Shown: piece after piece, positions 1 to 64,000 of the stretch
How the letters are laid out: every line of letters begins with the position of its first letter
How positions within the stretch are numbered: the first letter of the stretch is position 1
NCBI RefSeq assembly: GCF_013041615.1
Contig: NZ_JABEPQ010000005.1
Location: 186,001-250,000 of the forward strand
Direction of reading: 5' to 3'
From: Knoellia koreensis
GTDB lineage: Bacteria > Actinomycetota > Actinomycetes > Actinomycetales > Dermatophilaceae
Length of the DNA: 64,000 bases
Made by a program: the position numbers and the translations under genes
The notes under the pieces: model-generated
What the model was told of the DNA's origin: nothing
Seen by the model: the letters and a program-made list of their open reading frames with translations, nothing else
Database searches by the model: none

Positions 1-864
1 AACCTGCCCGACACCCTCACGGTCGCGGCGTTGGAGGTCGCGGGCGGGCGGGTGCCGATCGTCCACGACGTCCACGACTTCCAGAGCCTGCGCGCCACCC
101 CGTACGAGGACGGCTTTCCCGACCCGCCGGACCCGATCGCCTCCGAACGCGCCGCGATCGAGGGAAGCGACGCCCTCATCACGGTCTCCGACGTCCTCCT
201 CGAGGAGATCACCGCCAGGTATGCCGTGCCGGCACCTCACCTGGTCGTGCCCAACTTCGCGTTGGCGCGCGACCTGCCACCGCTGCCGGACGAGCTCGAG
301 ACGCACGAGCAGGACGTGGGCGAACCCCTGCGGTTCGTCTACGAAGGCACGATCTCCACCTGCGGTGGCCACTACGACCTGCGCGAGATCTTCGCGGCCA
401 TCGCCAGTACTCCGGGCGTACGGCTCGACGTCCACTGCGGACGCGAGCCGATGGCGGCATACCGCGGGCTCGCCGAGCGCTTCGACTCCCTCACGCTGCA
501 TCCGCCGATGCCCACGCGTGCCCTCATGCGGATGCTGCCCCGCTACGACGTCGGCTGGGCCGGCTTCAACGCCACCCTCAACGACGCGCACCTCGAGACG
601 GTGCTGCCCAACAAGGCGTTCGAGTACGTCGGTGCGGGTCTTGGTGTCCTGACGCTCCCGCACAAGGCCTTGGCGCGGTGGGTCGAGGCGGAGGGCGTGG
701 GCATCGTCCTGGACTCCCTCGACGACCTGTCGACCTCGCTGCGGGCCGCCGACGTGGAGACCGTGCGCAAGACGGCACGCGCCCACCGGGAGCGCTACAC
801 CCTCGACGCCCACATCCACGAGGTCCTCGGGCTCTACCGCTCCCTGGGGGCCGGCCCGGCGTGA
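1..864 (+). CDS. Glycosyltransferase, GT4-like, 5' truncated
   Basis: The reading frame is open from base 1, so the gene starts upstream of the window and only its last 287 codons are present. A TTG at base 31 could be mistaken for a start. What is visible looks like a GT-B fold glycosyltransferase. An N-terminal segment carries VHDVHDFQSLR. A second Rossmann half begins near LRFVYEGTIS and contains LPNKAFEYVGAG, the usual place of the donor-sugar binding Glu in GT4-type enzymes. The likely role is transfer of a sugar from a nucleotide donor to a cell-envelope acceptor; donor and acceptor cannot be read. The stop is followed by about 75 bp before the next small gene, with no strong hairpin. 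The family call is fairly secure and the substrate unknown. Confidence 0.75.
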   Translation, partial: NLPDTLTVAALEVAGGRVPIVHDVHDFQSLRATPYEDGFPDPPDPIASERAAIEGSDALITVSDVLLEEITARYAVPAPHLVVPNFALARDLPPLPDELETHEQDVGEPLRFVYEGTISTCGGHYDLREIFAAIASTPGVRLDVHCGREPMAAYRGLAERFDSLTLHPPMPTRALMRMLPRYDVGWAGFNATLNDAHLETVLPNKAFEYVGAGLGVLTLPHKALARWVEAEGVGIVLDSLDDLSTSLRAADVETVRKTARAHRERYTLDAHIHEVLGLYRSLGAGPA

Positions 865-939
865 TGGGGCCGTCGATCCTGGCGCACCGCTCAGGCTCGG
901 GTGACAACGCTGTCGGTGGTGGGTCCTACCTTCTGGTGC

Positions 940-1083
940 ATGGCCAAGACACGAGGCAACCACCTGCGGGTGGTGCGTGACGAGCAGGACCGACCCGCTC
1001 GGTCGGCGACGGACCACCGCGCCGACTACTGGTCGCAGGTGCAGACGTTGCGGGCCGAGCAGCGGCGGCTGCGCGCCGGCTGA
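940..1083 (+). CDS. Small hypothetical protein (47 aa)
   Basis: An ATG at 940 opens a 47-codon frame rich in Arg, Gln and Asp (begins MAKTRGNHLRVVRDEQ, ends LRAEQRRLRAG). It is hydrophilic with no membrane segment or Cys, and the C-terminal third could form a short charged helix. I recognise no family. It lies in the gap between the glycosyltransferase and the DUF488 gene on the same strand, and its ribosome-binding site is weak. It may be a real small basic protein or a chance frame in GC-rich DNA; size and context alone cannot decide. Confidence 0.35.
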   Translation: MAKTRGNHLRVVRDEQDRPARSATDHRADYWSQVQTLRAEQRRLRAG

Positions 1084-1109
1084 CGCCCCGTGATGGCACA
1101 GTGGTCGCC

Positions 1110-1496
1110 ATGCCGGTGAGCGTGGTGCGTCTCGGGACGCCGCGAGCTGCGGACGAGGGCCTGCGGATCGGGACCGTGCGGCGCCCTCCCCGGGGGGTGC
1201 CCAAGGCCGAGTTCGCGAGTGGGGACTGGTACGACACCTGGCTGCCGGAGCTGAGCCCGAGCGCCGGGCTGGTCACGCAGGCCCAGGCGGCTGCAACCGA
1301 CGGCGAGTGGCGCAGGTTCGTTCGCGCCTACCGCCGCGAAATGGCCGAGCCCGGGCCTCGACACCTCGTCGAGCTGCTGGCCGCCCTGTCGCACACCAGT
1401 GCTCTGGCAGTCGGCTGTTACTGCGTGGACGAGTCCCGGTGCCACCGCTCGGTCCTGCGCGAGCTGCTGGTCGAGGCCGGCGCAAGCGTCCGGTAG
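1110..1496 (+). CDS. DUF488 family protein
   Basis: This 128-residue protein has the features of the DUF488 (YeaO-like) family: an early RIGTVRRPPRGVPK segment, the WYDTWLPELSPS stretch, and a C-terminal half with YRREM and a Cys-rich VGCYCVDESRCHRSVL motif. Family members are small cytoplasmic proteins without an established biochemical role. The Cys-x-Cys...Cys-His arrangement resembles a metal or redox site, which is inference. I chose the ATG at 1110; an in-frame GTG lies nine bases upstream. The stop is 5 bp before the GTG of the glycosylase gene, so the two are probably co-transcribed, perhaps linking the protein to damage repair. Confidence 0.7.
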   Translation: MPVSVVRLGTPRAADEGLRIGTVRRPPRGVPKAEFASGDWYDTWLPELSPSAGLVTQAQAAATDGEWRRFVRAYRREMAEPGPRHLVELLAALSHTSALAVGCYCVDESRCHRSVLRELLVEAGASVR

Positions 1497-1501
1497 CGCG
1501 C

Positions 1502-2134
1502 GTGGACGACGACCTCTTCCGGCGCACGGTCGCGACCCTCACCGCCGCCGACCCGGCGCTGGCCGCCATCACCCGGGCACACGGCATACCCCCGTTGTGG
1601 TTGCGTGACCCCGGGTTTGCGAGCCTCGTGCTGTTCATCCTCGAGCAGCAGGTGTCGCTCGCGAGCGCGGCGGCGGCCTATCGCAAGGTGTTGGCGCGGA
1701 TCGGGACGATGTCGCCGCGGGCGCTGCTGGCCGCCACGCCGGAGGAGCTGCGCGCCGACGGGGTGTCGCGGCAGAAGGACCGCTACCTGCGGGCGCTGGC
1801 CGAGGCGGTCGAGTCGGGTTCGCTGGACCTCGAGGCGTTGGCGGGTATGCCGGACGATGAGGTCCGCGCCCGGCTCACCTCCCTGCCGGGGATCGGCCGG
1901 TGGACCGCCGATGTCTACCTGCTCGCCTGCCTGGGTCGGCCGGACCTGTGGCCGGTCGGCGACCGTGCGTTGCAGGTGGCGGTGGCCGAGGCGCTCGGCC
2001 TCGAGGAGGTGCCCGACCAGGCGCGGCTCGAGGAGCTCGGTGAGCGGTGGCGGCCCCACCGCTCGACGGCCGCGCGCCTGTTGTGGCACGGCTACCTCAG
2101 CCGGCGCGGCCGGGTCGAGACCCCGCCGCTGTGA
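1502..2134 (+). CDS. DNA-3-methyladenine glycosylase (AlkA-type)
   Basis: A helix-hairpin-helix base-excision repair enzyme of 210 residues that removes alkylated purines from DNA. The hairpin reads LTSLPGIGRWTADVYLL at about residues 127-143, followed by WPVGDRAL, whose Asp sits where AlkA enzymes keep their catalytic Asp. The LEQQVSLASA helix near residue 45 is also typical. It lacks the extra N-terminal domain of E. coli AlkA, so it is the short actinobacterial form. The start is the GTG at 1502, five bases after the DUF488 stop. Earlier in-frame codons overlap the DUF488 gene and are unlikely. A 33-bp tandem repeat follows about 50 bp after the stop. Confidence 0.85.
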   Translation: MDDDLFRRTVATLTAADPALAAITRAHGIPPLWLRDPGFASLVLFILEQQVSLASAAAAYRKVLARIGTMSPRALLAATPEELRADGVSRQKDRYLRALAEAVESGSLDLEALAGMPDDEVRARLTSLPGIGRWTADVYLLACLGRPDLWPVGDRALQVAVAEALGLEEVPDQARLEELGERWRPHRSTAARLLWHGYLSRRGRVETPPL

Positions 2135-2186
2135 CCTGACGGCGCGCGCCAGTGCGTCGCACGCGCGCCCTCCCGGTCAACAAGTC

Positions 2187-2252
2187 CCCAAATGGAAGAT
2201 CGTTGACGTCGACGAGTCACCCAAATGGAAGATCGTCGACGTCAGCAACGGC
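2187..2252 (+). repeat. 33-bp tandem repeat, two units (locus A)
   Basis: Two head-to-tail 33-bp units (2187-2219 and 2220-2252). Both open with CCCAAATGGAAGATCGT and share a GT(T/C)GACGTC block; the second unit loses similarity in its last ten bases. The same unit, inverted, forms a three-copy array at 45234-45332. The period is eleven codons and would read PKWKIVDV in one frame, but there is no convincing gene around it. The rest of the 350-bp gap 2135-2484 contains only this repeat and the terminator at 2427-2462. Confidence 0.8.
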
Positions 2253-2426
2253 GCTGGAGGCCGGTGGCGACGCCGGACTCGGTGGTGAGCCCGGCAGCAG
2301 CGAGGCCTGACCGCCCTGGGCCGAGACGAGGACGTCCTCGAGGACGCTCCCGACTTCGGGCCACTGAGGCTCGACCGGGCGCCCTGCGTCAGGCCTCGGC
2401 GGCCCGAAGTGGGGCGGACACGCGAA

Positions 2427-2462
2427 CGGGCCCGGTCACCGCGAGAGGGGTGACCGGGCCCG
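2427..2462 (-). terminator. Hairpin terminator after chvE
   Basis: A perfect 14-bp stem (2427-2440 with 2449-2462, arms CGGGCCCGGTCACC and its complement) encloses an 8-base loop. It lies 23 bp past the chvE stop on the minus strand. No run of T follows, as is common for terminators in high-GC actinomycetes. Confidence 0.75.
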
Positions 2463-2484
2463 CCGAGCTGATGGTGCCTGCGGC

Positions 2485-3582
2485 TCAGTTGGTGAGCTTG
2501 GACAGCGTCGGGTCGTTGGCGTACGCCTCCTTGGCGTTCTCCTTGGTCACGATGAGCGGCTCGAGCAGGTTGGCCGGGACCACCTTGACACCGTTGTTGT
2601 ACTGCTTGGTGTCGGTGATCTTCGGCTCCTGGCCCTTCTGGATCGCCTGGATCATCTCGATCGTGGCCTTGACCAGGTTGCGGGTGTCCTTGTTGATCGT
2701 GGAGTACTGCTCACCCGCCATGATCGACTTGACCGACTCGACCTCGGAGTCCTGACCAGTGACGACCGGGACCGGCTTGCCGGCGGCCTTGGTCGAGGTG
2801 ATGATCGCGCGGGCCAGGGTGTCGTTCGGCGAGAGCACGCCGTCGATCGGGGCCGAGGAGTAGTTGCCCGAGAGCAGGGTGTCCATGCGCTTCTGCGCGT
2901 TCTCGGCCTTCCAACCCTGGGTGACGACCTGCTTGAAGTCGGTCTGCTTGGAGACCACCTTGAGGGTGCCGTCGTCGATCTTGGGCTTGAGGACGCTCAT
3001 GGCACCGTCGAAGAAGACCTTGGCGTTGGCGTCGTCGGGCGACCCGGCGAACAGCTCGATGTTGTAGGGGCCGTTGGGCTTCTTCTTGGCCATGCCCTCG
3101 AGCAGCGCGTTGCCCTGGAGGACACCGACCTTGAAGTTGTCGTAGGCCACGTAGTAGTCGACCGCGTCGGTGTTGAGCAGCAACCGGTCGTATGCGATGA
3201 CGACCGCACCGGAGTCCTTGGCCGCCTTGAGCTGGGTGCCCAGCTGCGAACCGTCGATCGCGCCGACCACGATCACCTTGGCGCCCTTGGTGACCATCGA
3301 CTGGATCTGGTTCTGCTGCTCGCCGACGCCGCCGTTGGCGAACTGCACGTCGGGCTTGAAGCCAGCGGCCTTGAGGTCGGTGTTGAACAGGTTCTCGGCG
3401 AGGACCCAGTTCTCCGACGTCTTCTGCGGCAGCGAGACGCCGATGAGCGAGTCGGCGGGGAACTTGTCCCCACTGCCGCTGCCCGAGCCACCGCCGGAGC
3501 CGCCGTCGTCGGACCGACCGCAGCCGGCCAGCGCGAGCGCGGCGACGGCCGCCACGGCCATCGTCTTGGTCACAACTCTCAT
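2485..3582 (-). CDS. chvE: Monosaccharide ABC transporter substrate-binding lipoprotein
   Basis: A 365-residue extracellular sugar-binding protein of the ChvE/xylose-binding type (periplasmic-binding protein fold 4). The N-terminus has a lipoprotein signal ending in LALAGC (lipid-attached Cys21), followed by a Gly/Ser linker before the binding domain starts near residue 38. Family landmarks are VVGAIDGSQLG, VIAYDRLLLN, IELFAGSPDDANA and VLSPNDTLARAI. It should capture an aldose such as xylose, glucose or arabinose and pass it to the MmsA/MmsB membrane complex encoded upstream on the same strand. The ATG at 3582 follows an AAGAGGA ribosome site. It is the last gene of the operon, before a strong hairpin. 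The exact sugar cannot be read. Confidence 0.92.
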   Translation of the reverse strand: MRVVTKTMAVAAVAALALAGCGRSDDGGSGGGSGSGSGDKFPADSLIGVSLPQKTSENWVLAENLFNTDLKAAGFKPDVQFANGGVGEQQNQIQSMVTKGAKVIVVGAIDGSQLGTQLKAAKDSGAVVIAYDRLLLNTDAVDYYVAYDNFKVGVLQGNALLEGMAKKKPNGPYNIELFAGSPDDANAKVFFDGAMSVLKPKIDDGTLKVVSKQTDFKQVVTQGWKAENAQKRMDTLLSGNYSSAPIDGVLSPNDTLARAIITSTKAAGKPVPVVTGQDSEVESVKSIMAGEQYSTINKDTRNLVKATIEMIQAIQKGQEPKITDTKQYNNGVKVVPANLLEPLIVTKENAKEAYANDPTLSKLTN

Positions 3583-3650
3583 GTGGGTTCCTCTTCTTGT
3601 TCTGCTGGGTTGGGGGTACCGCTGGTGGAACAGACGGCCAGGGACCGGCC

Positions 3651-3679
3651 GGCCCTGACCCTGGACGGGGGGTCAGGCC
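3651..3679 (-). promoter_or_regulatory. Intercistronic hairpin between mmsB and chvE
   Basis: GGGTCAGGCC (3670-3679) can pair with 3651-3661 with one bulged base, placing a hairpin over the mmsB stop codon in the 90-bp gap before chvE. Such hairpins can stabilise or partly terminate a message so that the binding protein is made in excess over the membrane parts. That role is inference; only the pairing is seen. Confidence 0.4.
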
Positions 3680-4929
3680 TGCTGTTTGACGCCCTCGGTG
3701 TCACCGGCTGCGGCACGACCACCGCCGCCGGAGTTCTTCATCAACATGCCGATGATCGAGCGTCGGCCCTGGCTCTTGTTGTAGACGTCGAAGGCGACGG
3801 CGATGAGCAGGACCAGGCCCTTGTAGATCTGGGTCTGGTCGGCGCCCACGCCGAGCAGCTGGAGCCCGTTGTTGAGCACCGCCATCACGAGACCACCGAT
3901 CACGGACCCGACCACGGTGCCGACACCGCCGCTGACGGCGGCGCCGCCGATGAACACGGCCGCGATCACGTCGAGCTCCCAGCCGACACCGTCGAACGGG
4001 CCGGAGGCGTTGGAGCGGGCCACGAACATCATGCCGCCGAGCGCCGCGAGCACCGACATGTTCATCATGACGAAGAAGTTGATCCGGCGGCTGCGCACCC
4101 CGGAGAGCTCCGCGGCCTGCCGGTTGCCGCCCACGGCATACACGTGGCGACCGATGATCGTGCGCGTCGCGACGAACCCGTAGACCAGCGTCAGGACACC
4201 GAGGATGATCGCCGACACCGGCAACGAGGTGCCCTTTCGACCCGAGGCCATCAGCATCGCCGCGGCCATGATCGCGACACAGATGAGGCCGATGCGGACG
4301 GCGACGATCCAGCCCGCCTCGAGGTGGGCACCGATCTTGGACTGGTTGCGCCGCGTGCGCAGCGTCCCGCCGATGATCGCCGCGCAGAGCAGGAGGCCCA
4401 GGAGCAGGGTGAGGTTGTTGTAGCCGGTGTTGGGTCCGACCTCCGGCAGGTAGCCGGCACCGATGACCTGGAAGTCCTTGCCCACCGGGACGGTGAGCGA
4501 CTTGCCGACGGCCTGGTTGGCTCCACGGAAGATGAGCATCCCGGCGAGGGTGACGATGAAGGCCGGGATGCCCACGACCGCGACCCAGAAGCCCTGCCAC
4601 GCGCCGACCAGCGCGCCGATGGCCAGCCCGAACAGGATGCCGCCCCACCACGGCAGGCCCCAGTCGCGCATCGCGATGGCGACGCTGATGCCGACGAACG
4701 CGGCCACGGAGCCCACGGACAGGTCGATGTGACCGGCGATGATGACGAGCACCATGCCGATGGCCATCACCAGGATGTAGCTGTTGCCCTGGAAGATGTT
4801 GATGACGTTCTCGGGCTTGAGCGTGAGGCCGCCGGTCCTCCACTGGAAGAACAGGATCAGCGCCACCAGCGCGAAGATCATGCCCAGCTGGCGGGTGTCT
4901 CCGCCGAAGATCTGCTTCAGCTTGTCCAT
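3673..4929 (-). CDS. mmsB: Monosaccharide ABC transporter permease
   Basis: A 418-residue polytopic inner-membrane protein of the BPD_transp_2 family, which includes XylH, MmsB and GguB. Hydrophobic segments run through most of the chain (for example [12 protein letters not shown] near residue 17 and [20 protein letters not shown] near residue 360). The LEAGW and [14 protein letters not shown] loops, the latter on the cytoplasmic side, are typical of sugar permeases. The protein forms the channel that takes sugar from ChvE, powered by MmsA. The ATG at 4929 has a GAGGAGA ribosome site and overlaps the mmsA stop by 13 bp, which indicates translational coupling. The C-terminus is a Gly/Ala-rich cytoplasmic tail. 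Confidence 0.92.
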
Positions 4930-6569
4930 GCACTCTCCTCGGGAGCGGTGGCCTCGGCGTGGCCGTCGGTGGCGGTGGTGTCAGGGGTGTCGGCGGCCAC
5001 CTGTGCCGCCTCGGCGCGCTCAGCGGCGCGGGACTTCATGCTGGTCGCGGTCATCAGCCGCATCAGCGTCTCCTGGTCGGCCTCCCCCTTGTCGAGGACG
5101 CCGGTGATCCGCCCCTCGGAGATCGTGTAGATGCGGTCGGAGATGCCGAGCAGCTCCGGCAGCTCGGAGGAGACGACGATGACGCCCTTCCCCTCGTCGG
5201 CGAGCCGCTGGATGATGCCGTAGATCTCGAACTTGGCCCCCACGTCGATGCCGCGGGTCGGCTCGTCGAGGATGAGCAGGTCGGGGTCGGTGAAGAGCCA
5301 CTTGCTCAGCACGACCTTCTGCTGGTTGCCACCCGACAGCTTGGCCACGCCGTAGTCGATCGACGGCGCCTTGGTGCGCAGCGCCTTGCGGTACTCCTCG
5401 GCCGACTGGCGCTCGGACCGCTCGTTGATGACGAAGCGGTTCGCGATCTTCTTGAGCTTGGCCGACACGGTCGTGGTCTTGATGTCGTCGAGCAGGTTGA
5501 GCCCGAGCACCTTTCGGTCCTCGGTGACGTAGGCGATGCCGGCGTCGATCGCGGCGGGCACCGAGCGGAGCCGGGCCTCCTTGCCGTTCAACACCATTCG
5601 ACCTTTGAGGAACGTGCCGTAGCTGTGGCCGAAGAGGGAGCGCATGAGCTCGGTGCGACCCGAGCCCATGAGGCCGGCGAAGCCCACGATCTCGCCGCGG
5701 CGCACGAAGAAGTCCGACCCCTTGGCGACGAGCCGCTCGGGGACGTCGGGGTGGGCGACGGTCCAGTCGTGGACCTCGAAGAAGGTCTCGCCGATGTTCG
5801 GGGTGTGGTCGGGGAAGCGGGACTCCAGGGACCGCCCGACCATGCCGCGGATGATGCGGTCCTCGTCGACGGGGCCCTGCCGCGCGTCGAGCGTCTCGAC
5901 CGTCTTGCCGTCACGGATGATGGTGATCGCGTCGGCGATCTCCTCGATCTCGTTGAGCTTGTGGCTGATCATGATGCAGGTGATGCCACGGGCCTGGAGC
6001 CCGCGGATCAGACCGAGCAGGTGGCGCGAGTCCTCCTCGTTGAGCGCGGCGGTCGGCTCGTCGAGGATGAGCAGCTTGACCTGCTTGCTCAGCGCCTTGG
6101 CGATCTCGACCAGCTGCTGCTTGCCGACCCCGATATTCTTGATCGGCGTCTCGGGCTCCTCGCTGAGGCCGACCCGGGCGAGCAGCTCCCGCGCGCGGTT
6201 GTTGGTCGCTACCCAGTCGATGGCGCCGCGCCGGGTCTCCTCGTTGCCGAGGAAGATGTTCTCCGCGATCGACAGCTCCGGGATGAGCGCGAGCTCCTGG
6301 TGGATGATCACGATGCCGGCGTGCTCGGAGTCACGGATGCTGCGGAACTCCACCGGGGCGCCCTCGAAGAGGATCTCCCCCTCGTAGCTGCCGTGCGGGT
6401 GGACCCCGGACAGCACCTTCATCAGGGTCGACTTGCCGGCGCCGTTCTCGCCGCAGATGGCGTGCACGTCACCGCGTCGGACTGCGAGGGTGACGTCGGA
6501 GAGGGCCTTGACGCCGGGGAACGTCTTGCTGATCCCGTTCATCTCCAGGATCGTCCCGTTGTCGCTCAC
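4917..6569 (-). CDS. mmsA: Monosaccharide ABC transporter ATPase (duplicated)
   Basis: A 550-residue protein with two fused ABC ATPase domains, as in XylG, MmsA and GguA. The first has Walker [10 protein letters not shown] (residues 40-48), Walker [12 protein letters not shown] and a reduced signature (VGKQQ). The second has a degenerate Walker A ([10 protein letters not shown]), a full [11 protein letters not shown] signature and Walker [13 protein letters not shown]. This asymmetry is normal for the family, in which the two halves pair to form the working sites. I chose the GTG at 6569, preceded by GAGGAGG four bases away, over an upstream in-frame start at 6614 that lacks such a site. It is the first gene of the operon, downstream of the palindromic operator at 6625-6638. 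Confidence 0.92.
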
Positions 6570-6624
6570 GCAGCCTCCTCGTCGAGGGTCCAGGGCGCCG
6601 CCCACCGGCCGCACCGTCCATGCT

Positions 6625-6638
6625 TGACAACGTTGTCA
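6625..6638. promoter_or_regulatory. LacI-family operator in the divergent promoter
   Basis: TGACAACGTTGTCA is a perfect 14-bp palindrome with the central CG step typical of LacI/GalR-family operators. It lies between the importer operon (start 6569, minus) and the regulator gene (start 6694, plus). TTGACA at 6624-6629 followed after 16 bp by TTTTAG could be the promoter of the regulator and overlaps the palindrome. Repression of both directions is the natural reading, with the imported sugar or a derivative as inducer (inference). Confidence 0.75.
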
Positions 6639-6693
6639 GGGCGAGTTTTAGTCAGGACGCCCGTCAAGTCAACCCACCCACACCGAGCGAGTC

Positions 6694-7737
6694 GTGACCG
6701 TGACATCGACGCCGATGCGACCAGCGCCCCGCGCCACCATGCGCGACGTCGCGGCGCTCGCCGGGGTGAGCGTCAAGACCGTGTCGCGCGTCGTCAACCA
6801 GGAGCCGTCGGTCTCCCCCGACGTCGCGCAGCGGGTGCGCACGGCGGTGGCGACCCTCGGCTACCGGCACCACCTCGGCGCGAGCACCCTGCGTCGCACG
6901 GAGCAGCGCACGGGCACGGTCGCCGCCCTCCTCCAGGACCTCAGCAACGCCTACTCCGCCAGCGTCCTGCGCGCGATCGAGGTGGCTGCGCACGAACGCG
7001 ACATCGCCGTCGTCGCCTCGAGCCTCGACGAGGACCCGGCCCGGGAGCGGCAGATCGTGGAGGGGCTGGTGCGGCGCCGCGTCGACGGGCTCGTCCTCAT
7101 GCCGGCGACCGCGTCACAGGCCTACCTGCAACCCGACCTCGACGCCGGCCTGGTGACGGTCTGCGTCGACCGGCACCCCCAGGGCATCTCGGTCGACTCG
7201 GTCGCCGTCGACGGTGCGCGCGGCGGTGCGCTGGCGACGACCCACCTGCTCGACCACGGTCATCGCCGGGTCGCCTTCCTGGGGGACGACCTGCGGATCG
7301 AGACCGCAGCGGCCAGGTATGCCGGGTACGAGCGTGCGCTGGCCGCGCGCGAGGTCGCGCTCGAGCCGGGACTGGTCGTGACCGGGTTGCGGTCGGCGGC
7401 GGACGCCGCGCGTGCCGTGCACGGCCTGCTCGACTCGACCGATCCTCCGACCGCGATCTTCGCGGCCCGCAACGCCGTGGCCGAGGGTGCAGTCCGGACC
7501 CTGCGCGAGCGGGGCGTCGCCCACGCCACGGCCCTCGTCGGGTTCGACGACTTTGCCCTGGCCGACGTGCTCGACCCGCCCCTCACCGTCGTGCGCCAGG
7601 ACGTCGACGCCATCGGCGCTGAGGTCGTGAGCCGGCTCTTCGCGCGGCTGGACGGCGACACCTCGCCGCCGCGCGCCGTCGACATCGACCTCGAGCTGGT
7701 GCGACGGGGATCCGGCGAGATCAGGCCACCCCACTGA
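6694..7737 (+). CDS. LacI-family transcriptional regulator
   Basis: A 347-residue sugar-responsive DNA-binding protein. The N-terminal helix-turn-helix reads TMRDVAALAGVSVKTVSRVV at about residues 15-34, with the hinge region after it. The rest is a periplasmic-binding-protein-like effector domain with typical segments such as VDGLVLMP, HRRVAFLGDD, AIFAARN and LVGFDDFALADVLDPPLTVV. The start is the GTG at 6694; an ATG at 6715 is an alternative. The gene is divergent from the chvE-type importer and shares a palindromic operator with it, so it most likely represses that operon in the absence of sugar. The 93-bp gap to the next gene, which runs convergently, contains only weak dyad symmetry. Confidence 0.9.
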   Translation: MTVTSTPMRPAPRATMRDVAALAGVSVKTVSRVVNQEPSVSPDVAQRVRTAVATLGYRHHLGASTLRRTEQRTGTVAALLQDLSNAYSASVLRAIEVAAHERDIAVVASSLDEDPARERQIVEGLVRRRVDGLVLMPATASQAYLQPDLDAGLVTVCVDRHPQGISVDSVAVDGARGGALATTHLLDHGHRRVAFLGDDLRIETAAARYAGYERALAAREVALEPGLVVTGLRSAADAARAVHGLLDSTDPPTAIFAARNAVAEGAVRTLRERGVAHATALVGFDDFALADVLDPPLTVVRQDVDAIGAEVVSRLFARLDGDTSPPRAVDIDLELVRRGSGEIRPPH

Positions 7738-7830
7738 CCCTCCCGGTTCGGCTTTGGGTGCCCGAACGCTCGGGAATCCGAGCACCTGGACACCCATCCA
7801 GATCGCGCCAGAGCGCAGCGGGGGCTGAGG

Positions 7831-9924
7831 TCAGGAGGAGGTGCCGGTGACCTGACGGGCCAGCGCGGGCGGCATGTAGTCGTACCGGCGGAAGGCGCGG
7901 GTGAAGGTACCGGTGCCGTGGGACACCGACCGCAGGTCGATCGGGTAGCGCGACAGCTCGTGCGCCGGCACCTCGGCATGCACGACGGTGCGTCCCTCCA
8001 CCTCGGCCGGCTCGGTGCCGTGCACCTGCCCGCGGCGCCCCCGCAGGTCGGCCAGGACCGCGCCGACCGCGTCGTCGCCGACCTCGATGTGCACCTCGTC
8101 GACGGGTTCGAGCATCGAGACGGTCGAGTCGTTGGCGGCCTCCCTCAGCGCCATCCCCGCCGCCGTCTGGAAGGCCATGTCGGAGCTGTCGACCGAGTGG
8201 GCCTTCCCGTCCACCAACGTGATTCGCACGTCGACGACGGGATAGCCGGCCAGCACCCCCTTCTCCAGCTGGGACCGCGCACCCTTCTCGACCGACGGGA
8301 TGAACTGCCGCGGCACCGCACCGCCGACCACCTTGTCGACGAACTCCACCCCGGCACCCCGCTCGAGCGGCTCGATCTCGAGGTGGCACACGGCATACTG
8401 CCCGTGCCCGCCAGACTGCTTGACGAGCCGGCCCTGGATCTTGGTCGGGCGCACGAACGTCTCGCGCAGCGAGGTGCGCACCGGCTCGACCTCGACCGCC
8501 ACGTGGTAGCGCGAGTCGAGCGCGGCGATGAGGTGGTCGACGTGGGCCGGCCCCATGGCCCAGATGACCAGCTGGTGGGTCTCCGCGTTGTGCTCGAGTC
8601 GCATCGTGACGTCCTCGGCCACCAGCCGCTGCAAGGCCGTCGCGAGCTTGTCCTCGTCGCCCTTGGACACGGCGTGGATCGCCACCGGCAGCAACGGCAC
8701 CGGCAGCACCCACGGCTCCACGAGCGCGGGCTTTTCCCTGCGGGACAACGTGTCTGACGTCTCCGCCCCGGCGAGCTTGGACACGATGACGACCGATCCG
8801 GCGATGCCCTGGCCCACCGGCGACGTGTCGTCACCCAGCGGTGCCGACAGCGGTCCGACCCGCTCGTCGTCGCTGTCGTGGTCGGCATGCTCCTCGACGA
8901 GGTGGTCGGCGAAGTGCTGGAGGTGCCCGGAGATGTGCACCGGCTCGTCGGGTCGCAGCGTTCCCGAGAAGACCCGCACCAGCGACTGGCGACCCACGAA
9001 CGGGTCGGTCGTCGTGCGGACCACCTCGGCCACGAGCGGGCCGTCCGGGTCGCACGTGACGTCGCCGAAGGAACCACCCGCAGGGGTGAAGACGGTGGGC
9101 AGCGCCGAGGCCGACGGAGACGGAAATCCCTTCTCGCACAGCTCGATCAGCTCCGGGATGCCGGCACCGCTCTCGGCATGGGTGGGGATGATCGGGAAGA
9201 ACCGCCCGGTCGCGATGGCCAGCCGCAGGTCCTCCGACACCGCGTCGACGTCGACCTCCTCGCCACCGAGGTAGCGCTCCAGCAGCCCCTCGTCCTCGGA
9301 CTCCTCGATCACCGACTCGAGCAGCTCGCCGCGCTGGGCGTCGATGAGCTCGCCCTCATCGGCCGTGGGCTCGCGGTCGGTGGCCGCGCCGTCCGCGTGC
9401 TCGGTCACGGTGCGCCGCAACAGGTTGAGCAACCCGGTCACCCGCCCGTCCGCGGACACGAGCGGCAGGGCCAACGGCTGCGCGTCGCCGAAGGCCCGCT
9501 GGCACGCGTCCACGGTGGCGTCGAAGTCCGCCCGCGCCTGCTCGAGCTTGGTCACGACGACCGCACGCGGCATACCCACGACCGCGCACTCGCGCCACAG
9601 CATCCGCGACGCCTCGTCGACACCATCGGCGGCCGACACGACGAAGACCGCCGCGTCCGCGGCACGCAACCCGGCCCGCACCTCGCCCACGAAGTCGGGG
9701 TGACCGGGGGTGTCGAGGACCGTGATCGTCACGTCCCCCGGCAGGGTCGCGGCGGCGAGCGCGAGAGTCGGATCGGTCCCCTCACGAGAGCGGCGGCCCG
9801 GAATCCGAGCCGCCACCAGACCATCGAACACCGCCGTCTTGCCGGCGCCGCTCGCCCCCACCAGGACCACGTTGCGTATGCCGTCGGGAGACGTGGGCCC
9901 CGAGGCGTCACTGGGACGGTTCAT
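7831..9924 (-). CDS. Elongation factor G-like protein
   Basis: A 697-residue translational GTPase of the EF-G-like group found in many actinomycetes besides true EF-G. The G1 loop is GASGAGKT (residues 23-30) and G3 is DTPGH (71-75). The usual NKxD guanine-recognition motif is replaced by TKLE (125-128). Domain II starts near DPFVGRQSLVRVFSGTLRP. Domains III-V follow, with HGQYAVCHLEIEPLERGAG and the C-terminal FTRAFRRYDYMPPALARQV. Such proteins are thought to act on the ribosome, but the function of this subgroup is not settled. The start is the ATG at 9924. It could share a transcript with the lipoprotein gene 48 bp upstream. Confidence 0.85.
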   Translation of the reverse strand: MNRPSDASGPTSPDGIRNVVLVGASGAGKTAVFDGLVAARIPGRRSREGTDPTLALAAATLPGDVTITVLDTPGHPDFVGEVRAGLRAADAAVFVVSAADGVDEASRMLWRECAVVGMPRAVVVTKLEQARADFDATVDACQRAFGDAQPLALPLVSADGRVTGLLNLLRRTVTEHADGAATDREPTADEGELIDAQRGELLESVIEESEDEGLLERYLGGEEVDVDAVSEDLRLAIATGRFFPIIPTHAESGAGIPELIELCEKGFPSPSASALPTVFTPAGGSFGDVTCDPDGPLVAEVVRTTTDPFVGRQSLVRVFSGTLRPDEPVHISGHLQHFADHLVEEHADHDSDDERVGPLSAPLGDDTSPVGQGIAGSVVIVSKLAGAETSDTLSRREKPALVEPWVLPVPLLPVAIHAVSKGDEDKLATALQRLVAEDVTMRLEHNAETHQLVIWAMGPAHVDHLIAALDSRYHVAVEVEPVRTSLRETFVRPTKIQGRLVKQSGGHGQYAVCHLEIEPLERGAGVEFVDKVVGGAVPRQFIPSVEKGARSQLEKGVLAGYPVVDVRITLVDGKAHSVDSSDMAFQTAAGMALREAANDSTVSMLEPVDEVHIEVGDDAVGAVLADLRGRRGQVHGTEPAEVEGRTVVHAEVPAHELSRYPIDLRSVSHGTGTFTRAFRRYDYMPPALARQVTGTSS

Positions 9925-9972
9925 GGCCCCACGATGCTCCGAATGCCCCGGTGGGACAAGAGGAACGGCAGG

Positions 9973-10401
9973 TCAGGACTTCGCCGGTGCCTTCGTCGCG
10001 CTGGGCACGCAGGTGTTCCCCTTCTCCTTGCCCTTGACGAACTTCGCCGCCGCGAGCTCCTTGCTCTGGCCGGGGTCGAGGGTCTCGGTGAAGGTCTTGG
10101 AACCCACGACGGTGCCGCCCTCGGTCTTGGCCACGGCCACCATGACGGTGAAGGTGGTGCGTTCCTTGTCGGGGTTCTTCAGGGTGGCCTTGAACGACCA
10201 CGCCCCGTCGGTGAACTCACACGACACCTTGCTCAGCGCGGCGATCGCGCCGGCCGGCTGACTCGTCCTCGGTGCCGCGGTGACGGTGGAGGGCCCAGTC
10301 GTCACGGTCGGGTCGTCGGTGCGGCCGTCGCCAGAGCACGCGCCGAGCGCGAGCAGGGAGGCGGCGCAGCCTGCGGTCAGGACGGTGGTGCGCAGACGCA
10401 T
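9973..10401 (-). CDS. Small secreted lipoprotein (142 aa)
   Basis: The N-terminus is a lipoprotein signal with lipobox LGAC (lipidated Cys22), followed by a Thr/Ser-rich linker and a compact domain (about residues 55-130, SCEFTDGAWSFKATLKN onward). The domain reads as a small beta-sandwich like FxLYD or DUF4352 domains, with two Cys that could form a disulfide. No enzyme motif is visible. I chose the ATG at 10401 because the signal peptide follows directly; a longer frame upstream has no signal. The gene begins 52 bp after the stop of the giant surface protein on the same strand, so it may be its co-expressed partner at the cell surface (inference). Confidence 0.65.
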   Translation of the reverse strand: MRLRTTVLTAGCAASLLALGACSGDGRTDDPTVTTGPSTVTAAPRTSQPAGAIAALSKVSCEFTDGAWSFKATLKNPDKERTTFTVMVAVAKTEGGTVVGSKTFTETLDPGQSKELAAAKFVKGKEKGNTCVPSATKAPAKS

Positions 10402-10453
10402 GGGTGGGGCTGTCTCCTCGGGGTCGGTTTCGGTCGATTCTCTCAGGGTCGGG

Positions 10454-13400
10454 TCAGGGGCGACGGTCGGGCGCCCGGTGGCGGCCACGGCCGACCACCG
10501 GCGCGAGCCCGCGGCGGGCACCGAGCAGGAGGATGCCGAGGGCGAGCAGGGCCAAGGCGAGGCCGAGCATCACCAGGATGTTGCTGCCCGTGAACGCGAG
10601 CGGCTCGTGCGGGGTCGGGGGCCGGGGCGCCGGAGGCGGCGGGGTCGGCGCGGTGGGGGTCTCGACGGCAGCGGCGTCGTCGATGGCGCCACCACCGCCC
10701 ACCAGCTCGGCCGTGGCGGTGGCGACGTTGCGCAACGCATCACCCGTGGTCTCACTGGCGGTCACCTGGTGCACGCGGGTGAGCTCGGTGCACTCGACGG
10801 TGTCGCCCGGGGCCAGCGGGCCGGCGTCGCACAGGGCGGCGTCGAGCCCGACCATGCGGTCGGTGATACGGATGTCGACGAGGCTGGTGGTGCCGGTGTT
10901 GGTCACCGCAAACTCGTAGCGCACCGACTCGCCGGCGTCGGCGACGCCGTCACCGTCGCTCTCGAGCAGTGTCGCGGTCTTGGTCAGCTGCATGCCGGTG
11001 CGGGTGTCCGTGGGCGTGCTGGTCGAGCTCGTCCCGGACACCGTCTCGCCGCCACCCGCGGGCGTGCCGCTGGCCGTGGCGTTGTTCTGCACCGACCCGG
11101 CGTCGACGTCCGCCTGCGTCACGGTGTAGGCGCCGGCCGTGCAGGTCGCGGAGGCCCCCGGCGCGAGCGCCGTGACGGGGCAGGTGACGTCGCCGAGCTT
11201 CGGGTCGGTGACCCGCAGACCGGAGACGGTGACCGTGCCGGTGTTGGTGACCGTGAACTCGTAGTCCACCGTCTCGCCCACGTCGGCGAGCCCGTCGCCG
11301 TCACCGTCGCGCAGCACGCCGGCCTTGACGAGCTCGAGCGCGGCGACGTGGGTGACCGGGGTCGTCACCGTGTCGGTGGCGTCGACGGGCAGGCCCGCCG
11401 AGTCGGTGGCCGCCACGGTGGCGGTGTTGACGACCTGGCCGGCGTCGACGTCGGCCTGGGTCAGCACGTAGGTCACCGTGCAGGTCGTCCGCGCACCCGG
11501 CGCCAGGGTCGCCGCACCGCACGGTGCGTCCGTGACGCCGAGCTTGGCGTCAGTCAGCCGCACAGCGGTGAGGGTGCCGTTGGAGGTGTTCGTGATGGTG
11601 AACGTGTAGGCGAGGGTGTCGCCGGCATCGGGCCGCCCGGACCCGTTGGCGTCGACGAGGTCGCCGGCCTCCTTGACCAGGGTGACACCGGAGACGCGGT
11701 CGAGCTCGACGGTCTCGTCGTCGGTGGCGGTGACCGGCGTGCCCGTCGTGCCGTCCGGGCGCACTGGGGTGCCGGTGGCGGTGGCGGTGTTGTCGACCGA
11801 CCCTGCGTCGATGTCGCCGACGGTGAGGACGTGGTCGCGGGGTGCCGCACACGTCACCGAGGCGCCGGGCGCGAGCGGGGCGTCGGAGCAGACGAAGTCG
11901 TCCAGGCCCAGCATGGTGTCGCTGACGGTGACCCGCCCTATCGTGGTGGCCCCGGTGTTGGTGACGGCGAAGGTGTAACCGATCCGGTCACCGACGGACG
12001 GTCGGCCATCGCCGTCGACGTCCTGCAGCGACCCGGCGGTCTTGACCAGCGCGATCGAGCTCGTGGCGCCGAGTGGCGTCGTCACCGACGAGGGCTCCGA
12101 CGTGACCGGTGACCCGCCACCGACAGGATGACCGCTCGCGGTGGCCGAGTTGGTGACCGCGCCCGCGTCGGCGTCGTCCTGGGTGAGGACGTATGCCGGG
12201 GCCGTGCACGTCCGCGACGCGCCGGGGGCGAGCGGGCCGTCGCCACACGGCATACCTCTCAGGCCCAGCTTCGCGTCGGTGACGGTGACCGGGTCGAGGG
12301 TCGTCACACCGGTGTTCTCGACCAGGAACGTGTAGGTGATGGTGTCACCCTCGTCGACCCGGCCCGAGCTGTTGGCGTCGACCACGTCACCGGCGGTCTT
12401 GGTGACGGTGAGCGAGCTGGCCGCATCGAGCACGACCGACTCGGTGTCGCTGAACTCCACCCCGGAGCCCGCCGGGTCGACACCGGTGACTGTCGCGCGG
12501 TTGTCCACCCGGCCGCGGTCGATGTCGGGCTGGGTCAGGACGTAGGGCTCGGCGGTGCAGGTCATCGACGCGCCGGGCGCCAGCGACGTCTGCGGGCAGT
12601 CGACGGAGATGCCGGCAGCGGCGAGCAGCGGGTCGCTGACCGCGAGCTGGCGCAACGTGAGGTTGGAGCTGTTCGTCACGGTGAACTCGTAGGTGACGGT
12701 GTCACCGACGTCCTGGCGGCCCGAGTCGTTGGCGTCGACCACCGGACCGGCGGTCTTCTCCAGCACCACGGCGGCGACGTTGTCGAGGTCCGTGGTGGTG
12801 CCGTCGGTGTCCGTGACAGCCGGGCCGGTGGGCGCGCCGCCGGTGACCCTGGCCGTGTTGGTGACGACACCGTCGTCGACGTCGTCCTGGGTGAGGACGT
12901 AGGCCTCGGGAGCCTCGCACGTGGCCGTCTCACCAGGGGCCAACGTCGGCGCGCACACGAACCCGGCCAGCTCGAGCTTGGCGTCGTCGATGGTGACCGG
13001 CGACAACGTCTGGGCGCCGGTGTTCTGCACCACGAAGCTGTAGCGGATCTCGTCACCGGCGTCGGGCCCGTTGCGGTCGAGGTCGACGACGGCCGAGGCG
13101 TTCTTGGTGATGGTGATCGCGTTGACGGGCGTGAAGGTCGACGTCTCCGAACCGCTGCTGTCGACCGGTCCACCGCTCGGCGGTGTGCCGGTGGCGGTGG
13201 CCGTGTTGGTCACAGTGGCGGCGTCGATGTCGGCCTGGGTCAGGGTGTAGGTCGCGGTGCACTCCACCGACTCCCCGGCCGCCAGCGTGGCCGCGCACTG
13301 GATGTCCTCGGCGCCGATCCGCGGGTCGTCGACCGTCACCGGGGCCAGCGTGCGGCTGCCCGTGTTGGTCACCGTGAAGGTGTACGTGATCGTGTCGCCG

Positions 13401-16400
13401 GCGTCGGGACCGTTCCGGTCGCCGTCGACGACCGGTCCGGCCGTCTTCTCCAGTGCGACCGAGTCGGCCGGCTCGATGGTCACGACCTCGGTCGAGTCGT
13501 CGCTGACCGGCTCACCCTGGGTGGTGGTGCCGGCGACCGTCGCGGTGTTGTCGACCCGCAGCGTGTCGATGTCGGCCTGGGTGAGGACATAGGGCGCCGC
13601 GGTGCACGTCGTGCTGGTGCGCGGTGCGAGCGTCGTCGCCTCACAGGTGACGCCGGACAGCTTGGGGTCGGTGACAGCGATGCCCTGAACGGTCAGGTTG
13701 GAGGTGTTCTCCACCGTGAACGTGTAGGTCACCGTGTCGCCCGCGTCGGTGGCGTCGGGCAGTCGGCCCCCGGCCGTGGTCGGCGCAGCGGCAGTCTTGG
13801 TGAGCACCAGAGTGGCGACGTTGTCGAGGTCGGTGGTGACGTCGTCGGTGGCCTCCGGGTCGACGCCCTGCGGGGAGTCGCCGGTCGCCGTCGCGACGTT
13901 GCGCACGAACCCAGCGTCGACGTCGTCCTGTGTGAGCGTGTATGCCGCGGGCGCCGGGCACGTGGCCGTGTCGCCGGGCGCGAGGCTGGCCACGCAGACA
14001 AAGTTGTCGAGGGCCAGCAGCGGGTCGTCGATGGTGACCGGCGCGAGGGTCGTGGCCCCGGTGTTGGTGACGGTGAAGGAGTAGTCGATCTCGTCGCCGG
14101 CGTCGGCGCCGTTGGCGTCGGGGTCGCGCACCGCCGAGTCGTTCTTGGTCAGTGTCAGCGCCGACCGAGGCTCGAAGGTCACGGTCTCGTCGTCGCCCGC
14201 GCTCACCGGGTCGGCGCCCGCGGGCGGCGTGCCCGTGCCGGTGGCGGTGTTGGTCACCGAACCCCGGTCGACGTCGGCCTGGGTGAGCACGTACGGCTCC
14301 GGAGCCGGGCACGTGCGCGACTGGCCGGGTGCGAGCGGGGCGCTGCCACACGGCATACCCGTCAGCTCGAGCAGTGGGTCACTCACGGTGACCGGGTCGA
14401 GTGTGGTCGCACCGGTGTTGGCGACGGTGAACGAGTAGCTGATCGTGTCACCCTCGTCCGGACCGTTGCCGTCGAGGTCGACGAGCGCACCGGCGTTCTT
14501 CACGAACGTCATCGAGCTGACCGGGTCGAGCTCGACGGCCTCGGTGGCGTCCACCGGGATGACGGGGCCCTGCGGCGACGTAGCCGTGAGGGTGGCCGTG
14601 TTGTCGACGCGCCCGCGGTCGATGTCGTCCTGGGTGAGGACGTGCGGCGCGGCCGTGCACGTCATCGTGGCCCGAGCCGCCAGCGTGGTCGACGGGCAGG
14701 TGACGGCGCCCAGCATGGGGTCGGTCACTGCCACCCCGGTGAGGGTCAGGTTGGAGGTGTTGGCGACCGTGAAGGTGTAGGTGACCGTGTCGTCCGCGTC
14801 CTGGCGACCGCTGCCGTTGGAGTCGGCCACCACACCCGCGACCTTGTCGAGGGTCATCGTCGCGAGGTTGTCGAGTGGGGTCCTGGTGGAGGAGGCGTCC
14901 TCGACCGGGTCACCGCCGGCGACCGCTGCGGTCACCGTCGCAGAGTTGGCCACGACACCGGCGTCGACGTCGTCCTGGGTGAGGACGTAGGTGGGCGCCT
15001 CACAGCTGGCGGTGTCGCCGGGGGCGAGAGTGGTGATGCACGGGAAGTCGCCGAGGTCGAGCTTGGCGTCGTCGACGGTGATCGGGCCCAGGGTGCGGGC
15101 ACCGGTGTTGCGCACCGTGAAGGTGAAGGTCATCGTGTCGCCCGCGTCGGCGCCGTTGCCGTCGTTGTCGACGATCGTCGACGCCGACTTCGTGAACTCC
15201 AGGGCAGCGGCCCCGTCGACCGGCGTGGTGATCGTGTCGGTCGCGGCGACCGTGTCGCCTGCCGGAGTCGTGCCCGTCGTGGTTGCCGTGTTGGTCACCG
15301 AGCCGCGGTCGATGTCGGCCTGGTCGAGGGTGAGCGTCGCGGTGCACTCGGCGGTATCGCCGGGAGCCAGCGACGCGGCGCACGCGAAGTCCGTCAGGCC
15401 CAGCTTGTCGTCGTCGATGGTGACGGGCGACAGCGTCTGGGAACCGGTGTTCCTGACCGTGAACGTGTAGGTGATGGTGTCACCGGCGTCGGTCGTCGTC
15501 GGGAGCATGCCACCGTCGACAGTCGGCTGGCCGGCGGTCTTGGTGAGCTCGACGCCGTTGCGCGCCGTGAGCGGCGCCGACACGGTGTCCGTCGCGCCCA
15601 CATCGTCACCCGACGGGTCCTGGGCCGTGGCCGTGGCAAGGTTGTCGACGCGGCCACGGTCGATGTCGGTCTGCGTGAGGACGTACGGCGTAGCCGTGCA
15701 GGTCGTCGTCGCCCGGGCCTCCAGCGTGGTGTCCGCGCAGGTGATGTCGCCCAGCAGCGGGTCGCTGAGGCGCAGCCCGGTGAGGGTGAGGTTGGACTCG
15801 TTGGTGACGGTGAACCGGTAGGTGATCGTGTCACCGGCGTCGGTCACCGTGTCGAGCCTGCCCTGGTCGGCGGTGGGTGCACCCGCCTGCTTGTCGAGGA
15901 CGAGGACCGCGACGTTGTCGACATCGACCGTCGCGCTCGAGGTGGCCGTCGGGTCGGCGCCCACGGGGGCGTCGCCGGTGGCGGTCGCCGTGTTGGTCAC
16001 CGCACCGGAGTCGACGTCGGCCTGGGTGAGGACGTATGCCGCGGGGCCGGCACAGATCGCGGAGTCGCCCGGCGCGAGCGTGGCGACGCACTCGAAGGTG
16101 CCGCCGAGGCGGCTGTCGCTGATAGTGACCGGGGCCAAGGTGGTGGCGCCGGTGTTGGTGACGGTGAACGTGTACGTGATCGTGTCGCCGGCGTCCGGGC
16201 CGTTGCCGTCGTTGTCGACGACGGCCGAGGCGCTCTTGGACAGGGTCACCGCGTTGGTGGCCGGCAGGTCGACGCGGGCGACGTCCTCGTAGTCGACGAC
16301 GGTGCCGTCCGGACCCGCCCCCTCGACGGAGGCAGTGTTGTCCACGCCACCGGCGTCGATGTCGCCCTGGGTGAGGACGTAGCGGAAGCTGCACGTCGCG

Positions 16401-19400
16401 CTTGCTCCGGGCGCGAGGCGGCTCTGGCCGTCGCAGGCGACGTCAGCCACACCGAGCTTGGCGTCGGTGATCAGCACCGGGTCGAGCGTGACGGTGCCGG
16501 TGTTCTCCACGGTGATCGTGTAGGTGACGGTGTCGCCCGCGTCGGTGACGGTCGAGAGCCGGCCACCGGTCAGGGTCGGCACCGAGGCCGTCTTCTCGAT
16601 GGTGACGGCGGGCCGGCCCGGGACGGCCGTGGTGACTGTGTCGGTCGCGCTGACCTGTGGGTCGTCGGGGTTCGGCGGGTTGGCGGTCGCGGTGGCGGTG
16701 TTGGTGATGCTGCCGCGGTCGACCTCGGCCTGGGTGATGTCGTGCGGCGCGGTGCAGGTGACCGACTCGCCCGGGGACAGGACGGCCTCGCACTGCAGGT
16801 TGGTCAGCTTCAGGGTCGGGTCGCTCACCGTGACGATCGACAGGGTGGTGTTGCCGGTGTTGGTCACGGTGAAGCTGTAGGTGATCCGGTCACCGGCGTC
16901 CGGGCCGTTGCCGTCGCGGTCGTCGATGGCCGAGGCGGTCTTGTCGATGGTGAGGGCACTGGCCGGGTCGATGACCACGAGCGCCGAGTCGGTGTCGGTG
17001 ACGGCGCCACCGGCCGGGTCGGTGCCGCGCACGGTGGCCGTGTTGCTCACGCTGCCAGCGTCGATGTCGCGCTGGGTCAGGACGTGGGGAGCTGCCGTGC
17101 AGGTCGTCGACTCGCCGGGAGCGAGGCTCTGCTGGGTGCAGGTCACGGCGCCGAGCAGCGGGTCGTTCACGGCGATGTCGTCGATGGTGAGGTTGGAGCT
17201 GTTCGTCACGACGAACGAGTAGGTGATCGTGTCGCCGGCGTCAGTGACGTCGCCGAGCCGGCCACCCGCCGTCGTCGGCGCGCCCGCGGTCTTGGTGAGC
17301 GTGAGCACGGCGACGTTGTCGACGTCCACGGTTTCGTCGTCGGTCGCGGTGGCGTCGGGCCCGTTCGGCGCGCCACCGGACACGGTCGCCGTGTTGTCGA
17401 CCGCTCCGGCGTCGACGTCGGCCTGGGTCAGCACGTACGGGCTGGGGGCCGGGCAGGTGACGCTTGCACCGGGCGCCAGGGACGCGACACAGAGGAAGTC
17501 GTCGAGCCCGAGCTTGGTGTCGTCGATCGTCACCGGAGCCAGGACGGTGGAGCCGGTGTTGGTGACCGTGAAGGTGTAGACGATCGTGTCGCCGGCGTCG
17601 GCGCCGTTGCCGTCGAGGTCGCGCACCGCCGAACCCGACTTGGTCAGGGTGAGCGAGTTGCTGGCCGGGATGTCGACGCGCGCGCTGTCACTGGCGGTGA
17701 CGGCCGCATCACTCGGCGGGGTACCGGTCACGCTGGCGATGTTGGTCACGCCGCCGGCGTCGATGTCCGGCTGGGCGAGGGTGTAGGTGAAGGTGCAGGT
17801 GGCCGACGCCCCGGGCGCGAGCGTGCTCGCGCCCGAACAGGGCACACCAGCCAGGCCGAGCTTCTCGTCGGTGATCTCGACGTCCCGCAGCGTGACGGTG
17901 CCCGTGTTGGTGACGGTGAGGGTGTAGGTGATGGTGTCGCCGGCGTCGGTCGTCGTGCCGAGACGTCCACCGGACACGGTCGGCTCTCCGGCCACCTTGT
18001 CGATGGCGATGCCGGGGCTGGTGGGGAGCGTCGAGGTCGCCGTCGCATCGTCGGTGACCGGCGTGGCGCCGCCGGGGGGAGTGGCCGTCGCGGTCGCGGT
18101 GTTGCGCACGACCCCGGCGTCGAGGTCGGCCTGGGTCAGCGTGTAGGTCGCGGTGCACGTGGCCGTGTCACCGGGCGCAAGGGTCGGTGCGCACGCCAGC
18201 CCGGTGACACCGAGCCGCGCGTCGGCGACGGTGACGGTGCTCAGGGTCTGGTTGCCGGTGTTAGTCACCGCGAAGGCGTAGGTGATCGAGTCGCCGGCAT
18301 CGGTGCGCTGCGGGTCGCTTCCCGCCGCCACGGTGGGCTCGCCGGCAGTCTTGCGCAGGTCGACGGAGTTGCTGCCGTCGATGGTCACGGTCGCGGTGTC
18401 GGCGTCGCTGACACCGGTGCCGTCGGGCTGGGTCGCACTGGCCGTGGCGGTGTTGGCGACGCGACCGGCGTCGATCTCTGCCTGGGTCAGCACGTGCGGA
18501 GCTGCCGTGCAGGTGGTGGAGGCGCGTGGCGCGAGCGTCGCCGCGTCGCAGGTCACGTCGCCCAGCATGGGGTCGGCGACCTCGACCCCGGTCAGGGTGA
18601 GGTTGGAGTCGTTGGTGACGGTGAAGCTGTAGGTCACTGTGTCACCCGCGTCGGTGACCGTCGGCAGGTCCCCACCAGCGACCGTCGGGGTACCCGCTGT
18701 CTTCACCAGGCGCAGCGCCGCGACGTTGGTGAGCGCGGTCGTGGTCGCCGCGTCGTCAGTGGGGTCGGTGCCGGTCGGCGCGTCACCGGTTGCGGTGGCG
18801 GCGTTGGTCACCGCACCCGCGTCGACGTCGGCCTGGGTCAGCACGTAGGGCGCAGGGGCCTCACACGTGAGCGTGGCACCCGGTGCGAGCGACGGGGCGC
18901 AGCTGAAGTCGTCGAGACCGAGCATCGGGTCGTCGATGGTCACTGGCGCCAACGTCGTGGAGCCGTCGTTCGTGACCGTGAACGTGTAGTCGATCGTGTC
19001 GCCGGCGTCCGGGCCGTTGCCGTCGAGGTCACGCACACCCGAGGAGTTCTTGGTGAAGCTGATGGCGTTGGTCGGGGCCAGCGGGACGGTGACGTCGTCG
19101 GAGGCCGTGACCGAGGTCCCGGTGGGCGTCGCGCCGACAGCACTCGCCGCGTTGGTCACCGAGCCCGCATCGATCTCGGCCTGGGTGACGGTGTGGGTGA
19201 CCGTGCACGTGGTGCTCTCGCCGGGGGCGAGTGAGTCGTCGCCGCCACAGACGCGACCCGACCAGCCGACCAGCTCGTCGGTCACCCGCACCGGGCTGAG
19301 CGTGACGTTGCCGGTGTTGGTGACGGTGATCGTGAACTCGACCGTGTCACCGGCATCCGTGACAGTGTCGAGTCGGCCGGCCGCCACCGTCGGAGCACCA

Positions 19401-22400
19401 GCGGTCTTCGACACCGCAACGGCCGGCGACGAACCGACGGTGACGACGGCGTCGTCCGTTGCGGTCACGGGCGTGCCACCACCCGGCGGCACGGCCGAGA
19501 CGGTCGCGACGTTGCGGAAGCCGCCGGCGTCCACGTCGGCCTGGGTCAGGACGTAGGCAGGTGAGGTGCAGGAGCGCGAGGCGCCCGGCGCCAACGGGCC
19601 GGCACCACACGGCATACCCGTCACGTTGATGCGCTCATCGGTGACCGTGACCGTGTCGACCGTCGTGGCACCGGTGTTGGTGACCGTGAAGGTGAAGGTG
19701 ACCGTGTCGCCTGCATCCGGGCCGTTGCCGTCGACGTCGGCGACCGGGCCGGCCGCCTTGTCCAGCGACAGCGTGCTCGTCGGGGCGAGGACCCGGGTCT
19801 CCACGGCGCTGTCGGTGACCGGACCGGTCGGGCTCGTGCCATCGACGCTCGCGGTGTTGGTGACGCGTCCGGTGTCGATGTCGTCCTGGGTCAGGGAGTA
19901 GGGCGCCGAGGTGCAGGTCATCGAGGCGTTCGGCGCGAGGCTGGTCGACGGGCAGGTGATCGCGACGCCGGCCGAGGCGAGCATCGGGTCGCTCACCGCC
20001 ACACCGGTGAGCCGGGTGTTGGCGGTGTTGGTGACCGTGAACGAGTAGGTGATCGTGTCACCGGCGTCGGTGACGCCCGGCAGGCGACCGCCAGCCGTCG
20101 TCGGCGTGCCGGACGTCTTGTCGATCTCGATGCTCGTGACCCGGTCGATGGTGAGGGTCTCGCTGTCGGTGTCGGCGGGGTTCGCACCGGCGGAGGCGGT
20201 GGCCGAGGCGGTCGCGGTGTTCTCCACCGTGCCGGCGTCGACGTCGTCCTGGGTGAGCGCGTAGACCTTGGTGGCCTGGCACGTCGTGGAGGCGCCCGGG
20301 GCAAGGGGGCCGGGCGTGCAGACGAAGCCGGAGAGGCCCAGCTTGGCGTCGTCGATGGTGACGTCGCTCAGGGTCGAGGCGCCGGTGTTCTGGACGGTGA
20401 AGGTGTACTCCACCGTGTCGCCCTCGCTCGGCCTGCCGTCCTCGTCGACGTCGACGATGCTGCCGGCGGTCTTGGTGAGGACGATCGAGTTTCGCGGGGT
20501 GACGGTGGTCGTGGTGCCGTCGCTGCCGGTCGCCGTGCCTGTGGGGGTGTCGACCGTGACGGTGGCGGTGTTGGTGGCCGCGCCCGCGTCGACGTCGGCC
20601 TGGGTGAGCGTGTAGGTCGCAGTGCACGTGGTCGAGGCACCGGGCGCGAGGCTGGTCGTGCCACAGGCGAAGCCATTGAGGCCCAGCTTGGCGTCGGCGA
20701 TGCGCGGGTTCGTCACCGTGGTTGCACCGGTGTCGGTCACCGTGAACGTGTAGGCGATCGTGTCGCCGGCGTCGGGTCCGTTGCCGTCACCGTCGGAGAT
20801 CGCGCCGGCCGACTTGGTGAGCCGGACGGAGCTGGCCGGGGTGAGCTGCACCGTCGCAGGGTCGGTTGCGGTGACCGTGCCGCCCTGCGGGTTGCGCGCG
20901 GTTGCGGTCGCGGTGTTGTCCACCCGGCCGCGGTCGATGTCGGCCTGCGTGAGGGTGTAGGCGCCGGAGGTGCAGGTCGTCGATGCCCCCGGCGCGAGAG
21001 TCGTTGTGGGACAAGCGATCCCGACACCCGCGCCCGCCAGCAGCGGGTCGGTGACCGTCAGACCGGTGAGGGTGACGTTCGAGGTGTTGGTGACGCGGAA
21101 CGTGTAGCTCACGGTGTCACCCGCGTCGAGGCGCCCGGAGCCGTTGGTGTCGGCGACCGGTCCGGCATCCTTGGCGAGGGTGAGGCTGGCCAGGTTGGTG
21201 ATCGGGACGTCATTGGCGTCGGTCGCCGTGGGGTCGGTGCCCGTGGCCGCGTTGCCCTTTGCCGTGACGTCGTTGTGCACCACGCCGTTGTCCACGTCGC
21301 CCTGCGTCAGGACGTATGCCGCGGGGGCAGCGCAGGTGGTCGACTCACCCGGCGCGAGCGAGGCGACGCACTGGAAGTCGGTGAGGCCGAGCTTGGTGTC
21401 GGTGATCGTCACCGGGGCCAGCGTGGTCGTGCCGGTGTTGGTGACGGTGAACGTGTAGCTGATGGTGTCGCCCTGGTCGGCGCCGTTGCCGTCGTTGTCG
21501 ACGATGCCGGCGTCGCGCTTGTCGACTGTGAGCGAGCCGGCTTGGGGCACGGTGACCGTCGTGCTCGCGGTGTCGGTGACCGGGCCGGTCGGTGAGGTGC
21601 CATTGACGGTGGCGGTGTTGTCGACCCGTCCGGCGTCGATGTCGCCCTGCGTGAGGGAGTGGGTGGCCGTGCAGGAGACCGTCGCCCCGGGCGCGATCGA
21701 GCCGTCGGCGCAGAAGTAGTCGGTGAGGCCGAGCGTCGGGTCCGTGATCGTGAGCGTGGACAGCGACGTGCCGCCAGTGTTCGTGGCCGTGAAGGTGTAG
21801 GTGACGGTGTCGCCCGCGTCGGTGCGGTTGGGGTCGGTGCCGCCCGCCGTGGTCGGCGTGCCACCGGTCTTGACCAGGTCGACCGAGCTCGCGGGGGCGA
21901 CCGGGGTGGAGACGGTCGCCGAGTCGGTGACATCGGCACCGCGCGGGTCCTGGCCGGTGACGGTGGCGGTGTTGTCGACGCGCAGCGCGTCGACGTCGCC
22001 CTGGGTCAACGTGTAGGTGCGGGTGCACGTGGTGGTCTGCCCCGGCTCGAGCGTGGTGGTGCCGCAGGTCAGGTCGGTGACGTTCAGCTTCGGGTCGTCG
22101 ATGGTGACGCCGGTGAGCGTGACGTTGGAGGTGTTGCGCACCGTGAAGGTGTAGGTGACGGTGTCACCGGCGTCGGTGGACCCGGGGAGACGCCCGCCGG
22201 ATGTGGTCGGGGCGCCGGCCGTCTTGGTGAGGTCGATGCCGGCGACCTGGGTGACCGGTCGGGTCTCGGAGTCGCTGGCGCGCGGGCTCGTGCCGGACGC
22301 GGCCACCGCCGTCGCGGTCGCGGTGTTGTCGACCTTGCCGGCGTTGATGTCGGCCTGGGTCAGCCGGTAGGTGACAGGCGCGGCGCAGGTCGCGGTGGCG

Positions 22401-25400
22401 CCGGGGGCCAGCGGCCCCGCCGTGCACAGCCACCCCGACAGGCCCAGCTTGCTGTCGGTGACCGTGACGTTGCTGAGCGTCGCCGACCCGGTGTTGGTGA
22501 CCGTGAAGGTGTAGTCGATCGTGTCGCCGGGGCTGGGGCTGCCGCTGCTGTCGACGTCCTTCACCGCGCCACCGGTCTTGGTGAGGCTCATCGAGTTGAC
22601 CGGCGTCAGGGGCGAGACCTCGCGGTCGCTGCCGGTGACGGTGCCACCGGTGCTCGGCGTGGCGGTGGCTGTCGCGGTGTTGACGACCTGGCCGGCGTCG
22701 ACGTCGGCCTGGGTGATCGTGTAGGCCGGGCTCGTGCAGGTGACGCTTGCGCCCGGAGCGAGCGGCCCTGCGCTGCACAGGAACCCGTTCAGGCCGAGCT
22801 TGGCGTCGGTCACCCGGATGTTGTTCAGGCTGGCCGCGCCGGTGTTGGTGACGGTGAACGAGTAGGAGACGGTGTCGCCCGCGTCGGGGCCGTTGCCGTC
22901 GACGTCGACCACGTCGCGCGACGCCTTGTCGAAGGTCAGCGACGACCGCGGGGTGACGGTGACCGTCTCGGCGTCCTGGGCCGTGACACTGCCACCGAGG
23001 GCAGGGACGGCGGTGGTCGTCGCCGTGTTGTCGACCCGGCCGGCGTCCACGTCGGCCTGGGTGAGGACGTAAGGGGTGGGCGCCTGACAGGTGACGGTGG
23101 CGCCCGGGGCGAGCGGGCCCGCGCTGCACAGGTAACCCGACAGGTTGAGCTTGGGGTCGCTCACCGTGATCGAGGACAGCGACTGCGCGCCGGTGTTGGT
23201 GACGGCGAAGGTGTAGACGATCGTGTCGCCGGCGTCCGGGCCGTTGCCGTCGAGGTCGTTGACCGCCCCACCGGTCTTGACGAGGGAAGCCGACGCGGCC
23301 GGGGTGAAGGTGACCGAGGCGGTGGAGCTGTCGCTGACGGTGTTGTTGTTCGGGTCGGTGCCCCGGACGCTGGCCGTGTTGTCGACGCGTCCGGCGTCGA
23401 TGTCGGCCTGGGTCAGGCGGTATGCCGGGCTGGTGCACGTGATCGTCGTGAGGGGGTCGACCGTGCCGGTCCCGCACTGGTAGTTCGTGAGGCCGAGCTT
23501 GGTGTCGTTGATGACGACACCGGTCAGCGGGACGTTGGAGGTGTTGCGCACCGTGAAGGTGTAGGTGATCGTGTCCCCAGCGTCGACCCGACCGGAGCCG
23601 TTGGCGTCGACCACCTGGCCGGGCGTCTTGGTCAGGTCGATCGAGGCCAGGTTGTCGATGCTCGTGCTGGTGGAGTCGGTGTCGGTGGGGACTGTGCCGT
23701 AGGGCGGCGTGGCCGTCACCGACGCGGTGTTGGTGACGGCGCCGGCGTTCACGTCGGCCTGGGTGATGATGTAGGCGACACCGGTGCGACAGGTGGCGGT
23801 TGCCCCGGGTGCGAGCGGGCCGGCGGTGCAGAGTAGGTCGTCCTGGTTCAGCTTGGCGTCGTCGATGAGGACGTTGGTCAGGGTCGTCGTCCCGGTGTTG
23901 CGGACGCTGAACGAGTACTCGATCTCATCGCCCGCATCGGCCACCCCGTTGCCGTTGGCGTCCATGACGCTGGAGGCGGTCTTGGTGAGCTCGATGCCGT
24001 TGGTGCCGGTCGTGGTCAGCGTCGCGGTGCCGGTGGCGCTCACCGGGGTGGCGCCGCCGGGTGGGGTGGCGACGACACTCGCGGTGTTGGTGATGGAGCC
24101 GGCGTTGATGTCGCCCTGGGTCAACGTGTACGTCGCGGTGCAGGTGCGCGAGGCGCCGGGCGCGAGGCTGCCGGTTCCACAGGCGTAGCCGGACAGGCCG
24201 AGGCGGGCGTCGTTGACGACGACGTTGCCGAGCGTCGTGTTGCCGGTGTTGGTGACCTGGAAGGTGTAGACGACCGTGTCGCCCGCGTCGCGCCCGTTGC
24301 CGTCGAGGTCGTTGACGGTCCCCACCGACTTGGCCAGGGTCATCGACGCGGTCTGGGTCGGGGTGCTGGTCGACGACGTCGCCGTGGGCTTCGGCAGGTT
24401 GTTCGGCGGCGTGCCCGTCACCGTGGCCGTGTTGGTCACCGTGCCGGCCGCCATGTCAGAGGCCGTGATCGTGTATGCCGCGGACGGCGCGCACACGGTC
24501 GTCTCACCGGGCGACAGGACGGGGTCGGCACAGGTGATGGTGATCCCGGCGCCGGCCAGCTTGGGGTCGGAGACCGTGGTGGCGGTCAGGTCGACCGTGC
24601 CGGTGTTGCGGACGAGGAACGAGTAGGTGATCTTGTCACCGGCGTCCGTGAGGCCGTTGCCGTTGACGTCCTGGACGGAGGCGACCGACTTGGTCAGCGA
24701 CATCGAGGTGGTCGGGGCGGCCGGTGGCGCGACACAGGCGGCGTTGTCGGTGGTGGCCCCCTTCTCCTGTCCCGCGGGGAGCGCGACGGAGTTGTACAGG
24801 CCGGTGCCGGGACCGCCGCAGGCGGTCGCGGCCGTCGTGGTCGTCGAGTGCGCGGTGACGGTCACGGCATACGTCTGCGTCGTGGAGCCCCCGATCGCGG
24901 TGCCCGCGGGAGCGAGCACCCAGGGTCCCGCCGTCGAGCTCGAGCCGCTGACCGGTCCGCTCCAGATCACGCCGTCGATGGCGATGGTGCTGGCGAACTG
25001 CGGGGTGTCGGTGAGCGCGCCGTAGGTCGTCGGGGTCTGGCCGCTGTTGGTGACGGTGACCGTGTAGGTCACGGTGAAGCGGCCCGTGGTGGGGTCGACG
25101 GTACTGGTCGAGCCCTGCGTCTTGGTGACGTTGAGGCTGGCCGGGGTGGCGACCGTGACGGTCGCGGTGGCCTGGTTGGACGACGCGGTGCCGGCGCTCG
25201 AGGTCGCCGACGCCGTCGCCGTGTTGGTCACCTTGCCTGCGGTCTGGTCTGCGGCCGTGACGGTGTAGGTCTGGGCGGGCGTACAGGTGACGGACGCACC
25301 GGGAGCCAGCGGCCCGGCGGCGCAGGTGACGGTGCCACCCAGCTTGGGGTCGTTGACCGTGATGGAGCTGAGGGTGGTGTTGCCGGTGTTGGTGGCCGTG

Positions 25401-28036
25401 AAGGAGTACTGGACCGTGTCGCCCGGGTCGGTGACGCCGTTGCCGTTGACGTCATTGACCTTGGCGACCGACTTCGTCAGGCCGATGACGGCCGTGCGGG
25501 CGAGCGAGGTGCTCGTCGAGGACGGGTCCTGCACCGCGGTGCCACGCGCCGAGGTGGCCTTGGCCGTGGCGGTGTTGTTGACCGCGCCCGCGTCGACGTC
25601 CGGCTGCGTGACGGTGTAGGTGACCGACGTGCAGGTCATCGTGGCCCCGGGGGCCAGCGAGGTCTGCGGGCAGGTGATCGTGCCGAGCATCGGGTCGGTC
25701 ACGGTGATCGCGTTCAGCGTCGTGTTGCCGGTGTTGCGGACCGTGAAGCCGAAGGTGATGGTGTCGCCCTGGTCGGGCCCGTTGCCGTCGACGTCGGTGA
25801 GCCCGAGCGCCGTCTTGGTGAGGTCGATAGCGGCGGCGTCAACCGCGGGGACCGTCGCGGTGCTGGGGGCGGAGGTGACGGCAGTGCCGTTCGCGGGGGT
25901 GCCGGTGGCCGTGGCCGTGTTCGTCACCGCCCCGGCGTCGAGGTCGGACTGGGTGACCGTGTAGGTCGCGGTGCAGACGAGCTTGACGCCCGGTGCGAGG
26001 GTCGCCGGCTGGGCCGGGGTGCAGCTGAGGGCCGACAGGCCGGCCTTGGGGTCGGTGATCCGCACGCCGGTCATGGTGCGGTTCGAGCTGTTGGTCGCCG
26101 TGAACGTGTAGGTGATCGACTCACCGACCTGCGAGACCGACGACTTGTTCGCCGCCTTGGTGAGGTCGAGGGTGCCGGTGAACGGCAGCGGCGTGGTGTC
26201 GGTGTCGGTGCCGGTGGCGGTGGCACCCAGCGGGGTCTTGCCGCTGGCGCTGGCCGTGTTGTCCACGCGCCCGGCGTCGAGGTCGGGCTGGGTGAGGGTG
26301 TAGCTCGCGGTGCACGTCGTGCTGGCGCCGGGGGCGAGGGTCGTCGTCGGGCAGGTGACGGTGCCGACCTTCGGGTCGGTGACGCTCACGCCGGTGAGCG
26401 TCACCGTGCCGGTGTTGGTGACCTTGAAGGTGTAGGGCACCTGGTCGCCCGCGTCGAGGCCGTTGCCGTCGGGGTCGGTGATCGTGCCGTGGGACTTGTC
26501 GAGGACCAGCGTCCCGGTCGGGGCCAGGTTGGTGGTGGCCGTCGAGGTGGCGCTGACGTCGGCGACGGCACCGGCGGGTCGCCCGCTGGCGGTTGCGGTG
26601 TTGTTGACCGCTCCGGCGTCCATGTCGGGCTGGGTGATCGTGTAGGTCTTGGTGCACGTCATCGACGCACCCGAGGCAAGGCTGGTGCTGGGACAGCTCA
26701 CCGGGCCGACCTTGGGGTCGCTCACGACGACGTTGGACAGGGCGGTGCTGCCGGTGTTGCGGACGACGAACGTGTAGGCGACCGTGTCCCCTGCGTCGAG
26801 CCGGCCCGAACCGTTGGCGTCGACCGGCGTCCCGGCGGACTTGGCCAGGGTGATGCCCTCGGTCTGCACGGTGTTGGTCGTGGTCTGCGACGTCGACGTG
26901 CGGGTGACGTTGTCACCGGCCCAGCTGTAGGTGGCGTTCGCCGTGTTGGCGATGGACGCGCCGGCGGCTGCGCTCGCGTTGACCTTGACCTTGAACGTGA
27001 TGGTGCTGGACGACCCCGCCGCGATCGTGCCGCCTGTGGTCGCCGTGGCTCCGGTGCCAACTCTCGCGGTGACGGTGTTGTTGCCGAAGTCGGCCTGGTC
27101 GTCCCCTGCCCCGTCGGTCTTGGCAGCCCCGTCGACGGTGATCGATCCCGGGACGTAGGTCGTGCCCGGCGGGATGGCGTCGGTGATGGCAGAGGTGAGG
27201 GCGGCATCACCACCGTTGTTGGTGGCCTTGACGGTGTAGGTGAGGGTGTCGCCCGGCACGGTGTTGCCGCCGTTGTCGTCGACGACCTGCTTGTCGAGGA
27301 TGATGCAGGGAGCCGTGCCGAAGGTGATGTTGTCGAGGAAGTTGCCGAGGGTCGGTCCACCACTGCCGGTGATTGCCTCGAACTGGAACCGCGTCGTCGT
27401 CTGGCCGGCAGGCACCGTGTAGGTGCCGGTGTAGTTGACCCACGCCGCATCGGACGTGGTGAGCTGACGCTGCTCGACCGGTGCGCCAGTGGACCCGATC
27501 TTCACCGACATGGTGTTGGTCTGGTCGCCCGAGACGGTGTTGGTGCTGCGCGCGCGGTGCCACAGCGACCACCGCATCGTCGTGCCCGGCACGGTCGGGA
27601 GGTCCTGGTAGAGCGCCGAGGCCTGGGTGGCGTTGAGCTCAGCCCACTGGCTGCCGCTCTGGGGGGAGATCGACAGCCCGCCGTTGGACGTCGTGATGGT
27701 GCCGCGCCAGTACTCGATGAGGTTGTCGGTGGCCGTGGTGTTCCAGAACAGGCCCGGGGTTCCCTCTAGGACATTGGTGCCTGCGCCGTTGGGGACCACC
27801 GGGGTCTCGAAGTTGCCGTTCTGCAGCGCACTGACCGTGCCGCAGCTCGTCGGGTTCTGATCGGCAGCGGCGGGGGTGGGGTTCTGGATGACCTGCACGA
27901 CGAAGGTCAGCATCGACAGGACGAGCGCGACCGAGACCAGGCTCGCGACACGACGAAGCGCGCGCACGCCGCGCGCGGAATCCCATGCGAGCAGATGCAC
28001 CGCTCGCCCTACTGTCTGATCCACAGACATGCTCAC
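10454..28036 (-). CDS. Giant LAxTG-anchored surface protein with 47 DUF11-like repeats
   Basis: One uninterrupted frame of 5,860 codons encodes a secreted surface protein. Residues 30-50 are a hydrophobic signal, with likely cleavage after PTPAAA. Residues of about 65-240 form a beta-sandwich resembling carbohydrate-binding modules (it opens with ALQNGNFETPVVPNG). Then come 47 domains of about 117 residues related to DUF11/DUF7507, a Pro-rich spacer, LAFTG (10586-10600), a hydrophobic helix and an Arg-rich tail. That end matches the LAxTG signal of class E sortases, so covalent attachment to the wall is expected. Most domains share GDTxxYTFxVxNTG, two Cys flanking LAPG, LTQxDxDAG and NTAT. 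I favour the GTG at 28036, six bases after GGAGG; an ATG at 28030 is also possible. Likely roles are adhesion or a stiff surface stalk (inference). No sortase gene is in the window. Confidence 0.88.
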   Translation of the reverse strand: MSMSVDQTVGRAVHLLAWDSARGVRALRRVASLVSVALVLSMLTFVVQVIQNPTPAAADQNPTSCGTVSALQNGNFETPVVPNGAGTNVLEGTPGLFWNTTATDNLIEYWRGTITTSNGGLSISPQSGSQWAELNATQASALYQDLPTVPGTTMRWSLWHRARSTNTVSGDQTNTMSVKIGSTGAPVEQRQLTTSDAAWVNYTGTYTVPAGQTTTRFQFEAITGSGGPTLGNFLDNITFGTAPCIILDKQVVDDNGGNTVPGDTLTYTVKATNNGGDAALTSAITDAIPPGTTYVPGSITVDGAAKTDGAGDDQADFGNNTVTARVGTGATATTGGTIAAGSSSTITFKVKVNASAAAGASIANTANATYSWAGDNVTRTSTSQTTTNTVQTEGITLAKSAGTPVDANGSGRLDAGDTVAYTFVVRNTGSTALSNVVVSDPKVGPVSCPSTSLASGASMTCTKTYTITQPDMDAGAVNNTATASGRPAGAVADVSATSTATTNLAPTGTLVLDKSHGTITDPDGNGLDAGDQVPYTFKVTNTGTVTLTGVSVTDPKVGTVTCPTTTLAPGASTTCTASYTLTQPDLDAGRVDNTASASGKTPLGATATGTDTDTTPLPFTGTLDLTKAANKSSVSQVGESITYTFTATNSSNRTMTGVRITDPKAGLSALSCTPAQPATLAPGVKLVCTATYTVTQSDLDAGAVTNTATATGTPANGTAVTSAPSTATVPAVDAAAIDLTKTALGLTDVDGNGPDQGDTITFGFTVRNTGNTTLNAITVTDPMLGTITCPQTSLAPGATMTCTSVTYTVTQPDVDAGAVNNTATAKATSARGTAVQDPSSTSTSLARTAVIGLTKSVAKVNDVNGNGVTDPGDTVQYSFTATNTGNTTLSSITVNDPKLGGTVTCAAGPLAPGASVTCTPAQTYTVTAADQTAGKVTNTATASATSSAGTASSNQATATVTVATPASLNVTKTQGSTSTVDPTTGRFTVTYTVTVTNSGQTPTTYGALTDTPQFASTIAIDGVIWSGPVSGSSSTAGPWVLAPAGTAIGGSTTQTYAVTVTAHSTTTTAATACGGPGTGLYNSVALPAGQEKGATTDNAACVAPPAAPTTSMSLTKSVASVQDVNGNGLTDAGDKITYSFLVRNTGTVDLTATTVSDPKLAGAGITITCADPVLSPGETTVCAPSAAYTITASDMAAGTVTNTATVTGTPPNNLPKPTATSSTSTPTQTASMTLAKSVGTVNDLDGNGRDAGDTVVYTFQVTNTGNTTLGNVVVNDARLGLSGYACGTGSLAPGASRTCTATYTLTQGDINAGSITNTASVVATPPGGATPVSATGTATLTTTGTNGIELTKTASSVMDANGNGVADAGDEIEYSFSVRNTGTTTLTNVLIDDAKLNQDDLLCTAGPLAPGATATCRTGVAYIITQADVNAGAVTNTASVTATPPYGTVPTDTDSTSTSIDNLASIDLTKTPGQVVDANGSGRVDAGDTITYTFTVRNTSNVPLTGVVINDTKLGLTNYQCGTGTVDPLTTITCTSPAYRLTQADIDAGRVDNTASVRGTDPNNNTVSDSSTASVTFTPAASASLVKTGGAVNDLDGNGPDAGDTIVYTFAVTNTGAQSLSSITVSDPKLNLSGYLCSAGPLAPGATVTCQAPTPYVLTQADVDAGRVDNTATTTAVPALGGSVTAQDAETVTVTPRSSLTFDKASRDVVDVDGNGPDAGDTVSYSFTVTNTGAASLNNIRVTDAKLGLNGFLCSAGPLAPGASVTCTSPAYTITQADVDAGQVVNTATATATPSTGGTVTGSDREVSPLTPVNSMSLTKTGGAVKDVDSSGSPSPGDTIDYTFTVTNTGSATLSNVTVTDSKLGLSGWLCTAGPLAPGATATCAAPVTYRLTQADINAGKVDNTATATAVAASGTSPRASDSETRPVTQVAGIDLTKTAGAPTTSGGRLPGSTDAGDTVTYTFTVRNTSNVTLTGVTIDDPKLNVTDLTCGTTTLEPGQTTTCTRTYTLTQGDVDALRVDNTATVTGQDPRGADVTDSATVSTPVAPASSVDLVKTGGTPTTAGGTDPNRTDAGDTVTYTFTATNTGGTSLSTLTITDPTLGLTDYFCADGSIAPGATVSCTATHSLTQGDIDAGRVDNTATVNGTSPTGPVTDTASTTVTVPQAGSLTVDKRDAGIVDNDGNGADQGDTISYTFTVTNTGTTTLAPVTITDTKLGLTDFQCVASLAPGESTTCAAPAAYVLTQGDVDNGVVHNDVTAKGNAATGTDPTATDANDVPITNLASLTLAKDAGPVADTNGSGRLDAGDTVSYTFRVTNTSNVTLTGLTVTDPLLAGAGVGIACPTTTLAPGASTTCTSGAYTLTQADIDRGRVDNTATATARNPQGGTVTATDPATVQLTPASSVRLTKSAGAISDGDGNGPDAGDTIAYTFTVTDTGATTVTNPRIADAKLGLNGFACGTTSLAPGASTTCTATYTLTQADVDAGAATNTATVTVDTPTGTATGSDGTTTTVTPRNSIVLTKTAGSIVDVDEDGRPSEGDTVEYTFTVQNTGASTLSDVTIDDAKLGLSGFVCTPGPLAPGASTTCQATKVYALTQDDVDAGTVENTATASATASAGANPADTDSETLTIDRVTSIEIDKTSGTPTTAGGRLPGVTDAGDTITYSFTVTNTANTRLTGVAVSDPMLASAGVAITCPSTSLAPNASMTCTSAPYSLTQDDIDTGRVTNTASVDGTSPTGPVTDSAVETRVLAPTSTLSLDKAAGPVADVDGNGPDAGDTVTFTFTVTNTGATTVDTVTVTDERINVTGMPCGAGPLAPGASRSCTSPAYVLTQADVDAGGFRNVATVSAVPPGGGTPVTATDDAVVTVGSSPAVAVSKTAGAPTVAAGRLDTVTDAGDTVEFTITVTNTGNVTLSPVRVTDELVGWSGRVCGGDDSLAPGESTTCTVTHTVTQAEIDAGSVTNAASAVGATPTGTSVTASDDVTVPLAPTNAISFTKNSSGVRDLDGNGPDAGDTIDYTFTVTNDGSTTLAPVTIDDPMLGLDDFSCAPSLAPGATLTCEAPAPYVLTQADVDAGAVTNAATATGDAPTGTDPTDDAATTTALTNVAALRLVKTAGTPTVAGGDLPTVTDAGDTVTYSFTVTNDSNLTLTGVEVADPMLGDVTCDAATLAPRASTTCTAAPHVLTQAEIDAGRVANTATASATQPDGTGVSDADTATVTIDGSNSVDLRKTAGEPTVAAGSDPQRTDAGDSITYAFAVTNTGNQTLSTVTVADARLGVTGLACAPTLAPGDTATCTATYTLTQADLDAGVVRNTATATATPPGGATPVTDDATATSTLPTSPGIAIDKVAGEPTVSGGRLGTTTDAGDTITYTLTVTNTGTVTLRDVEITDEKLGLAGVPCSGASTLAPGASATCTFTYTLAQPDIDAGGVTNIASVTGTPPSDAAVTASDSARVDIPASNSLTLTKSGSAVRDLDGNGADAGDTIVYTFTVTNTGSTVLAPVTIDDTKLGLDDFLCVASLAPGASVTCPAPSPYVLTQADVDAGAVDNTATVSGGAPNGPDATATDDETVDVDNVAVLTLTKTAGAPTTAGGRLGDVTDAGDTITYSFVVTNSSNLTIDDIAVNDPLLGAVTCTQQSLAPGESTTCTAAPHVLTQRDIDAGSVSNTATVRGTDPAGGAVTDTDSALVVIDPASALTIDKTASAIDDRDGNGPDAGDRITYSFTVTNTGNTTLSIVTVSDPTLKLTNLQCEAVLSPGESVTCTAPHDITQAEVDRGSITNTATATANPPNPDDPQVSATDTVTTAVPGRPAVTIEKTASVPTLTGGRLSTVTDAGDTVTYTITVENTGTVTLDPVLITDAKLGVADVACDGQSRLAPGASATCSFRYVLTQGDIDAGGVDNTASVEGAGPDGTVVDYEDVARVDLPATNAVTLSKSASAVVDNDGNGPDAGDTITYTFTVTNTGATTLAPVTISDSRLGGTFECVATLAPGDSAICAGPAAYVLTQADVDSGAVTNTATATGDAPVGADPTATSSATVDVDNVAVLVLDKQAGAPTADQGRLDTVTDAGDTITYRFTVTNESNLTLTGLRLSDPLLGDITCADTTLEARATTTCTATPYVLTQTDIDRGRVDNLATATAQDPSGDDVGATDTVSAPLTARNGVELTKTAGQPTVDGGMLPTTTDAGDTITYTFTVRNTGSQTLSPVTIDDDKLGLTDFACAASLAPGDTAECTATLTLDQADIDRGSVTNTATTTGTTPAGDTVAATDTITTPVDGAAALEFTKSASTIVDNDGNGADAGDTMTFTFTVRNTGARTLGPITVDDAKLDLGDFPCITTLAPGDTASCEAPTYVLTQDDVDAGVVANSATVTAAVAGGDPVEDASSTRTPLDNLATMTLDKVAGVVADSNGSGRQDADDTVTYTFTVANTSNLTLTGVAVTDPMLGAVTCPSTTLAARATMTCTAAPHVLTQDDIDRGRVDNTATLTATSPQGPVIPVDATEAVELDPVSSMTFVKNAGALVDLDGNGPDEGDTISYSFTVANTGATTLDPVTVSDPLLELTGMPCGSAPLAPGQSRTCPAPEPYVLTQADVDRGSVTNTATGTGTPPAGADPVSAGDDETVTFEPRSALTLTKNDSAVRDPDANGADAGDEIDYSFTVTNTGATTLAPVTIDDPLLALDNFVCVASLAPGDTATCPAPAAYTLTQDDVDAGFVRNVATATGDSPQGVDPEATDDVTTDLDNVATLVLTKTAAAPTTAGGRLPDATDAGDTVTYTFTVENTSNLTVQGIAVTDPKLSGVTCEATTLAPRTSTTCTAAPYVLTQADIDTLRVDNTATVAGTTTQGEPVSDDSTEVVTIEPADSVALEKTAGPVVDGDRNGPDAGDTITYTFTVTNTGSRTLAPVTVDDPRIGAEDIQCAATLAAGESVECTATYTLTQADIDAATVTNTATATGTPPSGGPVDSSGSETSTFTPVNAITITKNASAVVDLDRNGPDAGDEIRYSFVVQNTGAQTLSPVTIDDAKLELAGFVCAPTLAPGETATCEAPEAYVLTQDDVDDGVVTNTARVTGGAPTGPAVTDTDGTTTDLDNVAAVVLEKTAGPVVDANDSGRQDVGDTVTYEFTVTNSSNLTLRQLAVSDPLLAAAGISVDCPQTSLAPGASMTCTAEPYVLTQPDIDRGRVDNRATVTGVDPAGSGVEFSDTESVVLDAASSLTVTKTAGDVVDANSSGRVDEGDTITYTFLVENTGVTTLDPVTVTDAKLGLRGMPCGDGPLAPGASRTCTAPAYVLTQDDADAGAVTNSATASGHPVGGGSPVTSEPSSVTTPLGATSSIALVKTAGSLQDVDGDGRPSVGDRIGYTFAVTNTGATTIGRVTVSDTMLGLDDFVCSDAPLAPGASVTCAAPRDHVLTVGDIDAGSVDNTATATGTPVRPDGTTGTPVTATDDETVELDRVSGVTLVKEAGDLVDANGSGRPDAGDTLAYTFTITNTSNGTLTAVRLTDAKLGVTDAPCGAATLAPGARTTCTVTYVLTQADVDAGQVVNTATVAATDSAGLPVDATDTVTTPVTHVAALELVKAGVLRDGDGDGLADVGETVDYEFTVTNTGTVTVSGLRVTDPKLGDVTCPVTALAPGASATCTAGAYTVTQADVDAGSVQNNATASGTPAGGGETVSGTSSTSTPTDTRTGMQLTKTATLLESDGDGVADAGESVRYEFAVTNTGTTSLVDIRITDRMVGLDAALCDAGPLAPGDTVECTELTRVHQVTASETTGDALRNVATATAELVGGGGAIDDAAAVETPTAPTPPPPAPRPPTPHEPLAFTGSNILVMLGLALALLALGILLLGARRGLAPVVGRGRHRAPDRRP
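10586..10600 (-). other. LAFTG sorting signal of the giant protein
   Basis: Codons for Leu-Ala-Phe-Thr-Gly, preceded by a Pro-rich stretch and followed by a hydrophobic segment (about 20 residues, VMLGLALALLALGILLL) and a basic tail. This is the three-part arrangement of a sortase substrate. The Ala in position two is the class E variant common in high-GC actinomycetes, rather than LPxTG. Confidence 0.8.
10655..27310 (-). repeat. Array of 47 DUF11/DUF7507-like domain repeats
   Basis: Reading the protein domain by domain I count 47 units of about 350 bp. Unit 1 (a canonical DUF11) and unit 7 are divergent. At one loop the units fall into two classes. One is acidic, of the form DxDGNGPDAGD, as in calcium-binding loops. 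The other, in 12 units, is of the form GGRLxxVTDAGD. Most units keep a Cys pair about 12-15 residues apart around LAPG. A subset (units 4, 11, 15, 18, 21, 25, 29, 33, 36, 39, 42, 45) has N(T/S/D/E)SN or NTAN in place of NTG, marking larger duplicated blocks. DNA blocks encoding DAGDT and LTQxDxDAG are the most conserved between units. Confidence 0.85.
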
Positions 28037-28138
28037 CAACGTCCTCCCTGCTGGAAGCGCATGCCTGCGCGTCGCGGCATCCACGGTTCGCAGGGGGCGT
28101 CCAAGAACGTACGGACCCTAGCGTCCCGCACCACCGGT

Positions 28139-28218
28139 AAAGGACTGGTCAAGGGCTGGTAGGTGACGCTTCAAGGAGTTAACCCCACAAGTCTGACCAA
28201 AAGGACTAGACCAGGGGC
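28139..28218. promoter_or_regulatory. Direct repeat pair upstream of the giant gene
   Basis: The roughly 200-bp gap between the giant gene and the ECF gene contains two similar 18-bp words, AAAGGACTGGTCAAGGGC (28139-28156) and AAAGGACTAGACCAGGGGC (28200-28218), 61 bp apart. They lie about 100-180 bp upstream of the giant gene's start, where an activator or repressor might bind. I see no clear -35/-10 pair. TTGACC occurs on the minus strand inside the first copy. Confidence 0.4.
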
Positions 28219-28239
28219 CCTCGGAACCCGTGCTCGGGG

Positions 28240-30507
28240 TCACCGGGAGGCGACCAGGGCCACCGCCAGGGGCAGGCAGGACGCCACGAGCAGCAGCAGG
28301 TCGGCCCGGGTCCACGTCGCCCGCAACGCCCAGGTGCGCCGGCGCGCCGTGGCGAACCCGCGTGAGTCCATGGCCACGGCGAGCTCGGCCGCGGCCTGGA
28401 GGGAGCGCACGAGCATCCCGAGGGTCAGCGCCCACAGCTCGGCCATGACGGACCGGGGTGAGGAGGCGCGGGCGGCGATTCCCCGCACCCGGCGGGCGCG
28501 GGCGATCTCGGCCCAGATGTCGCCGAACGTGTGCACCCGCTGCAGTCCGGCGCCGATGGCCACCGCGAGCCGGGCGGGCAGCCGCAGCAGCTGGCCGAAG
28601 TGGTCGGCGAGCGCGTCGGCGTCGACGTAGCGGATGAGCACCGCTGAGGGCAGCACGATGATGAGCACCCGCAGCCCGGCCGTGGCCGCGACCTCGAGGT
28701 CGCGTGACCCGAGCAGCCACGTGGACCACGCGACCGAGACCGCGCCGATGGCGGCCGGGACCATCCGCAAGGCAGTACCCAGCACCCGGCGGGGTGGCGC
28801 GGGGCCGCGACCCGGGGCCGACAGCCCCACCACCGCGAGGGCGAGCTGAACGGCGAGCACGGTGAGGCTGACCGACCAGTGGGCCGGGATGATGCCGGTC
28901 GGGATCGCGAGCGCGGCCGCGCCGATCAGCGCGAGCGGCCCGCAGCGCGCGACGAGTGGCCGCCTCGGCGCCGGCGGGTCCGGTGGCTGTGCCGGGCGGG
29001 TGATGGTGGTGGTGCGGTCGGCGCGCTCCACCACCGCCTCGTCGTGGGTGGTGAGGACGACGGCCGACCCGCGGTCACGCATCGCCTCGACGATGCCCAT
29101 CACCGCAGCCCAGGTCAGCCGGTCCTGGCCGACCGTGGCCTCGTCGGCGAGCAGCACCTCCGGCTGGTGGACGACGGCCGACACCATCGCCAGCCGGCGC
29201 TGCTCCCCGCCGGACAGGTGTCGGGGGTCGGCCTGCTCGAGGTGTGCGAGGCCCACGACGCCGAGCAGTGCGCGGGCCCGGGCGAGCGGCTCGTCCTCGA
29301 CCTGTCCGAGCGCCCGCGCGGTGGTCATGACCTCCTGCAGGACGGTGCCCGCCACGATGGTCGAGGACGCCCATTGCGGCACCCAGGCGACGAGGGCGGC
29401 GACCTCGGTCGTCGACCAGGTGCGCGGGTCCGCCTCATTCGTGGTGGCGGCGTGGCGCGCGGGCACGAGGCTGTGGTTCGCGGCGACCGTGCCGCTGTCG
29501 TGGTCGAGGAGACCGCCGAGGGTGAGCAGGAGCGTCGACTTGCCGGCACCGCTGGGCCCGACGAGCGCGTGCACCTGACCGGCGCGCGCCTCCAACGACT
29601 GGTCGGCGACGGCGATGCTGCGTCGGGTCGACCCGTCGAGCCGCCGGACGGTCCGTCCGACGGTGACGTCACGGGCCGCGAGGCTGACGATCCCGGCACC
29701 AGTCGCGCTCGTGGTGAAAACACCGTCCGGTATGCCGCGTGGTTGCGGCGCAGGGAACCCCGGCACCCAGATCCCTTGTGCCGCAAGGCTTTCGCCGTGC
29801 TCGGCCAGCACCGTGGCCGGATCGCCGTCGACGACGGGGCGCCCGTCGGCGTCGAGCACGAGGATCCGGTCGGCGAACGCCACCCACGGCCCCAGCTTGT
29901 GCTCGACGACCACCGTGGTGAGGTGGCGATCGGTGACGACCCGCTCCACGCTGTCGCGCACGGTGGCAGCGTTGACGGGGTCGAGCATGGCGGTCGGCTC
30001 GTCGAGCAGCAGCAGCGACGGTTCGAGCGCGAGGGCCCCGGCCAGCGCGAGCCGTTGCTGCTCACCACCGGAGAGCGCGTGGGTCGGGGTGTCCTGCGGC
30101 AGGTCGAGGCGGACGGCGGCGAGCGCGGAGGTGACGCGGGCCGGCATGTCGGCACGCGGCATACCGATGTTCTCCAGCCCGAAGGCGACGTCGCGACCGA
30201 CGGTGGCCGACACCACACCAGCGCCGGGCTCCTGCAAGACCAGGCCGACCGCCCCGGGTCGCGCACCCGGTGCAGCGCCGTCGATGGTGACGCTCCCCGA
30301 CAGGTCGCCGGAGGCGGTGGCCTCGAGCGCACCGGCCAGCGCCCGGAGCAGGGTCGACTTGCCCGAGCCACTGGGGCCGACGAGCAGGAGCCGCTCCCCC
30401 GCGGCGAGGTCGAGGTCGAGCCCGGCGATGATCGGGTCGCGTCGCCCGTAGGGACGCCAGGTGAGGTCGCGGACCTCGACCCGGCCGCCGCCGGACGCGG
30501 TGGTCAC
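28240..30507 (-). CDS. ECF transporter ATPase-ATPase-EcfT fusion (YkoD/YkoC-type)
   Basis: A 755-residue fusion of the complete energy-coupling module of an ECF vitamin importer. ATPase 1 has Walker A GPSGSGKST near residue 45, signature LSGGEQQRLALAG and Walker B LLLLDEPTAMLDP. ATPase 2 has GPSGAGKST, LSGGEQRRLAM and an unusual Walker B end (LLADEATVGQD, where DEPT is usual). The last 230 residues are the EcfT membrane component, with several hydrophobic helices and the Arg-Gly coupling segments (RVRGIAARAS, AMDSRGFA). In Bacillus these are separate YkoD and YkoC proteins. The gene follows ykoE after 25 bp, and the TPP riboswitch upstream of ykoE should govern both. Probable cargo is a thiamine precursor such as hydroxymethylpyrimidine, or thiamine itself. 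Confidence 0.88.
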   Translation of the reverse strand: MTTASGGGRVEVRDLTWRPYGRRDPIIAGLDLDLAAGERLLLVGPSGSGKSTLLRALAGALEATASGDLSGSVTIDGAAPGARPGAVGLVLQEPGAGVVSATVGRDVAFGLENIGMPRADMPARVTSALAAVRLDLPQDTPTHALSGGEQQRLALAGALALEPSLLLLDEPTAMLDPVNAATVRDSVERVVTDRHLTTVVVEHKLGPWVAFADRILVLDADGRPVVDGDPATVLAEHGESLAAQGIWVPGFPAPQPRGIPDGVFTTSATGAGIVSLAARDVTVGRTVRRLDGSTRRSIAVADQSLEARAGQVHALVGPSGAGKSTLLLTLGGLLDHDSGTVAANHSLVPARHAATTNEADPRTWSTTEVAALVAWVPQWASSTIVAGTVLQEVMTTARALGQVEDEPLARARALLGVVGLAHLEQADPRHLSGGEQRRLAMVSAVVHQPEVLLADEATVGQDRLTWAAVMGIVEAMRDRGSAVVLTTHDEAVVERADRTTTITRPAQPPDPPAPRRPLVARCGPLALIGAAALAIPTGIIPAHWSVSLTVLAVQLALAVVGLSAPGRGPAPPRRVLGTALRMVPAAIGAVSVAWSTWLLGSRDLEVAATAGLRVLIIVLPSAVLIRYVDADALADHFGQLLRLPARLAVAIGAGLQRVHTFGDIWAEIARARRVRGIAARASSPRSVMAELWALTLGMLVRSLQAAAELAVAMDSRGFATARRRTWALRATWTRADLLLLVASCLPLAVALVASR

Positions 30508-30532
30508 GGCGGCGGCTGCGAGGTCGTGGAGG

Positions 30533-31243
30533 TCAGACAGCGCGGCTCTCCCGCAGCTCCTGGCCGGGCGGGAACGCGTTCAGCGCACCGGCTCTCGCCA
30601 GGGCCCGGGTGAGCAGCCAGCCGAGCACCCCGGCGAGGACGACGCCCGAGACGACGAAGCACGCGGCATACACGACCCACCACGACCCCTGCCAGGTGCT
30701 GAGGTAGCCGAACCGGTAGAGCTCCCAGATCGACTCGAGGAACCCACTCAGCGCACCGCTCAGCATGGCGACCACCAGGCCGAAGGCGCGGTAGCCGAAG
30801 ATCGCGAAGACCAGCTCGGCGCCCAGGCCCTCGATGATGCCGGAGTAGAGGGTGTCGGCCCCCCACGCGGTGCCGGGAAGCATCGAGACCAGCGCCGCGA
30901 TCACCTCGCAGCCGAACGCCGCCCCGGGACGACGAACGACGAGGCCGCCGACGACACCGGCGAGCAGCCACGGGCCGTAGGTGAGCGCGCTGATCGGGGC
31001 GAAGGCGGATCCGAGCGCCTCGGACGGCACCCGGTAGGCCAGGCCCCAGCCCCAGTAGGCGATGCCGAACGCGGCACCGAGGAAGACCATGGTCAACAGG
31101 TCGACGGTGCGCCAGCCGGTGAGCGGCATCGACGCGCGGACGCTACCCGGCCGCAACCGCGCCGGGTTGCTCGACGACGCCGTGGAGGTGCCGGCCGAGG
31201 GCTGGGTGCCGGGGTTGCCGGCGGATCGGTTGGTGGTGCTCAT
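30533..31243 (-). CDS. ykoE: ECF transporter substrate-binding membrane component YkoE
   Basis: A 236-residue membrane protein with a hydrophilic N-terminal tail of about 45 residues and about six hydrophobic segments (for example LLTMVFLGAAFGIAYWGWGL). It reads as the YkoE family of S components. It should bind a thiamine-related compound outside the membrane and toggle with the EcfT/ATPase fusion encoded 25 bp downstream. The ATG at 31241-31243 is preceded by CGGGAGAA (mRNA sense), which is also the segment sequestered in the proposed riboswitch off-state. The TPP riboswitch about 100 bp upstream is the strongest evidence for the cargo. No thiaminase or ThiM gene is nearby. Confidence 0.87.
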   Translation of the reverse strand: MSTTNRSAGNPGTQPSAGTSTASSSNPARLRPGSVRASMPLTGWRTVDLLTMVFLGAAFGIAYWGWGLAYRVPSEALGSAFAPISALTYGPWLLAGVVGGLVVRRPGAAFGCEVIAALVSMLPGTAWGADTLYSGIIEGLGAELVFAIFGYRAFGLVVAMLSGALSGFLESIWELYRFGYLSTWQGSWWVVYAACFVVSGVVLAGVLGWLLTRALARAGALNAFPPGQELRESRAV

Positions 31244-31247
31244 CTGA

Positions 31248-31297
31248 TTCTCCCGTGGGATCCGGTGGATACCTCGGGGAGACCCCGGCCGGGAGAA
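31248..31297 (-). promoter_or_regulatory. Shine-Dalgarno sequestration element of the TPP riboswitch
   Basis: The ribosome-binding segment of ykoE in the mRNA (CGGGAGAA, plus-strand 31248-31255) is exactly complementary over eight bases to TTCTCCCG in the leader (plus-strand 31290-31297). Pairing would close the ribosome site when the riboswitch is bound, giving translational rather than transcriptional control. The pairing is seen; the switching is inferred. Confidence 0.55.
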
Positions 31298-31340
31298 CGC
31301 ACCCGGTGGGACGCGGTCGCCCGACAGGTGCCTGAGAACT

Positions 31341-31425
31341 CGACTCCCTACGCCGGTGCGAACCGGATCAGGTGTGAGGGTCTGCGGTTGCCCGCACTCT
31401 CAGCGCTTGCGCGCTCCCCTGTCGT
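31341..31425 (-). ncRNA. TPP riboswitch (THI element)
   Basis: On the minus strand the leader holds the full THI-box consensus in order. ACAGGGGAGC starts near 31422, GCTGAGA is at 31398-31404, and ACCCTC is followed by CACCTGATCCGG around 31363-31374. The 3' side GGCGTAGGGAGTCG closes the first stem. It senses thiamine pyrophosphate and lies about 100 nt ahead of ykoE. A TACAGT element at 31436-31441 is a candidate -10, which would put the transcription start just before the aptamer. Confidence 0.95.
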
Positions 31426-31526
31426 TACCCGAGTCACTGTACTCCTGCCTGTGGCAGGGTGGAGGGGAAGGTCTCCCGACTTCGAACGCGGAACACCAAG
31501 CCTGAACACCTCGGAGGCAGAAACAC

Positions 31527-31805
31527 ATGGGTCCCCTCGTGTGGCGCGTGATCGGCACCGGCTCGGCCGTGCTCGCCGGCATCGTCGCCAACAAGCTCGT
31601 CACCACGGTCTGGAAGAAGGCCGGCCGCGACGCGGTCATCGACCCGCGCGACCCCCGCACGCCGTGGAAGGACGCCCTGGCCTTCGCCGCGCTGACCGGT
31701 CTGGCCGCGGGTGCGGCCAAGGTGCTGGCCACCCGGAAGGCCGCCGAGTACTACCAGAAGTCGGCCGGCCACCTGCCCAAGGCGATGCAGCAGGGCGACG
31801 CCTGA
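31527..31805 (+). CDS. DUF4235 domain membrane protein
   Basis: A 92-residue protein typical of DUF4235. A first hydrophobic segment (VWRVIGTGSAVLAGIVAN) is followed by VTTVWKKAGR, the central DPRTPWKDALAFAALTG and a second amphipathic or hydrophobic stretch (LTGLAAGAAKVLATR). It is probably a small two-span inner-membrane protein. No function is established for the family, which is common in actinomycetes. The ATG at 31527 has GGAGG about ten bases upstream. It is transcribed away from the thiamine riboswitch. The stop is followed directly by a short 14-bp tandem repeat. Confidence 0.85.
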   Translation: MGPLVWRVIGTGSAVLAGIVANKLVTTVWKKAGRDAVIDPRDPRTPWKDALAFAALTGLAAGAAKVLATRKAAEYYQKSAGHLPKAMQQGDA

Positions 31806-31842
31806 GGTCGCACTCCCGAGGTCCCACTCCCGAGGTCGCACG
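31804..31842 (+). repeat. 14-bp tandem repeat after DUF4235
   Basis: GAGGTCGCACTCCC is repeated nearly three times (31804-31817, 31818-31831 with one change, 31832-31842 partial), starting within the DUF4235 stop codon region. It sits between convergent genes and forms no strong hairpin. It looks like local slippage duplication of the gene end. Confidence 0.7.
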
Positions 31843-31854
31843 TATGCGGTCAGG

Positions 31855-32895
31855 TCACGGTGCGGAACCGGGAACCACCCGCGTCAGGATGTCCTGGACC
31901 GTCACCACGCCGACCTGACGGTCGCCGTCCACGACGACCACGAGCTGCTCGCGGGCAGCCTTCATGGCGGCAAGGCCCTCGTGGAGCGGTAGGTCCTGCT
32001 CGACGAGGTGGGCGGCCCGAGACAGCCCACGGGCCGACGCCGTGGCGTCCTCGAGCAGGGTGTCGCGGACGTGCACCACGCGCGGCTGCCCGCCGGGACC
32101 GTCTCCGCCGGGCGATGGCCTCTGGGGGCCGGCGACCAGGACTCGCATGTGTCCGGTGCGGGCGGACAGCGCCTGGACGTCGGCCACCGTGGCGTCGGGC
32201 GCCACCATCACCACCGGGCGGCGCGGGTCCACGAGCTCACCCATCGTCACGGACTCCAGCCCGATCGCTCCCGCAAGCGGCGGGTGGAACTCGGGGTCGA
32301 GCGCACCCACACGCACCGAGTGCTCGATGAGGTGCCGCAACGTGTCCGGGTCGCGGCCACCGCCCTCCGCCCGCTGCACCGGGTTGACTCCGGAGGCCCG
32401 GACCAACCGGTTCGCGAGGTCGTTGATCCAGGTCAGCAGGGGGCGCAGGGGACGCACGAACGCCCGCGCGGGGCGGCCGACCAGCAGCGCCGCGCGCTCG
32501 GGGAACGTGATGGCCCAGGACTTGGGCGCCATTTCCCCCAGGACGAGGTGCAGGAACGTCACGAACAGCAGGGCCAGGACGAAGGCCACGACGTCCGCGG
32601 CCCAGTCGGGCAGCCACGGCTCGAACCACGGCAGGATCGCGCCATCGACCGCGGGCTTGGTGACCGCCCCGAGGGCGAAGGTGCAGGCGGTGATGCCCAG
32701 CTGGGCACCCGCGAGCATCACGGTCAGCTCGTGCGAGCCCCGCAGGGCAGCCCGGGCCGAGGCGCTGGTCGCGGCAAGCTCCTCGAGCCGGTGCCGGCGA
32801 GCGCCGAGCAGGGCGAACTCGATGACCACGAAGAAGCCGCTGGCGACGATGAGGGCGGCGGTCACGGCCACGACCACGAACGGGTTGGTGAGCAT
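31855..32895 (-). CDS. CNNM/CorC-type membrane protein with CBS pair
   Basis: A 346-residue protein with an N-terminal DUF21 (CNNM) membrane domain (NPFVVVAVTAALIVASGFFV onward, three to four helices) and a CBS pair in the last 140 residues (VTMGELVDPRRPVVMVAPDA to VVTVQDILTRVVP). It stops after the CBS pair and so lacks the C-terminal CorC_HlyC domain that its upstream neighbour has. Family members affect magnesium or cobalt handling. Its ATG overlaps the upstream stop by one base (TGATG), so the two are translationally coupled and may form a heteromer (inference). Confidence 0.88.
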   Translation of the reverse strand: MLTNPFVVVAVTAALIVASGFFVVIEFALLGARRHRLEELAATSASARAALRGSHELTVMLAGAQLGITACTFALGAVTKPAVDGAILPWFEPWLPDWAADVVAFVLALLFVTFLHLVLGEMAPKSWAITFPERAALLVGRPARAFVRPLRPLLTWINDLANRLVRASGVNPVQRAEGGGRDPDTLRHLIEHSVRVGALDPEFHPPLAGAIGLESVTMGELVDPRRPVVMVAPDATVADVQALSARTGHMRVLVAGPQRPSPGGDGPGGQPRVVHVRDTLLEDATASARGLSRAAHLVEQDLPLHEGLAAMKAAREQLVVVVDGDRQVGVVTVQDILTRVVPGSAP

Positions 32896-34280
32896 CAGTC
32901 CTCCTCACCGTCGCTCGGAGCGTCGATGGCGCCGTCGACCTCGTCATCCGTGACGAGGGACAGCCGGACCAGGCTCGGCACGTACCGCTCGACCTCCAGG
33001 ACCTCGAGGTCCACGGCCCGCACGCGCTGCGCGCCGGGGTCCTCCCACGGCATACCGGGCAGGTCGACCCGCACCACCTGACCGGCGCTCGGCAGCTCAC
33101 CGGCGGTGGCGATGAGCAGGCCGCCGAGCGTCTCGTAGTCGCCCTCCGGGAGGTCGTGGCCGACGGCCCGCTCCACCTCGTCGACCGGTGCCTGCCCGTC
33201 GACGACCCACGCCCCGTCCCGCGCCACCACGAGGGGGGCGAGGTCGGTGTCGTGCTCGTCGTGCAGCTCGCCGACCACCTCCTCGGCCAGGTCCTCGAAG
33301 GTGAGGATCCCGCTGAAGTCGCCGTACTCGTCGACCACGCAGGCGAGCTTGACCCCGGCGTCCTCGAGGGCACGCAGGGCATCCGGCAGGCTCATCGACT
33401 CGGACACGACGACGGGGTCGCGGGCGAGCTCGGCGACGCTCACCTCGTGACCGCGGGCGCGCAGCAGGTCGCCGAGCTGCACCAGTCCCACCACCTGCTG
33501 CCCGTCGACCACGGGGTAACGGCTGTGCCCCTGGGCCATGAGCCGGCGCAGTTCGGTGAGGGTCGTGTCGGGCCCGACGGTGTCGACCTGCGATCGCGGC
33601 ACCAACGCGTGCTCGACGGTCTTGTCGGGGAAGTCGAGGATGCGGTCGAGCATCAGGGACAGACCTGCCGGGAGGTCACCGCTGTCCCGCGACTCGGCGA
33701 CAATCCGCTCGAGGTCCTGGGCGGTGGCGCTGCTGTCCAGGTCGTGCAGGGGCTCGATCCGCAGGAGGCGCAGCAACCGGTCGGCCGCCACGTCGAAGAC
33801 CGTGATGATCCACCCGAACAGTCGCAGGTAGACCACCGTCGACCGGGCGAGCCGGCGCGCCAGCCGGTCCGGCTCGGCGATGGCGAGGTTCTTGGGGTAG
33901 AGCTCGCCGAAGATCATCTGCACGATGGTGGACAGGAGCAGGGTGGCGGTCGTGCCCACCGAGATGCCCAGCGCCGCCGGCACGCCGGCGTGCCCGAGCA
34001 GCTGGCCGAGCGCGGCACCCACCAAGGGCTCGGCGACGAAACCCACCAGCAGCCCCGTGACGGTGATGCCGAGCTGCGCGCCGGACAGCATGAAAGAGGT
34101 CCGGCGCGTCACGGCCAGGGCTCGCGCGGCAGCCTCGTCACCGGCGCTCGCCGCCGCGCTGAGGCGCTGACGGTCGACCGCCATGAAGGCGAACTCCTGC
34201 GCGACGAAGTAGCCGTTGGCAGCGATGATGACCGCGATCGTCAGGAGTCCGGCGAGCAGCTGGAGGACAACCATCAGCAC
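32895..34280 (-). CDS. CNNM/CorC-type membrane protein with CorC_HlyC domain
   Basis: A 461-residue protein with the full family layout: a DUF21 membrane domain at about residues 1-200 (starts LQLLAGLLTIAVIIAANGYF), a CBS pair at about 215-340 (HALVPRSQVDTVGPD, DEYGDFSGILTFEDLAEEVV) and a CorC_HlyC domain at about 350-435 (GAWVVDGQAPVDEVERAVG). Annotated elsewhere as hemolysin-like or HlyC/CorC transporter; the CNNM fold points to divalent-cation transport or its control. The ATG at 34280 is the first of a two-gene unit. The pair of long and short paralogues is common in actinomycetes. Confidence 0.9.
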   Translation of the reverse strand: MLMVVLQLLAGLLTIAVIIAANGYFVAQEFAFMAVDRQRLSAAASAGDEAAARALAVTRRTSFMLSGAQLGITVTGLLVGFVAEPLVGAALGQLLGHAGVPAALGISVGTTATLLLSTIVQMIFGELYPKNLAIAEPDRLARRLARSTVVYLRLFGWIITVFDVAADRLLRLLRIEPLHDLDSSATAQDLERIVAESRDSGDLPAGLSLMLDRILDFPDKTVEHALVPRSQVDTVGPDTTLTELRRLMAQGHSRYPVVDGQQVVGLVQLGDLLRARGHEVSVAELARDPVVVSESMSLPDALRALEDAGVKLACVVDEYGDFSGILTFEDLAEEVVGELHDEHDTDLAPLVVARDGAWVVDGQAPVDEVERAVGHDLPEGDYETLGGLLIATAGELPSAGQVVRVDLPGMPWEDPGAQRVRAVDLEVLEVERYVPSLVRLSLVTDDEVDGAIDAPSDGEED

Positions 34281-34400
34281 GGCCCGTCACTGGTGTTCAC
34301 GGGCGCCCTGCAACCTCCGCTCGTCCACCCGCGCCCTGGACGGTCCGGTCGCCAGGGCTGGATCGTCACGGGTGGAAAGAGGTGCCAGCCTAACCCGGCT

Positions 34401-34432
34401 GCCCCCGCCCGCCCAACGGTCCGGGCGGGGGC
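34401..34432 (-). terminator. Hairpin terminator after the DUF4331 gene
   Basis: An 11-bp perfect GC-only stem (GCCCCCGCCCG at 34401-34411 with 34422-34432) and a 10-base loop lie 16 bp past the DUF4331 stop. The rest of the gap up to the CNNM gene start at 34280 shows no gene. Confidence 0.7.
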
Positions 34433-34447
34433 TCGCTGCTGGCGGGG

Positions 34448-35434
34448 CTACTGCTCGGGGAAGCTGTCCTTGCTGACGGCCGAGTGCGGCTCCCCGAGGT
34501 AGGGGAAGTCGTCGGACAGGTCGGTGTGCGGCGGGATGTTGTCGCTGGTGATCTTGCCGTTCGTGATCATCGCCAGCCGTGCACTGGTGACGTCGTCGGT
34601 GAGGGCACGGCCGTTGGGGTATGCCGTGGGCTTGCTGCGGTCCCAGCGCAGCGTGTCGGGGACGATGGTCGCGAGCAGGGTCTCGCGCGCCTTGTCGGCC
34701 TCCCAGTTGCCGAGGTGCTCGAGGACGCCGACGAACCGGTCGAGGTGGTCGGCCTCGTCGGTGGCGGGGGTGCCCTGGTTGTAGGCGATCTTCTCGTCGT
34801 TGTCCTGGTTGAAGTAGGCCGTCACCGAGGGGTTGGCGCCGCGGTCGATCGACTCCCAGCCACTGTCACCTTCCAGCGCGACCCGCGCCCACACACCGAT
34901 CGGCCCGTCGCCGAGCTCGGAGTCCGGCACCTCGAGCACGAGCCCGTAGACGTTGGCCTCGGCCATGGCGTCACGGCCGGTGAAGTTGAAGTTGTCGATG
35001 ATGCCCTCGAGGTCGGCGAAGAACGGGTCGCTGCGCAGGGCGACGGCGATGCGGTGATCCTCGGAGGTGTCATCGGTGACCTCACCGGACATGCCGACGA
35101 CGAGACCGTCGGCGAGGGTGCGCCCAACGGGCTCGAGCCCGCCGGCCTCGGCGCCCTTGGCCTGCAGGACCGAGACGGTCTGGCCTGCGTCGTCCAGCTC
35201 GGAGAACGTGAAGTGGTAGGTGATGTCCGGCTGCAGGTCTCCGTCGGTGTCGATGTGCACCTGGTAGACGGCGTCCGGGTGCAGGCCCGGCGCGTTAGCC
35301 GGATCGGGGTTGACGTCGAGGATGATCGCCGTCCGGCCCTCGGTCTTCGCCGGGAAGATAAAGAGGTCGGTCTGGTCGAGGCGCGGGTCGTCCTTCGGTG
35401 AACGCAGGTCGGGACCGCTGAGGTGGTGGGACAT
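34448..35434 (-). CDS. DUF4331 family protein
   Basis: A 328-residue protein matching DUF4331. It begins MSHHLSGPDLRSPKDDPRLD, then DQTDLFIFPA, DLQPDITYHFTFSE and VEVPDSELGD-like segments with many Asp and Asn. The C-terminal part has NGRALTDDVTSARLAMITNG. There is no signal peptide or membrane segment in the chosen frame. Members are beta-rich proteins of unknown function, sometimes near halogen or peroxide genes. I chose the ATG at 35434; another ATG six codons upstream (35452) is possible. The Asp-rich loops suggest metal binding (inference). The gap to hutI (35453-35553) holds no gene. Confidence 0.8.
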   Translation of the reverse strand: MSHHLSGPDLRSPKDDPRLDQTDLFIFPAKTEGRTAIILDVNPDPANAPGLHPDAVYQVHIDTDGDLQPDITYHFTFSELDDAGQTVSVLQAKGAEAGGLEPVGRTLADGLVVGMSGEVTDDTSEDHRIAVALRSDPFFADLEGIIDNFNFTGRDAMAEANVYGLVLEVPDSELGDGPIGVWARVALEGDSGWESIDRGANPSVTAYFNQDNDEKIAYNQGTPATDEADHLDRFVGVLEHLGNWEADKARETLLATIVPDTLRWDRSKPTAYPNGRALTDDVTSARLAMITNGKITSDNIPPHTDLSDDFPYLGEPHSAVSKDSFPEQ

Positions 35435-35553
35435 GGGACAAACTCCGTTCATCGCAGGTGGGGTCAAGCGGGAGCCGTGCCCTCGCATCCTCCTGACCGC
35501 GACCGCCTGCGGCAACCGCAGAACTGCGCAGACTGAGTCGAGCTCGGTCTCAA

Positions 35554-36738
35554 TCAGTCGGGCAGGTCGAGGGCCCGCGCGATCGGCACCCCCGCGCGGT
35601 AGGACAGGTGCACGTGCGACGGTGCGTCGAGCACCGTGAGGTCGGCACGCGCGCCGACGACGATCCGCCCGATATCGTTGCGGCGCAACGCCTTCGCGGC
35701 ACCTGCGGTCGCGGCATACACGGCCTGCCCAGGCGTCAGCCCCATCTCGCGCACGGCGAGCGCGATGACGAACGGCATCGAGCTGGAGTAGCAGGTGCCC
35801 GGGTTGCAGTCGGTGGCGAGGGCGACCGAGACTCCGGCCGCAAGCAGCGCCGCGGCGTCCGGGTAAGGGGACCGGGTCGAGAACTCCACCCCGGGCAGCA
35901 GGGTGGCCACCGTGGTGTCGGCGGCGTCGGCGAGGGCCGTCACGTCGGCGTCGGACAGGTAGGTGCAATGGTCGACACTCGCGGCGCCGAGCTCGACGGC
36001 GAGCTGCACGCCGGGTCCGTGACCGAGCTGGTTGCCGTGCACACGCAGCCCGAGGCCAGCGTCGCGGCCAGCGATGAGCACCTCGCGTGCCTCGTCACCG
36101 GTGAACGCGTGGGCCGAGTTGGGCTCGCAGAAGACGTCGACCCACCTCGCGTGCGGGGCAGCGGCTTGCAGCATGGGGCCGGTGACGAGCGCGAGGTATG
36201 CCGCGCGGTCGGCGGCGTACTCGGCCGGCACCACGTGCGCCCCGAGGAACGTCGTCTCCGGGCTCACCTCCCGAGCGATGCGCAGGGCGCGTGCCTCGTC
36301 CTCGACGGTGAGCCCGTAGCCGCTCTTGACCTCGACGGTCGTCGTGCCCTGGGCCCGCATCTCGGCGACCCGCGCCGCGACCAGGGTGCGCAGCTCGTCG
36401 TCGGTCGCCGCTCGCGTTGCCGCGACGGAGACGCCGATTCCCCCACCGTCGTAAGCGGCTCCGGCCATCCGGGCGGCGAACTCCGCGCCCCGGTCACCGG
36501 CGAAAACCAGGTGGGCGTGGGAGTCGACGAAGCCGGGCACCAGCGCCCGCCCGTCGAGGTCGACCCGGTGGTCGGTGGTCGTGGCAGCGTCCGAACCGGC
36601 GGACGAGGCGTCCCCGACCCAGGCCACGAGGCCGTCCTCCACCACGATGGCGGCGTCGCGCCGCAGCCCGAGCCCGTCCTCACCCGTGCCGTCACAGGTG
36701 ACGAGCTCGCCGATGCCGCTGACCAGGGTGCTGCTCAT
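35554..36738 (-). CDS. hutI: Imidazolonepropionase
   Basis: A 394-residue amidohydrolase that opens 4-imidazolone-5-propionate to N-formimidoyl-glutamate, the third step of histidine breakdown. Metal-site landmarks are [14 protein letters not shown] near residue 70, [30 protein letters not shown] and [10 protein letters not shown]. The HVVPAEY and NPGT segments are characteristic of HutI among amidohydrolases. The ATG at 36738 overlaps the hutF stop by four bases, so it is translated from the same message. It is the last gene of the hutF-side cluster. Confidence 0.95.
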
Positions 36739-38081
36739 CCTTGGTGCTCCCTCACGCTGGCGAGGGCGGCACCCAGCAGCTCGGCAACATCGCCCAGGCT
36801 CGTGTGCTCGCCTCTCTCGACGATGGTCCGGCCACCCACCACGACGGTGTCGACGTCGGCGCGGGTGGCGCTGTAAGCGATCTGCCCCGGCTTGGAGCCC
36901 ACGGTGCCCACCGTGTCGGTGCGTACCGCCACGAAGTCCGCGAGCCGGCCGACCTCGAGGACACCGCCGTCGTCCCAGCCCAAGCTGCGGTACCCCTCCA
37001 CGGTCGCCGCCGCGAGCAGCTCGTCGGGCGTGAACCGGCCGCGCTCGTTGCTCTCGAGCCGCTCGTGCATCTCCAGCCCGCGCAGCTCCTCGAACGGGTC
37101 GACGACCGCATGCTGGTCTGACCCGAGCGACAACCGGGCGCCGGCGTCGGCGAGCGCGCGGGCCGGGCCGATGCCGTCCGCGAGGTCGCGCTCCGTGGTG
37201 GGGCAGAAGCAGGCTGTGGCGCCTGCCTCCCCCAGCAGGGCCACGTCGTCGTCCGACAGGTGCGTGGCGTGCACGGCCGTGAACCGGTCGGTCACGAGGC
37301 CGGCGTCGGCCAGCAGCTCGGTGGGCGTGCGGGCGTAGAACATCTGGGCCGCAAGGTTTTCCGCGGGCTGCTCGCTGACGTGGGCGTGCACGACCCGCCC
37401 TCGCGTCACCTCACCCATGGCGGCCAGCTCGTCCCTCGGCACGGCACGCACCGAGTGCACCGCGCCACCCACCCGGGTCGTCGCGTCGGTCACGTCCGCC
37501 TCCAGCCGGGCCACCCGGGCCGCCCACGTGTCAACGTCACCGTCGGTGAACCGCACCTGCACGTCGTCGAGGGGCAGGTGCCCGTCACCGGTGAGGCCGC
37601 CGGCGAGGTAACAGGTGTCGAGCAGCGTCAGCCGCAACCCGGCGTCCCGCGCTGCCGCTGCCAGCGCCGCGCCCATGGCGTTCGGGTCCGCGTAGCGCTG
37701 CCCCGCCTGGTCGTGGTGCAGGTAGTGGAACTCCCCCACGACCGTCATCCCTGCGAGGGCCATCTCGCCATAGACCGCCCGCGCCAACGCGTAGTAGCTG
37801 TCCGGGTCGAGGCGACGCGTCACGGCATACATCAGCTCGCGCCACGTCCAGAAGTTGCCGCCGCCGCCGTGGGTGCGTCCGCGCAGCGCCCGGTGGAAGG
37901 CGTGGCTGTGGGCGTTGGCGAGGCCGGGGAGGACGACGCCAGGCAGGTGCACGTCGCCCTCCCGCGGCCGCGAGTGCGGCCGCACGACGGTGAGGCGACC
38001 GTCCTGGGCCTCGAGCCGGACGTCGGTGGCGACGCCGGTGGGCAGCCAGGCGTGCTCGGCCCACCAGCTGGTCCGGGTCAT
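36735..38081 (-). CDS. hutF: Formimidoylglutamate deiminase
   Basis: A 448-residue amidohydrolase of the ATZ/TRZ group that converts N-formimidoyl-L-glutamate to N-formyl-L-glutamate and ammonia. It has [20 protein letters not shown] (first two metal His), [29 protein letters not shown] and [14 protein letters not shown]. The pathway is therefore the formylglutamate route, not the HutG-type formiminoglutamase. Start and stop overlap the flanking genes by four bases on both sides (M20 hydrolase, hutI), giving a tightly coupled trio. Confidence 0.95.
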
Positions 38082-39316
38082 GGGGTGTCGCCCGCGAGGT
38101 CCTCGAGCACCGCAGTGAGTGCGGCGACGCCTTCGAGGCAGTCGCCGAGCTCGGCGTGCTCAGCGGGTGAGTGGGAGACGCCCGTGGGGTTGCGGACGAA
38201 CAGCATCGCGGTCGGAATCCCTGCGTTGGCAAGGATTCCCGCGTCGTGTCCCGCGCCGGTGCCGAGGATGGGTATGCCGCCGAGCCGGGTCTGCAGGCGA
38301 GCCGTCAGCGCCGAGTCGAACGGCGTCGACGGGGTCCAGGACTCCTCCATCACCTCGCCGCCGGACTGCTCGACCATGGCGCGGACGTCCGCGACGGCCC
38401 GGCGGACGGCCCGCGGGCTGGCCCCCCGCGCGTCGAGCCAGCCCGTCACGTGGCTCGGGATCGCGTTGACCCCACCGGGGGTGACCGCGACCTTGCCGAT
38501 GGTGGCGACGCAGCCGTGCTGGATGGCGGCCTCGCGCGCGGCGAGGACGGCGCCGGCATACCCGAGCATGGCGTCCTGGCGGTCCTCGAGGCGGGTGGTG
38601 CCGGCGTGGTTGGCCTCGCCGCCGAAGTCGAGCCGCCAGCGGCCGTGCGGCCAGATGTCGGAGGCGACCGCGACGGGGTGGTCGAGGTCGACCAGTCCCC
38701 GGCCCTGCTCGACGTGGAGCTCGACGAAGGCGCCGACCCGGTCCAGCGTCTCGGGGTCACGGCCGATGTCGTGCGGGTCGCGGCCGGCGGCGGTGAGGGC
38801 TTCGGCCATGGAGACGCCGTCGGCGTCGGTGAGACTGCGGGCGCGGCGGGCCGTCATGGCACCGGTGATGACCCGCGACCCGGCGCAGGCAACCCCGAAC
38901 CGGGCACCCTCCTCGTCGACGAAGTTGACGATCCCGATGGGTCGATCGGGCTGGAAGCCCTTGTCCCGCAAGGCATCCACAGCGGCCAGTGCGCTGACGA
39001 CGCCGAGCGGCCCGTCGAACGCACCCCCGTCCGGCACGCTGTCGAGGTGGCTGCCGGTGACGACGCCCTTGCGTCCCGCCCGTGCCGCCTCGTCGGGGTT
39101 GCCCCACCAGGCCCACTGGTTGCCCATCCGGTCCTCGACCAGGTCCAGGCCTCGAGCCGCGCACTCGCCGGCGAACCACTCACGCAGGTCGTGGTCCGCC
39201 CGGGTCCAGGCGAACCGGCGGTAGCCACCGGACGGTGCATGGCGGCCCACCGGCTCCAGCGCAGACCACATCGACTCGAACGTGGCGCTGGCCCGGTGGC
39301 GGCGTGGACTGGTCAT
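38078..39316 (-). CDS. M20 amidohydrolase, probable N-formylglutamate-side hydrolase
   Basis: A 412-residue M20 metallohydrolase of the allantoate amidohydrolase / N-carbamoyl-amino-acid hydrolase type. Metal motifs are TGSHLDSVPDGGAFDGPLG, FVDEEGARFG and ELHVEQGRGL, then GEANHAGTTRLEDRQDA and GAGHDAG. It would usually be annotated as allantoate amidohydrolase, but no purine genes are near. It is coupled by a four-base overlap to hutF, whose product is formylglutamate. Since no HutG deformylase gene is present, removal of the formyl group from formylglutamate is the best guess (inference). The start is the ATG at 39316; an upstream GTG at 39334 is possible. Confidence 0.85.
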   Translation of the reverse strand: MTSPRRHRASATFESMWSALEPVGRHAPSGGYRRFAWTRADHDLREWFAGECAARGLDLVEDRMGNQWAWWGNPDEAARAGRKGVVTGSHLDSVPDGGAFDGPLGVVSALAAVDALRDKGFQPDRPIGIVNFVDEEGARFGVACAGSRVITGAMTARRARSLTDADGVSMAEALTAAGRDPHDIGRDPETLDRVGAFVELHVEQGRGLVDLDHPVAVASDIWPHGRWRLDFGGEANHAGTTRLEDRQDAMLGYAGAVLAAREAAIQHGCVATIGKVAVTPGGVNAIPSHVTGWLDARGASPRAVRRAVADVRAMVEQSGGEVMEESWTPSTPFDSALTARLQTRLGGIPILGTGAGHDAGILANAGIPTAMLFVRNPTGVSHSPAEHAELGDCLEGVAALTAVLEDLAGDTP

Positions 39317-39386
39317 CACGCAGGACGATCCCACATCCGGCGCCGCCGCTGGAGCGCGGGCCAGCCGATTTGCGTCTCGGATCCCA

Positions 39387-39415
39387 GACGGTCGGCGCCA
39401 TCGACGCCGACCGTC
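39387..39415 (-). terminator. Hairpin terminator after the phosphoesterase gene
   Basis: GACGGTCGGCG (39387-39397) pairs perfectly over 11 bp with 39405-39415 around a 7-base loop, five bases past the stop of the minus-strand phosphoesterase gene. This separates it from the hut genes that follow on the same strand. Confidence 0.7.
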
Positions 39416-39419
39416 CGGC

Positions 39420-41222
39420 TCAGCCGACGAAGGTCACGCCGCGGAAGGTCACGGCATACTGCGACAGCTCGGTGCCCGTCCACGGCACCTCGACCTTCGT
39501 CGAGATGGTGCCCGCGGCAGGGTCGACGCCGATCAGGCGCACCGGGTTGGCGTTGCGGTCGTGCATGCAGGTCAGGAACGAGTAGATCGTGTTGCCGTTG
39601 ACCCCGCGGTCAGTGCGGGTCGCGGCCGAGCCGACATGGCCGGAGAAGACCATCTTGATGTTGGGGTACTGCGACACCAGCCGGTCGTAGAGGTACTGCG
39701 GTGACGTGGACCCGTACCCGCCGTTGTCCTGGCCGATCGTCCCGTCGCCATTGAGGTAACTGTGGGTCTGGATGATGACGTTGTGGTCGGGGTACTGCTC
39801 GACCACGTTGCGGGCCCACTCGATGGCGGCCGGGCGCGGCCACAGCTCGAGGGTGAGGACGAGCCAGCGCTTGCCCCCGGCGTTGAAGGTGCTGAAGACG
39901 TTGTCGACCTTGCCGGGCTCGAAGGCGCCGCCGACGTTGCGGTAGCGCGCCGCGGTGAAGACCCGGTTGAACTCCTCGGTGTGGCGCACCAGCTTGGCGC
40001 TCTGGCAGTCGGAGACGAGGAAGCGCTGCTGGCACTCGGGGTTGGACTGGTAGGCCGAGCCGCCGTAACCGCTGCTGCCGGGGATGCCGTCCCAGCCGAC
40101 CGCGCGGGTGTCGTGGTTGCCCAACGGGAGGGCGTAGGGCAGGGCGGCGCCCTCGACGCGACGCATGCCGTCGCTGACGATGGACAGCTGCTGCGGCTCC
40201 ACCCAGCCCCAGTTGGTCACGTCACCGGACGCGCCGACAAAGGCGAGGTTGAGGGCCGACTTGTTCTCGGCCAGCCAGCGTGCCCGCTGGTCGAAGCGCC
40301 CCCAGTTCAGGCCGCGTGACGTCTCCTCCTGGGTGTCGGGCATGACTGCGATGGTGAATGCCGCGTTGCCGACCGGGCGCGGGGGCTGCGGGGGCGTGGT
40401 GGTGGTCGTCGGCGGGGGCGTAATGGTCGTGGTGGTGGTCGTGGCACTCGGCGTCGACGTGGTCGTGGCCGTCGTGCTGGGCGTCGTGGTGGTCGTGGTG
40501 CTCGTCGGCGGCACCGTCGTCGTGCTGGACGGTGCAGGCGGCGTGCTCGACGTGGTCGTGCTCGTGGCCGTCGCCGTGGTGGTGGTGGGCGTTGGCGTGA
40601 CCGAGGTCGTGGTCGGCGCCGGTGTCGTGGTCGAGGGTGCGGGCGGGACCGCCTCGGTGGGCTCGGTCCAGAAGGCCACCCCCAGGTCCTGCCAGCCCTG
40701 CGCCTCGAGCGCCCGCCGGGAGGCGTCCGTGGCGGCCATGCGGTGCCGGCCGTCCTTCTCGAAGGTCCGCACGGCCGTGCAGCCGCTCTGCTCCTGCGGG
40801 TAGGCGTAGAACCAGGCACCCTGGTCGACGTACCCGTCGGCGACCGCGGCGTCGAGCTGGGCCCCGGCCGGCACCATGCGGAAGTCGCCCTGCTTGTAGA
40901 GCCGGTGGATGCCACGCAGACCCGGGTTGGGGAACCACGAGGCCTGGTACTCCACACCAGGGTCCTGCGTGTAGCCGTACCGCGAGGCCGCCGAGACGGC
41001 CTCGGCGAGCCAGATGGTGTCGATCGAAGACGTCGTCTGGGGGTTGACCCGCTTCAGCACGGGCATCGCGTTGTCGAGGCAGCTGGACGCGCTGGCCCAC
41101 GTGGGCACGACGAGTCCGACGAGCACGCTGGCGCAGGTGACGACCAGGGCCAGGCCCCAGCGTCCGCGGCGCATCCGTCGGGTCCTGCGGGCACGGTGAA
41201 CCCGGCTGGTGTGGCGGCCCAT
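39420..41222 (-). CDS. Secreted metallophosphoesterase with Thr/Pro linker
   Basis: A 600-residue exported protein in three parts. After a basic signal peptide (hydrophobic core GLALVVTCASVLVGLVV) comes an N-terminal domain of about 150 residues. It ends FEKDGRHRMAATDASRRALE...GVAFW and resembles DUF5648. Then follow about 100 residues that are almost all Thr, Ser, Pro and Ala, and finally a calcineurin-like phosphoesterase. Catalytic landmarks are VMPDTQ, GASGDVTN, LGNHD, IIQTHSY and FSGHVG. Canonical enzymes have DxH and GHxH; here the second member of each pair is Gln or Gly. The ATG at 41222 follows GGGAG. It lies between two halves of the hut genes. The substrate is unknown, possibly a wall or extracellular phosphate ester. 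Confidence 0.82.
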   Translation of the reverse strand: MGRHTSRVHRARRTRRMRRGRWGLALVVTCASVLVGLVVPTWASASSCLDNAMPVLKRVNPQTTSSIDTIWLAEAVSAASRYGYTQDPGVEYQASWFPNPGLRGIHRLYKQGDFRMVPAGAQLDAAVADGYVDQGAWFYAYPQEQSGCTAVRTFEKDGRHRMAATDASRRALEAQGWQDLGVAFWTEPTEAVPPAPSTTTPAPTTTSVTPTPTTTTATATSTTTSSTPPAPSSTTTVPPTSTTTTTTPSTTATTTSTPSATTTTTTITPPPTTTTTPPQPPRPVGNAAFTIAVMPDTQEETSRGLNWGRFDQRARWLAENKSALNLAFVGASGDVTNWGWVEPQQLSIVSDGMRRVEGAALPYALPLGNHDTRAVGWDGIPGSSGYGGSAYQSNPECQQRFLVSDCQSAKLVRHTEEFNRVFTAARYRNVGGAFEPGKVDNVFSTFNAGGKRWLVLTLELWPRPAAIEWARNVVEQYPDHNVIIQTHSYLNGDGTIGQDNGGYGSTSPQYLYDRLVSQYPNIKMVFSGHVGSAATRTDRGVNGNTIYSFLTCMHDRNANPVRLIGVDPAAGTISTKVEVPWTGTELSQYAVTFRGVTFVG

Positions 41223-41319
41223 GACACTCCCTGCACTAGACGACGTGCGTTTGGTACCACGTAGCCGCAACGCAGCGGTTCCACCATTGGGGTGGTTTGG
41301 GGCGATCTACCATCGAGGC

Positions 41320-41820
41320 GTGACCGAACTCCCCCACGGCGACGCCGCCGACGACGGCGCCGCACGCGCCGCCCGTGCCCTGGCCGACAGCGGCATCGAC
41401 CACACGATCACCCGCCACGGACGCGTCCGCTCGCTGGAGGAGGCCGCGGCCGCCCGCGGTGTTCGACCGGCCGACGTCATCAAGACGATGGTGGTCCGGC
41501 GGGGCAAGGGCGACTACCTGTTCGTCCTGGTGCCCGGCGACCGCGAGATCTCCTGGCCCAAGCTGCGCACCTACCTCGGCGTCAACCGGCTCTCCATGCC
41601 GGATGCCGAGAAGGCACGCGAGGTCACCGGCTACGTGCGCGGCACGATCACCCCGTTCGGGGCGACGACCGCGTGGCCCGTGCTCGCCGACTCGACCATG
41701 ACCGGCCACGACATCTCGATCGGTGGAGGCGCACCGGGTGTGGCCGCCACGGCATACGCCGACGACGTCATCTTCGCGCTGGGCGCGCAGGTCGCCGACG
41801 TCACCGACCCGGTGGGCTGA
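41320..41820 (+). CDS. YbaK/EbsC family aminoacyl-tRNA deacylase
   Basis: A 166-residue YbaK-like editing-domain protein. The DVIKTMVVRRGKGDYLFVLVPGD stretch (the family's conserved Lys lies in VIKT), GTITPFGATTAWPV and the C-terminal ISIGGGAPGVAATAY segment are typical. Such proteins hydrolyse mischarged Pro- or Cys-tRNA species. The GTG at 41320 is used; the longer frame from 41209 overlaps the divergent phosphoesterase gene. It is the only plus-strand gene between hutU and hutI. A branched hairpin at its stop is shared with the convergent hutU. Confidence 0.85.
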   Translation: MTELPHGDAADDGAARAARALADSGIDHTITRHGRVRSLEEAAAARGVRPADVIKTMVVRRGKGDYLFVLVPGDREISWPKLRTYLGVNRLSMPDAEKAREVTGYVRGTITPFGATTAWPVLADSTMTGHDISIGGGAPGVAATAYADDVIFALGAQVADVTDPVG

Positions 41821-41863
41821 GCCGAGACGCCGGCAACTCCGGCGGACGCGCGGGGCTCAGCCC
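41814..41863. terminator. Bidirectional branched terminator between ybaK-like gene and hutU
   Basis: GGGCTGAGCC (41814-41823) pairs perfectly with 41854-41863, and an inner GCCGG/CCGGC stem sits inside. The structure covers the stop codons of both convergent genes, which are only 36 bp apart. Confidence 0.5.
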
Positions 41864-43515
41864 TCGCGCATGGGGACCCGCACGCCCTGCTCCTCGGCGG
41901 TGCGCTCGGCGATGTCGTAGCCCGCGTCGACGTGCCGGATGACACCCATCGCGGGGTCGTTGGTGAGGACACGGGCGAGCTTCTGCGCGGCGAGCTCGGT
42001 GCCGTCGGCGAGGGAGACCTGGCCTGCGTGCATCGAGCGGCCGATGCCGACGCCGCCACCGTGGTGCAGCGAGACCCAGCTCGCGCCGGAGGACGTGTTG
42101 ACCAGCGCGTTGAGCAGCGGCCAGTCGGCGATGGCGTCGGAGCCGTCGAGCATGGCCTCGGTCTCGCGGTAGGGGCTGGCCACGGAGCCGGTGTCGAGGT
42201 GGTCGCGACCGATGACGATCGGGGCGCTCACGTCGCCGGTGCGGACGAGCTCGTTGAACGCCAGACCGGCCTTGTCGCGCTCGCCCTGACCCAGCCAGCA
42301 GATGCGAGCAGGCAAGCCCTGGAAGGCGATTCGCTCCTGCGCGCCCTTGATCCACTTGTGCAGCCGCTCGTTGTCGGGGAACAGGTCGAGCACCGCTCGG
42401 TCGGTCGCCGCGATGTCCCTCGGGTCGCCCGAGAGCGCCGCCCACCGGAACGGGCCCTTGCCCTCACAGAAGAGCGGACGGATGTATGCCGGCACGAAGC
42501 CGGGGAACTCGAACGCCCGGTCGTAGCCGCCGAGCCGGGCCTCGTCACGGATCGAGTTGCCGTAGTCGAACACCTCGGCACCGGCGTCCTGGAACTCCAC
42601 CATGGCCTGCACGTGCTTGGCCATCGACGCGCGCGCCCGGTCGGTGAACTCCTCCGGCTTCTTCGCGGCATACTCCGGCCAGTCCTCGACCGAGATCCCT
42701 TCCGGCAGATAGGAAAGCGGGTCGTGCGCCGACGTCTGGTCGGTCACGATGTCGATGGCCACACCACGGCGCAGCAGCCCGGGGAAGACCTCGGCCGCGT
42801 TGCCGACGACGCCGACCGACCAGCCGCGCCGCTCCTCCTTGGCGCGCAAGGCCTTGTCGATGGCGTCGTCGAGGTTGTCGGCCACCTCGTCGAGGTAGCG
42901 GTGCTCGACCCGGCGCCGCAGCCGCGACTCGTCGACGTCGACGATGAGGCAGGCGCCCTCGTTGAGCGTCACGGCGAGCGGCTGCGCGCCACCCATGCCG
43001 CCGCAGCCACCGGTGAGGGTCAGCGTGCCGGCCAGGGTGCCGCCGAACTTCTTCTCCGCGATCGCGGCGAACGTCTCGTAGGTGCCCTGCACGATGCCCT
43101 GGGTGCCGATGTAGATCCACGAGCCGGCCGTCATCTGGCCGTACATCGTGAGACCGAGCTGCTCGAGCCGACGGAACTCCGGCCAGTTCGCCCAGTCCGG
43201 CACGAGGTTGGAGTTGGCGATGAGCACCCGCGGCGCCCACTCGTGGGTCTGCATGACGCCGACGGGGCGGCCGCTCTGCACGAGCATCGTCTCGTCCTGC
43301 TTGAGGTTCGAGAGGGTGCGCACCATCGCGTCGAACGACTTCCAGTCGCGCGCCGCCCGCCCGGTGCCGCCGTAGACGACGAGGTCGTCGGGTCGCTCGG
43401 CCACCTCGGGGTCGAGGTTGTTCATGAGCATCCGCAAGGGGGCCTCGGCACCCCAGTGGGTGGCGTGCGTGAGGGCGGTGCCGCGCGGGGCGCGGACGGG
43501 ACGTGCACCTTCCAT
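41857..43515 (-). CDS. hutU: Urocanate hydratase
   Basis: A 552-residue urocanase converting urocanate to imidazolone propionate with tightly bound NAD. Landmarks are [19 protein letters not shown] near the N-terminus, [20 protein letters not shown] (NAD-binding Gly-rich loop), [45 protein letters not shown] and [15 protein letters not shown], which contains the conserved Cys. The full family length is present. The ATG at 43515 is preceded by AAGGAGAACGTC, a strong ribosome site. It lies 47 bp after hutH on the same strand, so hutHU is one transcript. Confidence 0.96.
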
Positions 43516-43562
43516 GACGTTCTCCTTGAACGGTTTTCGACAGACTCGGTATGCCGCGTGGT

Positions 43563-45128
43563 TCAGTTGAGGGGGCCGGTGGCGGTTTCCGCCGCCGCGA
43601 CGACGGTGCCGTCGACGACCAGCTCGTAGGCCGACTCGAGGTCGGGGGCGAGGAAGCGGTCGGGTCCCGGGTCGACGCGTCCGCCCTCGGCGAGGGCGGC
43701 GATCACGGCGGCGGCCGCGGGACCCGGCTGGAGTGGCGCCCGGAGCTGGAGCCCGCGGGCGGCGGTGACGAGCTCGATCGCGAGCACCCGCTCGAGGGCG
43801 TCGACCGCACGACGCAGCTTGCGGGCGGCGGACCAGCCCATCGAGACGTGGTCCTCCTGCATGGCACTGCTGGGGATCGAGTCCACCGAGGCGGGGACGG
43901 CCAGCCGCTTGAGCTCGGACACCATCGCTGCCTGGGTGTACTGCGCGATCATCAGGCCCGAGTCGACGCCGGGGTCGTCGGCGAGGAACGGAGGCAGCCC
44001 GTTGTTGCGGGCCTTGTCGAGGAACCGGTCGGTGCGCCGCTCGCTGACCGAGGCGAGGTCAGCGGTGGTGATGGCGAGGAAGTCCAGGACGTAGGCGACC
44101 GGCGCCCCGTGGAAGTTGCCGTTGGACTCGACGCGCCCGTCAGGGGTGACGACGGGGTTGTCGATGGTCGAGGCGAGCTCCCAGCCGGCGACGCGCTCGG
44201 CGTGGTCGAGGGTGTCGCGCATGCCGCCGGCCACCTGGGGGGCGCAGCGCAGCGAGTAGGCGTCCTGGACGCGGGTGCAGGCGGCCGGGTCGCGATGCGA
44301 CTCGCGAATCGGGCTGTCCTGCATGACCTTTCGCATGTTCTCGGCGGACTTGGCCTGGCCGGGCTGGGGTCGCAGGGCGTGCAGGTCGGCGGCGAACACG
44401 TCGTCCGTGCCGAGCAGTCCCTCGACGCTCATGGCGGCCGCGATGTCGGCCGTCGTGACGAGGCGGCGAAGGTCGGCGATGGCGAGGGCCAGCATGCCGA
44501 GCATGCCGTCGGTGCCGTTGATGAGGGCAAGGCCCTCCTTCTCGCGCAGCTCGACCGGCGAGATCCCTGCCGCGGCAAAGGCTTTCGCGGTCTCCATCGG
44601 CTCGCCGGCCGCGTCGCGGACCATGCCCTCACCCATGAGCGCGAGCGCGCAGTGCGAGAGCGGGGCGAGGTCTCCGGAACAGCCGAGCGAGCCGTACTCG
44701 TGGACGACCGGCGTGATGCCCGCGTTGAGCATGGCGACGTAGGTGGTGAGGGTCTCCTCGCGGATGCCGGTGCGACCGGAGGCGAGGGTGGCGATGCGCA
44801 GCAGCATCAGCGCGCGCACGACCTCCCGCTCGACCTCCTCGCCCGCACCCGCGGCGTGCGAGCGCACGAGCGAGCGCTGGAGCTGGGCGCGCAGGTCGAC
44901 CGGGATGTGGCGGGTCGCGAGCGCCCCGAACCCGGTCGACACCCCGTAGTGCGCGACCTCGTCATCGGCCAGCGCCTCGACGACCGACCGGGTGCGACGC
45001 ACCTCCTCGAGCGCCTCGGGCGCGACCTCGACGCGGGCGTCGTGCCGGGCCACGGCGACGACGTCGTCGATCGTGAGGGGGCTGCCGCCGACGGTGACCG
45101 TCGCGACGGAAGGTGCAGTGGTCGTCAT
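43563..45128 (-). CDS. hutH: Histidine ammonia-lyase
   Basis: A 521-residue enzyme that removes ammonia from L-histidine to give urocanate. The electrophilic MIO cofactor comes from three consecutive residues in [20 protein letters not shown]. Here they are Cys150-Ser151-Gly152 instead of the textbook Ala-Ser-Gly; I believe this form is common among actinomycetes. The catalytic Tyr lies in [12 protein letters not shown] near residue 61, and [12 protein letters not shown] and [14 protein letters not shown] are further family motifs. The ATG at 45128 is used; an upstream GTG at 45173 would run through an 18-bp-stem hairpin and is unlikely. First gene of hutHU. Confidence 0.95.
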
Positions 45129-45144
45129 GCCCCCATTGCAGCGC

Positions 45145-45185
45145 ACGGTATGCCGCGTGCGCGCCCCGCGCACGCGGCATACCGT
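45145..45185. repeat. 18-bp-stem inverted repeat upstream of hutH
   Basis: ACGGTATGCCGCGTGCGC (45145-45162) is perfectly complementary to 45168-45185, with a 5-base GCCCC loop. It begins 17 bp before the hutH start and contains two oppositely oriented copies of the octamer GTATGCCG. A second small dyad, GTCTCG-GATG-CGAGAC (45184-45199), abuts it. It could be a leader hairpin in the hutH message or a protein-binding site. Confidence 0.85.
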
Positions 45186-45233
45186 CTCGGATGCGAGACG
45201 AGTTGCGCGCTACCCCGGCCCGAAGGCCCGATC

Positions 45234-45332
45234 TGCCGCCTGGTCGTCAACCACGTTCCATTTGGGTGGGTTACCGACGTCAACCACGTTCCATTTGGGT
45301 GGGTTACCGACGTCGACGACGATCCAATTGGG
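45234..45332 (-). repeat. 33-bp tandem repeat, three units (locus B)
   Basis: Three 33-bp units read on the minus strand: 45300-45332, 45267-45299 and 45234-45266. Units 2 and 3 share CCCAAATGGAACGTGGTTGA exactly. Unit 1 has CCCAATTGG instead of CCCAAATGG. The GACGTCGGTAACCCA tail joins successive units. Locus A at 2187-2252 is the same family in the opposite orientation. The array lies in the divergent hutH/tetR gap and ends six bases before the tetR operator. Confidence 0.85.
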
Positions 45333-45337
45333 AAAAG

Positions 45338-45367
45338 TTGCACGGTCGTGCAAAGTTGCTCTATGGT
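45338..45367 (+). promoter_or_regulatory. tetR-mmpl promoter with palindromic operator
   Basis: TTGCACGGTCGTGCAA (45338-45353) is an inverted repeat with 6-bp arms. Its left arm, TTGCAC, also fits a -35 box, and TATGGT at 45362-45367 lies 18 bp downstream as a -10. Transcription would then start at or next to the ATG at 45374, suggesting a leaderless message. AAAGTTGC occurs twice, 18 bp apart, around the operator. Autorepression by the TetR protein is the likely control. Confidence 0.6.
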
Positions 45368-45373
45368 GCAGAC

Positions 45374-46063
45374 ATGAGCACGACGCCGGACCGACCCACC
45401 GCCGCTCCCGAGGGGCTGCGCGCCCGCAACCGAGCGCAGACCGCGCGCCGGCTCGAGGAGGCCGCGTGGGAGATCGTGGCCGAGCGCGGCTTCGAGGCCG
45501 CGACCGCCGACGCCATCGCCGAGCGCGCGGGCGTCTCCCGTCGCACCTTGTTCAACTACTACCCGCGCGTCGAGCTCGTCCTCCAGGAACCGATGCGCGA
45601 GGCGATCGCAGGGCTCGTCGACCGCTTCCTCGCCCGCCCGAGCACCGAGACCATGCGCGAGTCGCTCGCGGCGATCCTCACCGAGCCACTCGAGGCCGAG
45701 GTCCTGGAGAAGGCGGTCGTCTGCTTCTCGCAGGCCGCCACCTCCCCCGCCGCCCGCTACTTCCTCGTCGACGCGCAGGCCGCCGAGGTCGCGCAGGTCG
45801 CCGAGGCCGTGATGGCACGGCTGGCCGACGCCGCCGACCCGATCTACGCCGAGGTCGTCGCGCGCTCGGTCATGGCCGCCGGCACGGTCGCGACCCTGGC
45901 GTGGCTCGACCAGTCACGAGGCGTCGTCGACGACGACACCCGCTGGCTCCACCTCGAGCTCCTGCGGCAGGCGTTCAGCCACCTCTACACCGCGTTCTCC
46001 GAGCCGGCCACCCCCGACGCCGACCTCACCACCCCCATCGACACCTCCACCCGGGAGTCCTGA
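45374..46063 (+). CDS. TetR-family regulator
   Basis: A 229-residue TetR repressor. The N-terminal helix-turn-helix (RRLEEAAWEIVAERGFEAATADAIAERAGVSRRTLFNYYP region, residues about 26-65) is followed by an all-helical ligand domain. The ATG at 45374 is chosen because it fits the promoter at 45338-45367; there is no separate ribosome site, consistent with leaderless translation. The MMPL exporter gene begins 3 bp after the stop, so the pair forms a classic regulator-exporter operon in which the exported lipid or drug probably relieves repression (inference). Confidence 0.9.
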   Translation: MSTTPDRPTAAPEGLRARNRAQTARRLEEAAWEIVAERGFEAATADAIAERAGVSRRTLFNYYPRVELVLQEPMREAIAGLVDRFLARPSTETMRESLAAILTEPLEAEVLEKAVVCFSQAATSPAARYFLVDAQAAEVAQVAEAVMARLADAADPIYAEVVARSVMAAGTVATLAWLDQSRGVVDDDTRWLHLELLRQAFSHLYTAFSEPATPDADLTTPIDTSTRES

Positions 46064-46066
46064 CCC

Positions 46067-48637
46067 ATGGCCACCTTCCTCTACCGGCTCGGGCGCCTCA
46101 CCGCCCGCCACGCCTGGCGCACCATCGCCGTCTGGGCCCTGGTCCTCGGCGTCCTCGGCGGCCTCATGGCTGCGTTCTCCACGCCCCCGACCTCGCAGAT
46201 CACGATCCCGGGCGCGCAGTTCCAGCAGGTCATCGACGACCTCGGCCAGGAGATCCCCGCCAGCTCAGGCGGCATCGCGACCATCACGATCGAGAACGAG
46301 CGCGCTGGCGCCTTCACCCCGGCCCAACGCACGGCCATCGACCAGACCCTCGCGCAGTGGGAGAAGGCCCCGCACGTCCAGTCGGTCATGAACCCCTTCG
46401 AGCAGCAGGCCCGCCTCGACGACGGCGCCGCCAAGGTCCGCGACGGGCAGGCGCAGATCGACAAGCAGCAGGCCGAGCTCGACAAGGGCCACGACTTCCT
46501 GCGCCTCGCCACCCGGGACCTCGCGACCGCGCGCGCCGACCTCGCCGAGCTCGAGCGCGCCGGGCAGGGCGACAGCGCCAAGGCCCAGGAGCTGCGCGCC
46601 CAGATCCCCAACCGGGCCCAGGGCAACGCCGACCTCAAGGCGCAGCTCGACTCCGGTGACGCGAAGATCGCGCAGGCCCGCGCCCAGGTGCAGCAGGGCC
46701 AGCGCATGCTCGACCTGAGCGACGGCCTGCGCTTCGTGAGCAAGGACGGCAGCACCGCCATGCTGCAGATCCAGTTCGACCAGTCGGTGTCGCAGCTGTC
46801 CCCCGAGGTGCGTGCCCACGTCCCCGAGATCGGCGCGGCCCTGGCCGACGACGGTGTCCGGGTCGACTACAACGCCGACATCCTGCAGACCCGCAGCCTC
46901 ATCGGGGTCGGGGAGATCGTCGGGTTCGTCATCGCCGGCATCGTGCTGCTGCTCATGCTCGGCACCCTCGTCGCCGCCGGCCTCCCCCTGCTGGTCGGCC
47001 TCGTCGGGGTCGGCGTCGGCATCGTCGGCGCGATGGCGGCCACCGCGTTCTTCGACATGAACTCGATGACGCCCGCACTCGCCCTCATGCTCGGCCTCGC
47101 CGTCGGCATCGACTACGCCCTCTTCATCGTCAACCGGCACCGCCAGCAGCTCCTCGGCGGTGTCGAGCTCCAGCACTCGATCGGACTCGCCACCGGCACG
47201 GCCGGCAACGCGGTCGTCGTCGCCGGCACCACCGTGGTCATCGCCCTCGCCGCCCTCACCGTGTCCGGCCTGCCGATCCTCGCCCAGATGGGTCTCGTGG
47301 CCGCCGGCACCGTCGTCGCCACCGTCCTCGTCGCCATCACCCTGACGCCGGCCGTCCTGAGCCTGATGGGTCGCCGCGTGCTGTCCAAGCGCGCCTGGGC
47401 CAAGGCCGGGTATGCCGCGGACGGCGGCAAGCACGCCGGGTCACCTCGCGCACGGGGTCGGTGGGTCGAGGTCGTCACCGACCGCCCATGGCTGGCCATC
47501 GTCGGCACCGTTGCGCTGATCGCCCTCCTGGCGCTGCCCGCCCTGTCGCTGCGGCTCGGCCTGCCTGACGGCAGCAGCGAACCCAAGGACTCCAGCGCTT
47601 TCCACTCCTACGTCACCATCGAGGACAATTTCGGTCCCGGAGCCAACGGTCCGATCGTCGCCGTCGTCAGCCTCGACGACCCGATCAGCCAGGCCGAGGT
47701 CACGCCCACGCAGCTGCGTGTGGGCGAGCAGCTCGCCGACCTTGACGGCGTCCGGCAGGTGGTGCCGTTCGGCGTGAGCGCGGACCGCGACACCCTCGCC
47801 TTCCAGGTCGTCCCCACCGAGGGACCCACCTCGCAACGCACCGTCGACCTCGTGCACAACCTCGACGAGCTCGGCTCCGACCTGGGCCAGGGCGAGAGCC
47901 TCGGCATCACCGGCCAGACGGTGGCGAACATCGAGATCTCCGAACGCCTCGCGAGCGCCCTGCCGCTCTACGTGCTGCTCGTCGTCGGGCTGTCGCTGCT
48001 GCTGCTCATGGCGGTGTTCCGGTCGGTGCTGGTGCCGCTCGTCGCAACCGGCGGGTTCCTGCTGTCGGTGGCGGCCGCCTTCGGCGCCGTGGTCGCGGTC
48101 TACCAGTGGGGCTGGCTCGGCGACCTGCTCGGCGTCAGCCGACCCGGCCCGATCATGCCGTTCTTCCCGACGCTGCTCATCGGCGTGCTGTTCGGCCTGG
48201 CGATGGACTACCAGATGTTCCTCGTCTCGGGCATGCACGAGGCACGAGCCCATGGGGAGGAGTCGCGGCGTGCCGTCCGCACCGGGTTCCGGCAGGGCTA
48301 CAAGGTCGTCGTCGCGGCCGCCGCGATCATGATCTCGGTCTTCGCAGGCTTCGTCTTCGCCCACCTCACCATGATCCGGCCCATCGGACTGGGCCTCGCG
48401 ATCGGTGTGGCGGTCGACGCCTTCCTCGTGCGAATGACGTTGATACCAGCGGTGATGCACCTGCTCGGCGACAAGGCGTGGTGGATCCCCCGGTGGCTCG
48501 ACCGGCTCCTGCCGAACCTCGACATCGAGGGCACCGGCCTCACCCGCCACCTCGCCCGCACCGAGTCCGAGCGCGGCGACGACAGCGAAGGCGAGCCCGC
48601 CACGGCCGGCGACCGGCCGGCATACGAAACCGTCTGA
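46067..48637 (+). CDS. MMPL-family RND transporter
   Basis: An 856-residue inner-membrane exporter of the MMPL family. Twelve or so helices fall in two sets. Helix 1 (TIAVWALVLGVLGGLMAAFS) is followed by an extracytoplasmic domain of about 250 residues. That domain contains a clear heptad-rich segment (about residues 125-225, rich in Ala, Gln, Glu and Lys), probably a coiled coil. The first helix bundle includes ALMLGLAVGIDYALFIVNRHR and the second PTLLIGVLFGLAMDYQMFLVSG, each with the buried Asp-Tyr pair that couples to protons. Family members export lipids, siderophores or drugs. It starts 3 bp after tetR and ends before a strong shared terminator. Confidence 0.93.
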   Translation: MATFLYRLGRLTARHAWRTIAVWALVLGVLGGLMAAFSTPPTSQITIPGAQFQQVIDDLGQEIPASSGGIATITIENERAGAFTPAQRTAIDQTLAQWEKAPHVQSVMNPFEQQARLDDGAAKVRDGQAQIDKQQAELDKGHDFLRLATRDLATARADLAELERAGQGDSAKAQELRAQIPNRAQGNADLKAQLDSGDAKIAQARAQVQQGQRMLDLSDGLRFVSKDGSTAMLQIQFDQSVSQLSPEVRAHVPEIGAALADDGVRVDYNADILQTRSLIGVGEIVGFVIAGIVLLLMLGTLVAAGLPLLVGLVGVGVGIVGAMAATAFFDMNSMTPALALMLGLAVGIDYALFIVNRHRQQLLGGVELQHSIGLATGTAGNAVVVAGTTVVIALAALTVSGLPILAQMGLVAAGTVVATVLVAITLTPAVLSLMGRRVLSKRAWAKAGYAADGGKHAGSPRARGRWVEVVTDRPWLAIVGTVALIALLALPALSLRLGLPDGSSEPKDSSAFHSYVTIEDNFGPGANGPIVAVVSLDDPISQAEVTPTQLRVGEQLADLDGVRQVVPFGVSADRDTLAFQVVPTEGPTSQRTVDLVHNLDELGSDLGQGESLGITGQTVANIEISERLASALPLYVLLVVGLSLLLLMAVFRSVLVPLVATGGFLLSVAAAFGAVVAVYQWGWLGDLLGVSRPGPIMPFFPTLLIGVLFGLAMDYQMFLVSGMHEARAHGEESRRAVRTGFRQGYKVVVAAAAIMISVFAGFVFAHLTMIRPIGLGLAIGVAVDAFLVRMTLIPAVMHLLGDKAWWIPRWLDRLLPNLDIEGTGLTRHLARTESERGDDSEGEPATAGDRPAYETV

Positions 48638-48655
48638 GGCCGTCCGCCACGCACG

Positions 48656-48700
48656 GCGACGCCCGCCGACTGGGAGGGGATCTCGGTCGGCGGGCGTCGC
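48656..48700. terminator. Bidirectional terminator between mmpl and usp
   Basis: GCGACGCCCGCCGAC (48656-48670) pairs without a mismatch with 48686-48700 (15 bp, 15-base loop). It occupies the gap between two convergent genes and can serve both. Confidence 0.8.
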
Positions 48701-48707
48701 TGTCTGG

Positions 48708-49100
48708 TCAGGCGGGTTTGACCGCCAGGACTGGGCAGCTGGCGTCGAGCAGGACGCGCTGCGCGGTCGAGCCGAGGATGAGCTTGCCCACCGGCGTGCG
48801 GTGCCGAAGCCCGATGACGAGCACCGAGGCATCGACGTCCCGTGCCGCGGCGAGCAGTGCCTCGGCCGGGTCGTTGCCGTGCTCGACCCGGCGCACCTCG
48901 GCGGTCAGGCCGAGCTCGTCGAGGTCACGGCGGACCCGGTCGAGCTGCTCCTCACCGGCACGGTGCGCGTCGGCGAGCACGTCGTCACGCGACATGTTGA
49001 CGACGAGCAGCGGCTCTTGCCGGCGCCCGGCCTCCTCGACGGCCGCGGTGAGGGCGGCCTCGCCATAGTTGTTGGGGACGTACCCCACGAGAACGGTCAT
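48708..49100 (-). CDS. Universal stress protein, UspA family
   Basis: A 130-residue single-domain Usp. The beta-strand TVLVGYVPN opens the fold, and the ATP-binding motif near the C-terminus reads VIGLRHRTPVGKLILGSTAQ, matching the G-x2-G/R-x9-GS/T pattern of ATP-binding Usp proteins. ATP binding is therefore likely. The gene ends six bases before... the shared terminator side and starts at the ATG at 49100, immediately upstream of the stop-side of tctA (gap 6 bp counting from 49107), so it may be the last gene of the tct transcript. Confidence 0.88.
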   Translation of the reverse strand: MTVLVGYVPNNYGEAALTAAVEEAGRRQEPLLVVNMSRDDVLADAHRAGEEQLDRVRRDLDELGLTAEVRRVEHGNDPAEALLAAARDVDASVLVIGLRHRTPVGKLILGSTAQRVLLDASCPVLAVKPA

Positions 49101-49106
49101 CTCGGC

Positions 49107-50711
49107 TCACATCCCCATGTCTGGAACGTTGCCACCACGCCCGAAATTAGTGGTGGCACTCTTGAGCGGGTCCCGCCCGTCACTGCCGGCCGGGCCGTTC
49201 GTCCCGTCGCCGTCGCCGCCGTCGTCGCCACGCACCCGGCGGACGATCGCGGCGATGAGCGGCCAGGCGAGGACCAGCACGACGATGCCGTAGCCGACCC
49301 ACGCCACCGGCCCACCGAGGAGTCCCGACCACTCGCCACCACTGAGCTGCAACGAGCGCCGGAAGTGCAGCTCGGCGAGCGGGCCGAGGATGACCCCGAC
49401 GATCATCGGCAGCACGGGCAGACCGAACCGGCGCATCGCGAAGCCCAGCAGGCCCAGCAGGAGCAAGAGGTAGAGGTCGAACGGCTGCCCCTGCACGGCA
49501 TACGCACCCATCGACGCGAAGAAGAGGATGCCCGCGTAGAGGTAGGGGCGCGGGATCTGCAGCAGCTTGGCCCAGGCCGGGGCGAGCGGCAGGTTCAGCA
49601 ACAGCAGCATCGTGTTGCCGATGAAGAGGCTGGCGATGAGGGCCCAGACCAGCTTCGGCTCGCGGGCGAGCAGCGTCGGGCCCGGCTCGATGCCCCAGCC
49701 CTGGATCGCGGCCAGCATGATCGCCGCGGTCGCGTTGGTGGGCAGGCCGAGTGCGAGCATCGGCACGAGCGTGCCCGCGGCCGAGGCGTTGTTGGCGGCC
49801 TCGGGGCCGGCCACGCCTTCGATCGCGCCCTTGCCGAACTCCTCCGGGTGCTTGGAGAGCTTGCGCTCGGTCATGTACGACATGAACGTCGGCAGCTCGG
49901 CACCACCCGCCGGGATCGCCCCGAACGGGAACCCGAACGCGGTGCCGCGCAGCCACGGCTTCCACGAGCGCTTCCAGTCCTGCTTGCCCATCCAGGGCTG
50001 CCCGACCGGGATCACCTCGGCGGCCTTGCGACGCAGGTGGGCGGCGACCCACAGGCCCTCACCGACCGCGAAGATGCCCACGGCCACCACGACGACGTCG
50101 ATGCCGTCGGCCAGCTGCGGGATGCCCAGCGTCAACCGCTGCTGCCCTGTCACGCGGTCGATGCCCACCAGCCCGATCGACAGGCCGATGAGCAGCGAGG
50201 CGAGGCCGCGGATCCGGGATGACCCGAGCACCGCGGACACCCCGACGAAGGCGACGACGATGATTGCGAGGTACTCCGGCGAGCCCAGCGTGACCGCGAA
50301 CTTCACGATCTGCGGCATGACGAGGACCAGCAGCATCGTGCCGATCGTGCCCGCGATGAAGGAGCCGATCGCCGCCGTGGCAAGGGCCTGCGCGGCCCGG
50401 CCGGCCTTGGCCATCATGTTGCCCTCGATGGCCGTCACGACCGACGACGACTCACCCGGGGTGTTGAGTAGGATCGAGGTCGTCGACCCTCCGTACATAC
50501 CGCCATAGAAGATGCCGGCAAACATGATCAGGGCCTGCGCCGGCTCGAGGCCGTAGGTCACCGGCAGCAACAGGGCGACCGTCATGGCCGGGCCGATGCC
50601 GGGCAGCACACCGACGGCGGTGCCGATGATGACGCCCGCCAACGCGAACAGCAGGTTCGTCGGCGTGAGGACGTCGCCGAAGCCCTGCAGCAGGGCGTTC
50701 AGGTTGTCCAT
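49107..50711 (-). CDS. tctA: Tripartite tricarboxylate transporter, large permease TctA
   Basis: A 534-residue membrane protein with about eleven or twelve helices. The N-terminal TctA signature is present ([40 protein letters not shown]), as is its second-half counterpart ([19 protein letters not shown]). It is the ion-coupled channel of a TTT importer for a di- or tricarboxylate. The C-terminal about 50 residues are a Gly/Asp-rich cytoplasmic tail. The start at 50711 shares one base with the tctB stop. Substrate could be citrate, tartrate or a related acid; the adjacent CitA-type sensor favours a carboxylate. Confidence 0.93.
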
Positions 50712-51226
50712 CAGAGGATTCCTTGGAGTATGCCGGCCGGCAGGTTGACGCCGAGACCGATCGCGAACACGTAGAACGTGATGAGCGCCAGGGCGACGGC
50801 CACGACGAGGCCGCGGATGTGGTGCCGGTTGCCCAGGGCGAATGCGCTGCCCCAGAACAGGATCGAGCCGCTGATGACCCAGCCCAGGTAGTCGATGAGC
50901 ACCGCGTTGAGGAGGAAGAAGAACGCGAGCAGGCCCAGCGTCTTCCAGTCGGCGCCGTGGGTCAGGTCGACGTCCTCACCTTCCTCCTCCTCGCCGCGGC
51001 CACCCTTGAGGATGTCGACGAGGTAGAAGGCGGACACCACGAGCAACGCGACACCCAGCACGATCGGGACGGCGCGCGGACCCACCGGGTCGTTGCTGCT
51101 CGCGGCGTGGCCGATCCGGCTCGCGTCGACGAGCAGGGCCACCCCGAGCAGGGCAAGGCCCGCGCACACACCGAGCTGTGCGCGGTCCTTGATCCCTGCT
51201 CGGGAACGGGAGTCCTGCAGGCTCAT
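50711..51226 (-). CDS. tctB: Tripartite tricarboxylate transporter, small permease TctB
   Basis: A 171-residue membrane protein with four hydrophobic segments ([53 protein letters not shown] and [20 protein letters not shown]), the usual layout of TctB. A charged loop with EEEEGEDVD lies between helices two and three. It completes the membrane part with TctA. The ATG at 51226 overlaps the tctC stop by four bases. Confidence 0.9.
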
Positions 51227-52245
51227 GCCAACCCGAGCTGCTTGAGCAGGTCGGCGACGTCCTGGTCCTGCTGCTTGAGGAAGGTGCCGAACTCGTCACC
51301 GGTCTCGAAGGCGTCGGTCCACCCGCGCTTCTTCTCCTCGTCCTTCCACGCCTGGGTGTCGTGCATCTTGGTCAGCGCGTCGATCCAGACCTGCTTGTCC
51401 TTGTCGGAGATGCCGGGAGGGGCGACGATGCCGCGCCAGTTGGTGAAGACGAGGTCGATGCCGGAGGACTTGAGCGTCGGCACGTCCTTGAGGGCCTCGA
51501 CGGGCTCCTCACTCGTCACCGCGAGCACCCGCACCTCGCCGGCCTCGACCTGGTCGAGGAACTCGCCGAACCCGCTGGCGCCGAACTTGATCTTGTTGCC
51601 CAGCAACGCCGGCAGCAGCTCCCCGCCACCGTCGTAGGTGACGTAGTTGACGTCCTTGGGGTCGATGCCGACCGTCTTGGCGAGCTGCATCGGGAGCAGG
51701 TGGTCGGGACCACCGGGCGACGAGCCACCGCCGACGGCGAACTTCTTCGGGTCGGCCTTCCACGCGGCGACGAGGGCGTTGATGTCCTTGTAGGGCGAGT
51801 CCTTGGGCACGACGATCGCGCCCGCCTCCTCGATGAGCTTGGCGATCGGGGTCGTCTCGGCCAGCGTCGCCTTCGACTTCTGGGTGTATGCCGCGCCGAC
51901 GACACCGAGCCCCATCTGCATGGCGAGCTTGCCGTTGCCCTTCTCGTTGACGATCCGCTGGAGGCCAACGGTGCCGCCCGCGCCGGGCAGGTTGAAGACC
52001 TGGACGCTGCCGGTGATCTTCTGGCTCTCCATGACCTTGGCGGCCGTGCGAGCCGTGGTGTCGTAACCACCGCCGGGTGCGTTGGGCACCATCAGCTGCA
52101 GGCCCGAGGCCGGCTTGCCGTCACCGCCGCCGGACGACGACGATGAGCCACCGGCGTCGTTCTTGGTGGCGCCACAGGCAGACAGGGCGAGTGCGGCGGC
52201 TGCGGCGAGGGCCGCGAATCGGACGATGGAACGGGAACTCATCAT
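51223..52245 (-). CDS. tctC: Tripartite tricarboxylate transporter, binding lipoprotein TctC
   Basis: A 340-residue extracellular solute-binding protein of the Bug/TctC family. The lipoprotein signal ends LALSAC (Cys24), and a Gly/Ser linker follows. The binding domain starts GLQLMVPNAPGGGYDTTART, where the GGGYD segment contacts carboxylates in this family, and continues with GGTVGLQRIVNEKGNGKL, VAWKADPKKFAVGGGSSPGG and LVFTNWRGIVAPPGI. First gene of tctCBA. The start is the ATG at 52245, preceded by AAAGG. It is divergent from the two-component genes, with a 100-bp shared control region. Confidence 0.92.
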   Translation of the reverse strand: MMSSRSIVRFAALAAAAALALSACGATKNDAGGSSSSSGGGDGKPASGLQLMVPNAPGGGYDTTARTAAKVMESQKITGSVQVFNLPGAGGTVGLQRIVNEKGNGKLAMQMGLGVVGAAYTQKSKATLAETTPIAKLIEEAGAIVVPKDSPYKDINALVAAWKADPKKFAVGGGSSPGGPDHLLPMQLAKTVGIDPKDVNYVTYDGGGELLPALLGNKIKFGASGFGEFLDQVEAGEVRVLAVTSEEPVEALKDVPTLKSSGIDLVFTNWRGIVAPPGISDKDKQVWIDALTKMHDTQAWKDEEKKRGWTDAFETGDEFGTFLKQQDQDVADLLKQLGLA

Positions 52246-52345
52246 TGAGACCTTTCGCTGTGCGGGGGCGAGCGATTGAATCGTGTCGGCCCACCGGCCG
52301 GTCGTCTCCGTTTCGTCAGCAGTGAAGGTTGAGTTCATAGTGGTC
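52246..52345. promoter_or_regulatory. Divergent control region of tctCBA and the two-component genes
   Basis: This 100-bp gap separates tctC (minus) from the sensor kinase gene (plus) and must hold both promoters. It is less GC-rich than its surroundings (ATTGAAT near 52275, GTTGAGTTCATAG near 52329). CitB-type response regulators bind such AT-rich stretches between the genes they control. I see no clean palindrome. Confidence 0.45.
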
Positions 52346-54019
52346 ATGCGTGCGCGGCGAGCGACCCTGGCGGGACAGCTGCTGTTCCTCCAGGTGGTGA
52401 TCGTGCTCGCGGTGGCGGTGACGGTGGGTGCGTTGTCGGTCGCGCAGTCGTCGGCGACGTTCACCCGGGTCGAGGGCCGCCGCGTCTCGGCGACGGCCGA
52501 GCAGCTCGGCGCCAACCCGCTCGTGCGCAGCTCGCTGCGGGTGCCGGAGACCCGGACGGCGCTGGCCACCCTCGCCCAGTCGGTGCTGACCCAGTACCGC
52601 GTCTCCACGGTGAGCTTCGCCGACGCCGACGAGAAGATCCGCGTCTCCACCGACCCCACCCTCGACGACACCCGGCTGCCGTTGCCGCGTCCCGAGGTGG
52701 CCTACGGGGCGGGGTGGTCCGGGACCCTGGACGTCGGCGGTCGCAAACAACTCGTGTCGCAGGTGCCGGTGCTCGAGGAGGACACCGGCCGCCAGCTCGG
52801 CACGGTCATGATCGGTGAGGACGTCCCCTCGGTCTGGAACCGGCTGGGCGACGCCTCGTCCTACCTGCTCGTCTACCTCGGCACGGCGCTCGCGATCGGC
52901 CTGCTCGGGTCCTGGCTCCTCGCCCGCCGCATCAAGCGCCAGACCCTCGGCATGGAACCACGGGAGATCACCGGGCTCGCCGAGCACCGCGAGGCACTGC
53001 TCTACGGCATCGCCGAGGGCGTCATCGCGCTCGACCCCGCCAAGCGGGTCACCCTCGTCAACGACGTCGCCCGGCGCCTCCTCGACCTGCCCGAGCACGC
53101 GATCGGCATGAGCCTGGACGACCTGCGCATCAAGGGCCGGTTGTATGCCGTGTTGTCCGGTGGGGCGACGGAGGGCGCCTCCGGCGGTGGGGACCGCGGC
53201 GAGCCGGGAAACGACAATGGCGACGAGGGTGCCCGCCCGGAGCTGGCCGACGAGGTCGTGGTCCGCCGCGGCCGGGTCCTGGTGATGAACCGCATGGAGG
53301 TCGAGAAGGACGGGCGGCGACTCGGCACGGTCACGACGCTGCGTGACCGGACGGCTCTCGCGGACCTCGAGCGCCAGCTGGGGTCGTTCCGCAGCAGCAC
53401 CCAGCTGTTGCGGGCGCAGGGGCACGAGTTCGCCAACCAGCTGCACACCATCAGCGGACTGATCCAGATCGGGGAGTACGACGAAGTGGTCCGGTACGTC
53501 GACGCGGTGAGCCAGCGGCGGCAGTCCCTCGACCTGTCGGTCAACAGCCGCGTCCGTGACCCCGCCGTGGGGGTGCTGCTGATGGCGAAGGCATCGGTGG
53601 CTGCCGAGCGCCGGGTCGACCTGCGCATCAGCGACGACACCAACCTCGACCGGCTCCAGACCGAGGACTCGGCCGACGTCGCGACGATCGTCGGCAACCT
53701 CGTGGACAACGCCATCGACGCCGCCGCCGGACGCCCGAACGCCTGGGTCGAGGTGGAGATCGCGCACGACTCGACGACCGTGCGGATCACGGTGCGCGAC
53801 AACGGTTCTGGCGTGCCCGATGATGTCGCTGCCACCATCTTCGACCAGGGCGTGACGACCAAGGCGACGGGAGCGGATGAGCACGGCATCGGCCTCGCCC
53901 TCACCCGCATGGTCTGCCGTCGCCGCGGTGGCGAGGCCGAGTTCCACAACACCGCCGACGGTGCCGTCTTCACGGCATACCTCACCGTCGCACCGGTGCC
54001 CGAGGCAGTGGCGCGATGA
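52346..54019 (+). CDS. Sensor histidine kinase, CitA/DcuS family
   Basis: A 557-residue membrane sensor. Helix 1 (LLFLQVVIVLAVAVTVGAL) and helix 2 (LVYLGTALAIGLLGSWLLA) flank an extracytoplasmic domain of about 130 residues, the PAS-like carboxylate sensor of this family. A cytoplasmic PAS region follows and contains an insert rich in Gly, Asp and Glu (about residues 273-300). The phosphorylated His is in GHEFANQLHTISGL, the CitA-type H box. The ATPase domain has NLVDNAIDAA, VRDNGSGVPD and GIGLAL. The start is the ATG at 52346, with GTG 52340 as an alternative. It overlaps the regulator gene by four bases and lies divergent from tctCBA, so it likely senses the carboxylate imported by Tct. Confidence 0.9.
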   Translation: MRARRATLAGQLLFLQVVIVLAVAVTVGALSVAQSSATFTRVEGRRVSATAEQLGANPLVRSSLRVPETRTALATLAQSVLTQYRVSTVSFADADEKIRVSTDPTLDDTRLPLPRPEVAYGAGWSGTLDVGGRKQLVSQVPVLEEDTGRQLGTVMIGEDVPSVWNRLGDASSYLLVYLGTALAIGLLGSWLLARRIKRQTLGMEPREITGLAEHREALLYGIAEGVIALDPAKRVTLVNDVARRLLDLPEHAIGMSLDDLRIKGRLYAVLSGGATEGASGGGDRGEPGNDNGDEGARPELADEVVVRRGRVLVMNRMEVEKDGRRLGTVTTLRDRTALADLERQLGSFRSSTQLLRAQGHEFANQLHTISGLIQIGEYDEVVRYVDAVSQRRQSLDLSVNSRVRDPAVGVLLMAKASVAAERRVDLRISDDTNLDRLQTEDSADVATIVGNLVDNAIDAAAGRPNAWVEVEIAHDSTTVRITVRDNGSGVPDDVAATIFDQGVTTKATGADEHGIGLALTRMVCRRRGGEAEFHNTADGAVFTAYLTVAPVPEAVAR

Positions 54020-54726
54020 CCGACAACGCAACCAACCGGCCCACCCGAAGCGCACCCACGACGCGCGTCCTCATCGTCGACGACGACTTCATGGTGGCGC
54101 GCGTGCACACCGGATTCGTCACTCGCACAGAGGGATTCGAGGTCGTCGGCACCGCTCACACGGGCTCGGACGCCGTCGCGCTGGCCCGCGACCTCACGCC
54201 AGACCTGGTGCTGCTCGACCTCTACCTGCCCGACCGGTTCGGGCTCGACGTCCTCGCCGACCTGCGCGCCGCGGGGCTCGAGTGCGACGTCATCGTCATC
54301 ACCGCCGCCAAGGAGGTCGAGGCGGTGCGCGGCGCGATCCGGCTCGGCGTCGTGGACTACCTGCTCAAGCCGTTCGGCTACGACGACCTGCGCGAGCGCC
54401 TCGACCGGTATGCCGCGCGGCACCGGCTGCTCACGGGCGACCAGGTCCGTGGGCAGGACGACATCGACCGGGCGCTGGCGATGTCGTCGCGGGCTCCGTC
54501 GGCGGTGCTGCCCAAGGGACTGAGCCCGGAGACGGTCGCCCTGGTGGAGGCCGCCCTCGCCGACGCCGAAGGCAGCCTCTCCGCATCCGAAGCGGCGGAA
54601 ACCGTTGGAATCTCACGTGTTTCGGCCCGCCGCTACCTCGAGTACTTCGTCGGGATCGGCACCGCCGAGGTCAACCTCAGGTACGGCACGACCGGACGCC
54701 CCGAGCGTCGCTACCGGCGAGTCTGA
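54016..54726 (+). CDS. Response regulator, CitB/DcuR family
   Basis: A 236-residue two-domain regulator. The receiver domain has the acidic pocket VDDD near residue 21, the phosphoacceptor Asp68 in LVLLDLYLP, the conserved Thr-like VITAAK and the Lys in LLKPFG. The C-terminal part carries a helix-turn-helix (SASEAAETVGISRVSARRYL) as in CitB/DcuR proteins. It is translationally coupled to the kinase gene by a four-base overlap. The likely target is the shared region upstream of tctC. Confidence 0.92.
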   Translation: MTDNATNRPTRSAPTTRVLIVDDDFMVARVHTGFVTRTEGFEVVGTAHTGSDAVALARDLTPDLVLLDLYLPDRFGLDVLADLRAAGLECDVIVITAAKEVEAVRGAIRLGVVDYLLKPFGYDDLRERLDRYAARHRLLTGDQVRGQDDIDRALAMSSRAPSAVLPKGLSPETVALVEAALADAEGSLSASEAAETVGISRVSARRYLEYFVGIGTAEVNLRYGTTGRPERRYRRV

Positions 54727-54730
54727 CCGC

Positions 54731-55492
54731 ATGCCCAACGCACCCGCCGCCCGGCACGCCCTCGAGGTGCTGACCCTGCTCGCCCGGCACACCGAGCCTT
54801 TGCCCGCGGGAACGATCGCCCGCGAGCTCGGCCTGCCGCGGTCGACGACCTACCACCTGCTCACCGCGCTCACCGACACCGGCTTCGTCACCCACCTGCC
54901 GGAGGAGCGCCGCTACGGGCTCGGCGTGGCCGCCTTCGAGCTCGGCACGGCATACCAGCGCCAGGCGCCACTGCAACGCATAGCCCGTCCCCTCCTCGGG
55001 CGACTCGTCGACACCACGACCCACAACGCCCACCTCGCGGTCCTCCACGGGCGGGACGTCCTCTACGTCATCGAGGAACGCGCGCCGGGACGCCCGCTGC
55101 TCGTCACCGACGTCGGCGTACGGCTGCCCGCACCCCTCACCGCCAGCGGCCTCGCGATGCTGGCAGCGCTGCCCGCCGCCCAGCTGCGCGCGCTCTTCCC
55201 CCACAGGGACACCCTCGTCGACCGGGACGGCCGCGGGTTCCCCAGCGTGACGGCGCTGCGGCGCGAGCTCACGACCATCCGGTCGCGCGGGCACGCGGTG
55301 GAGGAGGGAACCGTCAGCCCCGGCCTGTCCTCCGTCGCCCGCGCCGTCATCGACCACACCGGTCACCCGGTGGCGGGCGTGGCCCTCACCTTCCCCACCG
55401 ATGGCGTCGATGCGGGCGAGCGGAACCGGTTGGTGGCGGCCGTGACTCGCGCGGCCGCGACCCTGACTGCGCGGATCGGCGGCCGGCCCTGA
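54731..55492 (+). CDS. IclR-family transcriptional regulator
   Basis: A 253-residue regulator with an N-terminal winged helix (LPAGTIARELGLPRSTTYHLL, residues about 25-45) and a GAF-like IclR effector domain (LAVLHGRDVLYVIEERAPGR, LPAPLTASGLAMLAALP, VEEGTVSPGLSSVARAVID). The ATG at 54731 lies four bases after the response-regulator stop, so the three regulatory genes are probably one transcript. IclR proteins often control catabolism of acids; possible targets here are tct or the hut genes 10 kb away, which cannot be decided from sequence. Confidence 0.9.
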   Translation: MPNAPAARHALEVLTLLARHTEPLPAGTIARELGLPRSTTYHLLTALTDTGFVTHLPEERRYGLGVAAFELGTAYQRQAPLQRIARPLLGRLVDTTTHNAHLAVLHGRDVLYVIEERAPGRPLLVTDVGVRLPAPLTASGLAMLAALPAAQLRALFPHRDTLVDRDGRGFPSVTALRRELTTIRSRGHAVEEGTVSPGLSSVARAVIDHTGHPVAGVALTFPTDGVDAGERNRLVAAVTRAAATLTARIGGRP

Positions 55493-55494
55493 GG

Positions 55495-55689
55495 TCAGCC
55501 GCGGTTGCGCTGGCGGCCGCGGCCCTCCTCGGCCTCACCGGTGAACCCGCGGCCGAACGCCCACCAGAAACCGCTGACGATCGCCACGACCACCAGGACC
55601 GCGACCGGCAGGTCGGCCATCCCGACCAGCACACCGCAGATCGCGACCAGCATGGTCAGCGTCCACGCGACCTTCAGGTAGTTCGACAT
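55495..55689 (-). CDS. Small two-span membrane protein (64 aa)
   Basis: Sixty-four residues with two hydrophobic helices (VAWTLTMLVAICGVLVGM and LPVAVLVVVAIVSGFWWAFG) and a charged Arg/Glu tail. The start is the ATG at 55689, behind a GGGGACGGGGA ribosome site; a longer frame upstream has no better site. No family recognised. It converges with the IclR gene, with two bases between the stops. The 150-bp gap to the PhoX-like gene stop (55690-55838) shows no gene. Confidence 0.6.
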   Translation of the reverse strand: MSNYLKVAWTLTMLVAICGVLVGMADLPVAVLVVVAIVSGFWWAFGRGFTGEAEEGRGRQRNRG

Positions 55690-55838
55690 TCCCCGTCCCC
55701 TTCGTCCGCGGCCACCCGGCGTGGCCCGTGTCTCAACCCTCGCACGGGTGCGCGCGGCGACGGGTCCACCGACCGGTTGACCCGAGTCCTGTGGGTGACG
55801 GTGCGCCATGGAGCAGCGTCACCCACACGACTGCGAGG

Positions 55839-57305
55839 TCAGACGCCCATCCGCTCCCACTTGCCCCAGATGGCGAAGGTGAGGCCGGCACTGGCCTGGA
55901 TGTTGACGAACAACGTCGACCCGTCCGGGCTGAACGTCGACCCGGCGAACTCGTCGTCGTAGCGCGGCTGCCCGGTACGTGAGCTCTGGACTCGGTTGAG
56001 CGCGATGTCCCAGAGCTGGCCGCCGCGGTTCAGGCCACGCACGTAGTTGTCCTGGTTGTTGTCCTCACAGACGACGAGGGTGCCGCGCCTGCTGACGGTG
56101 ATGTTGTCGGGGAAGTCGAACGTCTGCTTGCCCGGCGACTCATAGACCAGCCGCAGCTTCTCGCTGCGCGTGTCGTAGGCCCACACCTGTCCGAACCCGC
56201 GGCCGTAGCCGGCGGAGCTGTCCGGCCCGGTCATCGCAGGGCCGCCACCCTGGGTGGAGGTGAAGTAGACGACGCCGTTCTTGTAGACCTGCCCCTCGAG
56301 CCGCGAGAAGCCGGCCGCACCCTTGGCCCGGCCCTGGTCGCCCACGTGGACGATCGCCGTGTCGTTGGGTGTCGGCGCAGTCTGACCGGGGGTGTACGGG
56401 TACGTCGGGTCCGGGTCGTCGATGTCGACCCACTCCACGGCATACGTCGCGCCCTTGGGCTGGTGCGCCTCGAGGTGCGCGTTGGGCTGGCCCTTGACCG
56501 CGAGCATCTGGAGCCGACCGTCGTTGGCGAGGTGACCGGACTCCATCGGGTTGGTCGAGGGCGTGTAGCGGTAGAAGCCCGACGGGAACGCGAAGTTGTC
56601 CTCGGTGAGGTAGAGACGTCCCTCGCGCGGGTCGAACGACACCGCCTCGTGGGCGAACCGCCCGGCGCGCGTGAGCGGCTCACCGCTGGCGCGGCCGTCG
56701 ACGGGCACCTCGAAGACGTAGCCGTGCGGCTTGGTGAGCGGCACGTTGGACGCGCCGGTGAAGTCCGGCCCGACGTCCGGGCCGTTCACCGTCTCCTCGC
56801 ACGTCACCCATGCGCCCCAAGGCATCTGGCCGCCGGAGCAGTTCATCATCGTGCCGTTGATGGCGGTGTATGCCGCGTGGACCTCACCGCGGTTCGTCAC
56901 GTCGACGTGGGTGCAGCCACCGCGAGCCATCGGGTCGTAGGTGTGGTCCCCGACGGGCCCAAAGGCGGGGCCGGGGTTGTTGACCTCGTGGTTGCGGATG
57001 AGGGTGACGAGCCCACCCGGCCCGGCGAAGGCACCCATGCCGTCGTGCCGGCCCGGCAGCAGAGTCCCGTCGTCGAGCGTGACCGGCTGCTCGGTGTCGT
57101 GGAACGAGCGGTAGGAGAAGCCCTCCGGCAGGTGCAGACGCACCTTGCCGTCGCGCTGGTCCGGGATGGGCCGGAGCCCGCGGAACGGTGCACCTCCGAT
57201 CGCGGCTGCCGGCCCTGCGACGAGACCTGCGAATGGCCCGCCCAGCGCCACCGCTCCGGCGGCTGCGGCACCGCCCTTGAGAATGGTCCTGCGTTCGATC
57301 GCCAC
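55839..57305 (-). CDS. PhoX-like (DUF839) Tat-exported protein
   Basis: A 488-residue protein with a twin-arginine signal: ERRTILKGG followed by AAAAGAVALGGPFAGLVAG. The mature part matches the PhoX/DUF839 beta-propeller: LPEGFSYRSF, LIRNHEVNN, GGCTHVDV, GAWVTCEETVNG, HEAVSFDPREGRLYLTEDN, DFPDNITVSRRGTLVVCEDN and FVNIQ near the end. PhoX enzymes are calcium- and iron-dependent phosphatases. The Glu and Asp in EET, EDN and CEDN fit metal ligands, so a phosphatase role is likely but not certain. The start is the GTG at 57305, with GAAGGGAG upstream. The frame extending to 57884 overlaps the divergent mobA-like gene and is not used. Confidence 0.87.
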   Translation of the reverse strand: MAIERRTILKGGAAAAGAVALGGPFAGLVAGPAAAIGGAPFRGLRPIPDQRDGKVRLHLPEGFSYRSFHDTEQPVTLDDGTLLPGRHDGMGAFAGPGGLVTLIRNHEVNNPGPAFGPVGDHTYDPMARGGCTHVDVTNRGEVHAAYTAINGTMMNCSGGQMPWGAWVTCEETVNGPDVGPDFTGASNVPLTKPHGYVFEVPVDGRASGEPLTRAGRFAHEAVSFDPREGRLYLTEDNFAFPSGFYRYTPSTNPMESGHLANDGRLQMLAVKGQPNAHLEAHQPKGATYAVEWVDIDDPDPTYPYTPGQTAPTPNDTAIVHVGDQGRAKGAAGFSRLEGQVYKNGVVYFTSTQGGGPAMTGPDSSAGYGRGFGQVWAYDTRSEKLRLVYESPGKQTFDFPDNITVSRRGTLVVCEDNNQDNYVRGLNRGGQLWDIALNRVQSSRTGQPRYDDEFAGSTFSPDGSTLFVNIQASAGLTFAIWGKWERMGV

Positions 57306-57391
57306 GTGAATCTCCCTTCGATCGGCGAATCTCGACACGCTATGCCTTGGCTCCCGGCGACGGAAGAGCTGCGAGGACGCAGAATGGGCCC

Positions 57392-58012
57392 GTGACCAGC
57401 GACGATGCGCCCGACTCCGCGCGCGTGCCCACGACCCCGGAGGCGGCTCCGGTGGTGACTGCGGTCGTGCTCTGCGGTGGCGAGGGGCGCCGGTTCGGGT
57501 CGGACAAGACCCGCGCGGTGGTGGCGGGCCGCACCCTGCTCGACCGCGCCCTCGACGGCCTGCCGGCGCACTGGCCGGTGCGCTGTGTCGGCGCGCCCCG
57601 ACCGACCGCACGACCCGTCGACTGGGACCGCGAGGACCCGCCCGGTGGCGGCCCCGCGGCTGCCATCGCCGCCGCCCTCCCCCGGGTCTCGACACCCCTG
57701 GTTGTCGTGGCCGGCGGCGACATGCCCTTCGCCGGATCCGTTGTGCCACAACTGGTCTCGCGGCTGACCGACGACTCGGCGGAGGTCGACGCCGTCGTCG
57801 CGCGCGACGGTGACGGGCGTCTGCAACCCTTGCTCGCGGCATCCCGGCGCGATGCCCTGGCGACCGCGCTGGGAGGCGACGCACGGGGTATGCCGCTCAT
57901 GCGCGTGCTAGACCGGCTGCGCCTCGACGTCGTCCCCGTCGCGGCCCCCGGCAGCCTCGACGTCGACACCCCGGGCGACCTCGACCGGGTGCGCCATAGG
58001 CTCGAGTCATGA
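57392..58012 (+). CDS. MobA-like nucleotidyltransferase
   Basis: A 206-residue NTP_transf_3 protein. The nucleotide loop is VLCGGEGRRFGSDKTRAVV (residues about 26-44), with the GGxxxRxGxDK pattern of MobA. VVVAGGDMPF supplies the metal-binding Asp. It probably attaches GMP to molybdopterin, or acts on a related sugar-phosphate substrate. The start is the GTG at 57392; the longer frame from 57347 overlaps the divergent PhoX control region. The stop overlaps the quinone oxidoreductase start by four bases. No other molybdenum cofactor genes are in the window. Confidence 0.8.
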   Translation: MTSDDAPDSARVPTTPEAAPVVTAVVLCGGEGRRFGSDKTRAVVAGRTLLDRALDGLPAHWPVRCVGAPRPTARPVDWDREDPPGGGPAAAIAAALPRVSTPLVVVAGGDMPFAGSVVPQLVSRLTDDSAEVDAVVARDGDGRLQPLLAASRRDALATALGGDARGMPLMRVLDRLRLDVVPVAAPGSLDVDTPGDLDRVRHRLES

Positions 58013-58986
58013 AGGCCATCACGATCCGCGAACCCGGCGACGCCGACGCCCTCACCCTCGCCGACGTCGACGAGCCCCAGCCTGCACCCGGTGAGGTGCG
58101 CATCAAGGTCGCCGCAGCGGGCGTCAACCGCGCAGACATCATGCAGCGCAAGGGTTTCTACGACCCGCCGCCCGGGTCGTCGCCCTACCCGGGGCTCGAG
58201 GTGAGCGGCACGATCGACGCGCTCGGCGCCGGGGTCGAGGGCTGGTCGGTGGGCGACGAGGTGTGCGCGCTGCTGGTCGGGGGCGGTTACGCGGAGTACG
58301 TGACGGTGCCGGCCGGGCAGGTGCTGCCGGTGCCAGCGGGGGTTTCGCTCGTGGAGGCGGCGGCCCTGCCCGAGGTCGTGTCGACGGTGTGGTCGAACGT
58401 GTTCATGACGGCGAATCTCCTTCCGGGACAGACGATCCTCATCCATGGCGGGTCGTCCGGCATCGGCACGATGGCGATCCAGCTGGCCCGTGAGGTGGGG
58501 GCCCGGGTGGCGGTGACAGCGGGGTCCGCCGAGAAGCTGGAGCGGTGCCGCGAGCTCGGCGCCGAGATCCTCATCAACTACAAGGAGCAGGACTTCGTCG
58601 AGGTCATGAAGGAAGCCACGGATGGGGCCGGCGCCGACGTGGTGCTCGACAACATGGGCGCGAAGTACCTCGCGCGCAACGTCGACGTCCTCGCCACGAG
58701 CGGCCGGCTCGTCGTCATCGGCCTCCAGGGCGGCACCAAGGCCGAGCTCGACCTGGGGATCCTGCTGCGCAAGCGCGCGGCCGTCATCGCGACGTCGCTG
58801 CGGGCCCGCCCCAAGGCAGAGAAGGCGACGATCGTGACCGCGGTGCGCGAGCACGTCTGGCCGCTGGTCGAGTCGGGCCGGGTCAAGCCCGTCGTCGACC
58901 GCACCTTCCCGCTCGTCGACGCCGCCGACGCCCACCGCGCGATGGAGGCCAGCGGCCACGTCGGGAAGCTCCTGCTCCTCCCCTGA
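58009..58986 (+). CDS. NAD(P)H quinone oxidoreductase, zinc-free MDR type
   Basis: A 325-residue medium-chain dehydrogenase/reductase of the quinone reductase (PIG3/QorB-like) group. It has GVNRADIMQRKGFYDPPPGS near residue 40, PYPGLEVSGTIDALG, and the NAD(P)-binding fold with ILIHGGSSGIGTMAIQLA near residue 142. The structural-zinc Cys cluster of alcohol dehydrogenases is absent. It likely reduces quinones or enones with NADPH. Translationally coupled to the mobA-like gene. A 24-bp repeat element begins six bases after the stop. Confidence 0.9.
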   Translation: MKAITIREPGDADALTLADVDEPQPAPGEVRIKVAAAGVNRADIMQRKGFYDPPPGSSPYPGLEVSGTIDALGAGVEGWSVGDEVCALLVGGGYAEYVTVPAGQVLPVPAGVSLVEAAALPEVVSTVWSNVFMTANLLPGQTILIHGGSSGIGTMAIQLAREVGARVAVTAGSAEKLERCRELGAEILINYKEQDFVEVMKEATDGAGADVVLDNMGAKYLARNVDVLATSGRLVVIGLQGGTKAELDLGILLRKRAAVIATSLRARPKAEKATIVTAVREHVWPLVESGRVKPVVDRTFPLVDAADAHRAMEASGHVGKLLLLP

Positions 58987-58991
58987 CGCCA

Positions 58992-59055
58992 CAGCTTTTC
59001 CGCGTCAAGCGGGAACGTGAGGTTCGCTCGGGCTACTGACGCGAGCGAACCTCAC
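58992..59055. repeat. Repeat element copy 1 with hairpin, after the oxidoreductase gene
   Basis: A 24-bp word (58992-59015, starting CAGCTTTTCCGCGTCA and ending GCGGGAA) is followed at once by a perfect 14-bp stem, GTGAGGTTCGCTCG (59017-59030) with 59042-59055, around an 11-base loop. The word recurs, with one change, at 60431-60454 and inverted at 60498-60521. The hairpin can end transcription of the oxidoreductase gene. The rest of the gap to the MFS gene holds the octamer at 59080 and no gene. Confidence 0.75.
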
Positions 59056-59216
59056 ACTTCCCGAGCGAACCCGACCGACCGGCATACCGCAGGTTTGGGA
59101 GAGCTCCTCGTCAGCGCCTAGACTGGAGGCAGCAAAGGGTTCCCTGTGCGCCTTGGAGGCGGGTGCGGCGCACGCCAGTTTCGGCGTACCCCCGCCCCGC
59201 ACAGGACGAGCAACCC

Positions 59217-60479
59217 GTGTCACCCGTCACCGCCTACCGCAGGCTCTTTCGCCTCGCCGGTCCCTTCTACGTCGTCACCGCGTTCCTCGGCCGGCTGCCG
59301 CTGGCGATGAGCCAGATGGGCGCCATGCTGCTGGTCGCCTCGACCACCGGTTCGTATGCCGCGGGCGGCCTCGCCGCTGGGTCGCTGGCCGTCGCGAACG
59401 CCCTCAGCTCGCCCGTGGGCGGCTCGCTGGCCGACCGTTACGGACAGCGTCCGGTAGTGCTCGTGCAGTCGGTCGTCGGTGGTCTCGGACTCTTGGCCAT
59501 CGTGGCGCTTGCGTCGGCCGACGCACCCAGCCGGGCGCTCGTCGCTGCGGCCGCCGTCACGGGGCTGTTTCTCCCCCAGATCGGTCCGCTGGCCCGGGTG
59601 CGCTGGCGACCGATCACCGCCGGCACCGGCGAGCGGCGCGACCAGCTCGTGGCGACCGCGTTCTCCTACGAGGGCGCGGCCGACGAGGCGACCTTCGTGC
59701 TCGGCCCGATGCTGCTCGGCCTGCTCATCGCGGTCGCCGCGCCCGGCGCCGGCTTGGTCCTCGCGGCGGTGCTGCTGCTCGTCTTCGGCTGCGCGTTCGC
59801 TCTCCACCCCACCGCGCGGCTCACTCACGCGGCCCGTCCGGACGGTGCGCCGCGCGGCCGGCTGCTGACTCCCGCGCTCGTCGTGCTCATGGGAGCGCAG
59901 CTGCTCATCGGCTCGCTGTTCGGTTCGGTGCAGACCGGCACGTCGGTGCTCTCGATCGCGAGCGGCCACACCGGCGCGGCTGGTCTGATCCACGGGCTGC
60001 TCGGCGTGGGGAGCGTCGTGGCCGGGCTGTCGCTGGCCGCCGTCCCCGAGCGGGTCGGGCTGCCGACGCGGATGCTCGCGAGCGCTGGCGCCCTGGCCGT
60101 GCTGACCCTGCCGCTGCTGCTCGTCGGATCCCTCGGCGCACTCGTCGCGGCGGTGCTCGTGCTCGGCTTCGCGGTGGCGCCCTACATGATCACCAACTTC
60201 ACGATGGGCGAGCGCGCGGTGCCGGCCACCCGGGTCGGCGCCGCGATGACGCTGCTCGCCGCCGCGACGGGCCTCGGGTATGCCGTGGGGTCCGCTCTCG
60301 CGGGCCGACTCGCCGACACGCACGGTCACCACGGGGCGTTCGTCGTCACGGTCGCCTCGGCCGCCGCGACGCTCGGGCTGGCCCTGGGCGCCGGACCACT
60401 GCTGCGCCGGACCACCCCCACCCCAGACCTCAGCTTTTCCGCGTCACGCGGGAACCTTCAGCATCACTCGGTCCAGTAG
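59217..60479 (+). CDS. MFS transporter
   Basis: A 420-residue major facilitator with about twelve hydrophobic helices and the loop 2-3 motif GGSLADRYGQRP. No substrate signature is visible; drug or metabolite export is possible. I chose the GTG at 59217, close to helix 1 (LAGPFYVVTAFLGRLPLAM). A GTG at 59163 with GGAGG only three bases upstream would add 18 residues. The last 16 residues (from LSFSASRGN) are encoded by the left arm of a dispersed repeat at 60431-60454, so the C-terminus may have been replaced when the repeat arrived. Confidence 0.85.
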   Translation: MSPVTAYRRLFRLAGPFYVVTAFLGRLPLAMSQMGAMLLVASTTGSYAAGGLAAGSLAVANALSSPVGGSLADRYGQRPVVLVQSVVGGLGLLAIVALASADAPSRALVAAAAVTGLFLPQIGPLARVRWRPITAGTGERRDQLVATAFSYEGAADEATFVLGPMLLGLLIAVAAPGAGLVLAAVLLLVFGCAFALHPTARLTHAARPDGAPRGRLLTPALVVLMGAQLLIGSLFGSVQTGTSVLSIASGHTGAAGLIHGLLGVGSVVAGLSLAAVPERVGLPTRMLASAGALAVLTLPLLLVGSLGALVAAVLVLGFAVAPYMITNFTMGERAVPATRVGAAMTLLAAATGLGYAVGSALAGRLADTHGHHGAFVVTVASAAATLGLALGAGPLLRRTTPTPDLSFSASRGNLQHHSVQ

Positions 60480-60521
60480 AGCGAGCGAAGTGCTGCTTTC
60501 CCGCATGACGCGGAAAAGCTG
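60431..60521. repeat. Repeat element copies 2 and 3 in inverted arrangement
   Basis: Two arms of 24 bp (60431-60454 and 60498-60521), inverted and differing at one position, enclose 43 bp with weaker internal symmetry (CAGCA...TGCTG). The left arm also forms CCGCG-TCA-CGCGG on its own. The left arm lies inside the end of the MFS gene and the right arm ends 24 bp before the DUF1304 start. Copy 1 is at 58992. The structure could act as a terminator. Confidence 0.8.
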
Positions 60522-60545
60522 CGGCGGGTCTGGGACGCTGACGCC

Positions 60546-60908
60546 ATGCGCATCCTCGCGACCGTGCTGGTCGCCCTCGTCGCCCTGATCCACGTCTACA
60601 TCGTCGTGCTCGAGATGGTGCTGTGGACCACCCCGCGGGGACGCGCGGCCTTCGGGCTGACCCCGGAGTTCGCCGAGCAGACCAAGGCACTCGCCGCGAA
60701 CCAGGGGCTCTACAACGGGTTCCTCGCGGCCGGGCTGGTCTGGGGGCTGGTCGGCCCGGAGCACCTGAGGTTCGGGTTCCAGGTGTTCTTCTGCCTGTGC
60801 GTCGTCGTCGCCGGGCTCTACGGTGCGGCGACGGCGAGCCGTCGGATCCTGCTGGTGCAGGCCCTGCCCGGTGCGCTCGCCCTGGCCGCCGTCCTCCTCG
60901 CCCACTGA
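60546..60908 (+). CDS. DUF1304 family membrane protein
   Basis: A 120-residue membrane protein with four hydrophobic segments (ILATVLVALVALIHVYIVVL, GLYNGFLAAGLVWGLVG, FGFQVFFCLCVVVAGLYGAA and VQALPGALALAAVLLAH). The pattern HVYIVVLEMVLWTTP near the start and ANQGLYNGFLAAGL in the middle are characteristic of DUF1304. The family has no established function. A perfect 48-bp palindrome begins 13 bp after its stop. Confidence 0.87.
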   Translation: MRILATVLVALVALIHVYIVVLEMVLWTTPRGRAAFGLTPEFAEQTKALAANQGLYNGFLAAGLVWGLVGPEHLRFGFQVFFCLCVVVAGLYGAATASRRILLVQALPGALALAAVLLAH

Positions 60909-60921
60909 GGTCCCCGACTCG

Positions 60922-60969
60922 TTGCGTCTGCGTGAACGGTTGCCATGGCAACCGTTCACGCAGACGCAA
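60922..60969. repeat. Perfect 48-bp palindrome
   Basis: The sequence from 60922 to 60969 equals its own reverse complement, centred on CCATGG between 60945 and 60946, with arms starting TTGCGTCTGCGTGAACGG. In RNA it would fold into a stem of about 22 bp with a tiny loop, ending the DUF1304 transcript. No T-run follows. The exactness of so long a palindrome is unusual. Confidence 0.9.
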
Positions 60970-60986
60970 GCAAGCCACCCGGGTGG

Positions 60987-61045
60987 TTGACTCGCCCCTG
61001 TATACCCGGTATATCTGTGCTCACCCGGAGTGTGATACCGGGTAT
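60987..61045 (+). promoter_or_regulatory. padR promoter with two PadR-type operators
   Basis: TTGACT (60987-60992) and TATATC (61010-61015) form a plausible -35/-10 pair with 17-bp spacing. TATACCCGGTATA (61001-61013) is a palindrome covering the spacer and -10. ATACCGGGTAT (61035-61045) is a second near-copy just past the expected start. The centres are 33 bp apart, about three helical turns, which suits side-by-side dimers. PadR autorepression and control of the ABC genes behind it is the likely role. Confidence 0.75.
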
Positions 61046-61094
61046 AGGGGACACCGCACAGGGAGCAATCGCACCCAGGGGATGAGGGGGCCGG

Positions 61095-61748
61095 ATGTCG
61101 GTCAAGCAGGGACTGCTGGCGCTGCTGGCGACGCGACCGATGTACGGCGCTCAGCTGCGGGCCGAGTTCGAGGCCCGCACCGGCGGCACCTGGCCGCTCA
61201 ACGTCGGGCAGGTCTACACGACCCTCGGCCGACTCGAGCGCGACGGGTTGGTCGAGGGAATCGGGGCGGACGAAGAGGGGCGGATCAGCTACCGGCTGAC
61301 CGACACCGGGCGGCGCGAGGTCGCCGCCTGGTGGACCTCGCCGGTCGACCGCGAGACGACGCCGCGCGACGAGCTGGTCATCAAGCTCGCGCTCGCGGTG
61401 ACCGTCGACGGGGTCGACGTGCCGACGGTCGTGCAGACCCAGCGCACCGCGACGATGCGCCACCTGCGCGACCTCACCCGGCTCAAGCAACAGGCCATGA
61501 ACGCCAGCGACGACGCCACGCCGGAGGCCGCCAACCCCGGCGTGAAGCGCGACGACCAGGGCCGCATCGACCTCGCCTGGCTCCTCGTCCTGGAGAACCT
61601 CATCTTCGCCGGTGAGGCCGAGGTCCGCTGGCTCGACCACGTCGAGTCGACGCTGGTGCGCGAAGCGGTCCGGGGGCCGGGCGCACGACGCACGCCCGCG
61701 GCATACGAGAACGACACCGATCGCACGACGGAGGGGGCACGGTCATGA
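61095..61748 (+). CDS. PadR-family regulator
   Basis: A 217-residue repressor with the PadR winged helix (LLALLATRPMYGAQLRAEFE, then GGTWPLNVGQVYTTLGRLER and DGLVEGIG) and a C-terminal helical dimerisation region (about residues 100-190, the Vir_C-like part). The ATG at 61095 follows GAGGGGG. Its promoter carries two matching palindromes. The stop overlaps the ABC ATPase start by four bases. The arrangement PadR-ATPase-FtsX-type permease is a common regulated exporter or stress-response module. Confidence 0.92.
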   Translation: MSVKQGLLALLATRPMYGAQLRAEFEARTGGTWPLNVGQVYTTLGRLERDGLVEGIGADEEGRISYRLTDTGRREVAAWWTSPVDRETTPRDELVIKLALAVTVDGVDVPTVVQTQRTATMRHLRDLTRLKQQAMNASDDATPEAANPGVKRDDQGRIDLAWLLVLENLIFAGEAEVRWLDHVESTLVREAVRGPGARRTPAAYENDTDRTTEGARS

Positions 61749-62464
61749 GCGAGACGATCCTGCGACTGGAGGACGTCACCCGCATCCACGGCACCGGCGA
61801 GGCACAGGTGACCGCGCTCGCCGGCGTCAGCCTCGAGGTCGCGGCCGGCGAGCTGGTCGCGGTCATGGGGCCGAGCGGGTCGGGCAAGTCGACGCTGCTC
61901 AACCTCGCGGGCGGTCTCGACGCCCCCACGACCGGCACCGTCGTCATCGAGGGGCAGGCGCTCGGGCAGCTCGGCAAGGACGGGCTGGCGCGGCTGCGTC
62001 GCCGCCGGGTCGGGTTCGTGTTCCAGGACTTCAACCTCATCCCGTCACTCACCGCCGCCGAGAACGTCGCCCTCCCGCTCGAGCTCGACGGCCAGCGGGT
62101 CGGCAAGGCGCGGCGACGGGCGGTCGACGCGCTGAACACCGTCGGCGTCGGCGAGCTCGCCGACCGCTACCCCGACAAGATGTCCGGCGGCCAGCAGCAG
62201 CGCGTCGCCATCGCGCGCGCCCTCGTGGGCGACCGCCGCCTGGTGCTCGCGGACGAACCCACGGGCGCCCTCGACTCGCACACCGGCGAGGGTGTGCTGC
62301 GCGTCCTGCGCGAACGCTGTGACGCCGGCGCCGCCGGTCTCCTCGTCACACACGAGGCACGGCACGCGGCCTGGGCCGACCGGGTCGTGTTCCTGCGCGA
62401 CGGGGTCGTCGTCGACTCGACCGGCGGCGACGTGGCCGAGTCGCTCCTCGAACCGACGGCCTGA
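61745..62464 (+). CDS. ABC transporter ATPase, MacB/LolD type
   Basis: A 239-residue ATPase. Walker A is GPSGSGKST (residues about 40-48), the Q-loop is GFVFQDFNLIPSLTAAENV, the signature is MSGGQQQRVAIARAL and Walker B is LVLADEPTGALDS, with the H-loop at THEARHA. The pattern is that of MacB/LolD-like ATPases, which power mechanotransmission by FtsX-type permeases rather than substrate passage through a channel. It is coupled to padR by a four-base overlap. The permease gene starts 11 bp downstream. Confidence 0.93.
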   Translation: MSETILRLEDVTRIHGTGEAQVTALAGVSLEVAAGELVAVMGPSGSGKSTLLNLAGGLDAPTTGTVVIEGQALGQLGKDGLARLRRRRVGFVFQDFNLIPSLTAAENVALPLELDGQRVGKARRRAVDALNTVGVGELADRYPDKMSGGQQQRVAIARALVGDRRLVLADEPTGALDSHTGEGVLRVLRERCDAGAAGLLVTHEARHAAWADRVVFLRDGVVVDSTGGDVAESLLEPTA

Positions 62465-62475
62465 GGCGCACGACC

Positions 62476-64000
62476 ATGGCTGCGGTCGTGGAGCGCGAGG
62501 CACCGGCCGGTATGCCGCGTGGCGACGCCCGCGCGGACGTCCCGTCCTCGCGGTGGTCACGATGGGTGGCATCGTGGCGGGTGGCGCTGCGGATGGCGCG
62601 ACGCGACCTGCGCCGGCACCGCGGGCGGGCCGTGCTGGTGTTCGTCATGGTGGCGCTGCCAGTCGGGCTGCTCGTGGGAGGACTGGCGTTCAGCACCTCA
62701 GGGATGGTGACGGCGGCCGAACGCATCCCGGTCTCCTTGGGCACGGCGCAGGGCATGCTGCGCGGACCGAACGCACGCGTGGTCTGGCAGACCGCCGACC
62801 CCGATGTCGGCTATGGCACCGCGGACGGTGAGCAGCCGCCGCCTGAGGCCACCCCGGTGCCGGGCTTCGACCCGGGCGCTGGTGGCACCTCCGGCAACGC
62901 CGCCGCTCTTGAGCGGCTCACTGGCGGTGTCGTGGTCCCCGTCGGGTCGGAGACGGTGCGTCGCGTCCTCGACGACCGGCGCTCGCGCATCACGACCGTG
63001 GAGAACCTCGACCTGGCGAGCGTCGACCTCGGCACGAAGGCGGTGCTGCGGTCGGGGCGATGGGCCAAGGACAACACCGAGATCGTCGCCACGTCGTTCG
63101 GGGTCAGCCGCGGCATGCCGACGTCGGGCACCGCCCTCCTGCGATCCGGCGGCAAGGACTTCCGGGTCACCGTCGTCGGGGTGGCCGACTACTTCACCAG
63201 CTGGGGTGGCCAGCCGGACGCCGTGACGGCGGCGCCGTTCAATGCCGCGAGCGTGATGGACTGGAGCTACCTCGTGCTCCGGGACACCGCGATCCCGTAC
63301 TCGGAGGTCAAGCGGCTCAACGGCTACGGGTTCCAGGTGATGAGCGCTGACGTGCTGCGGCACCCACCGACGGAAGCCGAGCTGCCCCCGCAGATCCAGC
63401 AGGTCTCCAACAGCAGTGCCGACGACGTGCGCGTGACCGTCGCGGTGGGCGGCGTCATGCTCCTGCTGGTCACCACGCTGCTCGTCTCGCCGGCCTTCGC
63501 CGTGGCGGCCTCCCGCCAGCGGCGCACCCTCGCTCTCGCGGCCAGCAACGGCGCCGAGACCCGTCAGCTGCGACGGACCGTGCTCGCCCAGGCGCTGGTC
63601 CTCGGTGTCCTGTCCGCGCTGGTGGCGGCCGTGCTTGCGCTCGCCGGGTTGCGCGCCGTCATGTGGGGCTGGGTGGCGGTGCGGCCGTGGACCACGTTCC
63701 GGTTCTTCGAGCTGCCCGTGTGGGCGGTCGTGGCAGTCGTGCTCATGGCCGTCGTGAGCGTGCTCATCGCGGCACTCATCCCGTCGATGCGGCTCGGGCG
63801 CCTCGACATCGTCGGAGTCATGAAGGGACAGAACGTCTCACCCCGCCTGAACCGGATCCTGCCGGTGCTGGGTGCGCTGATGGCCGGCGGTGGCGGCATC
63901 GGTCTCGTGCTGACCGTGGCCCGGCGGACGTCGGAGATCCCCGTGATGCTGATGGCGATCGTCCTCGTGGTGGGTGCGCTGCTGCTCGTGCCGCTCCTGC
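62476..64000 (+). CDS. FtsX-type ABC transporter permease, 3' truncated
   Basis: The frame opens at the ATG at 62476 and runs to the window edge without a stop (508 codons seen). A first helix (AVLVFVMVALPVGLLVGGLA, near residues 52-71) is followed by an extracytoplasmic domain of about 240 residues. A three-helix FtsX core begins VTVAVGGVMLLLVTTLLVSP, with the cytoplasmic loop AASRQRRTLALAASNGAE, as in MacB/FtsX permeases. A further helix starts just before the edge, suggesting a duplicated, longer permease of the 800-900 residue class. Together with the upstream ATPase it forms an exporter or mechanosensor whose substrate is unknown. Confidence 0.88.
   Translation, partial: MAAVVEREAPAGMPRGDARADVPSSRWSRWVASWRVALRMARRDLRRHRGRAVLVFVMVALPVGLLVGGLAFSTSGMVTAAERIPVSLGTAQGMLRGPNARVVWQTADPDVGYGTADGEQPPPEATPVPGFDPGAGGTSGNAAALERLTGGVVVPVGSETVRRVLDDRRSRITTVENLDLASVDLGTKAVLRSGRWAKDNTEIVATSFGVSRGMPTSGTALLRSGGKDFRVTVVGVADYFTSWGGQPDAVTAAPFNAASVMDWSYLVLRDTAIPYSEVKRLNGYGFQVMSADVLRHPPTEAELPPQIQQVSNSSADDVRVTVAVGGVMLLLVTTLLVSPAFAVAASRQRRTLALAASNGAETRQLRRTVLAQALVLGVLSALVAAVLALAGLRAVMWGWVAVRPWTTFRFFELPVWAVVAVVLMAVVSVLIAALIPSMRLGRLDIVGVMKGQNVSPRLNRILPVLGALMAGGGGIGLVLTVARRTSEIPVMLMAIVLVVGALLLVPLL

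Follow-up and report, generated by a model that had tools for sequence, protein, structure and literature searches.

A giant stalk gene lies on the minus strand of the window, by which we mean the whole 64,000-nucleotide stretch of Knoellia koreensis DNA that was analysed. It is flanked by a gene for an ECF-type transporter upstream and by genes for a small lipoprotein and an elongation factor G (EF-G)-like protein downstream (Table 1). The open reading frame at 10454-28084 is unbroken over 5,876 open codons, and a GTG at 28036, preceded by GGAGG as judged by eye, gives a protein of 5,860 residues; residue numbers are counted from the codon at 28084. The first-pass annotation had described a single 17.6 kb frame with a signal peptide, and both descriptions stand: the frame is intact from the GTG, and an export signal recognised by eye ends near residue 74.

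Table 1. Genes and protein segments of the stalk locus, by position in the window.
Feature	Position	Strand	Basis or remark
Elongation factor G-like gene	7831..9924	(-)	Downstream neighbour; adjoins ECF gene in 8 sister genomes
Small lipoprotein gene	9973..10401	(-)	142 aa; lipobox LGAC by eye; starts 52 bp past stalk stop codon
Giant stalk gene	10454..28036	(-)	5,860 aa from the GTG; reading frame continues open to 28084
Pro-rich spacer, LAFTG (10586-10600), membrane span, Arg-rich tail	10457..10642	(-)	Sequence reading
DUF7507 repeats R06-R45	10643..24706	(-)	Pfam and own profile; up to residue 5814
Second DUF11-type domain, breaking the DUF7507 array	24707..25138	(-)	Residues ~983-1126; own profile
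DUF7507 repeats R01-R05	25139..26857	(-)	Pfam and own profile
First DUF11-type isopeptide domain	26858..27301	(-)	Residues ~262-409; TIGR04226, 52.4 bits (cut-off 30)
Head, CBM4/DUF642-like jelly roll	27302..27862	(-)	Residues ~75-261; Pfam rows, model, structure search
Export signal	27863..28036	(-)	Arg-containing n-region and hydrophobic segment; by eye, no predictor
ECF-type transporter gene	28240..30507	(-)	Upstream neighbour; two ABC ATPase stretches and CbiQ domain

Over the frame, GC at third positions is 0.93 and exact DNA repeats extend to 41 bp at most; the contig that contains it (C11) is 296 kb long. With exact repeats this short, misassembly is unlikely, as is a frame open by chance, and a check that the first-pass annotation had itself called for thus leaves the gene standing. 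Repetitive giant genes are error-prone, and among the relatives the array of genome G185 is spread over three frames and the matches of G064 over several contigs, so it has to be asked whether the frame is an artefact of assembly or expansion, or a decaying gene without function. We regard this as the least probable of the readings considered here, given the lack of any exact repeat above 41 bp, the GC3 that stays high throughout, the five residues that never vary across the 45 repeats (see below) and the collinearity of one segment with a relative from another genus.

Stalk domains and predicted cross-links

The stalk comprises 47 beta-sandwich domains, 45 of the DUF7507 family (Pfam PF24346) and two of DUF11 type, which bears out the 47 Ig-like domains of the first-pass annotation. 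The count comes from a profile built on the protein's own repeats; it returned 48 rows, three of which scored low (1, 2 and 8) and were reassigned to the two DUF11-type domains, leaving 45 repeats. A genome-wide scan likewise placed 45 DUF7507 matches above the cut-off of 27 bits in the stalk frame, and the Pfam model scored 970 bits over the first 2,028 residues and 1,051.6 bits over the last 1,848 (cut-off 27). Searching PDB sequences with the repeat profile gave no match up to E = 10, and with the first DUF11-type domain a single weak match, to chitinase A1 (E 0.037). Structure prediction, which had been suggested at first pass for a few domains, produced a confident AlphaFold2 model of two repeats (pLDDT 96.5, and about 95 around the inter-repeat junction). 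Its structural neighbours are generic Ig-type tandem domains (integrin, transglutaminase, RbmA), and the solved DUF11 entry 9IFR is absent among the best 50 matches listed for either of two such searches, an absence that carries no weight.

A 2025 survey, the one paper that literature searches found on DUF7507 and on intramolecular isopeptide bonds in DUF11, describes both as isopeptide-bond domains of adhesin stalks, under the names CLIPPER_2 and CLIPPER, and places the predicted DUF7507 triad at Lys72, Asp112 and Asn152, with 40 residues from Lys to Asp and 40 from Asp to Asn (PMC12617251, Table 1). All 45 repeats of our stalk carry this Lys-Asp-Asn triad. Lys and Asp lie 40-43 residues apart in 44 of them, R03 being the exception (35), and Asp and Asn lie 39-45 apart. 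Both cysteines are invariant as well, so that the residues for two types of cross-link, isopeptide and disulfide, are completely conserved in the DUF7507 repeats. From the invariant triad we infer that the stalk domains form isopeptide bonds. We also drew 310 further repeats from 17 frames in 14 genomes, one frame being that of this genome's other DUF7507 protein: the Cys pair is present in 310/310, Asp in 301/310 and Asn in 303/310, and the triad Lys in 258 of the 265 repeats with an aligned residue, 45 having a gap there. Only repeats with a score over 60 bits and a span of over 90 residues were kept, and the score filter favours conserved ones.

The stalk shares with the CLIPPER and CLIPPER_2 proteins of that survey its domain families, the triad, the tandem arrangement, a head and a sorting signal. 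It differs in carrying 47 domains in one chain; the survey drew on AlphaFold DB models of up to 1,280 residues, and proteins of this size therefore fall outside it. Disulfides are given there for 34.9% of CLIPPER_2 domains, whereas here the Cys pair is found in 45/45 repeats, with the disulfide pairing predicted (PMC12617251).

The genome has a VKOR gene, and one disulfide per DUF7507 repeat may be formed by a VKOR-linked oxidative folding pathway. A further recurring feature is a D-x-[DN]-x-[NDS]-G loop, which we take to be of the calcium-binding type, in 31 of the 45 repeats; 12 have a Pro-Thr loop and two have neither pattern. The acidic DxDxNG-type loops may bind calcium and so stiffen many of the domains. 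Separately, net charge per 500 residues drops from -7 in the stretch with the head to -54 over residues 4,501-5,000 and is less negative at the anchor end.

Head, sorting signal and the adhesin reading

The head had been called carbohydrate-binding-like at first pass, and as a fold this holds. The predicted model, at a pLDDT of 78, has a CBM4-type jelly roll that aligns with a CBM4-2 structure over 152 residues (VIA Z 16.8, rmsd 2.3, 15% identity), and Foldseek matched the model to several carbohydrate-binding modules as well as to cyclases. A jelly roll is not proof of sugar binding, since the structural neighbours include cyclases, proteases and insecticidal proteins. By sequence the head stays below the Pfam cut-offs (DUF642, 21.7 of 27; CBM_4_9, 18.9 of 25.9), and a PDB sequence search returned weak rows only (E 0.41, 0.54 and 0.2). 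The head thus shares its fold with CBM4-2 modules and differs from them in its low identity, its sub-cut-off CBM_4_9 score and a glycan ligand that is putative.

Among 186 family genomes, a search with the head matched this genome alone. In the named genome collection, relatives were found at nine loci by a method that detects close relatives only. The alignment of the head with these nine contains 25 invariant residues, including four Trp, one His and one Arg, a pattern that fits either a conserved binding face or a conserved fold. The closest relative, with a head 49% identical to ours, belongs to a protein of 1,687 codons from a Pseudonocardiales MAG, ordered as head, DUF11, DUF7507, more DUF11-like domains and LAHTG (the stalk domains were assigned by eye).

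These data bear on whether the stalk might serve as a spacer or coat, a brush that repels phages, predators or neighbours and whose head is vestigial or structural. Such a role would suit a head present in one of 186 family genomes, the unrelated N-terminus on the related stalk of G184 and repeats that tend to become more acidic towards the wall, but it sits poorly with 25 head residues, four Trp, one His and one Arg among them, kept in ours and all nine relatives, and with the recurrence of the head-plus-stalk order in the Pseudonocardiales MAG. We consider it unlikely.

At the other end of the protein, the LAFTG motif, hydrophobic span and basic tail form the kind of LAXTG signal found in class E sortase substrates. 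The NCBIfam LAVTG-anchor model scored 16.9 bits on the stalk and did not reach its cut-off of 27. The genome encodes a class E sortase (NF033747, 275.6 bits, cut-off 160). The first-pass reading of a class E type sorting signal is thereby strengthened, and the sortase search it had recommended is answered; the class E sortase would be the enzyme that attaches the stalk to the wall. At 13 candidate loci of this genome, inspection turned up eight distinct LAxTG tails, in further frames, and one LPLTG tail. Known class E substrates resemble the stalk in having a LAXTG signal together with a class E sortase; the characterised examples given in the available parts of PMC5148588 are chaplins, not giant stalks.

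Two sortase genes were found in the genome, one of class E and one of class C, and neither adjoins the stalk gene. The class C gene (locus L002, G000:C9) adjoins a gene for a SpaH/EbpB-type LPLTG pilin. Its presence beside such a pilin is what would commend a reading of the stalk as a pilus subunit that the class C enzyme links into polymers; we think this very improbable, because that sortase lies on another contig, C9, with its own LPLTG pilin, whereas the stalk, on C11, ends in LAFTG and has no sortase gene next to it.

We place the giant stalk in a known class, the fibrillar adhesins, whose architecture it has: an export signal (by eye), an adhesive-type distal domain, a long stalk and an anchor signal. 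Our preferred reading, to which we give a probability of roughly 0.7, is that the protein is a fibrillar adhesin in the form of a locked rod with a carbohydrate-binding-type head, anchored by sortase E. The N-terminal signal would export the protein, and each stalk domain would fold outside the membrane and form a Lys-Asn isopeptide bond aided by the conserved Asp. The class E sortase would then cleave at LAFTG and link the C-terminus to the wall. The outcome would be a rod, 47 domains long and locked by chemical bonds, that carries the head far from the cell, where it may grip a glycan on a surface or on another cell. At an assumed 4 nm per domain the stalk could, as the first-pass annotation has it, reach well over 100 nm. 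The sub-cut-off head scores, the pLDDT of 78 and the absence of the gene at this site in eight sister species count against the adhesin reading. Huge DUF11-containing proteins are a recognised group, and our stalk has in common with these bacterial surface proteins a length above 5,000 residues and its envelope class; the available parts of that account give neither the isopeptide and disulfide reading nor the gene neighbourhood presented here (PMC11573180).

A recurring neighbourhood and the history of the array

The small lipoprotein reached no Pfam or NCBIfam cut-off: Pfam rows were far below it or not significant, and NCBIfam rows were weak (best E 0.003). Similar lipoproteins are encoded 3' of the stalk gene in G184, G185, G004, G063, G065 and G039. 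Aligned with ours, they show 21-59% identity, several pairs among the seven being only weakly similar by BLAST. Two Cys are invariant in the soluble part of all seven aligned members. A lipoprotein with hardly any similarity is present at L051. Downstream of the stalk genes of G087, G003, G041, G048, G009 and G023, and of the second DUF7507 gene of this genome, no lipoprotein was recognised. A spotting pattern flagged two of 14 places and six more were found by eye or similarity, so that little can be concluded from the six places where none was seen. A profile search at E 0.001 found no lipoprotein genome-wide in G003 or G009 and no second copy in our genome (G000).

The seven lipoproteins, ours included, prove nothing alone, because they were picked for their adjoining stalks. 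We searched with them through 186 family and 396 order genomes and inspected 35 further loci; the remaining matches of the family search were mostly weak and partial. At ten of the 35, in five GTDB families (f1, f6, f10, f14 and f19), the lipoprotein lies beside a DUF7507 stalk. It is just downstream of a DUF7507-type frame at L094, L096, L111 and L116, all four with a LAxTG tail, and downstream of such frames with LPxTG or LAxTG tails at L129, L130, L131, L134 and L135, where the repeats match our own profile at E 7e-50 or better; at L095 (G087) it is just upstream of the stalk. At L101 it follows an LPKTG-tailed frame without DUF7507-type repeats. At 17 of the 35 loci the lipoprotein follows an ECF transporter without a stalk, and in the lipoprotein tree (midpoint-rooted) these ECF-linked members cluster apart from ours. 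Neither stalk nor ECF gene was seen at seven (L100, L104, where just 128 bases precede the match, L126, L127, L128, L132 and L133), and longer stretches around L098, L099, L100 and L112 contain no stalk.

The order ECF-stalk-lipoprotein occurs in four genomes of three genera, ours, G184, G185 and G063. The ECF gene upstream of the stalk is 58% identical to ours in G184 (gap 195 bp) and G185 (about 240 bp or more) and 43% in G063 (235 bp); a weak 23% match lies upstream of the stalk in G087, and none was found in the stretches examined for G065, G039 and G004. The titles and parts of abstracts returned by a literature search describe no such pair of adjoining lipoprotein and DUF11/LPXTG genes in Actinobacteria; on this, and on the sub-cut-off Pfam and NCBIfam rows, the recurring neighbourhood and the lipoprotein family are apparently undescribed. 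One possible interpretation is that the ECF transporter, stalk and lipoprotein form one surface-display locus, with the lipoprotein as a membrane-side partner that may receive the chain, fold it or hand it to the sortase, and with heads swapped on related stalks. We hold this tentatively, as less probable than not; it gains somewhat from the DUF7507-type repeats that our own profile finds in five of the six other anchored proteins whose genes adjoin that of the lipoprotein.

Within the genus, the ECF gene was found in 11 of 11 genomes and the EF-G-like gene in nine at the thresholds used, G006 and G007 having no match at E 1e-100. The two genes adjoin in all eight sisters that have both, their aligned ends lying 48-138 bp apart compared with 18,318 bp in our genome, and the stalk and lipoprotein genes are absent from this site in those eight species; sisters G004 and G008 have a DUF7507 stalk with lipoprotein at another place. 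This gene order indicates that the site has seen gain or loss of the stalk. We considered a simple insertion and dropped it: the same order in G184, G185 and G063, together with the 17 stalkless ECF-lipoprotein loci, makes gain and loss indistinguishable.

DUF7507 matches (E 0.001) occur in 49 of the 186 family genomes, and the frames among the matches listed reach 8,199 codons in G063, 7,045 in G065 and 6,089 in G184. The length of our stalk is impressive and at the large end, but not unique. It is the larger of two DUF7507 proteins found in its genome; the other (L047, G000:C10; 775 codons) has two repeats and LAHTG. In L047 the profile alignment places no triad Lys in either repeat, and by eye a Lys can be seen in the first strand of the second.

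Repeats of the giant stalk share 46% identity on average and 70% at most. The more alike repeats i and j are, the more alike i+1 and j+1 tend to be (r = 0.27, reached by 0 of 2,000 shuffles), a pattern that suggests duplication in blocks of several domains. In G004, of the same genus, 12 repeats have a mean identity of 81%, as in a young array. G184, whose N-terminus is unrelated to this head, has a stalk stretch including the second DUF11-type domain that is collinear with ours over 611 residues at 58% identity. We compared repeat order with eight arrays, using 500 shuffles for each. The order agrees with ours beyond all shuffles in G184 and G185 (0/500 each) and marginally in G004 (25/500) and G087 (37/500); it does not agree in G063 (104/500), G065 (249/500), G039 (258/500) or G041 (159/500). 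The homologous giant array of G185 (L043) lies in three frames on one contig, through sequencing error or decay. In G064, DUF7507 matches of identical score on contigs C1, C3, C7, C9, C10 and C11, seen among 184 first-look candidates, suggest recent copies that broke the assembly.

The isopeptide identity of the domains, their Cys pairs and calcium-type loops, the recurring neighbourhood and the longer relatives all go beyond the first-pass annotation. The stalk is a naturally occurring case in which to test how far a cell can extend one covalently locked chain, and why every DUF7507 repeat keeps both the isopeptide triad and the Cys pair. In the recurring lipoprotein, giant wall proteins have a concrete candidate helper.
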